Shown: positions 1 through 42,322 of the stretch, in pieces | Position numbering within the stretch: the first letter of the stretch is position 1 | Layout: each line of letters starts with the position of its first letter | From: Lysobacter antibioticus | GTDB taxonomy: Bacteria > Pseudomonadota > Gammaproteobacteria > Xanthomonadales > Xanthomonadaceae | Direction: 5' to 3' | DNA: 42,322 nucleotides | NCBI RefSeq assembly: GCF_001442535.1 | Contig: NZ_CP013141.1 | Coordinates: 5,059,009 to 5,101,330, forward strand | Program-made: the position numbers and the translations under genes | The notes under the pieces: generated by a model | What the model saw: the letters and a program-made list of their open reading frames with translations, nothing else | Told to the model about the DNA's origin: nothing | Database searches by the model: none

Positions 1-631
1 CGCCCGGCACGTCGGCACCTGCGCCGCCCGTACCGCCGCCGCCCACGCCGCCAGTACCGCCGGCGACGACATCATCGCTGCTCCAACCGGCGTTACCGCC
101 GCCACCGCCGCCGCCGGCGATGCCGACGCGGTTGCCGATGCCGTTGCCGCCGACGCGCAGGTCGGTGGCGCCGCCGCCGATGCCGTCGAGGCCCTCGCCG
201 ATGCCGCCCGGATTGACCGCCTGCGAGCCCTGCCCGCCGACCCAGATCGACAGCGCCGCGCCCGGCGTCACCGCCAAGGTGCCGCGCACTCGGCCGCCGA
301 GGCCGCCCGCGCCGCCCGGAGAATTCGGGTTGCTGCCGACATCGTCGCCAGCACCGCTGCGGCCGGCGCCGCCCTGAGCGCCACTGAGATAGACCGTCAG
401 CGAATGCACGCCGGCCGGCACCGTGGCGGTCTGTTCGCCACCGGTGAAGCCGAACGCCGCCGGCGTTTCGCCGACGCCGCAACTCTGCGCCTGGGCAGTG
501 CCGGTCATGCCGAGCCCGGCCAGCAACAGCAGGCCGCCGAGGAGGATGGCACCGCGAGCCGCGCGCAGGGCCGGATCGAGACGCAAGCGCGCGGTCGCGC
601 CGGCACGGAATCGCAAACTCTTCATAACCAT
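1..631 (-). CDS. Glycine-rich exported surface protein, C-terminus beyond the window
   Basis: The gene reads leftward from ATG at 631 and stays open to the window edge, giving 210 codons without a stop. The start is supported by an AGGGGG ribosome site seven bases upstream; a second in-frame ATG lies at 625. The N-terminus is an Arg-rich stretch followed by a hydrophobic segment (ILLGGLLLLAGLGM) and an AQAQS cleavage-like site near residue 48, an extended Sec signal. After SCGVGETPAAF comes a short beta motif, GGEQTATVPAGVHSLTVYLS. This type of motif commonly opens glycine-rich extracellular proteins. It is followed by long Gly/Ala-rich runs such as GIAGGGGGGGNAG. No enzymatic motif is visible. 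A surface or matrix role is inferred from the signal and composition. The Gly-rich DNA leaves long open frames on the other strand that are not genes. Confidence 0.8.
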   Translation of the reverse strand, partial: MVMKSLRFRAGATARLRLDPALRAARGAILLGGLLLLAGLGMTGTAQAQSCGVGETPAAFGFTGGEQTATVPAGVHSLTVYLSGAQGGAGRSGAGDDVGSNPNSPGGAGGLGGRVRGTLAVTPGAALSIWVGGQGSQAVNPGGIGEGLDGIGGGATDLRVGGNGIGNRVGIAGGGGGGGNAGWSSDDVVAGGTGGVGGGGTGGAGADVPG

Positions 632-680
632 CAAATCGCCCCCTAGGCGAACCCCAGTGCGGTTGCACGAAACCCACGCA

Positions 681-694
681 CACGCGATCGCGTG
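681..694. promoter_or_regulatory. 14-bp perfect palindrome, possible operator
   Basis: CACGCGATCGCGTG equals its own reverse complement and lies about 50 bp upstream of the start of the glycine-rich gene. The position suits an operator, but no regulator is recognised and short GC-rich palindromes arise by chance. Confidence 0.25.
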
Positions 695-749
695 CACGGC
701 CTGTGCGCGACGAACGCGGTGCTCCCCTGCAAAAATCGTCCTGAGCCTT

Positions 750-785
750 GCCGCTCGCGGCCTACCCCTAGGCCACGCGAGCGGC
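750..785. repeat. Two-part inverted repeat (9-bp outer and 6-bp inner stem)
   Basis: GCCGCTCGC at 750-758 pairs perfectly with GCGAGCGGC at 777-785. Inside it GGCCTA pairs with TAGGCC around a CCCC loop, with a 2-base AC bulge on one side. It lies about 120 bp upstream of the glycine-rich gene. It could be a leader hairpin, a terminator for a lost gene or a dispersed palindromic element; the sequence alone does not decide. Confidence 0.5.
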
Positions 786-1178
786 CAGCCGCAGCCGGTA
801 CCCGGGACAGAAGCGCCACTCCCTGAGACGCTTCGTTGGCAACAGCTAACGTGAAACGAGCCCGATAGCGGACCTCGTCGCATCTTTAACTGTGCTAGAC
901 GACACATTAAGTCAAATGACTAGGATTTCCCGTACCGCTGGTCCGACAACCCGGGCCGGGGTTCTCACGGTCCCGGCTGCGGCTCGTCACCGCCGAGCTT
1001 GCCGACTCGGGCGCACCGCTCCGCTCGATCGGGCTGGTTATGGCCGAGCCCCGGCAAGACGAGCCGCCATGCGGCGAATCCGGCCGCAACCGTCGTGGTT
1101 TAGCGCTCAAGCACGGCAACGCGGCGTCCCCGACTCGACCGGCGGATGCGGTCGTGGCCGGGCCACTGCCGCCCCGGG

Positions 1179-1184
1179 TACAAT
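1179..1184 (+). promoter_or_regulatory. Candidate -10 box for tRNA-Arg
   Basis: TACAAT lies 68 bp upstream of the tRNA, a suitable distance for a short 5' leader. No good -35 hexamer is seen, so this is weak. Confidence 0.3.
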
Positions 1185-1251
1185 CCTCCGGCTCGCTGCA
1201 CTCAGGCGCAGCGCGGTCGTAGAGCAGCCGGCTACACCGTGAAATCGCAAC

Positions 1252-1328
1252 GGCCCCGTAGCTCAGCTGGATAGAGCATCCCCCTCCTAAGGGGAAGGTC
1301 ACACGTTCGAATCGTGTCGGGGTCGCCA
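1252..1328 (+). tRNA. tRNA-Arg (anticodon CCT)
   Basis: The 77-nt sequence folds as a complete cloverleaf. The acceptor GGCCCCG pairs with CGGGGTC (one G-U pair), the D arm contains GCTCAGCTGGATAGAGC, and the anticodon stem TCCCC/GGGGA encloses loop CTCCTAA, giving anticodon CCT, which reads AGG. The T loop is TTCGAAT, the discriminator is G and the CCA end is encoded. tRNA 3' ends are common integration sites, but no copy of this 3' end was found elsewhere in the window and ordinary chromosomal genes follow. Confidence 0.96.
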
Positions 1329-1426
1329 ACCACGCAGCGCCGCATATGCGCGCTGCCGGCGCCCGCGAGGGCGTCCCCTTTCCGTCTCGCCACGCCACGG
1401 CGCGACCATCACTTGGAGCTTTCGGT

Positions 1427-2959
1427 ATGACCCACCCCGTTCTCGCCGCCCTGGGACTCAAAGACAACGAGTCCGGCACCTACCTCGGTCATGGCGAATG
1501 GTCGAAGACCGCCGACGCCGGCGTGTTGGAGCCGATCAACCCCACCGACGGCGAAGTGCTGGCGCGCGTGCAGGCGTCCTCGCAGAGCGACTACGACACC
1601 ATCGTCGAGCGCGCCCAGGCCGCTTTCGCGGTGTGGCGCACCACGCCGGCGCCGCGCCGCGGCGAAGCGATCCGCCTGTGCGCCGACGCGCTGCGCAAGC
1701 ACAAGGACGCGCTGGGCTCGCTGGTCGCGCTGGAAATGGGCAAGTCCAAGCCGGAAGGCGACGGCGAAGTGCAGGAAATGATCGACATCGGCGATTTCGC
1801 CGTCGGCCTGTCGCGCCAGCTGTACGGCCTGACCATGCACTCCGAGCGTCCGGGCCACCGCATGTACGAGCAGTGGCATCCGCTCGGCCTGGTGGGCGTG
1901 ATCTCGGCCTTCAATTTCCCGGTCGCGGTATGGGCCTGGAACTCGTTCATCGCGGCGATCTGCGGCGACATCACCATCTGGAAGCCCTCGCCGAAGACCC
2001 CGTTGTCGGCGATCGCCTCGATGAAGATCTGCAACGAGGCGCTGCGCGCCGCCGGCTTCCCGGACATCTTCTTCCTGTTCAACGACGCCGGCACCGAGCT
2101 GGCCTCGAACTTCGTCGACGACAAGCGCATCGCGCTGGTCAGCTTCACCGGTTCGACCAAGGTCGGCCGCGTGGTCGGCGAGCGCGTCGCGCGCCGCATG
2201 GGCCGCTCGCTGCTGGAACTCGGCGGCAACAACGCCATCATCGTCGACGCTTCGGCCGACCTGAAACTGGCGATCCCGGCGATCGCGTTCGGCGCGGTCG
2301 GCACCGCCGGCCAGCGTTGCACCACCACCCGCCGTCTGTTCGTACATGAGTCGATCCACGACGACGTGCTGGCCAAGCTGGTCGCCGCGTTCAAGCAGGT
2401 CGAGAAGAAGATCGGCGACCCGACCGACCCGGCCAACCTGATGGGCCCGCTCAACAGCCGCGATGCGGTGCAGGCTTACCTGGATGCGGTCGAGAAGGCC
2501 AAGGCCAGCGGCGGCAAGGTCGAGACCGGCGGCGCGCAGATCGAGCGCAAGGGCAACTTCGTCCTGCCGACCATCGTCACCGGCCTCAGCAACGACGCCG
2601 AAGTCGTGCAGACCGAAACCTTCGCGCCGATCCTGTACGTGATGAAGTTCAAGACGCTGGACGAAGCCATCGCCCTGCAGAACGACGTGCCGCAGGGCCT
2701 GTCGTCGTCGATCTTCACCGCCAACCTCAAGGCTGCCGAAGCCTTCCTGTCGGCGGCAGGTTCCGATTGCGGCATCGCCAACGTCAACATCGGCACCTCC
2801 GGCGCCGAGATCGGCGGCGCGTTCGGCGGCGAGAAGGAAACCGGCGGCGGCCGCGAGTCGGGTTCGGACGCATGGCGCGCCTACATGCGCCGCCAGACCA
2901 ACACGATCAACTACTCCGACGCATTGCCGCTGGCACAGGGCATCAAGTTCGATCTGTAA
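1427..2959 (+). CDS. amaB: ALDH7-type L-aminoadipate-semialdehyde dehydrogenase
   Basis: A 510-residue NAD(P)-dependent aldehyde dehydrogenase of the ALDH7 (antiquitin) type. In bacteria this family oxidises L-aminoadipate semialdehyde, in equilibrium with piperideine-6-carboxylate, to L-2-aminoadipate in lysine breakdown. Visible hallmarks are the Rossmann segment ([14 protein letters not shown], then [10 protein letters not shown]), FTGSTKVGR, the general-base Glu264 in [10 protein letters not shown] and the nucleophile Cys298 in [13 protein letters not shown]. The run [12 protein letters not shown] and the Asn-Asn after LGG point to ALDH7 rather than betaine or succinate-semialdehyde dehydrogenases. 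The chosen ATG follows a GGAG site by about ten bases; the frame is open upstream to 1346, but the extra residues do not resemble the family. The gene stands alone, so substrate is inferred from family only. Confidence 0.9.
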
Positions 2960-2971
2960 GCGCGGGCGGCG

Positions 2972-3274
2972 ATGCCGTTCTCCGATCGAACGCAAGGCCC
3001 GTTGCCGCCGGGGTTTCCCCTGGCGGCAACGGATGCCGCGGGCCAGCCCATCGGCGCGGGCACGCGGGTATGCATTCCCTGTTTGCCCGACTGGTTGATC
3101 CACGATCTGCCCGAGCCCGAGGTCGCGGAGCTGCGCCGCTTCGAAGGCCGGTCGCTGCCGGTACTGCGCATCGACGCTTACGGTTACCTGTGGTTCGGCG
3201 GTAACTCTCCGCGGTTTTGCCTGAGGCCGGCCGAGGTGCTGGTCGAGCCCATCGATTCCAGCGGCCCGGGCTAG
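2972..3274 (+). CDS. Small hypothetical protein
   Basis: A 100-residue soluble protein starting 12 bp after the dehydrogenase stop. The middle and end look conserved-protein-like, with an alternation of charged and aromatic residues (DWLIHDLPEPEVAEL, then LRIDAYGYLWFGG and FCLRPAEV) and no signal peptide or membrane segment. The first 30 residues are Pro/Ala-rich and their codons overlap a strong hairpin at 2999-3032, so the true start could be further in. I do not recognise a function. Proximity suggests co-transcription with the dehydrogenase, but the hairpin between them may reduce it. Confidence 0.6.
   Translation: MPFSDRTQGPLPPGFPLAATDAAGQPIGAGTRVCIPCLPDWLIHDLPEPEVAELRRFEGRSLPVLRIDAYGYLWFGGNSPRFCLRPAEVLVEPIDSSGPG
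2999..3032 (+). terminator. Strong hairpin after the ALDH gene, possible attenuator
   Basis: CCGTTGCCGCC and GGCGGCAACGG form a perfect 11-bp stem with a nested GGGG/CCCC stem around TTT, about 40 bp past the dehydrogenase stop. No T-run follows, so Rho-independent termination is uncertain. It lies inside the start region of the next small ORF. Confidence 0.35.
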
Positions 3275-3432
3275 CGCAACGCAGCCCGCTGGCAGTCACG
3301 CCGTTTTGTGATAGCAAGCTCAGAACTCCGCTACATCCACGGCCGCAGACCGCGACGCATTCGGCGTAATCGCCGCACCTCCGCCCCTAGCATGGGCTCG
3401 CCAGATGGACTGGCGACGGTGAGGGACGACTT

Positions 3433-3654
3433 GTGGACACACGGAACCGCAGCATCCGCTTGAGCGCGTTGGCGTTCGGCGTTTTCGGCTTCGCCGCCGC
3501 GCTGACCGCCTACGCGGCGCCGCAATGCGATCACTGCCTGGACGGCTACCGCGCCTGCCGAAGCAGCCATCCGGACGACACCCAACCCTGCCTCGAAGAA
3601 ATGTGGGCCTGCGAGACCGCCAACGGCTGCGCGATGAGCTATCCGCCGGACTGA
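3433..3654 (+). CDS. Small secreted cysteine-rich protein
   Basis: A 73-residue protein read from GTG at 3433, preceded by GAGGGACG. Residues 1-28 form a Sec signal (Arg-containing n-region, LSALAFGVFGFAAALTA, then AYA|AP). The mature 45 residues contain six cysteines in the order CDHC, C, C, C, C, with acidic and Pro residues between. Paired cysteines in an exported peptide suggest disulfides in the periplasm or outside. I do not recognise the family. It stands alone on a short intergenic stretch. Confidence 0.65.
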   Translation: MDTRNRSIRLSALAFGVFGFAAALTAYAAPQCDHCLDGYRACRSSHPDDTQPCLEEMWACETANGCAMSYPPD

Positions 3655-3826
3655 TCGAGCGCTCGAACATCGCTGTCGCTCGCACGCAAGCCGCGGCCTG
3701 GCCGCGGCTTGCGTCGTTGGGGGCGGCGCTATGCCGGCGGCAGGACGAGCCCGCCCGAGGACAAGCCCAGGACGCCGCACCCGTCGTATCCTGTGGCCCG
3801 ATCCAATCACGAAGGACCGTCCCCCC

Positions 3827-4117
3827 ATGCGAATGCCCGTCCGCCAGACCAACGTCCTGGCCATCATCAGCCTGATCGCCGGCATCCTCGGCTGGACCCT
3901 GCTGCCCCTGGTCGGCAGCCTCGGCGCCATCATCACCGGCCACATGGCACGCGGCCAGATCCGCCGCGAACCGGACCGCTACGACGGCAACGGCCTGGCC
4001 ATCGGCGGCCTGATCCTGGGCTGGGGCTCGGTGATCATTGCCCTTCTCAGCCTCATCGTGATCGTGCTGTTCTTCGGCGGCCTGGCCACGGTCCTGGCGC
4101 TGAGCGGCCAGCACTGA
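3827..4117 (+). CDS. DUF4190-type small membrane protein
   Basis: A 96-residue protein with two predicted membrane hairpins: residues about 10-32 (VLAIISLIAGILGWTLLPLV) and 60-92 (LAIGGLILGW followed by ALLSLIVIVLFFGGLATVL). The repeated pattern 'small helix, ILGW, GxxxGHxARxxI, GxGLAIGGLxLGW' is that of DUF4190 proteins, which are of unknown function. The ATG at 3827 follows AAGGA by eleven bases; an ATG two codons later is a possible alternative. No partner gene is evident. Confidence 0.8.
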   Translation: MRMPVRQTNVLAIISLIAGILGWTLLPLVGSLGAIITGHMARGQIRREPDRYDGNGLAIGGLILGWGSVIIALLSLIVIVLFFGGLATVLALSGQH

Positions 4118-4240
4118 CGCCCCCGCGCGATGCGTCTCCGGCCGCATCGCGCAACGGCCGCCCATCCCGCCGGCGTGCGGTCCAGCCCCGCCGTCGCCAA
4201 CCGCCACACGCCGTGCTCGCCCCGGGCCACCCGCTTGGGC

Positions 4241-4246
4241 GATAAT
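4241..4246 (+). promoter_or_regulatory. Candidate -10 box for pyrD
   Basis: GATAAT lies 36 bp upstream of the GTG start of pyrD. No clear -35 partner is visible, so this is only a candidate. Confidence 0.3.
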
Positions 4247-4281
4247 CGGCGTCCCCGTCCCCGAGCGCCCCCGACGACCTC

Positions 4282-5340
4282 GTGTACAGCCTTGCCCGAC
4301 CCTTTCTCTTCGGACTGGATGCCGAACGAGCGCACGGCCTAGGCCTGACGGCGCTGGAAACCGCTTATCGCAGCGGCCTCAATCCCCTCATGGCACGGCC
4401 GCCCAAGCCGCTGCCGACCAAAGTCTTCGGCCTCAGCTTCCCCAATCCGGTCGGCCTGGCCGCCGGCCTGGACAAGAACGGCGCCCACGTCGACGCCCTG
4501 CTCTCGCTGGGTTTCGGCTTTATCGAGATCGGCACCGTCACGCCCAAGCCGCAGGCCGGCAACCCGCGTCCGCGCATGTTCCGCCTGCCCGAACAGCAGG
4601 CGGTGATCAACCGTCTGGGCTTCAACAACGACGGCGTCGACGCGCTGGTGCGCAACGTCGCCAAGGCGCGGCGCAAGCGCGGCCTGCTCGGCATCAACAT
4701 CGGCAAGAACAAGGACACGCCGAACGAGAACGCGGAGAGCGATTACCTCTACTGCCTCGAACGCGTGTATCCGCTGGCCGACTACATCACCGTCAACATT
4801 TCCTCGCCCAACACCGCCGGCCTGCGCGAGCTGCAGGAAGAGCAGTCGCTGCGCCGCCTGGTCGGCAGCCTGCGCGAGGCGCAGGAGAAGTTCGCCGCGC
4901 GCGAAGGCCGGCGCGTGCCGATGCTGGTCAAGATCGCGCCCGACCTGTCCGACGACGACATCGAAGCCGCCGGCCGCGTGCTCGGCGAGCTGCAGGTCGA
5001 CGGCGTCATCGCCACCAACACCACCATCGCGCGCGACGGCGTCGAAGACAGCCCGCACGCGAAGGAAGTCGGCGGACTGTCGGGACGACCGCTGATGAGC
5101 CAGTCGACCACGGTGCTGCGCAAAATGCGCACGCGCCTGCCGGAAAACATTTCGATGATCGGCGTCGGCGGCATCCTGTCCGGGGCCGACGCGGTCACCA
5201 AGATGGCCGCCGGCGCGAGCCTGGTGCAGTGCTATTCGGGCCTGGTCTATCGCGGGCCGGCGCTGGTCCACGAATGCGTCGAAGCGATCCGCCGCCGTAA
5301 AGAAGCGCCCAGCCGCGGCAATGTCCCACCGACGATCTGA
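4282..5340 (+). CDS. pyrD: Dihydroorotate dehydrogenase, quinone-dependent (class 2)
   Basis: A 352-residue FMN enzyme that oxidises dihydroorotate to orotate in pyrimidine synthesis and passes electrons to the quinone pool at the inner face of the cytoplasmic membrane. The short N-terminal helices before residue 45 ([17 protein letters not shown]) are the class 2 membrane-contact extension. The FMN site contains [13 protein letters not shown] and [13 protein letters not shown]. The catalytic base Ser175 sits in [12 protein letters not shown], and KIAPDL, NTT and GVGGI are present. The GTG start matches the usual class 2 N-terminus. The length is normal. murB follows 57 bp after the stop. Confidence 0.96.
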
Positions 5341-5397
5341 GTCCGCTGTCATCCATCCGATTTCTTATTCGCAGGCATGGTTCGCAGGCATGAGCGC

Positions 5398-6438
5398 ATG
5401 AACCCGAGCGTGCGCGTGCTGCGCGATGCCTCGCTGAAAGACCGCAACAGTTTCGGCGTCGCCGCGCGCGCGCCATGGTTGGTCAGCGTCGACGATGCAG
5501 CGGCTCTGCCCGAGGCGCTGGACCGCCCCGAATTGAGCGGCGGCCTGGCCCTGGTGCTCGGCGGCGGCAGCAACCTGTTGTTCGCCGGCGACCCGAGCGG
5601 CGCTGTGCTCGAACTCAGCGGCCGCCAGGTACGCATCGTCGAGGACGACGGCGAGCGCGCGATCGTCCGCGCCGACGCCGGCGTGCCCTGGCACGGCTTC
5701 GTCATGCAGATGCTCGCGCAGGGTTTCGCCGGCCCCGAAAACCTGGCCCTGATCCCGGGCACGGTCGGCGCCTCGCCGATCCAGAACATCGGCGCCTACG
5801 GGGTGGAAGTGCGCGACTTCGTGCATGCGGTCGAGGCCTTCGAGCCGGCCACCCGGCGTTGGCTGCGCTTCGACAATGCGCAATGCGAGTTCGCCTACCG
5901 CGACAGCCTGTTCAAGCAATCGCCGGACCGCTACCTGATCAGCGCGGTCGAGTTTTCGCTGTCGCGCACGCCCGCGCTCAAGCTCGACTACGCCGGCCTC
6001 GGCGACGAGCTCGCGGCGATGGGAGTGCACGCGCCGACGCCGCAGGCGGTCGCCGATGCGGTCATCGCGATCCGCCGCCGCAAGCTGCCCGACCCGGCCG
6101 TACTCGGCAATGCCGGCAGTTTTTTCAAGAACCCCATCGTGCCGCTGGCGCAGGCCGAGGCCTTGCTCGTCGAGCACCCCTCGATGCCGTCGTTCCGCGG
6201 CAACGATGCCGGCACGCGCAAGCTGTCGGCGGCCTGGCTGATCGACGGCTGCGGCTGGAAGGGCCATCGCCACGGCGACGCCGGCGTGTCGGCCGCGCAT
6301 GCGCTGGTGCTGGTCAACCACGGCGAGGCCAGCGGTGTGCAGTTGCTCGACCTGGCCCGCCGCATCGCCGCCTCGGTGCAGTCCCGCTACGGCGTCGCGA
6401 TCGAACCGGAACCGCGCCTGATCGGCGCCTCGTGGTGA
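5398..6438 (+). CDS. murB: UDP-N-acetylenolpyruvoylglucosamine reductase (type I)
   Basis: A 346-residue flavoenzyme that reduces UDP-GlcNAc-enolpyruvate to UDP-MurNAc with NADPH in cytoplasmic peptidoglycan precursor synthesis. FAD-binding motifs are clear: LVLGGGSNLLF and PGTVGASPIQNIGAYGVEV. The catalytic region has AYRDSLFK, GNAGSFFKNP (proton-donor Ser) and a C-terminal Glu region. The Tyr-loop and C-terminal domain of about 110 residues make it type I, as in E. coli. I chose ATG 5398 (NPSVRVLRDASLKDRNSFGV), which matches the usual N-terminus; an ATG at 5377 is in frame. The stop overlaps the next gene's start. Confidence 0.95.
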   Translation: MNPSVRVLRDASLKDRNSFGVAARAPWLVSVDDAAALPEALDRPELSGGLALVLGGGSNLLFAGDPSGAVLELSGRQVRIVEDDGERAIVRADAGVPWHGFVMQMLAQGFAGPENLALIPGTVGASPIQNIGAYGVEVRDFVHAVEAFEPATRRWLRFDNAQCEFAYRDSLFKQSPDRYLISAVEFSLSRTPALKLDYAGLGDELAAMGVHAPTPQAVADAVIAIRRRKLPDPAVLGNAGSFFKNPIVPLAQAEALLVEHPSMPSFRGNDAGTRKLSAAWLIDGCGWKGHRHGDAGVSAAHALVLVNHGEASGVQLLDLARRIAASVQSRYGVAIEPEPRLIGASW

Positions 6439-7346
6439 GCGCCGCGCCGGCGCATCCGATGCGGGCCGCCAGCCTGATGCTGGCCAGCACGATTTCGTTC
6501 GGCGTGATGACCATCGCGATCCGTTTCGCTTCGCACTCGCTGCACACCTTCGAGATCGCCTTCTTCCGCAACCTGTTCGGCCTGCTCGCGGTGCTGCCGC
6601 TGTTGCTCGGCGCGCAGCGCGCGGAACTGCGCCCCCGGCAGTTGCCGAAGTATTTCGTGCGCTGCCTGATCGGCATCTGCTCGATGCTGGCCGGCTTCTG
6701 GGCCATCGGCCACCTGCCGCTGGCGCAGGCGATTTCGCTGACCTATTCGACGCCGATCTTCGTCACCATCGCCGCGGTGCTGTTCCTGCACGAACAAGTG
6801 CGCGCGCGGCGCTGGCTCGCGGTGCTGGCCGGTTTCATCGGCGTGCTAGTGATCGTGCGCCCCGGCTCGGCGGATTTCTCCATCGACAGCCTCGCCGCTT
6901 TGCTCGCGGCGGTGCTCGGCGGAGTGATCTCGATCCAGATCAAGCAGCTTTCGCGCATCGACTCGGCCAACACCATCGTCCTCTACACCTATGCGTTTTG
7001 GGTGCCGATGTCGTTGATCCCGGCATTGTTCGTCTGGCAGTGGCCGCAGGGCACGGTGTGGTGGTGGATCGTCGCCGCCGGCGTGTTCGGCACCGGCGGG
7101 CAAGTGCTGTGGACGCATGCGCTCAAGCTCGGCGAAGTCTCTGCGCTGACGCCGATCAGCTTCATGCAACTGCCGCTGGTCGCAACGGCCGGCTGGTTAT
7201 GGTTCGGCGAAAGCCTCGACGCCTACACGGTGACCGGCGCGGCGATCATCCTGGCCTCGAACGCCTATATCGCTCATCGCGAAGCGGTGCTGGCGCGGCG
7301 CGCGGCGTCGGCCGCGGCTACGGCGGGGGCGGTGCCTGGGGAGTGA
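6435..7346 (+). CDS. EamA/DMT-family transporter
   Basis: A 303-residue inner-membrane protein with about ten hydrophobic helices in two similar halves, the pattern of EamA drug/metabolite exporters. Typical features are the N-terminal SFGVMTIAIRF, the acidic-aromatic FEIAFFRNLFG, the first-half end FWAIGHLPLAQAISLTYSTPIF and the second-half equivalent KLGEVSALTPISFMQLPLVA. The likely start is GTG 6435, overlapping the murB TGA, which implies translational coupling; ATG 6459 is an alternative. The substrate cannot be told from sequence. An Ala-rich tail ends the protein. Confidence 0.88.
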   Translation: MSAAPAHPMRAASLMLASTISFGVMTIAIRFASHSLHTFEIAFFRNLFGLLAVLPLLLGAQRAELRPRQLPKYFVRCLIGICSMLAGFWAIGHLPLAQAISLTYSTPIFVTIAAVLFLHEQVRARRWLAVLAGFIGVLVIVRPGSADFSIDSLAALLAAVLGGVISIQIKQLSRIDSANTIVLYTYAFWVPMSLIPALFVWQWPQGTVWWWIVAAGVFGTGGQVLWTHALKLGEVSALTPISFMQLPLVATAGWLWFGESLDAYTVTGAAIILASNAYIAHREAVLARRAASAAATAGAVPGE

Positions 7347-7782
7347 GTTGGGTAGGCGGTTGGCGTGGTTGTGGTCGTCTTGGTTTAGATGGTTGTCGCG
7401 ACCTGACGCAAATCCCCCTCCCCTCCCTTTTTCAAAGGGGAACAACCCGCCTCTCACGAAGAGGGCAGTCATCTCTGCGTATTTGCATCCGCGGCTTGAG
7501 CTGGCTCGCCCGGGTTCGGCAACGCTTGTTGCAGCGCACGAAGGCACGAACGGCCCGAGGCGATTCCGTGATCGCGGTCCGGGCATTAGCGGACAGGCGC
7601 GGCCGCATTAGCGGTCAACCTGCTCGGATCGGGTCCGGCGCACGCCGGCGCGATTGACGCGGCCGTACGGCGGACGCTATCCAGACGCGGCAGTACGGAG
7701 GGGAACCGGCCACGCGCACGCCCTAGCGCGCGCCGGTAACGCGACCCGCTCCTCCCTTCATGACGATCCAAGGAGAGAGATC
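7347..7782. other. 436-bp intergenic region with a pyrimidine/purine repeat-like segment
   Basis: No gene is convincing here. At about 7409-7441 lies AAATCCCCCTCCCCTCCC followed by TTTTTCAAAGGGG, where CCTTT pairs with AAAGG. Such segments are commonly dispersed between genes in Xanthomonadaceae genomes (recalled, not checked). The rest, up to a strong AAGGAGAGAG ribosome site at about 7770-7779, should include the promoter of the following hydrolase gene. Confidence 0.45.
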
Positions 7783-9186
7783 ATGGCACTGAGCCGTCAC
7801 GTGGCCGTCGCCCTTCTGGGCGGCGCCGTCGCCTTGTCCAGCCTGCCCTCGCATGCCGAGCAAGGCGATTACGGTTTCTTCGAAACCATCCGCAACCTGT
7901 TCTCGCCGCCCAAACCCGACAACAAAGTCCAGCCAGCGCAGCGCAGCGGTCAGTACCCGCTGCTCAGTCGCGACGCCGCACGCGCCGACGGCTTCGATCC
8001 CGGCGCCTACTACCAATGGCAGACGGTGCAGTTGCCGGCCGAGACCGGCGCGGTCTGCGGCAACGGCTCGCCGTACAAGATCTTCGTCAATCGCGTGCCC
8101 GACACCACCAACACCATCATCTACATGGAAGGCGGCGGCGCGTGCTGGGATTACGCGAGCTGTTCGGGCCAGGGCGGCGTGCGCGGCGCGCGCAATCCCA
8201 ACGGCGTGCCCGACGACTACATGAAGCTACTCAACCCCGGCGCCAGCCTGGTCAGCCCGTTCGTGACCCGGGTCAGCCCCTTCGACGGGGTCAAGACCCA
8301 GGGCTGGAACATGGTCTACGTGCCCTACTGCACCGGGGACCTTTACGGCGGCGACAAGGTCGCGGTCTACAACGACCCGAGCGGGCAAGCGCAACCGCTG
8401 GTCTGGCACCACAACGGCCTGCGCAATTCGCGCGCGCTCACCGCCTGGCTCAAGGACAACCTGCCGCGACCGGGGCAGATGCTCAGCACCGGCTGCAGCG
8501 CCGGCGGCGCCGGCAGCCTGATCAACTACGACCCGCTGCGCCGCGATCTCGCACCGACCCGCGCCTTCCTGATCGACGACTCCGGCCCGATCTTCCCGAC
8601 CCCGCGCAACGGCAACCCGGCGCAATATCCCTCGCAGCCGTTGATGGCGCATATCCGCGGCGCCTGGGGCCTGGACGCGCCGAACGGCCCGCTGGCCTAC
8701 CTCGCCAGCGGCTTGCCGCAACTCGACCTCGACGAACTCGGTTCGATCTATCCCGCGCTCGCCAACAAGCACGGCAGCGACCGTCTCGGCGCGACCCACT
8801 TCTGGCAGGACCTGAACTACTCCTCGTACTCCTACGAACGCTTCCACGACGACATCCAGTCGGCACCGAACCAGGCCGCCAAGGAAGCGCTGATCCACGC
8901 CAAGTGGGCCGGCGATACCCAGCGCCTGTCGGACCGGCTCAACGGCCTGGACAACTTCGGCGGCTATTTCCCGCAATACCGCGCCTTGAACGAAAGCCAC
9001 TGCACGACCATCGTCGATTTCAAGAACGGCGACGTGCAAGAGCAGAGCCTGGAGCTGAAGCACTTCATCGACAGCGTGCTCGACGGCAACGGCAAGGTGC
9101 GCGACGCGTCCGAACAGAACGACAGCCGCGACAAGGCCAAGCCGTTCAACCTGCTGTACTGGCTGGTCGACCAACTGCTGGCCTGA
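7783..9186 (+). CDS. Secreted pectinacetylesterase-family hydrolase
   Basis: A 467-residue exported esterase. The ATG follows a near-perfect AAGGAGAGAGATC site. Residues 1-26 form a Sec signal (VAVALLGGAVALSSLPSHA). The body shows pectinacetylesterase/Notum-like hallmarks: IIYMEGGGACWDYASC (oxyanion region), WNMVYVPYCTGDLYGG, and the nucleophile elbow STGCSAGGAGS with the catalytic Ser in GCSAGG; the acid and His lie further on, the His plausibly in LNESHCTT. Plant members deacetylate pectin, while bacterial homologues have varied substrates, so the substrate is not assigned. A helical exported protein follows 29 bp later and may be its partner. Confidence 0.85.
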   Translation: MALSRHVAVALLGGAVALSSLPSHAEQGDYGFFETIRNLFSPPKPDNKVQPAQRSGQYPLLSRDAARADGFDPGAYYQWQTVQLPAETGAVCGNGSPYKIFVNRVPDTTNTIIYMEGGGACWDYASCSGQGGVRGARNPNGVPDDYMKLLNPGASLVSPFVTRVSPFDGVKTQGWNMVYVPYCTGDLYGGDKVAVYNDPSGQAQPLVWHHNGLRNSRALTAWLKDNLPRPGQMLSTGCSAGGAGSLINYDPLRRDLAPTRAFLIDDSGPIFPTPRNGNPAQYPSQPLMAHIRGAWGLDAPNGPLAYLASGLPQLDLDELGSIYPALANKHGSDRLGATHFWQDLNYSSYSYERFHDDIQSAPNQAAKEALIHAKWAGDTQRLSDRLNGLDNFGGYFPQYRALNESHCTTIVDFKNGDVQEQSLELKHFIDSVLDGNGKVRDASEQNDSRDKAKPFNLLYWLVDQLLA

Positions 9187-9215
9187 CGGAGGCAACCTGA
9201 TCGAAGCAGACCCCT

Positions 9216-9830
9216 ATGCGCACGACCATCCTGTGGGTGCTCGCCCTGACCGCCGTGGCCATCGCCGCGGCGGTCGGCAGCGGCTGGCTGCCGCTATCGA
9301 AGGCGAAAGCCGACACCGCACCGGCCAGCAACGGCCGGAGCACCGACGCGCCGCCGCAGATGCAGGCCCTGCTGGCGACGCCGCAGACCCGCGACTATCG
9401 TCAGCGTCAGCAGTTCCAGCGCGATGCGCAGCGCTTCTTCCGCGATGCGCGCAACCTGGGCCCGGTCGTGCGCAACCAGCGGGCACAGGTGTTGGAACGC
9501 AAGATCGATGCTTACGAGAACGCCGGCGAACTCTCCGCCGGCGAAACCATGCTGCTGCGGGTCGGGCTGATCCAGGCCACCGTCGCCGACCCGGCCGAAC
9601 AGGCCGCGCAGGTCGAAGCCCTCGCCCAGCGCTACCGCGCCGACGCCGCGCGCCGTAATGCGCAGTGGCAGGAGCAGCAACAGCGAGACCCGCGTTTCCG
9701 GGACTACAAGCAACGCGAGCGCGACGTGGTCGCCGAGGTCATGGCGATGCAGCGCATCCCCGGCGGCCTCAGCCGCGACGAGTACCTGCGCCAACGCCTG
9801 CAGGCCGAGCGCGAACGGGCCTATCGATAG
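9216..9830 (+). CDS. Helix-rich membrane-anchored or periplasmic protein next to the esterase
   Basis: A 204-residue protein with an N-terminal hydrophobic segment (TILWVLALTAVAIAAAVG) that is either an uncleaved anchor or a signal. The rest is highly charged and almost wholly helical: Gln/Arg-rich stretches, LERKIDAYENAGELSAGETMLLRVG and a C-terminal coiled-coil-like EYLRQRLQAERERAYR. The general form recalls steric foldases of secreted lipases and phospholipases (membrane anchor plus extended helices), and its place just after an exported esterase fits that role. The classic lipase-foldase motif RxxFDY is absent, however. An in-frame TGA just upstream fixes 9216 as the earliest ATG, with a weak ribosome site. 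The partner role is an inference. Confidence 0.7.
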   Translation: MRTTILWVLALTAVAIAAAVGSGWLPLSKAKADTAPASNGRSTDAPPQMQALLATPQTRDYRQRQQFQRDAQRFFRDARNLGPVVRNQRAQVLERKIDAYENAGELSAGETMLLRVGLIQATVADPAEQAAQVEALAQRYRADAARRNAQWQEQQQRDPRFRDYKQRERDVVAEVMAMQRIPGGLSRDEYLRQRLQAERERAYR

Positions 9831-9860
9831 CGATAGTACTGCCGGCTGGCGGCAGCGCGC

Positions 9861-10967
9861 TCAATCGCCTTCGGCCACCACCACCCGATTGCGGCCGCCG
9901 CGCTTGGCCGCATACAAGGCCTGGTCGGCGCGCGCGAAGGTCGCCGCCGTGTCCTCGCCGGCGCGGTGCGTGGCCAGGCCGATGCTGATCGTCAACGGCA
10001 AGCCGACCGGCAGGTTCGCGACCGCCTCGCGCACGTATTCGCATTGCAGCTGCGCCTGCGCCTGTCCGCACTCGAACATCATCAGGAACTCCTCGCCGCC
10101 GTAACGCGCGACTCCGCCCGGCGCGGCCGCGTACAGGCGCAAGGCCTCGGCCACCGCGAGCAGGACGCGGTCGCCCTCGGGGTGGCCGTGGATGTCGTTG
10201 ATGGTCTTGAAGTGATCGATGTCGAGCACGGCGACATGCAGCGTCGCCGGCGCCTCGTGCCGCGCCAGCGCCTGTTCCAACGCCAGCGCGAACGCACGCC
10301 GGTTCGGCAGACCGGTCAGCGGATCGGTGCGGGTCAGCGCGGTCAGATCGGCGTTGCTGGCTTCGAGCTCGCTCTGATACTGCAGCAGCTTGTGCTCGTA
10401 CCAGTCGCTCTCCTGCAGCTGCCGCGCCAGCGCATGACTGACCCGACGCAGTTCCAGCAAGCGCGAGGTCTGGGTCGACAAGGCCTGCAAAGCGACGTAC
10501 TGGTGCTGGCGCAACTCGCGCGGCTGGCGGTCGATCACGCACAGGGTGCCGAGCGCCTCCCCGCCCGGGGCAATCAACGGCGCCCCGGCATAGAAGCGGA
10601 TATTGGGGTCGTCGACGACCAACGGGCTGTCGGCGAAACGCGCATCGTTGTGCGTATCCGGCACCACCATGGTCCGGTTCGGCTCGAGAATGGCGTGGGC
10701 GCAGAAGGCCAACTCGCGCGGCGTCTCGCTGGCCGCCATGCCGATGCGCGACTTGAACCACTGGCGGTCGGCGTCGATCAGGCTGACCAGCGCGGTCGGC
10801 ACGTCGCAGATCGCGGCCGCAATGGCGACCAGATCGTCGAAATCCTTTTCCGGGGCGGTGTCGAGGATGTCGTAGCTGCGCAACGCCGCCAGGCGTGCGG
10901 CTTCGTTGGCGGGAATCTCGGGTTTCTGCACGACTCGGTTTCCAGGCGTCGGACGGGTCGAAGCCAT
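9861..10967 (-). CDS. GAF-domain diguanylate cyclase (GGEEF)
   Basis: A 368-residue cytoplasmic signalling enzyme that should make cyclic di-GMP from two GTP. Residues about 25-175 are a GAF domain of the type found with diguanylate cyclases (YDILDTAPEKDFDDL, LIDADRQWFKS, FYAGAPL, GTLCVID). A short coiled linker (about 180-208) leads to the GGDEF domain at about 210-365: DPLTGLPNRRAF, DIDHFKTINDIHGH, and the active-site loop RYGGEEF (290-294). The loop is intact, so activity is expected. No RxxD inhibitory site precedes the loop, so product feedback by that route is unlikely. No transmembrane segment is present. The gene is transcribed convergently with its left neighbour, alone. Confidence 0.93.
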   Translation of the reverse strand: MASTRPTPGNRVVQKPEIPANEAARLAALRSYDILDTAPEKDFDDLVAIAAAICDVPTALVSLIDADRQWFKSRIGMAASETPRELAFCAHAILEPNRTMVVPDTHNDARFADSPLVVDDPNIRFYAGAPLIAPGGEALGTLCVIDRQPRELRQHQYVALQALSTQTSRLLELRRVSHALARQLQESDWYEHKLLQYQSELEASNADLTALTRTDPLTGLPNRRAFALALEQALARHEAPATLHVAVLDIDHFKTINDIHGHPEGDRVLLAVAEALRLYAAAPGGVARYGGEEFLMMFECGQAQAQLQCEYVREAVANLPVGLPLTISIGLATHRAGEDTAATFARADQALYAAKRGGRNRVVVAEGD

Positions 10968-11187
10968 CCCCTGTCATGGCTACGACCGGCGCAGTCTAGC
11001 AAGGCTGTGCCGCTGCCGAGCCCGATCGGGCACGGATCAAGGTCCGCCGCCTTGCCGCGAATCCGCGCCGGGCGCAAGCACCGATCCGCTCCGGACTCGA
11101 GCCGGGTCCGGTTTCGCCGACCACGGTCACGGCCATTGCGCGATGCCGTACCGGCGCCGGGTCGCATCGGCTGCAACGTCGGCCGGC

Positions 11188-11193
11188 TACAAT
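11188..11193 (+). promoter_or_regulatory. Candidate -10 box for the small acidic protein gene
   Basis: TACAAT lies 76 bp upstream of the GTG at 11270, within the 300-bp divergent region shared with the diguanylate cyclase gene. No good -35 is seen. Nothing else in this stretch suggests a gene. Confidence 0.3.
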
Positions 11194-11269
11194 CGATGCG
11201 CCATGCGGGCCATGCGGCCCGCGACCGATTGCAGCGAACGACCGCACCCACCGCCATAGAGAGGGCCAC

Positions 11270-11638
11270 GTGCAAGTGGAAACGAACGATTACGTCGAAC
11301 TCAAGAGCGAGATCCTCGACGGCATGCGCAGCTACATGGAAGAACTCAAGGAAGACGGCAGCGACGCGGGATACACCGCATCGGACATCGACGACTGCGA
11401 AGGGATCATCGATCGTTTCCTCGACGCCATAGCGAACGCCGGCGGCGACAACGCCCGCGCCAGCGGCGCGGTCAAAGACGCGGTGCTCGCGTTGAACGCC
11501 CTCAACGCCCGCTGCGGCCACAGCCTGATCGAGACCGACCAGCGCGAAGGCCTGTGCGAGCTGATCATCCGTGTCGCCGCGACCGCCGGCGTGGGCACGG
11601 GCCAGGACGACATCACCGAGGAATGGCGCGAGTGGTGA
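11270..11638 (+). CDS. Small acidic hypothetical protein
   Basis: A 122-residue soluble, acidic protein read from GTG 11270 after a GAGAGGG ribosome site. It begins with a helix (YVELKSEILDGMRSYMEELKEDG), then a segment DIDDCEGIIDRFLDAI, a middle part KDAVLALNALNARCGHSLIETDQREGL (two quotes overlap a helix-turn pattern) and an acidic tail ITEEWREW. I do not recognise a named family, and no signal, metal site or DNA-binding motif stands out. It is the last plus-strand gene before the lower-GC island and is followed by a 12-bp tandem repeat and a hairpin. Confidence 0.72.
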   Translation: MQVETNDYVELKSEILDGMRSYMEELKEDGSDAGYTASDIDDCEGIIDRFLDAIANAGGDNARASGAVKDAVLALNALNARCGHSLIETDQREGLCELIIRVAATAGVGTGQDDITEEWREW

Positions 11639-11654
11639 GGCTTAGCCGATCAAT

Positions 11655-11697
11655 TTGAATAGCGCTTTGAATAGCGCTTTGAATAGCGCTTTGAATA
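11655..11697. repeat. Tandem repeat of a 12-bp unit, about 3.5 copies
   Basis: The unit TTGAATAGCGCT is repeated head to tail three times plus a part copy, just after the stop of the small acidic protein gene. It is noncoding and copy number may vary by slippage. Confidence 0.9.
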
Positions 11698-11701
11698 CGG
11701 C

Positions 11702-11722
11702 GCCGGCGCGAACCGCGCCGGC
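11702..11722 (+). terminator. Hairpin after the small acidic protein gene
   Basis: GCCGGCGCG, a 3-base loop AAC and CGCGCCGGC make a perfect 9-bp stem 64 bp past the stop. A T-run is lacking, so it may act as a transcript-end stabiliser or a weak terminator. Confidence 0.45.
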
Positions 11723-11891
11723 ATGGCCGCACAGATCATCGTGTTTATCGCCCGACTTTCGTAGATTACAACTCACCTACTGCAGCCACCCTGCTTCGAG
11801 CGAATAACCGACGGCAACCCTCGGCTTCACCTCGGCAGACACTATCCTGGGTATTCAACACTGCAACCGCCGCCAGGCCGGGAACGAGCCC

Positions 11892-12353
11892 CTAGGGGTC
11901 TTCTACAAGATTAAGTTCGACTCGTTGGTTTTTCCTGTAGTCCTCATGCCCGCTTGCGATTGGACGATTGAACGAGTACTCCCTCAGCGCAATGATTCGC
12001 CAAGGGTCGATCCCGGAGTCCAATACCATCTTGTACACAAGACGCGCACGCCTCAAGGCGAGATCGCTGCACATATTCCACTCACATTCGTAATGATCCG
12101 TATGGCCTACGATCTCGAACTGAATTTGCGGGAAGCGCTTTAGTGACTCAATGGATTCCTCCAGAGCAGCAATATCCGCCTTATCTTGGACCGAGGTCTC
12201 GATACTTTCTCCCTTCATGGGATGACCCGACTTGAAAGATGCGCCACGAAGGTCGAACGAAGTGCAGTTAACGCTCGCAGAAAACACCAATAAACAGGCC
12301 GTCAGCAACCAGGCAGATCAGGCAGATCAGGCAGATCAGGCAGATAGTTTCAT
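11892..12353 (-). pseudogene. OmpA-like exported protein gene interrupted by repeat-borne stop codons
   Basis: The natural start appears to be ATG 12353, seven bases after GAGG. It reads Met-Lys-Leu-Ser-Ala and then meets TGA three times (12318-12320, 12327-12329, 12336-12338), all inside a 9-bp tandem repeat, before continuing in the same frame as SAWLLTACLLVFSASVNC and a complete OmpA-like domain. Removing whole repeat units would restore a normal signal peptide. The mature part has the family's FKSGHP segment, EIVGHTD with the peptidoglycan-contact Asp, and LALRRA with the Arg. The two-cysteine loop ECEWNMC is also present. As it stands only re-initiation at TTG 12308 or a later codon could give protein (138 residues), with an impaired signal. 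It is either inactive or switchable. Confidence 0.75.
12311..12345. repeat. 9-bp tandem repeat inside a signal-peptide coding region
   Basis: AGGCAGATC occurs three times in full and a fourth time as eight bases, head to tail. Read on the minus strand each extra unit codes Ser-Ala-stop. The unit length is a multiple of three, so gain or loss keeps the frame but changes the number of stops. Confidence 0.93.
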
Positions 12354-12451
12354 TGCACCCTCAATGTCGGCGTAGCGATGCGAACCGTAGCAGCTCCAGA
12401 TCTTATGTTCTTATCCATTTGATCGCCCCAAGATGAGTCTGGCCAGCCACT

Positions 12452-13039
12452 TCATACAGATGATTGAACATCCCGATCAAAACAGCTCGCCTGTAACTCC
12501 CTAAGTTGGACAACGGCGCTCCTGTCATCACTCGCGAGCAGCCAATCAACGCACGCCGACTGCGCAGAAAGCTCGGCGCGCATCAGCCCCGACGAACGAA
12601 TCCGATTTTCGAAACTCGGATCGGCCGGATCTAGTTCTTCACGTGCCTGGACCAAACCGTCCACGGTATCTATCGCCAATTCTGCGACCACTTCCGCCTT
12701 CTCTGAAGCAGGCTCATCTAGAGCCTCTAACGTAATCGACAGTGCGTTAGCTGCATCAAGCGCTGCCGAAGTGAATTCGGAGCTAAAATTCTCTGTATCA
12801 GGCGCTTGTCTATCGCAGGAAGAAATCAAATCGACTCGATTCTCAGGCAGTACGCCATCCTTTACCCATACCCAAACATGATCGAGGGCATTTTGAAGAA
12901 CACCAGGATCGCCAAAGCCTGTCTCAGCGTAAAAGCGGTAGAAATTGGGAACCATGCGTTCGCAGCACGTCGCCATGAACGCGATAGTTTTCCATTCGGG
13001 TTGAGCGCGTAAAGCGCCCACACACATATCTGTGGCCAT
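12452..13039 (-). CDS. DUF416 (YjaG-like) family protein
   Basis: A 195-residue soluble protein. The region IAFMATCCERMVPNFYRFYA, followed by TGFGDPGVLQNALDHVWVWV, is the recognisable pattern of DUF416, of which E. coli YjaG is a member. Late in the protein AQSACVDWLL also fits. The function of the family is unknown; members turn up beside toxin genes, where they have been suggested as immunity-type proteins (recalled, not checked). There is no signal peptide, so if it is protective it acts in the cytoplasm, unlike the exported neighbours. The start is uncertain: GAAGGG lies about 12 bases before the ATG at 13039. Codon use is less GC-rich than outside the island. Confidence 0.8.
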   Translation of the reverse strand: MATDMCVGALRAQPEWKTIAFMATCCERMVPNFYRFYAETGFGDPGVLQNALDHVWVWVKDGVLPENRVDLISSCDRQAPDTENFSSEFTSAALDAANALSITLEALDEPASEKAEVVAELAIDTVDGLVQAREELDPADPSFENRIRSSGLMRAELSAQSACVDWLLASDDRSAVVQLRELQASCFDRDVQSSV

Positions 13040-13069
13040 ATTGATCTAGCGCACCCTTCAGGTAATTCG

Positions 13070-13249
13070 TCAACTAGAGCCAGCAACCATCGGCACCCAG
13101 AGCTTTACGACATCCCACGCATCTTGGGCACACACTTCAGGGCCAATCCCGTATCACGCGTACACAACCGAGTTAAACACCAAGACATCAATGCTTAGCC
13201 GAGAACTCTCCTCAGCCCACCACTCCAGCCCACCGACCAACCTGTGCAT
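13070..13249 (-). pseudogene. Short gene remnant with one internal stop
   Basis: From ATG 13249, which follows AAGGGCTGGA and lies just past the stop of the upstream NTR-like gene, the frame reads 31 codons with a protein-like composition (GGLEWWAEESSRLSIDVLVF). It then reaches TGA at 13154-13156 and continues in frame for 27 more codons (YGIGPEVCAQDAWDVVKLW) to TGA at 13070-13072. Both halves look coding, so this is best read as the remains of one small protein of about 59 residues or of the end of a longer one. No family is recognised. It could be a discarded immunity gene. Confidence 0.45.
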
Positions 13250-13257
13250 TCCAGCCC

Positions 13258-13785
13258 TTATTTACAGCCCTTTTCGCTACCGCCACCTGAAGAACGATGG
13301 CATTGCTTCTTCATCCCGATGGAAGCTCCAAAGCGCTTTATGAAATTCGGCTCGCGCAGGCCAACCGCGTATGCGTCGCCGCGGTCGGACGCCACTACTG
13401 GACCGTCAAACGAAATTAGCCGATAGAACTCGTCCAAGGGAAAAACCAACAACACAGCGTCCGGCTCGAAGACTATGTCACCACCAGGATGTCTATTGGC
13501 CGCCACCAAATATCGATTCGAAAGCAACAATGGCGCGTCCCCACAAGCTTTGACATCACGATTCTCAAGCTTCCCCTTCGCAACCTCAGTCACTCTAATC
13601 ATGTAATAGGAGCGCCGGCCTTCATAGCCCGCGCAAGACCCGATCCCGGATCCAACCACCGCGCCAAAGAATATAAATTCCGATTTTGCGAAAACCTCCT
13701 CAAGGGGACGAACATCACCTCCTTCTTGAGCAAAACTATCACCAAAAAACATGAGCCAAAGAACAAAGAACGATATGATTCGCAT
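13258..13785 (-). CDS. Secreted protein with NTR/TIMP-like features
   Basis: A 175-residue exported protein. I place the start at ATG 13785, giving a compact signal peptide (RIISFFVLWLMFFGDSFAQ); an in-frame TTG lies two codons upstream. The mature chain shows the order AKSEFIFFGAVVG, then YYMIRVTEVAKGKLENRDVKA, then a Cys and LSNRYLVAAN. This 'source of export, beta strand, KG, Cys, YLV' pattern resembles bacterial netrin/TIMP-like (NTR) proteins; the N-terminal Cys-x-Cys of true TIMPs is missing. Four cysteines suggest disulfides. It lies among OmpA-like lipoprotein genes on the same strand, downstream of a candidate metallopeptidase tip. An inhibitory or immunity role is conjecture. Confidence 0.7.
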   Translation of the reverse strand: MRIISFFVLWLMFFGDSFAQEGGDVRPLEEVFAKSEFIFFGAVVGSGIGSCAGYEGRRSYYMIRVTEVAKGKLENRDVKACGDAPLLLSNRYLVAANRHPGGDIVFEPDAVLLVFPLDEFYRLISFDGPVVASDRGDAYAVGLREPNFIKRFGASIGMKKQCHRSSGGGSEKGCK

Positions 13786-13791
13786 GGCCAA

Positions 13792-13972
13792 TCATCCGAC
13801 TTGAACTGCCTGAAAAAACCGCCCACGGCATCTGCCACCAATTCCGAAACTATCCCACCGCCTAAAAGTAGGTTAATTCAGCAAATTTCCAGCCTGACTG
13901 AGCTTGCAAAGCACCTGCAACCATATGATCCGCCTTATTGCCGAGCCCTTTGCTACATCATTCGGAGGCATG
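13792..13972 (-). pseudogene. Frameshifted coding remnant between lipoprotein and NTR-like genes
   Basis: This gap reads as coding in pieces. One frame gives NKADHMVAGALQAQSGWKFA and ELTY, then a stop. After a shift at a run of four T (about 13872) another frame gives LLGGGIVSELVADAVGGFF, then RQFKSDDWP, running into the start of the next gene. The Gly/Ala-rich helical part resembles the pre-toxin or C-terminal parts of polymorphic toxins, but no family is certain. It looks like a displaced toxin-tip or immunity fragment, as is common downstream of active RHS tips. Confidence 0.4.
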
Positions 13973-14476
13973 CTAATCGACAGTCGGATTTATCTCTACG
14001 CGACGATTCCGCGACCGTCCTTCGTCCGTTTCGTTGTCGCCTATTGGCATGTTACTTCCATGACCGACAGGTGTTGTCAATGATGATGAAGAAACTCCCG
14101 CTGCAAGCAGCCAGTCATACACCATCTTTGCTCTGCGAGCGGATAGTTCTTGGCAATTTTCGCGGCACTCGATTCTATCGGTAAAGCCGAGCACCTCAAA
14201 CCTCAGCTGAGGCGTACCTCTGATGGCTTCAACGTTTAATTGGAGCGCTCGCTTATAAAACCCCTCAGGCTCAGCCAACGCCGCCTCAATGCTTTCGTTA
14301 TTCGTTGGATGCCCGGACTTCATGCGCACAGGGACTATCTCTATCCCGGAGGCCAATGCAACTCTATTTTCGTCATACTCGCCTCCAGCCCCCTTGCATG
14401 CGGAACAAAAAACGAAAAACAAGAGCAGATGGGCAACCACCACTCCATGTGGTGGAGGCCTAACATTATTAGCCAT
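13973..14476 (-). CDS. OmpA-like lipoprotein, island paralogue 2
   Basis: A 167-residue exported protein. The N-terminus (GVVVAHLLLFFVFCSAC) is a lipoprotein-type signal with candidate lipid-bearing Cys in CSAC near residue 27. The mature part holds RMKSGHPTNNES, then an OmpA C-terminal-like fold: RFEVLGFTDRIEC (peptidoglycan-contact Asp), CQELSARRAKMVYDWL (contact Arg) and a closing RSRNRRVEINP. Two cysteines in the loop after GFTD are shared by all island paralogues and probably form a disulfide. It is closest to the copy at 15017, including PVGHGS and a near-identical NETDEGR/NGTDEGR segment. Tethering to the outer membrane and binding of peptidoglycan are family knowledge; toxin immunity is inference. 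Confidence 0.85.
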   Translation of the reverse strand: MANNVRPPPHGVVVAHLLLFFVFCSACKGAGGEYDENRVALASGIEIVPVRMKSGHPTNNESIEAALAEPEGFYKRALQLNVEAIRGTPQLRFEVLGFTDRIECRENCQELSARRAKMVYDWLLAAGVSSSSLTTPVGHGSNMPIGDNETDEGRSRNRRVEINPTVD

Positions 14477-14512
14477 TTCAAATGAACCTTTAGGGATCTA
14501 TTGGCATAGCAT

Positions 14513-14971
14513 CTAATTGAACACGACGATTAATCTGCCTGCCGTCCTCAGTTGAACCATCTCCAATCGGCCAGTCAGCCCCCCTGACGCTGGTCCTTTC
14601 AACTTGGACGGGGGTACTCCTTGTTCAACAAGCCAATCGTAAACGTACGTTGCCCGTCGCATGGACAATTCCAAACAAGCAGCTTGAACACACTCTTTCC
14701 CATCAACAAACCCTATGACTTCGGCGCCGAGCCCCCGCGTTTCTTTCAAGGCATCAGAATTTTCTTTCAAAAGCCTGATCTGCTCCGAACTTGGCTCCCT
14801 TAAGACATCGACAATCAAGTCATCCACCAATGGACGGCCGACCTTAAATTCGACCCTGTTGAATTCAAAAGAAGTGGCGCGAACATTTCCTAGCCCAGAC
14901 CCAGCTTCTTTTACCTGCGTTGTACAACAGGCCAAAAACATCGGAACAGCCATCGCAATCTGGCGACGCAT
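14513..14971 (-). CDS. OmpA-like lipoprotein, island paralogue 3 (divergent)
   Basis: A 152-residue exported protein read from ATG 14971, which has a GGGGGCTGAT site; an in-frame GTG at 14983 is less likely. The signal (RRQIAMAVPMFLACC) ends in a lipobox-like FLAC. It keeps the family order: FKVGRPLVDD in place of FKSGHP, EVIGFVDGKECVQAAC, and LELSMRRATYVYDWL. Here GFTD is GFVD, yet the Asp and the two-cysteine loop remain. The C-terminus differs from its neighbours (GRLEMVQLRTAGRLIVVFN), so the ending RNRRVEIN is lost. This copy may have a changed ligand. It lies 45 bp downstream of the next paralogue's stop. Confidence 0.78.
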   Translation of the reverse strand: MRRQIAMAVPMFLACCTTQVKEAGSGLGNVRATSFEFNRVEFKVGRPLVDDLIVDVLREPSSEQIRLLKENSDALKETRGLGAEVIGFVDGKECVQAACLELSMRRATYVYDWLVEQGVPPSKLKGPASGGLTGRLEMVQLRTAGRLIVVFN

Positions 14972-15016
14972 ATCAGCCCCCACAAAAAAGCTTTTGCCGT
15001 ACTTACACAGGCGCAG

Positions 15017-15511
15017 TCAGTCGACGCTGACATTTATCTCCACGCGCCGATTTTTCTCCCGCCCCTCATCCGTACCGTTGTCTGCGATTGGCATCTCGCT
15101 GCCATGACCGACAGGAGGCTTTAGTGATGCAGGCGCCACACCGTTAGAAATCAGCCAATCGTATACCAGCCTCGCCCTTCGAATAGATAGATCTCGACAT
15201 TGGCTATCGATGCACTCCATATCATCCGTGAAGCCAAGCACCTCAAACCTCACGTGCGAGTGGTTTTTTATTATCTTCGCGTCTCGCTTCAGCGCATTTA
15301 AGAAGTACTCCTTCGGATCTCCCAATATTGACTCGAGACTTTCCCTGCCTTTGGGATGACCGGACTTGATCTCGACAGCGGTCATCTCCAAACCGGAATG
15401 CAGGGGCACTACTTCTGCTCGGCCAATTTCACTCGAAGACGAACAAGACACGAACAATGACGAGATCGAAAGAATTAACCAATTTGCGCGCCACGTGGAA
15501 TTCCTCATCAT
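15017..15511 (-). CDS. OmpA-like lipoprotein coupled to the RHS tip, candidate immunity protein
   Basis: A 164-residue exported protein. The ATG at 15511 overlaps the TGA of the RHS tip gene by one base, so translation is probably coupled; an ATG one codon later and an upstream TTG are alternatives. The signal (WLILSISSLFVSC) ends in FVSC followed by a Ser run, a lipoprotein pattern. The mature chain has EIKSGHPKGRES, RFEVLGFTDDMEC, CRDLSIRRARLVYDWL, PVGHGSEMPIAD and KNRRVEINVSVD. The OmpA-fold Asp and Arg that contact peptidoglycan are present, plus the two-cysteine loop typical of this cluster. Directly following a toxin-like tip is where an immunity gene usually sits; that role is inferred from position. 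Confidence 0.82.
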   Translation of the reverse strand: MMRNSTWRANWLILSISSLFVSCSSSSEIGRAEVVPLHSGLEMTAVEIKSGHPKGRESLESILGDPKEYFLNALKRDAKIIKNHSHVRFEVLGFTDDMECIDSQCRDLSIRRARLVYDWLISNGVAPASLKPPVGHGSEMPIADNGTDEGREKNRRVEINVSVD

Positions 15512-16458
15512 CACTTGCAACTCCCTTCCCTGCTCGATACACAGGATGTATTGACAGAACCTTCTGCCTGCCGCTCAATATTCTCCTTACTTATCATACC
15601 CTTCCAAAAAATCCAGCCATCACTTGAAGACTCAGAGAAATTAGCCGATTTTTGAAAATAAGCCTGGGCACTATAGCCAGCAACCTCTTCCTGTTTACGT
15701 TCTGCCCGTGTTGCAACTGGTCTTCCGCGAGCCCGATCATTCGCACCGTGCTCCCCCTCGTGAGCAGCAGCCCGACCCAAAACGTTCAACGTATCGTTTT
15801 CAGTTTTTTTCGTAGCTTGCATGATATCAAGCGTAATATGCGCCCCCCCATCTGCGCGGAAAGCAGCAGTTCCGCCGGGGCCCTTTAACGCACCAAATGA
15901 AACACTTACTTTATTGTCCTCCCCTGGCTTTCCGTAAAAGCCCGCGATTCTGGCCATGACACTTCGTTCACTCGAAGTAAGCCGGGGATTACTCGCAGCC
16001 GAAGCAATGCGCTCGAGGGCTTTTTCGAGGCTTGTACAATGAGACTTACTCCCTGAACACACATATCGTCCATCAGGATCGATAAAGCGGTAAGGATTGT
16101 TGTTCGCATACCAGTAGCGATTGAAGTTGCCACCCGTTTTCGAGTTTGCTGCAACAGGATCGACGGACAGGAAACGCCCTACTTCCGAGTCGTAGTAGCG
16201 CTGTTGCATGTAGGCCAAACCAGTCGCGGCATCACTGACATGACCGGTATATCCGGGACCATCGGATACCGGACGATTCAAGAGTCGACCATACGGCTCA
16301 TACTCGCTGCGCTCAACAACATTCTGATTGACGTCCGTCACGGCCACCGGGCTGCCGAGCGCATCCGTATGGATGTATTCGACGACGGTCTCCGCTTGCG
16401 CCCCAAGCGAGGCGAAGCTCAGCAGAGCCGCCGCGACGAGGTTCGAGATCCATTTCAT
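15511..16458 (-). CDS. Separately exported RHS core with HExxH C-terminal domain (candidate toxin tip)
   Basis: A 315-residue protein read from ATG 16458, with GGAGG seven bases upstream and only 14 bp after the previous stop. Residues 1-22 are a Sec signal (LVAAALLSFASLGAQA). Residues 23-130 are the RHS core that normally ends a long YD-repeat chain: HTDALGSPVAVTD, YEPYGRLLN, GYTGHVSDAATGLAYMQQRY, GRFLSVDP and NPYRFIDPDGR. The variable domain 131-315 has four cysteines and AAHEGEHGAN, an HExxH zinc-peptidase motif at 233-237, with Glu257/258 in KQEEVAGYS about 20 residues on as a possible third ligand. A metallopeptidase activity is a reasonable inference; the target is unknown. The core-plus-variable-tip plan marks it as a polymorphic toxin end. 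Confidence 0.82.
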   Translation of the reverse strand: MKWISNLVAAALLSFASLGAQAETVVEYIHTDALGSPVAVTDVNQNVVERSEYEPYGRLLNRPVSDGPGYTGHVSDAATGLAYMQQRYYDSEVGRFLSVDPVAANSKTGGNFNRYWYANNNPYRFIDPDGRYVCSGSKSHCTSLEKALERIASAASNPRLTSSERSVMARIAGFYGKPGEDNKVSVSFGALKGPGGTAAFRADGGAHITLDIMQATKKTENDTLNVLGRAAAHEGEHGANDRARGRPVATRAERKQEEVAGYSAQAYFQKSANFSESSSDGWIFWKGMISKENIERQAEGSVNTSCVSSREGSCK

Positions 16459-16472
16459 GTCATCGCCTCCGT

Positions 16473-17363
16473 TCAGTCCATCGCTTCGGTTCGGCGCGTC
16501 GCCGGGTACGGCGGACTCGACCAGGCCGAGCAGCCACCGGAGCCGCAGGCGCGGACGGCGTAGTTGTAGGCGCAGTACTGGCCGCTGGAACTGGACTGGA
16601 TCTGTGTGGCCGCGCCGCTGTACAGCACCGCACCGCTGTCGGTGGACTGGAGTTGATAGCTGGTCGCCTTGGCCACCGCTCCCCAACGGATCGTGCAGGT
16701 ATCCATCACGATCTTGCCGCGCAGCGTATTGCGCAGCCAATCCGCCAAGTTGATCGCCGGCGTGCCCGGCGGATGGTCGATGCTGATGAATCCGGGCTGG
16801 GAGTACGGGCCGCAGCCGGCGGCGTTGCATCCGCGCACGCGATAGCCGCGGGTGCCATCCGGCCGCCCCCAGATCGTCGCGCCGCCGGTGTTCTCTTGAT
16901 AGATCAGGGTCCAAGCGCCACCGCCAGCGCTCTCTTCGAGCTGGTAGGTCGTTGCCGTGTCGACACCGTTCCAACCGACCCAGAAGGTGCCGTTGTTGCT
17001 GCTGGCCGGGACACTGATCCCCGGTGCGGCCGTCGGCGGGCCTATGACATAGACGTTGGCGTCGCCGGACGTGGGGCCGCAGCCGGCGGCATTGCAGGCA
17101 CGCACTCGGTAGGAATAGGTGCCGGTGGAACCACCATAGATAGTCCGACTGGTCGCCGCGCCGTCCTGGATCAGCGCCCACCCTTGCCCCAGCGCGTTTT
17201 GTTCCAACTGATAGCTGCCCGCACTCGCGACGCTGCTCCAGCTCACGGTGAAGCTGCCCTGATCACTTTGCGCCGGCGCTGAGACGGAGGGCGCCGTGGC
17301 GGGTGGATAGATGACCTGGACTGTACCCTCGGCCGAGTAAGGCCCGCACCCGGTGGGGTTGCA
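16473..17363 (-). pseudogene. Out-of-frame C-terminal continuation of the long RHS gene (Fn3-like modules)
   Basis: After a one-base loss near 17363 the reading frame of the long RHS protein continues here: CNPTGCGPYSAEGTVQV, then three more Fn3-like modules closing with YRVRACNAAGCGPTS, YRVRGCNAAGCGPYS and YAVRACGSGGCSAW. It ends at TGA 16473-16475 after RRTEAMD. Without the deletion it would add about 297 residues to the upstream protein. No start codon of its own with a signal peptide is seen, so it is probably not made as a separate protein. The lesion may also be a sequencing error. Confidence 0.8.
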
Positions 17364-20300
17364 GCTTTCGCGCGATAGCGGTAGCTGTCCGCCGCCTTGC
17401 CGGCGAACGCCTTGGACAGCCCGGTACCGCTGTATGCGGTCGTCCATGACGCCCCGTCCGCGCTTTCTTCCAGCACGTAATCGGTGGCCCCTCCGACGCT
17501 GCTCCAACCCACGCTGTACTGGCCGTTGAGAGCAGTACCCGGCGCGGACAAGGACGGCGCCGAAGACGGTGGACGCTGCAGCACGACGGTCGCGACCGCG
17601 CTCCAACCACCGCAACCCACCGCGTTGCAGGCCCGCACCCGATAACCGTAGCTGCCGTCGGCTCGCCCGGACAGCGTCCGGCTGCGCTCCGCGCCGCTGT
17701 AGATCCCTTGCCAGGACCCGCCATTGGCTTGCTCTTGAAGCTCGTAACTGCCCTGGGCCGTGGTCAGGCTCCAGCTCACCTCGAAACTGCTCTGCGCGAC
17801 GAAACTCGGCGCCGTCAACACAGGCACGTCGGGTGCGACCGGGGTGCTGGCACGAGCGACCAGGCTGCCGTTGAGCTGGATATAGGCGATGTCCTTTTCT
17901 TTGCGGAAATCGCGCTGATAACGCAGCACGCCATCCTGGCCGTACATCGAAACGATGCCGCCAAAGGTGGGACTGGTCGCCAATACCCGCCTGCCATGGC
18001 CGTCGTAACGATAGGTCTCGGCGCCGACGGCTTCGCGCAAACGATTGCCGAAATCGAACTTGAACTGTTGGCCGTTCTTGTTATCCAGATTGCCTTGAAC
18101 GTCGTAACCCAGCCCGATCACCGATTGACCGGTACCGGTCAGCTGGACGTTGGTCAGGCGATTGGAGCCATCGTAGTAGTAGGTATGACTGCGCCCCGCG
18201 ACGTCGACCGTGCGCAGGTTGTCCAATACGTCGTATCCATAGCTGGCCGAGCCGAACATGGCCGAGCTCGCGGCAGTCAGCCGATCCACGCCATCGTAGG
18301 TCATGCTGCGGTTGCCTCGGGCACCCGGCAAACCGTCGCTGACAGCCGCCACATTGCCGTTGGCGTCGTAGTCGTAGCTGTCGTCATGGACGGCAGCGTT
18401 GCCGGCGTCGCGACTGCGCTCGGCCAGGCCGCGCAGGTTCTGCTCCAAGGTGTGGACGATGCCATTACCGTAGGTGAACCTGGACATGCCTCCATTGGCG
18501 AAGTAGGCCACGCCCGTCGCATAAGCACCCGCCTGTCGCGGCTGCCCTAATGCATTCACGGCATAGGCAACCGCCTGCCCATTGGGATAGGTGTGCGAGT
18601 CGAGATGACCTTCGTTGCTGTACGCCACGCCGATGGCCCAATCGATGCCATCGAACTGCAGGCGCTCGCGGGTCAAGAAGCGGCGCTTGTTGTATTCGTA
18701 GCTATTGGTGACCGAAGCCGCGCCGCTGGTGTTGTTGGTGACGATCTGCTTCACCTGGCCATCCGGGTAATAGTCCCACCACTGATTGCCGCGGCCGTCC
18801 GGGAATGCGAGCGTCTTGACCCGGTTGCGGCTGTCGTAGCTGCGAGTGACGGCCCGGCCGGAGGCCAGCGCCTCGTCGCGGTTGCAATTGTTCGCCGCAG
18901 GCGCCGCCACGCCGGACGCCGACCACGCCACATTGTTGGCGGCGTCGTAATCCACGACGGTGGCGCCGGTTTCCGGCTCGATCGATTTGCACAGGCGCTT
19001 GCGGTCGTCGTACACGTACTGGCGCACCGCCTGCACGCTTCCGTCCGAGTTTCTCCGTTTGATGCTCTCGATCGCGCCGAACAGATCGCGATGAAGTTCA
19101 GTGGCGATCCCCTCGCCTTGCACGACACCAACTGGCAGGTCGTAGGCAGGCTGGTCGTATGCCTGGAACAGCGTGACGGTCTGTTGCTGGCGCGGATTGG
19201 TCGTTCGCGTCATCAACTGGGCCAAGTACTCGGTGCGCGTCGTCAGTTGACCGAGCTCGCTGTCCTGCTTGATCGATACGACGCGCCCGAGGGCGTCGTA
19301 CTCGGTGTGCGTACCCTGTGCAGGCCCGGTCCCCCAGTCCAGCCCCGGATAACTCGAAAAGGTCGGCCGCCCCTTCTCGTCGTAGCGCGCTGCGGTCATG
19401 CGTATGGTGCCGAACAGATCGGCGCCGTCCCATTCATGGGTCAGTACCGGCCGCCATAACGCATCGAGAAAGACGTTCTTCGCCCGATTTCCGGTAACGG
19501 TGCTCTGCATCCAATGCCCGGGCGGCAGGCCGTATTCGGCCATATCCCGGCGCGACAAGGTGATGTTAGTGGGGTACCAAGCGTTCGAGTCCGCACCTGG
19601 GTAGTTGATCGATGCCAGCCGCCCCACTGGGTCGTAAGAGTAGGCGGTAGTGAACGCGTTTTCGTCGGTGACCGAACTGATCCAGCCGTTATCGTCCACC
19701 ACCGCGGACTCACCGGTCTGGTTGGGATATTGGATCGATTGCGGCAGTCCCCGCTTCCAGCCGTTCAAAGAGACCGCATTGTTGCGCCCGTCCCTGACCT
19801 CGGCCAGCGTTCCATCCGCATGATAGGCATAGCTTTCGACCAGGCGGCCGAAGGTCAGTCTTTGAATCGCTTGAGCGTTATCGTTGTAGCGCGTCTCCGA
19901 CATCACCCAGCCGGTATCGGCGTTGGTCTCGCTCTTGACTTGGCCGAGCACCCATAGCGCCAGGTCATCGTGATACGCCGTCGTATCGGTGCGGCTGCGA
20001 TCGCTCGATGTGCCGGACGCCCACTTGCTCACACTGAGAGGACGGACCAATGCATCGAAGCTGTTGAAGCTGCGGTTGAAGGTGGCGCCGTCCTGCGTGG
20101 TTACCACCGACTTCAACGGCCGATTGGCATTGGGAAGCCGGTCGGAATATTCATCCCCGTTCGAACCCATCCAATCGGGAAACGGCTGATTCGCCGCTTC
20201 CGCGTCGGAAAGGTAGTTGTTCTGGACGACCTTGTAGATCACCCCGGCTTTACGGGTGACGACGCTGAACAGCAGCCCTTCGTTGATATCCCGGTCGCGG

Positions 20301-21805
20301 CCGAAGGTATGCACGTTCTGCGTACCATCCGGCTCGGTCACCGTCACTGTCTTGTAGTTCGGTGCCGGCGGTGCGTACTTGGCGTTCCAATCCGGCCCGA
20401 TGTCCCAACGCGACTCGTCCTGGGTCTCGTAGCCCTCGCCCAACCCGTCGTAGGAATAGGTATAAACCTGCTCGGCGACACCGGGGCCGGAAATATGTTT
20501 CTCGATTAGCGACCAGGTGTCGTGATGAGTGGAGTAGCGGTTGCGCTGACTGTTTCCTTCGTCGCTTCCGGTCTCGCAAAGGTAAGGCACACTGGTTCGG
20601 CCGTGCCGCATGCCTTTGAAAATGTATTCCGCTACGGCGCCCGACGGATGAGTGATCCTGGCTCGTGAAGTCGTATCCTTCAAGATCGAACCGGGCGAGC
20701 ACGGAACGTTCTTCTTCGGGTAGGTCTGGTTGGTCTCCGGGTTCAACAGGTACTCGGCCACGTCCAGGCGGTGCGTATTGAACTGCGCCGGTCCGTCGTA
20801 CTTCCATTCGGTCCCATCCGGGTTCTGGACGTTGCCGCCATAGCCATAAGGATAGGTGAACGTCCAACGCCGGCCGTTCACGGTCGCGGTGAGGATATTG
20901 GTCTGAAAGTTTCCGGTGAATAGATACGGCGCCGAGTCCGTATAGGTCATGCTGATCTCGCGACCGTCGCTGGCATAGATACGCTTGGGATGATCTAGCT
21001 CCCATTCGTACTTGACCCAATTTCCAAAACGGTCTTCGATCTTGCTGACGTAGAGCTTGAGCTTGTAGCGATGCAGTAGGGCGTTGGGGACGTTGTAGCC
21101 CCAGGGATGGGTGATCGACGAGTAACGGCGGTAGACCAGCCAATCGAAGGTGTATTTCGTGCCGTCCGGCGCATAGCCGATCAGTCCCTTGCCGGGACCG
21201 TTCTGTACGCTGGGCAATTCGGAGAAGAACCAACCGTCCTTGGTGGCGTAGGTGTAGTTGATCGAGTTCACCGGTTTGACGCGCTTCGGGTCCGCCGGGA
21301 TGCTCAGCAAGTCCCCACCGCCGCCGCCATCGATGGTGAGCCGGTTACCGCTCCAGAACATCGAGCGGTCGAACTCGACATAGCCGTTGTTGACGTTCGC
21401 GGGTACCGGCACCCAGCCATTCTGCTGAGAGCTCTTGCTCTCGTGGACAGCGCCGACATAAGGGATGTCGAGGTCCCAATTGCCATTGAGCTGCCCCTGG
21501 GTGATGTCGTGCGGGTCGTGGAAAATACCCAGCGCCACGCGCAACCCGCTGTTTCCGGGCAAAGCGACCAGATCGTGGCTGAAGCGGACAGTGCCGTTGA
21601 ACAGGCTTACTTTGTCGCCGAACGCTTCGTCGCCCAGCGGCGACACGTTCTCGGTGGAACGAACCCGCTTGGCGTATTCGTTAGGCCAATCGGTCCCCTG
21701 GGCCCGTACCGAACCGAGCGTCAACGCCAGTGCGAAAAACGCCGTCCAGACCAAGGCGCGCCGCAACCAGTGATTGCGATCGGTAGTTCCGTTTGCAGTT
21801 TTCAT
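17243..21805 (-). CDS. Very large Sec-exported RHS/YD-repeat protein, frameshifted near its end
   Basis: A 1,520-codon frame. Residues 1-36 are a Sec signal (WTAFFALALTLGSVRAQG). Up to about residue 1,320 it is an RHS-type chain with many YD motifs: YSYDPVGRLASINYPG, YDALGRVVSIKQD, YDDRKRLCKSIEPETG, YDYDANGNVAAVSDG and YRYDGHGRRVLAT, expected to wrap into a hollow beta cocoon. It reaches IAYIQLNGSLVARA, the point where a usual RHS chain passes into its core. Here instead come Fn3-like modules ending in YRVRACNAVGCGGWS. In the second module a base is missing near 17363: after YRYRAKA the true frame would be CNPTGCG, but the present frame runs 41 junk codons to a stop. The core is coded by the next gene. 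Confidence 0.85.
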   Translation of the reverse strand: MKTANGTTDRNHWLRRALVWTAFFALALTLGSVRAQGTDWPNEYAKRVRSTENVSPLGDEAFGDKVSLFNGTVRFSHDLVALPGNSGLRVALGIFHDPHDITQGQLNGNWDLDIPYVGAVHESKSSQQNGWVPVPANVNNGYVEFDRSMFWSGNRLTIDGGGGGDLLSIPADPKRVKPVNSINYTYATKDGWFFSELPSVQNGPGKGLIGYAPDGTKYTFDWLVYRRYSSITHPWGYNVPNALLHRYKLKLYVSKIEDRFGNWVKYEWELDHPKRIYASDGREISMTYTDSAPYLFTGNFQTNILTATVNGRRWTFTYPYGYGGNVQNPDGTEWKYDGPAQFNTHRLDVAEYLLNPETNQTYPKKNVPCSPGSILKDTTSRARITHPSGAVAEYIFKGMRHGRTSVPYLCETGSDEGNSQRNRYSTHHDTWSLIEKHISGPGVAEQVYTYSYDGLGEGYETQDESRWDIGPDWNAKYAPPAPNYKTVTVTEPDGTQNVHTFGRDRDINEGLLFSVVTRKAGVIYKVVQNNYLSDAEAANQPFPDWMGSNGDEYSDRLPNANRPLKSVVTTQDGATFNRSFNSFDALVRPLSVSKWASGTSSDRSRTDTTAYHDDLALWVLGQVKSETNADTGWVMSETRYNDNAQAIQRLTFGRLVESYAYHADGTLAEVRDGRNNAVSLNGWKRGLPQSIQYPNQTGESAVVDDNGWISSVTDENAFTTAYSYDPVGRLASINYPGADSNAWYPTNITLSRRDMAEYGLPPGHWMQSTVTGNRAKNVFLDALWRPVLTHEWDGADLFGTIRMTAARYDEKGRPTFSSYPGLDWGTGPAQGTHTEYDALGRVVSIKQDSELGQLTTRTEYLAQLMTRTTNPRQQQTVTLFQAYDQPAYDLPVGVVQGEGIATELHRDLFGAIESIKRRNSDGSVQAVRQYVYDDRKRLCKSIEPETGATVVDYDAANNVAWSASGVAAPAANNCNRDEALASGRAVTRSYDSRNRVKTLAFPDGRGNQWWDYYPDGQVKQIVTNNTSGAASVTNSYEYNKRRFLTRERLQFDGIDWAIGVAYSNEGHLDSHTYPNGQAVAYAVNALGQPRQAGAYATGVAYFANGGMSRFTYGNGIVHTLEQNLRGLAERSRDAGNAAVHDDSYDYDANGNVAAVSDGLPGARGNRSMTYDGVDRLTAASSAMFGSASYGYDVLDNLRTVDVAGRSHTYYYDGSNRLTNVQLTGTGQSVIGLGYDVQGNLDNKNGQQFKFDFGNRLREAVGAETYRYDGHGRRVLATSPTFGGIVSMYGQDGVLRYQRDFRKEKDIAYIQLNGSLVARASTPVAPDVPVLTAPSFVAQSSFEVSWSLTTAQGSYELQEQANGGSWQGIYSGAERSRTLSGRADGSYGYRVRACNAVGCGGWSAVATVVLQRPPSSAPSLSAPGTALNGQYSVGWSSVGGATDYVLEESADGASWTTAYSGTGLSKAFAGKAADSYRYRAKAATPPGAGLTRPRVQSRSSIHPPRRPPSQRRRKVIRAASP

Positions 21806-22030
21806 GGTTCATCCGTGCCAGTCAGCCGTTGCAGCTGAAACCTTCGATGCGGGCAACCTTGTCCGCTTCCCGTCGCAATCTTTCTTCGTATGAAATGTGC
21901 TTTGCAAGCGTTCGAAGTACCGCAGGAAACGGAGGATGAATTCGTTGAACATGAATGTGCAGATGACACATCTATCGACGCCCAACCGTCGGCAGTCGAT
22001 AGCTGTCGAAGGCGAGAAAACAGAAGCGGC

Positions 22031-22050
22031 CGATCGATAATCATCGATCG
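22031..22050. promoter_or_regulatory. 8-bp inverted repeat upstream of the RHS operon, possible operator
   Basis: CGATCGAT and ATCGATCG flank a 4-base AATC spacer, about 230 bp upstream of the RHS start. It could bind a dimeric regulator or form a hairpin. No regulator is recognised. Confidence 0.25.
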
Positions 22051-22093
22051 ATGCGCGACCACATCGCAGGCACCCTCGCCGCCACGCAGGCAC

Positions 22094-22122
22094 AAAAAAA
22101 CCGGGCCCGCGAACGGGCCCGG
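22094..22122 (-). terminator. Rho-independent terminator of S8 protease 1
   Basis: On the minus strand CCGGGCCCG, loop TTCG-like, CGGGCCCGG is followed by seven T. It lies 28 bp after the protease stop and separates it from the RHS operon. Confidence 0.9.
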
Positions 22123-22149
22123 TCTGGATGACGCTTCAGCCTGCGATCG

Positions 22150-25100
22150 TTACGGAGTGACGGTCAAGGCCACGCGCAACGCCACCTTCGGCCGCACCGG
22201 ATCGTCGCTGGCCACGCAGACATAACCCACGTGTCCGCCCGGCGCGAGGCCGGCGGTGTTGATGCGCACGCGATTGGCGATCGTGCCGTGTCCCGGCACG
22301 GTGCCGAAGGCGCGCGTCGGCGCACCGATCCACGGCGCACCGCAAGCGCTCAGGCCCTGGATGTCGTAGGCCAGCCCGGCGAAACCGGCACCGGCCAACC
22401 AGGTGCCGACACCGCCCGCGTCCGGCGCGATGGTGCGGAACTGGTTGTCGCCGCTGTTGGAGGCGAACCACACCCAACGGTTGGCGAAGCTGGTACGCGC
22501 ATTCACCACCAGCCAGTAGCGGCCCGGAGCGAGTTCGACGTTCTGCCCGGCGGCGGCCAGGTCCAGCGCGATGTTGGCGCCGTCCAGGGTCACGCCCGCG
22601 CCGTTCGGCGCGGAGGTGTAGCTCCACACCGCATTGCCGGCCAACGGGTTGCTGCTGGGATTACCGCCGTTGTCGGCATACACGCTCCAACTGATGTTGG
22701 TTGCCGTGCTCGCCAGGGACGCACCGCTGGACACGAAGCCTTCCGAGAACAGCTTGGACAGGCGCGTGGTGTCGGTCAGGGTGAAGTCGTCGCTGGAGAA
22801 CTGCGCCGGCAACCCGCCGGCCGACGCCGGATCGGTGTAGATCGTGCTGCGGAAGCCGCTGGCGACGCCTTCGCTGCTGGCGCTGACGACCGTGCGCGAT
22901 GCCGAACCGGTGTTGTCGACCTGGAACTCCAACGGCGAGCCGCTGGTGTTGCCGATGCTGAAGTCGGCGAAGCCGCGGCTGCCTGCCCTCAGGCTCAGCG
23001 ACACTTGCTCCGGGCTCAGCGCGATCGCCGGCGGCTGCACCGCGACCGCGATCGGCAGATGCAGATCTGGCGATGCGCGGGTCAACAGCGGTTTGAGGTC
23101 GAGCTGACCGAAGTGCCAGCTTCCGTCCTTGGCGAAGCCCGTGCTCAGCACGATCACGTGCACCGTCGTGCTCTGGCCGGGCGCCGACAGGAACACCGGC
23201 GGGAAGGCGATGCCGTCGAGCCCCTTGACCTGCGCCAACCACAACTCAGGCTTGCCCTGGGCGTGGCGGAAGGTGCGCTTGAACGTGCACGAGCCGTAGC
23301 ACTCGCGCTTGTCCAGGCTGGCCAGGTTGAGCTTGGAAACGTCGCCGCCGGTGGCCGGATCGGCCGCCAGGAAGTTCGCCGTCGTCTCGTTGAGCACCAG
23401 CCCCGAGCGCAAGGCGCGATCGACCTGGATGCGGCCCGCGCCCATCGCGAAGGCATCGGCCGGCGTGACTTCGTCTTCTTTGAAGACCTCCTGCTTGGCG
23501 GTCATCATCAGGGCCGACTTGATCTCGTGCGAGGTCCAATCGGGCTTGGCCTGGCGCAGCAGCGCGGCGGCGCCGGCCTGATGCGGCGACGCCATCGAGG
23601 TACCGCTGAGCAGGCCGACGATGTTCTCGCTGCCGGTCAGGGTGGTGCCGGAAATCACCGCGAGCACGTTGACGCCGGGCGCGGTCACGTCGGGCTTGAT
23701 CAGGTCCAGGCCGTCGGTCGGACCGCGCGAGCTGAAACCTGCGAGCACATCGGGCGTGTTCGGAATCGGCGTCGGCGGGAAGTTGATCCCACCGGTCGTG
23801 GTATTGCCGTTGCCGGTGGCGAAATTGCGCAAGGCATCGCTGTCGGTCTGCGCGGCGAGGAAGGTCGGGATCGTCGTGCCCGGGACGCTCGGCGAGGTGA
23901 CGCCCGGCTGGTTGTTGGCGATCACCACCGCGACCGCACCCGCGGCGGCGGCATTGTTGACCTTGATGCTGAAGTTGCAGGTGCCGCGACGCACCACCGC
24001 GACCGCATTTTGGAAGGTGGCGGCGGGGAACGCGGCGCAACCGTCGGCGGCGGTGTCGATGCCGGCGCTGACGCGGACCGGCGTGGTCGGCGGCAACGAC
24101 GTGGTGAACGCCGCGCCGGACGAGCCTTCGGTCAATACCACCGCTTGCAACGCCGGCGGCACGGTGCCGGGACCTGTCACCTGCAACAGATAGGCGAAGG
24201 TGCCGCGGCCGTGCTGGGAAGCGGCGGTCGTCGAGGTCCACGGTTCCTGGTGGCCCATGGTGCTCGGGCCCGGGCCGCTGTTGCCGGCGGCAGCGGCGAT
24301 GTAGATGCCGGCATCGGCCGCATTGAGGAAGGCCAGCGAAACCGACTCGCCCCACGGCGATGCGCCGCCGCCGATGGAGTAGTTGATGACGTCGACGCCG
24401 TCGGCGATCGCCTGGTCGACCGCGGCCACCGCCGAGGTGTTCGGGCATTGGCCTTGGTTGGTCGCGATGATCGTGTAGCAGATGTCGTAGGCGATGATGT
24501 TGGCGTGCGGGGCGACACCGGAAATGCGGATGTTGCGGCCCTTGTAATTCGCGGTCCAGGCGTTGCCGGCCGCGGTCGATGCGGTGTGGCTGCCGTGGCT
24601 GTTGGTGTCGCCGAAACCGGGCTCTTCGCGCAGGCCCGGGACGCCGCAGGTGTTGCCGGGCGGTCCGCAGACGAAGTCGTAGCCGCCGATCAACTTGTCG
24701 TTGCAGCGGCCTTCGTCGACGCCGCCGGGGGCGCAGGAACCGAGGTAGTTGCCGCTGCCGTTGGGATTGATGTGCTGATAGCCGGTGTCGTCGACCGCGG
24801 CGAACGCCGGGCTGCCGAAGTTGATGCCGGTGTCGAGCACGCCGACCAACACGCCTTCGCCGCGGAACTGGGTCGGGCTGGCGTTCCACAAGGCGGGCGC
24901 GCCGATCAGCTGCGGGCCGACGTCGGTCGCCAGCGGATACTCGCGATATTCCTCGACCAGTTCGACCCCGGGCAGCTTGGCGATGCGCGCGGCTTCGTTC
25001 TGGGTCATGCGGGTGACCACGCCGTTGACGGCGTGATGCATGCGGCGCTCGATCGCGAGCGGACGGCCGATCAGCGAACTGATGCCGCGCTCGTGATCGC

Positions 25101-25470
25101 GCTGCACGGTATCGAGATGGCGTACGTAGCTGCGCGCTTGTGCGCTGTGCACGTCGATGCGATTGCTGCCGCCGCTCGCGCTCTTGGCGGCAGCGCTGTT
25201 CGCGTTCTGCGCGCCGGCCAGGCGTTGCGGTGCGGGCAGGCCCGCGACTTCGCCGTGGTAGGTGCTGAGCGGTGCTTCCTTGTACAGCACGATGTAACGG
25301 CTGGTCTGGGTTTCCAGGCCGTTATGGACACGATTCGGCGATGGTGCGCCGCCGATCGCGCCGGCATCGGCCGGGCTGTCGTTGGAGAGGCCGCGGATCG
25401 CGGCCCCCGCGAGCGCCGCCAGCCCGACCAGGCTGATGGCGATCGTCAATCGGTTCAGTGCAGTTGGCAT
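22150..25470 (-). CDS. Secreted S8 (subtilisin-family) protease 1 with PA domain
   Basis: A 1,106-residue exported serine endopeptidase. ATG 25470 follows AGGAG; the frame is open further upstream but lacks a signal. Residues 1-30 are the signal/hydrophobic segment, followed by an I9-like propeptide at about 58-185 (RYIVLYKEAPLSTYHGEVAG to GVELVEEY). The S8 domain has Asp213 (VGVLDTGIN), His292 (SHGSHTAS), the oxyanion Asn397 (AAAAGNSGP) and Ser625 (SGTSMASPHQAG). A PA domain is inserted between His and Ser at about 430-560 (AVVRRGTCNFSIKV). Beyond about 720 come an Fn3-like subtilase region and ASPM/hydin-like beta domains, ending in a C-terminal segment shared by all four paralogues (GYVCVASDD). 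Extracellular nutrient or prey protein digestion is inferred. Confidence 0.93.
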   Translation of the reverse strand: MPTALNRLTIAISLVGLAALAGAAIRGLSNDSPADAGAIGGAPSPNRVHNGLETQTSRYIVLYKEAPLSTYHGEVAGLPAPQRLAGAQNANSAAAKSASGGSNRIDVHSAQARSYVRHLDTVQRDHERGISSLIGRPLAIERRMHHAVNGVVTRMTQNEAARIAKLPGVELVEEYREYPLATDVGPQLIGAPALWNASPTQFRGEGVLVGVLDTGINFGSPAFAAVDDTGYQHINPNGSGNYLGSCAPGGVDEGRCNDKLIGGYDFVCGPPGNTCGVPGLREEPGFGDTNSHGSHTASTAAGNAWTANYKGRNIRISGVAPHANIIAYDICYTIIATNQGQCPNTSAVAAVDQAIADGVDVINYSIGGGASPWGESVSLAFLNAADAGIYIAAAAGNSGPGPSTMGHQEPWTSTTAASQHGRGTFAYLLQVTGPGTVPPALQAVVLTEGSSGAAFTTSLPPTTPVRVSAGIDTAADGCAAFPAATFQNAVAVVRRGTCNFSIKVNNAAAAGAVAVVIANNQPGVTSPSVPGTTIPTFLAAQTDSDALRNFATGNGNTTTGGINFPPTPIPNTPDVLAGFSSRGPTDGLDLIKPDVTAPGVNVLAVISGTTLTGSENIVGLLSGTSMASPHQAGAAALLRQAKPDWTSHEIKSALMMTAKQEVFKEDEVTPADAFAMGAGRIQVDRALRSGLVLNETTANFLAADPATGGDVSKLNLASLDKRECYGSCTFKRTFRHAQGKPELWLAQVKGLDGIAFPPVFLSAPGQSTTVHVIVLSTGFAKDGSWHFGQLDLKPLLTRASPDLHLPIAVAVQPPAIALSPEQVSLSLRAGSRGFADFSIGNTSGSPLEFQVDNTGSASRTVVSASSEGVASGFRSTIYTDPASAGGLPAQFSSDDFTLTDTTRLSKLFSEGFVSSGASLASTATNISWSVYADNGGNPSSNPLAGNAVWSYTSAPNGAGVTLDGANIALDLAAAGQNVELAPGRYWLVVNARTSFANRWVWFASNSGDNQFRTIAPDAGGVGTWLAGAGFAGLAYDIQGLSACGAPWIGAPTRAFGTVPGHGTIANRVRINTAGLAPGGHVGYVCVASDDPVRPKVALRVALTVTP

Positions 25471-25859
25471 GAGAGATCTCCTCGTCCGTTCGCGAAGAAA
25501 CCGCCCCACGCCTGCCCCCTCAGGCATGTCGCGGTTCGAATTCAGGAAGGTAAAGATCGTCGGCGACGAACAGCGGCCCTGCTCCGTGCCCGCAGCCCCC
25601 CAGCGCCCTTCCAAGCGCCGGAACTACCGCAAACGCAACGAGGCGTTGCCTCCCCTCCCAAGCCAGCAGCCTGCTGGAGCCTCGAACGTTGCGGCGTGAT
25701 GAGTAACACATTTTCGATGCGCCTACAGATGCTTTTTCGGTATGTTGCAGTGCTGAAACCTCAGTTCCCGGGCAGGGCCGGGCGTGCGGCCGGTACCGGC
25801 CAACGATGGCGGCGAAGCCGAACGAACCTGTCGCCCTCGGCGAGGCCTGCCGCAAACGA
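25471..25859. other. Promoter region of S8 protease 1
   Basis: No gene is supported in these 389 bp. The region should contain the protease 1 promoter and leader; a CRP/Clp-like palindrome lies at 25695-25710. Open frames read here overlap upstream parts of the protease frame that have no family resemblance. Confidence 0.45.
25695..25710. promoter_or_regulatory. CRP/Clp-like site upstream of protease 1
   Basis: CGTGA-TGAGTA-ACACA matches eight of the ten consensus bases of TGTGA-N6-TCACA. It lies about 225 bp before the protease 1 start. In Lysobacter and Xanthomonas the CRP-like regulator Clp controls exoenzymes (family knowledge); binding here is unproven and the distance to the start is long. 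Confidence 0.3.
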
Positions 25860-25884
25860 CGATGGCGCCCCGTGGGCGCCATCG
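25860..25884 (-). terminator. Hairpin terminator downstream of S8 protease 2
   Basis: CGATGGCGCCC and GGGCGCCATCG make an 11-bp stem with a 3-base loop about 80 bp past the protease 2 stop. On the plus strand it is followed by TTTTG, on the minus strand by CGTTT, so it could work in both directions. Confidence 0.65.
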
Positions 25885-25964
25885 TTTTGTTGCATCGCGG
25901 CAGAATCGCGGCGTTCACCTTGCATCGCAGCACGAGCGGCGGTAAGACGCGCTGCGGTGCGGCC

Positions 25965-28900
25965 TCAGGGCGTCACGGTCAACTCTACGCGCAAGGCCGA
26001 GTTGGGGCGCTCGGGATCGTCGCTGGAGACGCAGACATAACCGACGTAATGCCCTGGGGCGAGACCGTTGCTGACGACGGTGACGTCATGGTCGTCGCCA
26101 TTGCCGATCCCGACTTGGCCGCTGCCCAGGTTGGTGAGGATCCAACTCGCTCCGCAGGCATGCTGCGTCTCGACGCGCCAGGCCAGTCCGGTCCCGCCGG
26201 GCCCGGGCAAGCCATTTCTCCAGCTGTAGACACCGAGACGCATGGTGCGATAGCCGTTGCTGCCGGCCGAGTTCGATTGCTGCCAGATCCATTGCGTGGC
26301 CTGCGCCGTGCGCACGTAAGGCACCAACCAGTAGCGTCCAGGCGCGAGCTCGAGGGTTTGATTGGCCGCGGCGAGATCCAAGCCGATATCGCCTCCCTTG
26401 AGACGCAGACCCGGCGCGGTCATCGAAGCGGTGGAGAAATTCCAGACCGCCGGTGGATTGCCGACCGTCATCGGGTGTCCGGATGGGTTGCCGTTGAAAT
26501 CCGGATACACGCTCCACCCCAACATCATGGCCACGCTCGCCACGGGCGAGCCGCCGCTATTCGCGCCTCGCACCAGCACTTTGCCGATGCGCGTGGTTTC
26601 GGTGAGGGTGAAATCCTCGGCGGCGAAGGCCGCCGGCGGATTGAGGTTGGGATCGGTGAAGATCGTGCTCATGTCTCCATACGCGATGGGCGAGGCGCTG
26701 GTATCCACCAGCGTACGCAGTGCGGTGCCACCGAGCTGGAACTGATACAGCAACGACGAGCCGCCCCGATTTTCGACACGGAACGGCACCGTCGCGTTGC
26801 TGCCCGCGGCCACGCTCAACGACACCTGCGCCGGATTGAACGCGATCGCCGGCGGCGGCACCGCGATCGCGATCGGCAAACGCAGAACGGCCTGGGTACT
26901 GCCGCTGCCGGAGCTCAGTTCCAAACGGCCGTGGCGCCACGAGTTGTCTTTCGGCACGCCGCTGCTGTCGATGGTGACGAGCACCGTCTGGCTCGCGCCC
27001 GGCGCCAGCGTGAACTGGGTCGGCGCGATCGAGCCGGGAAAACCGTGCAGAACCAGGTCCCAGGTTTGCGCGTCCGCTGAGGTGTTGCGGAAAACCCGGG
27101 TGAAGCTGCAACTGTCGGGGCACTTCGCCTGCGCCAGGCTCGCCAGGTTCAAGTTCGCCGGGTCGCCGCCGTTGGCCGGGTTGGCCGCGCGGAAGTTCGC
27201 CGCGGTTTCGTCGAGCACCAGGCCGGCGCTCCAGGCCTGATCGACACGAATGCGGCCGGCACCGATCGCATGCGCATTGCCGACCGTGTACTCGTCGGCC
27301 AGAAACACCTCGGGCTTGGCGGTCATCATCAACGCCGACTTGACCTCGGCCGCGCTCCATTGCGGCCGTGCCTGACGCAGCAACGCCGCCGAGCCGGCAT
27401 TGTGCGCGGCCGCGATCGAAGTGCCGTTCGCCAACGCGACCGCCGACTCGCTGCCGCTGATCGCCGTACCCGATGTCGCCGCCAGCACCAGCACGCCGGG
27501 TGCGGTCAGGTCGGGCTTGAGCACGGAGAAACGGCCCGCCGGCCCACGGCCGCTGCTGCCCGCCAACACGTCGGGCGTGTTCGGGATCGGCGTTGCCGGA
27601 TAGCCGATGCCCGCGGTCGCCGACGCCTGGCTCATGGCGAAATCGCGCAACTGCGTGCCATCGGCGGCGGAAACGTGGAAGGCCGGGATGGTCGTACCCG
27701 GATAGGTCGGCGCGAACGTGCCCGGCACGTTGTTGGCCATCACCACCGCGACCGCACCGGCGGCAGCGGCGTTGTTGACCTTGATCGAGAAGGTGCAGGT
27801 GCCACGGCGCATGACCGCAATCGCGCCCTGGAACGTCCCGCTTGGGAATGCACTGCAACCATCGGAGCCGGTGTTGATGCCCGGACTCGCGCGCAACGGC
27901 GTGCTCGTGCTTATCGCCGCAGTCAGCGGTACGCCGGTACTGCTTTCGCCCAGGACGATCGTCTGCAATGCCGCCGGCACCGGTGCGGGACCGGTGACCT
28001 GCAACAAGGAAGCGAACTCGCCGCGCCCATGCTGCGCGGCCGCGGTCGTCGCGACCCAGGGTTCGATATGCTCGACCTTGCCCGCCTCCGCGCCCAGGTT
28101 GCCTGCCGGCACGGCCACATAGATGCCGGCTTCGGTGGCGTTGAGCAAAGCCAGGGACACCGCTTCGCCCCAAGGTTCGAGACCGCCGGTGATCGACAGG
28201 TTGAGCACGTCGACGATACCGTCGGCCACGGCCTGGTCGACCGCCGCGACGACCGACACTGCCGGGCAATAACCCTGCCCGGTCGAGACCACGCTGTAAC
28301 AGGCGTCGTAAGCGATCAGATTGGCGTGCGGAGCCACACCGGAGATGGCGACGTCGCGGCCCTTGTACTGGACCGTGCGCGCATTGCCGGCGGCCACCGA
28401 CGCCACCTGCGTGCCGTGGCCTTGGCTATCGCCGAAACCGGGTTCTTCGCGCACCGTCGAGATGCCGCAAAAATTGCCCGGCGCACCGCACACGAAATCG
28501 TATCCGCCGATCAGCTTGTCGTTGCAGCGCCCTTGGTCGACGCCGCCGGGAGCGCAGGAACCGAGATAATTTCCGCTGCCGAGCGGATTGACGTGTTGAT
28601 GATTCGCCTCATCCACGCCGGCGAACGACGGGCTGCCGAAATTGATGCCGGAGTCGATCACGCCGATCACCACGTCATCGCCCCGGAACGAAGTCGGGAC
28701 GGCATTCCACAACGCCGGTGCGCCGAGCAACGCCGGCCCCGTGTCGCCGGCCTGGGCGTACTCGCGATACGGCTCGACCAACAAGACTTCGGGGCGTTCC
28801 GCGACACGCGCAGCCTCGGCCGCGCTCAAGCGCAGTACCGCGCCATTGAGCGCGTGGCGCAGACGCCGCTCGACGTGCAGGCGGCGTCCGAGCGCGCGGC

Positions 28901-29249
28901 CGATCTCGGCTTCGTGCCGCGCCTGCAGGCGCTCGAGGTAATCCAGATAGACGCGTGCGCGATTGCTGTGCACGTCCAACCGTCCGCGGCCGGCATGGCC
29001 GGCCCGCTGTCGCGCCGCTGCCGGCAAATGGTCCGATTCGCCGCGATAGGCGCTCAGCGGCGCCTCGCGATAAACCACGACGTAGCGCACGGCATCGCTG
29101 CCGCTGCCCGTACTCAAGCTCGGCGGCGGAGCGCCGCCGACCGACCCCGAATTTCCTGCCTCTTCGCGCGACACCTTCATGGCCGCGAAAGCGAGCGCTG
29201 TCACCGCCGCCGCGGCTACCGCCACGGCGATCGAAATCTGCTTCGACAT
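25965..29249 (-). CDS. Secreted S8 protease 2 with an altered active-site surround
   Basis: A 1,094-residue paralogue of the neighbouring proteases, read from ATG 29249 with GGGGAG upstream. The signal is SIAVAVAAAAVTALAFAA. The propeptide spans about 55-165 (RYVVVYREAPLSAYRGE). Asp199 (IGVIDSGIN), His278 (GDSQGHGTQVAS), Asn384 (PAGNLGAEAG) and Ser611 are present. The nucleophile loop, though, reads NGTSIAAAHNAG: the usual Met-Ala-Ser-Pro after the Ser is Ile-Ala-Ala-Ala, and the oxyanion region has Val-Pro in place of Ala-Ala. The PA domain (RRGTCTFSIKV) and C-terminal beta domains are kept. It may have altered specificity or reduced activity. It is the most divergent of the four and lies between protease 1 and the YadA-like gene. 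Confidence 0.9.
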   Translation of the reverse strand: MSKQISIAVAVAAAAVTALAFAAMKVSREEAGNSGSVGGAPPPSLSTGSGSDAVRYVVVYREAPLSAYRGESDHLPAAARQRAGHAGRGRLDVHSNRARVYLDYLERLQARHEAEIGRALGRRLHVERRLRHALNGAVLRLSAAEAARVAERPEVLLVEPYREYAQAGDTGPALLGAPALWNAVPTSFRGDDVVIGVIDSGINFGSPSFAGVDEANHQHVNPLGSGNYLGSCAPGGVDQGRCNDKLIGGYDFVCGAPGNFCGISTVREEPGFGDSQGHGTQVASVAAGNARTVQYKGRDVAISGVAPHANLIAYDACYSVVSTGQGYCPAVSVVAAVDQAVADGIVDVLNLSITGGLEPWGEAVSLALLNATEAGIYVAVPAGNLGAEAGKVEHIEPWVATTAAAQHGRGEFASLLQVTGPAPVPAALQTIVLGESSTGVPLTAAISTSTPLRASPGINTGSDGCSAFPSGTFQGAIAVMRRGTCTFSIKVNNAAAAGAVAVVMANNVPGTFAPTYPGTTIPAFHVSAADGTQLRDFAMSQASATAGIGYPATPIPNTPDVLAGSSGRGPAGRFSVLKPDLTAPGVLVLAATSGTAISGSESAVALANGTSIAAAHNAGSAALLRQARPQWSAAEVKSALMMTAKPEVFLADEYTVGNAHAIGAGRIRVDQAWSAGLVLDETAANFRAANPANGGDPANLNLASLAQAKCPDSCSFTRVFRNTSADAQTWDLVLHGFPGSIAPTQFTLAPGASQTVLVTIDSSGVPKDNSWRHGRLELSSGSGSTQAVLRLPIAIAVPPPAIAFNPAQVSLSVAAGSNATVPFRVENRGGSSLLYQFQLGGTALRTLVDTSASPIAYGDMSTIFTDPNLNPPAAFAAEDFTLTETTRIGKVLVRGANSGGSPVASVAMMLGWSVYPDFNGNPSGHPMTVGNPPAVWNFSTASMTAPGLRLKGGDIGLDLAAANQTLELAPGRYWLVPYVRTAQATQWIWQQSNSAGSNGYRTMRLGVYSWRNGLPGPGGTGLAWRVETQHACGASWILTNLGSGQVGIGNGDDHDVTVVSNGLAPGHYVGYVCVSSDDPERPNSALRVELTVTP

Positions 29250-29435
29250 CCTGTTGTCTCCCCGGGTGATTGGACGATACGAGCGCACCGCCCGGCCGCG
29301 ATGTTCGCATTGCACCGCGCGGATGTCCGCTGCGGCCGCGCGCATTGCGGTGGCTTGCAAAAGCACAACCAAGCTGCGCCCGGCCGATCGCCGAAGCTGC
29401 GACGCCGTGGCCCGTCCGGGAGGCTGGGCGCCGGC

Positions 29436-29465
29436 AAAAAAAAGCGGCGCCCTCACGAGCGCCGC
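29436..29465 (-). terminator. Rho-independent terminator of the YadA-like gene
   Basis: On the minus strand GCGGCGC, an 8-base loop and GCGCCGC are followed by eight T, 84 bp past the YadA-like stop. The 299-bp gap to protease 2 holds this terminator and the protease 2 promoter; no gene is seen there. Confidence 0.92.
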
Positions 29466-29548
29466 CCTTTACTTGTCGCCTTCGGAAATCGCGCTTCAAC
29501 GCTGGAACATCGACGGCCCCGGCTTACACGACAACCATGCGAACCGCC

Positions 29549-30817
29549 TTACCAGCCGAAGCCCACACCCACGCCCGCGGAGCTCTCCGAATCGCTGAAC
29601 GCACCACCGACGGTCACCGTGGCGCGGTCGCTGATCGCGCGCTGATAGCCGATCGACAAGGCCTGCTCGCCGCCCTGGAAACCGGCGCCGACCGCGATGC
29701 GATTCTGGGTGCGCAGGCCGGCGGCGCTGGCCGACATCTGCACCATCGCCGAGGTCATCGCCCCCATCTTGTCGATGCGTTCGTCCTGCTTGTTGAAACG
29801 CCAGTTCATGTCGTCGCGCAGTTCGTTGATCGCCGCGGTCGGCGCCGCCAGCATCTGGTTCATGCGTGCATCGGTGTAGGTGTTGGCGCTGCGCAAAGTC
29901 TGCGCGTCGCCGGCCTGGACCTGGGCGACGTTGGCCGCATCGGTCGGCGCGGTGCCGGTGGCGACGTTGGACACGCGGGTGCCGCCACCGCCCTGCAAGG
30001 TCACCTGGGCCTTCGAAGCGTCGTCATAGGTCACCGACGAAGCCACGCCGGCGCCGACCCGCGTGTACAGATCGGTCAGCCGGCCGTCGACCGCGGAGAA
30101 CGCCGCGCCGACATCGTTGTAGTTGCCGCCCTGGATCACGTAGGTCGGCGGCGTGAACACGCCGCCAGCGAAACTCGCACCGCCGCCGAACGCACCGCTC
30201 AGGGTGTTGAGCTGCGACAGGTTCACCGCATCGGTGTCCTGGGTCGCGGCGGCGACGTTGACCAGTTGCCGCTCGCTGCCGGCCGCACCGAAGGACACGC
30301 TGTTGGCGCGGTCGGCGATGGAATCGCTGCCCAGCGCGACCGAACCGGCGGCCGATGCCGAGCTGTTGGCGCCCACCGCGGTGGTGTTGTCTGCGCTGGC
30401 CGAACTGCCGGCGCCGTTGGCGGTGGCGAAACGTCCGCCGGCCGTGCTGGCCGAGCCGCTCGCGGTGGAAAATTCGCCAGCCGCGGTGGCGCTGTCGCCG
30501 ATCGCGCTGCTGTTGGCGGCCGAAGCGGTCGCGCCGGTGCCCACTGCAGTGCTTTGGTCGCCCGCGGCCGTGGTGCCCGCACCGATCGCGACGGCGCCGA
30601 CCGCGCTGGCGGTGGCACCGGCGCCGGTGGCCACGGCGAAGTCGCCGTCGGCGCTGGCGCCCTGACCGCAAGCGATGGCGCTGCCGCCGGCGGCGGTGGC
30701 GCCGCCGGTGGTGGTACCGCCGAAGCCGTCGTCGAGCACGCAGGGCTCGCCGGCCCAGACGGTGGTGCAGGCCAGCGACAGAGCGGCGGCGAGTAGAGTC
30801 TTGTGCGAAATGTTCAA
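29549..30817 (-). CDS. YadA-like trimeric autotransporter adhesin
   Basis: A 422-residue protein read from TTG 30817, preceded by GGGGG six bases upstream; this gives the signal SHKTLLAAALSLACTTVWAG. Residues about 45-190 are a run of 14-15-residue YadA head repeats (AVGTGATASAANSSAIGDS, then AVGANSSASAAGSVALG). A neck follows at RQLVNVAAATQDTDAVNLSQL, with a second neck-like DAANVAQV. A short coiled-coil stalk (MNWRFNKQDERIDKM) leads to the C-terminal four-strand membrane anchor (QNRIAVGAGFQGGEQALSIGYQR to AGVGVGFGW). Three chains form one outer-membrane barrel and display the head. It is short for the family and lies between protease genes on the same strand, but has its own terminator. Confidence 0.92.
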   Translation of the reverse strand: MNISHKTLLAAALSLACTTVWAGEPCVLDDGFGGTTTGGATAAGGSAIACGQGASADGDFAVATGAGATASAVGAVAIGAGTTAAGDQSTAVGTGATASAANSSAIGDSATAAGEFSTASGSASTAGGRFATANGAGSSASADNTTAVGANSSASAAGSVALGSDSIADRANSVSFGAAGSERQLVNVAAATQDTDAVNLSQLNTLSGAFGGGASFAGGVFTPPTYVIQGGNYNDVGAAFSAVDGRLTDLYTRVGAGVASSVTYDDASKAQVTLQGGGGTRVSNVATGTAPTDAANVAQVQAGDAQTLRSANTYTDARMNQMLAAPTAAINELRDDMNWRFNKQDERIDKMGAMTSAMVQMSASAAGLRTQNRIAVGAGFQGGEQALSIGYQRAISDRATVTVGGAFSDSESSAGVGVGFGW

Positions 30818-30923
30818 ACTGTCCCCCAGTAGGATGTCGTGCGCCGCCGCGGATCCGTGCATCGGCGCGGCGGCGGAAAGAAGCATCGACGCGGACCGCG
30901 CAGGCGGCCGCGCCCGGTTTTGA

Positions 30924-30952
30924 GGTGCCGGACCGAGTGCGGGTCCGGCACC
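30924..30952 (-). terminator. Hairpin downstream of S8 protease 3
   Basis: GGTGCCGGACC and GGTCCGGCACC form a perfect 11-bp stem with a 7-base loop, 8 bp past the protease 3 stop. There is no T-run on the minus strand, so termination strength is uncertain. Confidence 0.6.
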
Positions 30953-30959
30953 CGGAGCG

Positions 30960-33900
30960 TTACGGCGAGGGCGTGACCGTCAGGGCAACCCGCAGCGCCG
31001 CCTTGGGACGCAGCGGATCGTTGCTGGCCACGCAGACATAGCCGGAGTAGCTGCCAGGTACGAGGCCTGCGGCGCTGATCTGCACTTGCGTGTCGACGTT
31101 GGCGCCGACCGCGAGGCGACCGAACGCGCGCGACGGTGCACCGATCCAGGTGGCGCCGCAGTCGTTGGCACCCTGCAGCTGATAGGCCATGCCGGGCGCA
31201 CCGGCCGTGGCCGTCCAATCACCGCTACCGTCGGGGTTGATGATCGCGCTACGGTAGATGTTGTCGCCGCTGGTGCCGTTGAACCAGAACCAACTGGTCG
31301 CCAAAGGCGCGCGCACCGACACCACCAACCAGTAGCGGCCAGCCGGCAGATCGACGTTCTGGCCGGCGGTGGCGAGGTTGAGGTTGATGGTGGCGAAGCC
31401 CGAGGTCGACACGCCGGCGCCGGTCGCCGTGGAGGTGTAACTCCACACTGCCAACTGCGGCGTCGATTCCGGATTGCCTTCGGGGTTGCCGTTGACGTCG
31501 CGGAAGATCGACCAGTTGATGTTGGTCGAAGTCGCCAGGGAGCCGCCGTTGACGAAACCATCGGCGACGATCCGGGTGATACCGGTCGCATCGCTGAGAG
31601 TGAAGTCGTCCGACGACAGCTGCGCGCGCGCGCCGACCGTGGCCGCGTCGGTAAAGCGAGTGGAACGACGGCCATTGGCGTTGTTCGGCAACTGGGCGAC
31701 CAGCGTGCGTCCACCGCTGCCGGTGTTGTCGATCTGCCAATCCAGGTTGGAACCGCCGATGTTGCCGAGGCGGAAGGTCACGTTGCCGCTGCTGCCTTGG
31801 ATGAGGGTCAGCGCGGTGGCCGGGGTGGCGTCCAGGCGCGGCGGTTGCACCGCGACCGCGATCGGCAGGCGCAACAACGGTTGGCTGGTGTCGCCGCCGG
31901 ACGGCGTCAGCACCAACTTGCCGAAGTTGAAGTTGCCGTTCGAGGGCAAGGAACTGGTGCTGACCGTGATCTTGACGGTCTTGGTCTCGCCCGGATTGAG
32001 CGTGAATAGCGACGGCGAGACCAACGCGCTCAAACCTTGCACCTTGCCGGTCCAGGTCTGCCGGGTCGGCAGCACGTTGCGGAAGGTGCGGGTGAATGAG
32101 CAGGAGCCCGCGCAGCTGAACTTGGCCATGCTGGCCAGGTTCAGCGCCGAGACCTCGCCGCCGGTAGCCGGATTGGCCGCACGGTAGTTGGCGGTGGTCT
32201 CATTGAGCACCAGACCGGCGCGGATCGCTTGCTCCAGTTGCAGACGGCCGGCGCCCATCGCGTGCGCATCGGCCTGAGTGACTCCGTCTTCCTTCAGCAC
32301 TTCCTGCTTGGCGGTCATCATCAGCGCCGACTTGACCTCGGCCACGGTCCAGTTCGGGCGTGCCTGGCGCACCAGCGCGGCGGCGCCGGCATGGTGCGGC
32401 GAAGCCATCGAGGTGCCGCTGTTCAGGCCGACCAGGTTTTCGCTGCCGCTGATCGCCGTGCCGGCGGTGACGGCGAGGATGTCGACGCCCGGCGCGGTGA
32501 TTTCGGGCTTGATCACATCCAGGCTGCCGGCCGGGCCGCGCGAGCTGAAACCGGCGAGCTGGTCGGGGGTGTTGTTGACGATCACCGACGGGAACGGAAT
32601 CGCGCCGACGCTGGTGTTGGCGTTGGCGTTGGCGAAGTCGCGCAGCAGATTGCTGTCGGCCTGGCTGGCGACGAAGGCCGGAACGGTCGCGCCGGTCACC
32701 GTCGGAGTCAGACCCGTGGCTTGGTTGTTGGCGATGACCACCGCGACGGCCCCCGCGGCTGCGGCATTGGCGACCTTGTCGGTGAAGTTGCAGGTGCCGC
32801 GGCGAACCACCGCGACCGAGTTCTGGAAGGCATTGGCCGGGAACGCGGCGCAGCCGTCGTTGGCGGTGTCGATGCCGGCGCTGACACGCACCGGGGTGTT
32901 GCCCGGAATGGCGACGGCGAACGGCGTACCGCCGCTGCCCTCGGTCAGTTCGATCGCCTGCAAGTCGTCGGGCACGTTGCCCGGGCCGGACACCGACAGC
33001 ACCCATGCGAAGGTGCCGCGGCCGTGCTGCGACGCTGCGGTGGTCGCGACCCACGGCTCCAGATGCCCGGAGCTGTACGACGCCGGGCCATCGTTGCCCG
33101 CAGCGGCGGCGACATAGATGCCGGCATCGGTGGCGTTGAGGAACGACAGCGAGGTCGCTTCGCTCCACGGATTGGAACCGCCGCCGATGGAGTAGTTGAT
33201 CACGTCGACCACGCCGTCGGCGATGGCCTGGTCGATCGAACGCACCGTGGCGGTGTTCGGGCACAGCCCGCGGCCGGTGGAGATCTGGGTGTAACAGGCG
33301 TCGTAAGCGATGATGTTGGCGCGCGGCGCGACACCGGAAATACGGATGTTGTGGCCACGGTAAGTCGCGGTCCAGGCGTTGCCGGCCGCGGTCGAGGCGA
33401 CGTGGCTGCCGTGGCTGTTGGTGTCGCCGAAGCCGGGCTCTTCGCGGATGTCGGCCACGCCGCACTGGTTGCCCGGCGCGTTGCAGACGAAATCGTAGCC
33501 GCCGATCAGCTTGTCGTTGCAGCGGCCTTCGTCGACGCCGCCGGGCGCGCAACTGCCCAGGTAGGTGCCGGCGCCGAGCGGGTTGACGTGCCGATAGCCG
33601 CTGTCGTCGATCGCGGCGAAGGCCGGGCTGCCGAAGTTGATGCCCGAATCGATGATGCCGACCACCATGCCCTCGCCACGGAACCCGGTCGGAGCGGCGT
33701 TCCACAGCGCCGGCGCGCCGATCAGCGCAGGGCCGACGTCGGTGGCCTGCTCGTATTCCTTGTACGGCTCGACGAAGCGCACTTCGTCCAGTTGGGCGAG
33801 GCGATCGGCCTCGCGCGGGGTGAGCTGGGTGACCATGCCGTTGAGGGCGTGACGCATGCGGAAGTCGATGCGCGGGCTGCGGCCGAGCACGCCGCGGATG

Positions 33901-34250
33901 CGCTGCTCGTGCTGGGCCTGGACATCGCCCAAATGCTGCACGTAGCTGCGCGCCGCCGCGCTTTGGACGTCGATGCGTCCATTGCCGGCGACCGTACCGG
34001 GCAGGCGCTTGGGCGCCGGCAGACCGCGCACTTCGCCCTTGTAGCTGCCCAATGGCGCTTCGCGGTAAACCACGATATAGCGCTGATAACCGTCCAACGC
34101 TGCCTCGCTGGGCAACGGCGGCGGCGGTGCGCCGCCGATCGGCCCGCTCGGGCCGACATCGCGGCCCGACATCAGCGCGCTCGCCCCCGCGACGGCGGCA
34201 ACCGCGGCGATCGCCGCCGCAATGGAAGTTCTCTTCATCACTTTCCGCAT
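30960..34250 (-). CDS. Secreted S8 protease 3 with PA domain
   Basis: A 1,096-residue exported serine endopeptidase. I chose ATG 34250, eight bases after GAGGGG, because the N-terminus then matches protease 4 (RKVMKRTSIAAAIA against PKVFNRTSIAIAIA); ATG 34238 is an alternative. The propeptide is at about 57-170 (RYIVVYREAPLGSYKGE). The catalytic residues are Asp201 (VGIIDSGINFG), His280 (SHGSHVAS), Asn386 (AAAAGNDGP) and Ser614 (NSGTSMASPHHAG). The PA domain lies at about 420-550 (AVVRRGTCNFTDKV). The C-terminal half has the shared beta domains and ends at LTVTPSP. The active site looks fully canonical. Close DNA similarity to protease 1 around the His motif makes gene conversion likely. Confidence 0.93.
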   Translation of the reverse strand: MRKVMKRTSIAAAIAAVAAVAGASALMSGRDVGPSGPIGGAPPPPLPSEAALDGYQRYIVVYREAPLGSYKGEVRGLPAPKRLPGTVAGNGRIDVQSAAARSYVQHLGDVQAQHEQRIRGVLGRSPRIDFRMRHALNGMVTQLTPREADRLAQLDEVRFVEPYKEYEQATDVGPALIGAPALWNAAPTGFRGEGMVVGIIDSGINFGSPAFAAIDDSGYRHVNPLGAGTYLGSCAPGGVDEGRCNDKLIGGYDFVCNAPGNQCGVADIREEPGFGDTNSHGSHVASTAAGNAWTATYRGHNIRISGVAPRANIIAYDACYTQISTGRGLCPNTATVRSIDQAIADGVVDVINYSIGGGSNPWSEATSLSFLNATDAGIYVAAAAGNDGPASYSSGHLEPWVATTAASQHGRGTFAWVLSVSGPGNVPDDLQAIELTEGSGGTPFAVAIPGNTPVRVSAGIDTANDGCAAFPANAFQNSVAVVRRGTCNFTDKVANAAAAGAVAVVIANNQATGLTPTVTGATVPAFVASQADSNLLRDFANANANTSVGAIPFPSVIVNNTPDQLAGFSSRGPAGSLDVIKPEITAPGVDILAVTAGTAISGSENLVGLNSGTSMASPHHAGAAALVRQARPNWTVAEVKSALMMTAKQEVLKEDGVTQADAHAMGAGRLQLEQAIRAGLVLNETTANYRAANPATGGEVSALNLASMAKFSCAGSCSFTRTFRNVLPTRQTWTGKVQGLSALVSPSLFTLNPGETKTVKITVSTSSLPSNGNFNFGKLVLTPSGGDTSQPLLRLPIAVAVQPPRLDATPATALTLIQGSSGNVTFRLGNIGGSNLDWQIDNTGSGGRTLVAQLPNNANGRRSTRFTDAATVGARAQLSSDDFTLSDATGITRIVADGFVNGGSLATSTNINWSIFRDVNGNPEGNPESTPQLAVWSYTSTATGAGVSTSGFATINLNLATAGQNVDLPAGRYWLVVSVRAPLATSWFWFNGTSGDNIYRSAIINPDGSGDWTATAGAPGMAYQLQGANDCGATWIGAPSRAFGRLAVGANVDTQVQISAAGLVPGSYSGYVCVASNDPLRPKAALRVALTVTPSP

Positions 34251-34804
34251 TCCCCTAGCCCCTCTTTGCTGACGCATGCGCTAAGCGCAACGCCTGGCCA
34301 ATGCGGCCGGCATTGCGCACTCGTGTAGGGGGAGGTGGATCTGTCGCGGCGCCGGCGTGGACACGGCCAAATGCGGCGTTGTTCCTTCCCCCTGAAGTCA
34401 CAACGCTGACGGAACGGGATCCCCCCACCCAGATCACACATTATTTGCAGGATAACCTTGCCACTCTTGGCGAAACCAGCCAAGCGATGGCCGCCGAAAC
34501 CCTTGCCGATGGACTTCAGATCAGGTAAAGACGCGGCACCAGCAGCCCGTCATCCAGCGGCCGTCGTGTTGGCGGTCGGATACGACACCACGGCGTGACT
34601 GGTGGCGACCGCTTGGGATGTGCAAACCACGACGCCCTCGCAGCGCGCCAGATCTTGCCGCCGACGCCTCGATCAACGTCACCGTGCATCGACAGTGGTG
34701 ATCGAAGATGAGGCGCGGAAACGAGAGGCGGCCGGGCCTGCGCGGGCCCGGCCGAGCCGATCGTCGAGGGTCCGGCGACGAAACGCCGCACCAAAGGCAT
34801 CGCG
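34251..34804. other. 554-bp intergenic region between S8 proteases 3 and 4
   Basis: No gene is supported. It holds the leader and promoter of protease 3 and the 3' end of protease 4. A TGTGTGATCT motif (minus strand) at about 34432-34440 carries a CRP-type half-site, about 185 bp upstream of the protease 3 start. A similar motif lies upstream of protease 4. Confidence 0.5.
34730..34753 (-). terminator. Hairpin downstream of S8 protease 4
   Basis: GGCCGGGCC and GGCCCGGCC form a 9-bp stem with a 6-base loop, about 50 bp past the protease 4 stop. Only a CTCTCGTTT stretch follows on the minus strand. Confidence 0.55.
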
Positions 34805-37800
34805 TCAGGGCGTGACGGTCAGGGCGACGCGCAAGGCCGCCTTGGGCATCGAGGCATCGTTGCTGGCCACGCAGATGTAGCCCACGTAACTGCCCGCAGC
34901 CAGGCCGGAGGTGTTGATCTGCACCTGCGTATCGACGGTTCCGCTGCTGGGAATGCGGCCGAACGCGCGGTTCGGCGCACCGATCCAACTCTTGCCGCAC
35001 TCGTTCGTACCCTCCAGGGTGTAGGACAACCCGGCGTGCCCGTCGCCCGCCCGCCAGGCGCCGGTTCCGTCGGCGGCGACGGACAGCGTGCGCAACACGT
35101 TGTCGCCGTCCAGCGAACCGAACCAGGCCCATGAAGTGGCGGTCGGCGTGCGGGCGGATGCCACCAGCCAGTAACGGCCGACAGCCAGGTTGAGGTTCTG
35201 GCCGGCGGCTGCCAGGTTCAGGCGAATCGCGTCGCCGCTGATCGACACGCCGGCCGAGTTCGGCGCGGCGGTGTATCGCCACACTGCCAGTTGCGGTGTG
35301 GTTTCCGGGTTACCTTCCGGGTTGCCGTTGAGGTCGCGGAAGATCGACCAGTCCAGGTTCGTCGCGTTCTCGAGTTTGCCGCCGCCGGTCGTGAAGCCAT
35401 TGACGAGGATCCGGGCGATGCCGGTCGGGCTGTCGAGGGTGAAATCGTCGGCCGCTAGCGAAGCCCGGCCGCGCGTGGTCACATCGGTATTGCGGTTGCT
35501 GTAGAAACCTCTTCGGTTCGGATTGACGCCCTGAGCGACCAGCGTGCGGCCGCCGGAACCGGTGTTGTCGATCTGATAGTCCAGGGCCACGCCACCGACG
35601 TTGCGGGTACGGAAGTTCACGCTGCCGCTGCCGCCCACCGGCAAGTTCAAGGCGACCTGCGCGGGCTCGAGGGCCACCTTGGCCGGCCGTATCGCCACGG
35701 CGATCGGCAGGCGCAGTACCGGCTGCGCGGTATCGCCGCCGGACGGACTCAACACCAGCTTGCCGAAACTGAAGGCCCCGGTCGTCGCCAGCGAACCGCC
35801 GCTGACGCTGACTTTCACCGCCTTGCTTTCGCCCGGATTGAGGGTGAACAAAGCCGGCGAAACCACCGCGGACAGCCCCTGCACTTTCGCGGTCCAGCTC
35901 TGGCGCGTGTTCAAGACGTTGCGGAACGTACGAGTGAAGGTGCACGAATTGACGCAGTTGAACTTGCCCATGCTGGCCAGGTTGAGGGCCGCGGCATTGC
36001 CGCCGATGGCCGGATCGGCGGCGAGAAAGTTCGCCTTGGTCTCGTTGAGCAGCAGGCCGGCCTTGATCGCCTGGTCGACCTGAATCCGGCCGGCACCCAT
36101 CGCATGGGCGTCGGCCGACGTCACCGAATCTTCTTTGAACACCTCTTGCTTGGCGGTCATCATCAAGGCCGACTTGATCTCGGCCACGGTCCAGGTCGGG
36201 CGCGCCTGACGAACCAAGGCGGCGGCGCCGGCATGCTGCGGCGAAGCCATCGAGGTACCGCTGGAGATACCGACCAGATTCTCGTTGCCGGCGAGCGTGG
36301 CTCCGGACTTCACCGCCACGATCGCTACGCCGGCCGCGGCGAGATCGGGCTTGACCACGTCGTACTCGCCGGCCGGGCCGCGCCCGCTGGAGGCGGCCAG
36401 GACGTCGGGCGTGTTGGGCACCGGCGTCGGCGGATAGCCGATGCCGGCCGTGGAGGTATTGCCGTTGCCGACGGCGAAATCGCGGATCGCATTACCCTCG
36501 GCCATCGGCACGCCGAATGCCGGGATGGCGGTGCCGGGCACCGGCGGCGCGATGGTACCGGCGACATTGTTGACGACGACAACGCCCGCGGCACCGGCGG
36601 CCGCGGCATGGTTGACCTTGATGACGTAAGTGCAGGTACCGCGCCGGATTACCGCGATCGCGCCCTGGAAAGCGCCGGCCGGATAGGCCGCGCAGCCATC
36701 GTCGGCGCTATCGAAGCCCGGGCTCACACGCAACGGTGTGGTGTTCGGCAATGCCGCCGCCAGAGCGGTGCCGCCGCTGCCTTCGGTCAACGACACCGCC
36801 TGCAGTGCCGGCGGAATCGCGCCGGGACCGGTCAGCTGCAAGAGGAAATCGAAGCTGCCGCGGCCGTGCTGGACCGACGCGGTCGTGGCGACCCAGGGCG
36901 CGTTGTGGTTCACGCTGAAAGCCCCCTGCGCGCCGTCGTTGCCGGCGGCCGCGGCGACATAGATGCCGGCGTCGGTGGCGTTGAGGAACGACAGCGCGAC
37001 CGCATTACCCCAGGGGTTCTTGCCGCCGCTGATGGAGAAGTTCAGAACGTCGACGACACCGTCGGCGATCGCCTGATCGATTGCGCGCGCCGCGGCCGAC
37101 TCGAAACAGCCGCCGCCCACCGCAGGCTTGGAACAGACGTCGAACGCGACGATATTGGCGCGCGGCGCCATCCCGGAAATGGAAACCGCCCGGTCCTTGT
37201 AACGCGCGGTCCAGGCATTGCCGGCGGCGATGGAAGCGACATGGCTGCCATGGTCCATGTTGTCGCCGAAACCGGGCTCCTCCAGTACGTCAGGCTTGTC
37301 GCACTGGTTGCCGGGCTCGCCGCAGATGAAGTCGTAGCCGCCGATCAACTTGTCGTTGCAACGGCCCTCGTCGGCGCCGCCGGGCGCACAGGTGCCCAAA
37401 TACTTGCCTGCGCCGAGCGGATTGACGTGGCGATAGCCGCTCTCGTCCACCGCCGCGAATGCCGGGCTGGCGTAGTTGATGCCGGTATCGAGAATGCCGA
37501 TCACGATGCCTTCGCCGCGGTACTGGCTCGGGCTCGCGTTCCACAAGGCCGGCGCGCCGACCAGCGCGGGGCCGGTATCGGTCGCGGGTTCGTACGCCAC
37601 ATCGGGCTGGACCAATTGCACTTCCGCCAAGACCGACAGGCGCTTGGCCTCGGCCACGGTCAGTTCGGTCACCACCGCGTTCAGCGCATGGCGCAGGCGG
37701 TGTTGGACCTTGATGCGGCGACCAAGCAAGGCGTCGATCCTGCGCTCGTGGCGAGCCTGCACGTGGCCCAGATACTGAACGTACTGGATCGCTGCAGGAC

Positions 37801-38104
37801 TGCGCACGTCGATGCGATCGCGGCCCTTCGACCCGCGCATGCGGCCGACGCCGGCCAGCCGCCCGGGCGCGGGCAATCCCGCCACTTCGCCCTTGTACGT
37901 GCTCAACGGCGCTTCGTCATAGACCACGATGTAGCGCTCGTATTGCGCCACCGCGGTGTCGGTCTGACGGCTCGGCATCGGAGCCCCGCCTATCGCCAGG
38001 CCACGATCGGAATCGCTGCCCGACAAGCCCACCGTCGCGCCGGCGATCGCAGCCGCCCCCGCGATCGCAATCGCGATCGATGTCCTGTTGAATACCTTCG
38101 GCAT
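34805..38104 (-). CDS. Secreted S8 protease 4 with PA domain
   Basis: A 1,099-residue exported serine endopeptidase read from ATG 38104. Signal-like residues 5-28 (FNRTSIAIAIAGAAAIAGA) precede the propeptide at about 57-170 (RYIVVYDEAPLSTYKGEVAG). Catalytic residues are Asp206 (IGILDTGINYAS), His285 (MDHGSHVAS), Asn389 (AAAAGNDG) and Ser618 (SSGTSMASPQHAG). The usual His two residues after the Ser-Pro step is Gln here (SPQ instead of SPH). The PA insert is AVIRRGTCTYVIKV. The C-terminal beta domains match protease 3 closely (FTLNPGESKAVKVSVSGG). It is the first of the cluster in the direction of transcription, with a long AT-richer region upstream. Confidence 0.92.
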   Translation of the reverse strand: MPKVFNRTSIAIAIAGAAAIAGATVGLSGSDSDRGLAIGGAPMPSRQTDTAVAQYERYIVVYDEAPLSTYKGEVAGLPAPGRLAGVGRMRGSKGRDRIDVRSPAAIQYVQYLGHVQARHERRIDALLGRRIKVQHRLRHALNAVVTELTVAEAKRLSVLAEVQLVQPDVAYEPATDTGPALVGAPALWNASPSQYRGEGIVIGILDTGINYASPAFAAVDESGYRHVNPLGAGKYLGTCAPGGADEGRCNDKLIGGYDFICGEPGNQCDKPDVLEEPGFGDNMDHGSHVASIAAGNAWTARYKDRAVSISGMAPRANIVAFDVCSKPAVGGGCFESAAARAIDQAIADGVVDVLNFSISGGKNPWGNAVALSFLNATDAGIYVAAAAGNDGAQGAFSVNHNAPWVATTASVQHGRGSFDFLLQLTGPGAIPPALQAVSLTEGSGGTALAAALPNTTPLRVSPGFDSADDGCAAYPAGAFQGAIAVIRRGTCTYVIKVNHAAAAGAAGVVVVNNVAGTIAPPVPGTAIPAFGVPMAEGNAIRDFAVGNGNTSTAGIGYPPTPVPNTPDVLAASSGRGPAGEYDVVKPDLAAAGVAIVAVKSGATLAGNENLVGISSGTSMASPQHAGAAALVRQARPTWTVAEIKSALMMTAKQEVFKEDSVTSADAHAMGAGRIQVDQAIKAGLLLNETKANFLAADPAIGGNAAALNLASMGKFNCVNSCTFTRTFRNVLNTRQSWTAKVQGLSAVVSPALFTLNPGESKAVKVSVSGGSLATTGAFSFGKLVLSPSGGDTAQPVLRLPIAVAIRPAKVALEPAQVALNLPVGGSGSVNFRTRNVGGVALDYQIDNTGSGGRTLVAQGVNPNRRGFYSNRNTDVTTRGRASLAADDFTLDSPTGIARILVNGFTTGGGKLENATNLDWSIFRDLNGNPEGNPETTPQLAVWRYTAAPNSAGVSISGDAIRLNLAAAGQNLNLAVGRYWLVASARTPTATSWAWFGSLDGDNVLRTLSVAADGTGAWRAGDGHAGLSYTLEGTNECGKSWIGAPNRAFGRIPSSGTVDTQVQINTSGLAAGSYVGYICVASNDASMPKAALRVALTVTP

Positions 38105-38453
38105 TTCCAAGAACCCCTGCAAGTTGCCCATAAGAACGAGTGCACCGCTCCGTTTCCGCGGAAGCGCGCAGTCGCGCACGCAGGGAACATTCCAGGCTTG
38201 CGATCGTCTTGCACCGCATTCGCAACTTCGCCGGCATATTCCCCACTACTTGAACAACGCCGGCGTCGCGCGATCACCCTACCCAGGGGAAAAACTTATT
38301 TCTCAGCGCACATCACACATGCGGAGGACATCGATACGAATACGCGAAAGTGTGACATTTACTTTTCGGAGAGAATGAAGTCTGAAAAACGCATATTTCC
38401 ATGAAGAACTCGTCGATTCAGCCACTTACGCGATGCTGCAACAGAGTGCTTGT

Positions 38454-38474
38454 GCGATATATGGCGCAGATGAA
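38454..38474 (+). repeat. 21-bp direct repeat, copy 1
   Basis: GCGATATATGGCGCAGATGA plus one A. It differs from the copy at 38598 by one base (A for T at the eighth base). Confidence 0.85.
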
Positions 38475-38597
38475 GATCTGTCCGACCCCACAAAACCTTC
38501 TGTTTTTTCTTAGAGGAAAACAAACCGAAATGCTGGCGTGTTCGAAACGCCTGGCGGCCCGACCCCGCCCGATGCGAAGCCATGCTCCATCGCATGC

Positions 38598-38618
38598 GCG
38601 ATATTTGGCGCAGATGAA
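38598..38618 (+). repeat. 21-bp direct repeat, copy 2
   Basis: GCGATATTTGGCGCAGATGA plus one A, 123 bp beyond copy 1. The two could be ends of an inserted element or binding sites. Confidence 0.85.
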
Positions 38619-38973
38619 ACGGGGGCGGCGGAGATTTCTCGATGGCCTCAGCATCACCCTGAGGGCTCGGTAACAAAATGAAAACGATCGCGTAGCTGCT
38701 CGAAGCTCGTTCATGCCTCAGCCGGGAAATTGGACGGCTTCCGCGATAGTCGGCACGCATGCGAAGGGCAGCCCAATCCACTAACCGTGAAATCGGTATT
38801 TCCAATGCAATGCAGAAAGACGAACTTGAGCCTGCCGAAGCCGGGCCGGCCGATACCGACACGACGAAACCGCCATGCGTCTCACACGGCCAAGGAACCG
38901 CCCGGGATCGGACCGGAGTGATGGCGCAGGCGCCTGTCAGGCCGGCACGGGTGTATGTCGCAGCGCTGGCGGC

Positions 38974-39688
38974 TCAAGAGCGCTTCAGCGTCCACGGCCG
39001 CAGCTGTGCGCCGCGGTAGACGATCAGGTACACCGCCACCACCCAGGCAGTGGCGACCGCCCAGCCGGCGAGGATGTCGGAGGGGAAATGCACGCCGAGG
39101 TAGAGGCGCGAGAAGCCGACCAGGGGCACGAAGGGCGCCATGATCGCCAGCACCGGCCAGCGCCAGCGCGTGTTCCAACTCAACAGGATCAAGGTCACCG
39201 CGAGCGTCATCGAGCCCATCGCGTGGCCGCTGGGAAAACTGTAGTTGTGCTCGGGCGCGATCGACTCCCACAGCGACGGCCGCTCGCGGGCGAAGAACTG
39301 CTTGGCGGCGATGTTCAGCAGGGCCGAGCCGCCGAGCGCCAGCGCGGCGAAACTGCCTTCGCGGAAACGGCGCCGCGCGATGAGCGCCGCGACCAGGGCG
39401 ATGTCGAACGGCACCACGCCGTGCAGGTAGCCGATCCGGGAGATCAGCACGAAGAACTGGTCGTAGCCCTCGCGCGCCAGTCCGTGGGCGAATTCGAGGA
39501 TGGGCACGTCGAAGACGATCGCTTCCTGCTCGTGGATCTCGTCGGCGAGTTCGGCGAAGCCCCATAACGGCATCAGCAGGCCGATGAAGACCAGCAACAG
39601 CAACCAGCCATGGCGGCGCAGCAGCGCGACGCCGAAGCGCGCTTCCTGACGGAGGGTGTCGTCGCCCTCGCGGGCGGCGACGCTGGAC

Positions 39689-39714
<26 letters not shown>
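38974..39714 (-). CDS. PAP2-family membrane phosphatase
   Basis: A 246-residue inner-membrane phosphatase with about six hydrophobic helices. The three PAP2 motifs are complete: KQFFARERP (motif 1), the PSGH of SFPSGHAMG (motif 2, with catalytic His), and [12 protein letters not shown] (motif 3, nucleophile His). Such enzymes hydrolyse phosphatidic acid, undecaprenyl diphosphate or related lipid phosphates at the outer face of the membrane; which one is not decided by sequence. Its ATG lies inside the end of ispG (26-bp overlap), so the two are co-transcribed. The isoprenoid neighbour makes a polyprenyl-phosphate substrate attractive, but that is inference. Confidence 0.92.
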
Positions 39715-40960
<1,246 letters not shown>

Positions 40961-40968
40961 GCCCGCCA

Positions 40969-41012
40969 TTGTAGCGCCGAGGGCCGGACTTTGTAGCGCC
41001 GAGGGCCGGACT
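40969..41012. repeat. Perfect tandem duplication of a 22-bp unit in the ispG-xseA promoter region
   Basis: A unit beginning TTGTAGCGCCGAGG and ending CCGGACT occurs twice with no gap. Read toward ispG each unit ends in a -10-like hexamer: TACAAA (40995-40990) in the distal copy and TACAAT (40973-40968) next to the start. Confidence 0.93.
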
Positions 41013-41102
41013 TACGTGTCGCGCAGGTGAAGCGTTGCATGAACGGCCCTGGCGCGTTGCGAAGCCGCGAACGGGCGCGGAGACCGGGGCGGCCCAGCGC
41101 GA

Positions 41103-41108
41103 TACTAT
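41103..41108 (+). promoter_or_regulatory. Candidate -10 box for xseA
   Basis: TACTAT lies 76 bp upstream of the xseA ATG. No clear -35 is visible. Confidence 0.3.
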
Positions 41109-41184
41109 CGGCGCCTGCGACTGTCGATGCCCTTGCGGCGCCGCGCCCTCGCCTCGCCTGCCAGCTGCCTCCCCTGCCTGCCTC

Positions 41185-42322
41185 ATGCCCCCCAGCGACC
41201 CCGATCACGTCCTCACGCCAAGCCAGCTCAATACGCTGGCGCGCAACCTGCTCGAGGACACCTTCCCGGTGATCTGGGTCGAAGGCGAACTCGGCAACCT
41301 GTCGCGGCCGTCGTCCGGGCATCTGTACATGACCCTGAAGGACGCGCGCGCCCAGGTCCGTTGCGCGATGTTCAAGCCCAAGAGCAGCTGGCTGAAGTTC
41401 GTCCCGCGCGAAGGCCTGCGGGTGTTGGCGCGCGGCCGGCTGACCCTATACGAAGCCCGCGGCGACTACCAGCTCGTGCTCGACCATATGGAAGAGGCCG
41501 GCGAAGGCGCGTTGCGGCGCGCGTTCGAGGAACTCAAGGCGCGGCTCAGCGCCGAAGGCCTGTTCGACGCCGAACGCAAGCGCGAGCTGCCCCGCTTCCC
41601 CTCGCGCATCGCGGTGATTACCTCACCGAGCGGCGCCGCGGTCCGCGACGTGCTCAGCGTGTTGGCCCGGCGCTTCCCGCTGGTCGAGGCCGAGGTGTTG
41701 CCGGTACCGGTGCAAGGCGATGCCGCCGCGGCGCAGATCGTCGCCATGCTGCAACGCGCCCAGGCCTCGCAACGCTACGACGTCATCGTGTTGGCCCGCG
41801 GCGGCGGCTCGCTGGAGGACCTGTGGGCCTTCAACGACGAACGCCTGGCGCGCGCGATCGCCGCCTCCGAGGTGCCGGTGGTCTCGGCGATCGGCCACGA
41901 GACCGATTTCAGCCTCGCCGATTTCGCCGCCGACGTGCGCGCACCGACGCCTTCGGTCGCCGCCGAGCTGCTGGTGCCGCAACGCGAAGACCTGCTGCAC
42001 CGCCTGCGCGTGCTGGAGGCCCGCCTGCGCAACCTGCAACTGCAGCGCCTGCGCCAGGCCATGCAACGCGCCGACCGCGCCGGCTTGCGCTTGAACGCCT
42101 TGCGTCCACAGGCACGACTGGCGACCTTGCGCGTCCGTCAACAGGACGCGCTGCGCCGTCTCGAACAGGCCTGGCGCCGCCAGCTCGAACGCGAACGCGC
42201 GCGCCTGCGCCACGCCGACGCCGTGCTGCGCGCGCACCAACCGCAGCGCCGCATCGCCCGCTTGCGCGAACGCCTGAGCGCCCTCGCCCACCGCCCGCAG
42301 GCGGCGATCGCCCGGCGCCTGC
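41185..42322 (+). CDS. xseA: Exodeoxyribonuclease VII large subunit, C-terminus beyond the window
   Basis: The gene starts at ATG 41185 and is open to the window end (379 codons). It encodes the catalytic subunit of exonuclease VII, which degrades single-stranded DNA to oligonucleotides together with several XseB subunits. Residues about 7-105 are the N-terminal OB-fold ([38 protein letters not shown]). Residues from about 120 hold the nuclease core: [31 protein letters not shown] and [20 protein letters not shown] with PTPSVAAEL. After about 275 a long Arg/Leu/Gln-rich coiled coil begins, as in the family. The last part is missing only because the window stops. Confidence 0.95.

What the first reader, a model, noticed from the sequence alone, without database searches (positions are those of the whole stretch)
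15511..21805. An RHS chain divided into two separately exported proteins at the core boundary
In ordinary RHS proteins the segment '...LNGSLVAR' passes directly to '...HTDALGSPVAVTD' and on to the core and toxin. Here the first gene reaches IAYIQLNGSLVARA, adds Fn3-like modules and stops; 14 bp later a new gene begins with its own Sec signal and resumes at VEYIHTDALGSPVAVTD. The two halves would have to be exported separately by Sec and re-joined, or the tip would act free of the shell. A two-part RHS toxin with a Sec-exported tip would differ from the type VI or Tc-linked pattern of one continuous chain. Whether such splits are already catalogued in this family could not be checked.
Basis: partly seen in the sequence, partly recalled or inferred. 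Interest (0 to 1): 0.75.

Follow-up and report, generated by a model that had tools for sequence, protein, structure and literature searches.

The report
Two-piece RHS toxin: shell plus lid
A bacterial weapon normally made as one long protein chain is here encoded as two proteins with separate export signals, a hollow shell and a toxin carrying the shell's lid, and the same split recurs in many relatives, so it looks like a working design and not a broken gene.

Summary
The split is real and not a recent break. A YD-shell gene (17243-21805, minus) is followed by a tip gene (15511-16458, minus) with its own start, SD-like site, signal peptide, RHS core and HExxH toxin. One correction: the shell gene has a frame break near 17.36 kb. 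Its YD frame stops 784 bp before the tip; only the Fn3 tail, in another frame, stops 14 bp before it. Intact copies exist: the host's second locus (15-bp gap) and Lysobacter sp. ISL-50 (14 bp).

In 120 fetched regions plus the window I classified 63 exported tips and 82 one-chain proteins. Of the 63 tips, 44 follow a shell lacking its own core; 17 have no shell in the fetched stretch. Adjacent pairs also occur in seven other families of the class, once as a bare chain break with a 4-nt overlap. A shell tree forces at least seven changes of architecture.

Best reading: the shell and the lid-toxin are exported separately by Sec and close together outside the cytoplasm. Assembly is inferred. Contrary to the finding, Tc toxins (TcB+TcC) are a known two-chain cocoon, but split mid-barrel. 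Verdict: a new variant of a known kind.

The parts
17243..21805 (-). shell gene as it stands: signal-like N-terminus, YD-repeat shell, one whole Fn3 module and part of a second, then an out-of-frame tail
   Evidence: PF05593 RHS_repeat E 3.3e-15
21701..21805 (-). predicted signal peptide of the shell (ends ..GSVRA|Q), called by eye
   Evidence: sequence
17855..21697 (-). YD shell up to the LNGSLVA strand, lacking the RHS core
   Evidence: barrel modelled for residues 331-1440; 30 of 34 RHS/Tc/teneurin rows end at model residues 991-995
17570..17833 (-). first Fn3 module, directly after the shell
17350..17390 (-). interval in which the shell gene's reading frame breaks
   Evidence: each frame compared separately with paralogue L037
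16473..17370 (-). remaining Fn3 modules, in a different frame from the shell; stops 14 bp before the tip gene
16464..16471 (-). Shine-Dalgarno-like GGAGG in front of the tip ATG
   Evidence: sequence
15511..16458 (-). tip gene (315 aa): signal peptide, RHS core, toxin
16393..16458 (-). signal peptide of the tip (MKWISNLVAAALLSFASLGAQA|E); cut site by eye
16066..16386 (-). RHS core / lid with the aspartyl autoprotease residues (R87, D100, P122, D127, G130)
15511..16065 (-). C-terminal toxin domain, predicted zincin-like (invariant H233, E234, H237, E258)
15017..15520 (-). OmpA-domain lipoprotein-like gene overlapping the tip's end; likely immunity
14513..14983 (-). second OmpA-domain lipoprotein-like gene
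13973..14476 (-). third OmpA-domain lipoprotein-like gene
11892..12308 (-). fourth OmpA-domain gene

Best explanation
This is one member of a conserved two-gene RHS toxin. Gene 1 encodes an open YD-repeat barrel with a Sec signal; its chain leaves the shell in the loop where a normal RHS would run on into its lid. In the Lysobacteraceae members examined it carries Fn3 modules at this freed C-terminus. Gene 2, closely linked or overlapping, encodes the missing lid (RHS core with the aspartyl self-cleavage site) fused to a toxin, with its own Sec signal. Shown from sequence: the split, its recurrence, signal-like N-termini on both pieces, close gene spacing, the conserved core, and toxin types shared with one-chain relatives. 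Inferred: both pieces cross the inner membrane separately; the lid-toxin docks into the open shell in the periplasm or outside; the lid's protease cuts the toxin free; the Fn3 or other appended modules serve binding; the toxin (here zincin-like, probably a metallopeptidase) attacks rival bacteria, and exported lipoproteins beside it give immunity. The route across the outer membrane is unknown; the host has a type II secretin and no detected type VI sheath protein.
For: Recurrence: of 63 exported tips classified in the window and 120 fetched regions, 44 follow a core-less YD shell: 29 with the shell stop 56-161 bp before the core, the window, 9 behind shells with a short extension, and 5 later tips in tandem (recounted in 104). 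Signal: 28 of 30 hits chosen only by shell-stop position have an in-frame hydrophobic stretch, against 2 and 0 in the other frames. Coupling: stop-to-start gap -4 nt in 8 of 28 loci, 35 nt or less in 26 of 28 (starts picked by script). Wider: 12 more adjacent pairs in seven other families of the class; in L288 the shell ends ..YLGDKRVAQQVSP with no extension and overlaps the tip by 4 nt. Core: R87, D100, P122, D127 and G130 kept in 61-62 of 63 tips and 78-82 of 82 one-chain proteins; mean core identity 66% within each class, 63% between. Fit: the modelled shell matches solved Rhs, Tc and teneurin shells up to model residues 991-995 in 30 of 34 such rows (9ifo to residue 2037), and the tip core picks up at 9ifo position 2040. 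Folding: 747 of 1110 shell residues are modelled at pLDDT 90 or more, whereas nearly all core residues 84-131 of the tip alone are below 50. Interchange: the shell tree needs 9 changes of architecture, at least 7 forced by starred branches; 12 of the 14 toxin clusters printed hold both architectures. Export context: GspD found, VipB not found.
Against: No complex was modelled and no protein was seen. 17 of 63 tips have no shell in the fetched stretch (two of them beside a contig end); genomes G163 and G124 hold tips but no YD shell at E <= 1e-5, and G130 only YD fragments. G071 has a core-less shell with no core match in about 7 kb downstream. Outside the family only 10 of 29 printed core hits in the first 20 regions stand next to a core-less shell. 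Shell and tip-core divergence are barely correlated in split pairs (Mantel 0.25; Spearman 0.04 among pairs with shell distance above 0.4) against 0.58 and 0.47 in one-chain proteins, so there is no sign of pair-specific co-adaptation. Low pLDDT of an isolated core can also come from a thin alignment (51 rows); I folded no one-chain protein as a control. In-frame hydrophobicity alone does not separate the classes fully: 23 of 82 one-chain proteins pass the same cut, though only 2 of 82 have A-x-A there. SD-like sites were found at only 21 of 62 tip starts (10% at random positions). The window's own shell gene is frame-broken.
Confidence: 0.7

Rival explanations
1. The tip is an autonomous secreted toxin that works free of the shell; the RHS core is kept only as a linker or as homology for recombination, and the neighbouring shell does something else, such as adhesion.
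For: Exported tips exist in two genomes without any detected YD shell (G163, G124) and 17 of 63 have none in the fetched stretch. Shell and core barely co-diverge. Conserved toxin cysteines (C134 invariant; C141, C306, C314 nearly so, in 51 rows) suit a free extracytoplasmic protein.
Against: The lid and self-cleavage residues are as conserved as in one-chain proteins, the isolated core is not confidently modelled, and 44 of 63 tips follow a shell that lacks exactly this piece.
Confidence: 0.18
2. The tips are a reserve of cassettes, like CDI/Rhs orphan modules, that matter only after recombination onto a full-length RHS gene.
For: Toxin types are shared between architectures, shells switch architecture, tips form tandem arrays (L042, L043, L072, L097), and CDI orphans are common (PMC3150448 passages).
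Against: CDI orphan cdiA-CT genes mostly lack translation starts, and the EC93 orphan lacks a signal sequence. Here 28 of 30 hits chosen only by shell-stop position keep an in-frame hydrophobic signal, 8 of 28 tip starts overlap the shell's stop, and the upstream shells have no core of their own.
Confidence: 0.08
3. The split is an artefact or decay: a once continuous gene recently broken by mutation or misassembly.
For: The window's shell gene does have a frame break, and one-chain relatives exist (82).
Against: The frame break lies in the Fn3 region, not at the shell/tip junction. The junction is intact and nearly identically spaced in a paralogue and in another Lysobacter and recurs in eight families. 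A recent break would not by itself create a signal peptide (inference).
Confidence: 0.02

Closest known systems
Tc toxin TcB/TcC cocoon (TcdB2-TccC3, YenB/YenC2)
   Same: An RHS cocoon made of two separate chains, the second ending in the RHS core with an aspartyl self-cleavage site and a toxin (PMC8765631 passages; shell and core match 4o9x, 4igl, 6h6e).
   Different: In Tc the break falls mid-barrel (YenC2 covers model residues 543-994 of the shell); here it falls after the last matched shell strand, so the second chain is only lid plus toxin. The second chain here has its own Sec signal. Pfam found no SpvB or propeller domain in the window's shell; a TcA partner was not looked for.
One-chain Sec-exported RHS proteins of the same family of bacteria (WapA-like in export, recalled)
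   Same: Same shell, same core, shared toxin types, and signal-like N-termini by eye in many of 30 printed.
   Different: One continuous chain from shell to toxin, with the YD match ending next to the core and no signal in front of the core.
T6SS Rhs effectors (RhsA, Tse5, RhsP)
   Same: Shell fold and C-terminal lid with the PxxxxDPxG motif.
   Different: No PAAR/VgrG found by Pfam, Sec signals instead, and no VipB sheath gene found in the host genome.
CDI/Rhs orphan toxin-immunity modules
   Same: Detached toxin tips with immunity genes, often in tandem.
   Different: CDI orphan tips mostly lack a start codon, and the EC93 one a signal; these tips have both and mostly follow core-less shells.
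Tox-MPTase toxins (Zhang et al. 2012)
   Same: HExxH metallopeptidase toxins attached to RHS repeats (PMC3482391 passages).
   Different: No Pfam toxin model matched the window's tail; relation to a particular Tox-MPTase is unproven.

Membership tests
RHS polymorphic toxin | YD/RHS repeat shell | tested here: met
RHS polymorphic toxin | RHS core ending in PxxxxDPxG with the two catalytic aspartates | tested here: met
   Rhs_assc_core E 2.4e-21; D100 and D127 conserved; counterparts of RhsA D1324 and D1346 by alignment
RHS polymorphic toxin | variable C-terminal toxin after the core | tested here: met
   142 tails (of 145 classified) fall into 75 clusters
RHS polymorphic toxin | cognate immunity gene beside the toxin | tested here: inconclusive
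   OmpA-domain genes follow the window's tip, L040 (the L. antibioticus locus also listed as L194), L077 and L193, but not L195 nor the 11 other members of the same 14-member toxin cluster; immunity was not assayed
RHS polymorphic toxin | shell, core and toxin in one chain | tested here: not met
   same in 62 further tips
Tc toxin BC pair | cocoon from two separate chains | tested here: inconclusive
   two genes and fitting pieces; assembly not tested
Tc toxin BC pair | SpvB and propeller domains in the B chain | tested here: not met
   no such Pfam match in the window's shell at E <= 0.1
Tc toxin BC pair | split mid-barrel, C chain with about half the shell | tested here: not met
   YenC2 (4igl_B) aligns to model residues 543-994; here the shell match runs to 991-995 in 30 of 34 rows
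Tc toxin BC pair | TcA translocation partner | not tested
   not searched
T6SS Rhs effector | PAAR/VgrG-linked, type VI secretion | tested here: not met
   no PAAR match; VipB 0 of 1 genome, control rings in E. coli
CDI/Rhs orphan module | toxin fragment without start and export signal | tested here: not met
Zincin metallopeptidase (toxin domain) | HExxH motif with a downstream ligand and zincin fold | tested here: inconclusive

The most novel reading that the evidence does not exclude
A delivery design not described in the papers I could search: cells export the RHS shell and its lid-toxin as separate Sec cargo and arm the weapon only outside the cytoplasm. The tips are exchangeable cartridges, several of which can queue behind one shell gene and fit shells of different descent, while the shell's freed C-terminus carries binding modules (Fn3; in other families Ig, cadherin, PKD, carbohydrate-binding or propeller-like).
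Probability: 0.45. Interest if true: 0.85.

Novelty: new variant of a known kind. Interest (0 to 1): 0.7.

Why it matters
In the RHS toxins known to me the toxin is built into the same chain as the shell or, in Tc toxins, into the second half of the barrel. A natural break exactly at the lid, with a new export signal on the toxin piece, would show that a closed toxin cage can be assembled from separately exported parts. It gives a natural system to test how the cage is loaded, why the self-cleaving lid is needed and how toxins are exchanged. It also means that some short proteins annotated 'RHS repeat-associated core domain-containing protein' are whole genes and not fragments.

Tried and rejected
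Considered and rejected: (1) recent gene break at the junction: contradicted by intact copies with the same spacing. (2) T6SS effector: no PAAR match and no VipB. (3) A single ancient origin of split shells: the core tree is too short to tell (145 rows, 101 columns, 12 changes, 2 forced), and the shell tree forces at least 7 changes (a quick tree with SH-aLRT support only); gain, loss and recombination of the 3' end were not separated. (4) Pair-specific co-evolution of shell and tip: not found. (5) A similar stretch upstream of some shell-less tips was seen but not followed.

Limits: the classes rest on my script's rules (YD homology running into the core, a GSLVA-like motif, or a hydrophobic stretch with an A-x-A-like end) plus three corrections by eye (L137 to one-chain; L131 and L046 to exported). 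Because hydrophobicity helped to define the exported class, the frame test (60 of 62 in frame, 6 and 6 in other frames; A-x-A 50, 6, 2) is partly circular; one search repeats it on 30 hits chosen only by shell-stop position (29 exported, and L052, a one-chain gene with a frame break). Of 163 core hits, 14 partial, 2 edge and 2 other were set aside. The sample follows the best-scoring matches, whose list was cut; of 150 listed places I transcribed, 8 were not fetched (seven near contig ends, one by oversight). The named genomes overlap with the unnamed ones and are not an independent sample. Signal peptides were judged by hydrophobicity, motif and eye, not by a trained predictor. Start codons were picked by script. 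PDB positions are sequence indices and those are entry numbers, so the fit at 9ifo may be off by a tag.

Literature: eight searches of open-licence PMC papers and passages of seven papers gave no description of a separately exported RHS lid-toxin. Subscription journals and preprints were not searched.

Structure: no two-chain prediction was available. VgrG2b and AsaP1 matches of the toxin domain in Foldseek are weak.
Full report
WHAT IS IN THE WINDOW. The window lies in a closed 5.77-Mb genome; the nearest named tip homologue is from Lysobacter sp. 22409 (81% identity). On the minus strand a YD-shell gene starts at 21805 and a tip gene runs from 16458 to 15511. The tip reads MKWISNLVAAALLSFASLGAQA, then ETVVEYIHTDALGSPVAVTD, the RHS core (Rhs_assc_core E 2.4e-21) and a 185-residue tail. 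The shell gene ends its YD part at LNGSLVARA and enters Fn3 modules. The shell frame and the frame of the later Fn3 modules differ: the YD frame stops at 17243, and the Fn3 frame stops at 16473, 14 bp before the tip ATG. Comparing each frame separately with the paralogue places the change between about 17350 and 17390. The finding is therefore right about the junction and incomplete about the shell gene.

INTACT COPIES. The host's second locus (L037, 2.08 Mb) has a 1788-aa open shell frame and a tip that is 74% identical to the window's over residues 1-139, with a different tail. Lysobacter sp. ISL-50 (L195) has a 1785-aa shell, a stop, 14 bp and the tip ATG; L. enzymogenes ATCC 29487 (L193) has a 1789-aa shell with its stop 82 bp before the tip's core.

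HOW COMMON. A search with the tip found matches in 101 of 198 genomes of the family at E <= 1e-20. I fetched 120 regions around listed matches, from 75 genomes, and with the window classified 163 distinct core hits: 63 exported tips, 82 one-chain proteins, 14 partial, 2 at edges, 2 other. The residue before HTD is I, V, F, Y, L or M in 63 of 63 exported tips and Q in 68 of 82 one-chain proteins. Context of the 63 tips (recounted in 104): 29 directly behind a core-less shell (stop 56-161 bp before the core), the window itself, 9 behind shells with a short extension (7 of 9 end in YQLLLN-type sequence; small exported ORFs stand between shell and tip in the five I looked at), 5 later tips in a tandem row, 2 behind a one-chain protein, 17 with no shell in the fetched stretch. 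Among named genomes (77 loci, 95 classified hits, overlapping with the genomes above) 39 were exported tips, 53 one-chain, 3 other; the exported tips include Lysobacter, Xanthomonas, Stenotrophomonas, Pseudoxanthomonas and Luteimonas.

OUTSIDE THE FAMILY. Matches at E <= 1e-15 occur in 56 of 151 genomes drawn from the order and 28 of 274 from the class, and at E <= 1e-12 in 25 of 299 from the phylum; the draws include genomes of the family, and the listed matches outside the class lie mostly in long frames. In 20 further regions, mostly chosen for short frames, 10 of 29 printed core hits stand next to a core-less shell (L175, L178, L179, L180 twice, L182, L187, L188, L190, L191); the others have no shell in the stretch, are later tips, or are not exported tips. 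Of 4 more regions, L287 and L288 are adjacent pairs. That makes 12 pairs in seven other families of the class (family codes). L288 is the barest form: the shell ends YLGDKRVAQQVSP with nothing added, and the tip overlaps it by 4 nt.

SIGNAL AND COUPLING. Among 30 hits chosen only because a shell frame stops 30-200 bp before the core, the preceding stretch is hydrophobic in the coding frame in 28, in the other frames in 2 and 0; A-x-A 24, 5 and 3. In the exported class as I defined it the figures are 60, 6 and 6 of 62 and 50, 6 and 2, partly by construction; in one-chain proteins 23 of 82 pass the hydrophobicity cut in frame and 2 of 82 have A-x-A. Shell stop to tip start is -4 nt in 8 of 28 measured loci and 35 nt or less in 26 of 28. 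An SD-like motif was found in 21 of 62, against 10% at random positions.

EVOLUTION. On a tree of 100 shells (64 one-chain, 27 + 9 split; those long enough to use) the architecture changes 9 times, at least 7 of them forced by starred branches. Of the 14 toxin clusters printed 12 hold both architectures (142 tails, 75 clusters). Shell and core co-diverge in one-chain proteins (Mantel 0.58) much more than in split pairs (0.25; Spearman 0.04 among distant shells). So split and one-chain forms seem readily interchanged, and tips seem to move between shells. The last point also speaks against tight pair-specific fit.

APPENDED MODULES. In the family the freed C-terminus carries Fn3 modules. Elsewhere it carries Ig, cadherin, PKD, Fn3 and carbohydrate-binding domains (L188), a weak propeller-like match (L191) or nothing (L288). 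A binding role is inferred.

AGAINST. G163 and G124 have tips but no YD shell at E <= 1e-5; G130 has only fragments; G071 has a shell with no core match nearby. These leave room for tips that act alone or are remnants.

EXPORT. The host has a GspD secretin above the family cut-off and no VipB match, so type VI delivery is unlikely here. The step across the outer membrane is unknown.

KNOWN OR NEW. Tc toxins already show a two-chain cocoon, split mid-barrel. I found no description of a split at the lid with a second export signal in eight open-literature searches. I call it a new variant of a known kind.

Noticed in passing
window 22150-38179 (-): Four large subtilase genes (Peptidase_S8 with PA domain, two with fn3_6) stand in a row upstream of the RHS locus.
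   Followed up: no
window 12452-13039 and 13258-13791 (-): A DUF416 gene and a signal-bearing ORF (by eye) without Pfam match sit among the OmpA-domain genes; possibly further immunity genes.
   Followed up: no
L041, L045, L065, L071, L076: Shells with a short extension, ending YQLLLN or YQIILS, are followed by small exported proteins of about 100-120 aa before the tip; function unknown.
   Followed up: partly
L134, L143, L146, L150: Shell-less tips share a long conserved leader (MRRFGG..) in front of the hydrophobic part, unlike ordinary signal peptides.
   Followed up: no
L075 6953 and 10481: Two exported tips stand downstream of a one-chain RHS gene instead of a core-less shell.
   Followed up: no
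L188:2515-13536 (-): A 3674-aa shell whose C-terminal extension holds Ig, cadherin-like, PKD, Fn3 and CBM_4_9 domains before the separate tip.
   Followed up: partly
L285 (G071:C124): A core-less shell frame (1880 aa) without a core match in about 7 kb downstream; the only tip listed for this genome is on another contig.
   Followed up: partly
P0008, P0082: Close tip homologues are labelled Pseudomonas in public records (62% and 75% identity), which may be mislabelling or transfer.
   Followed up: no
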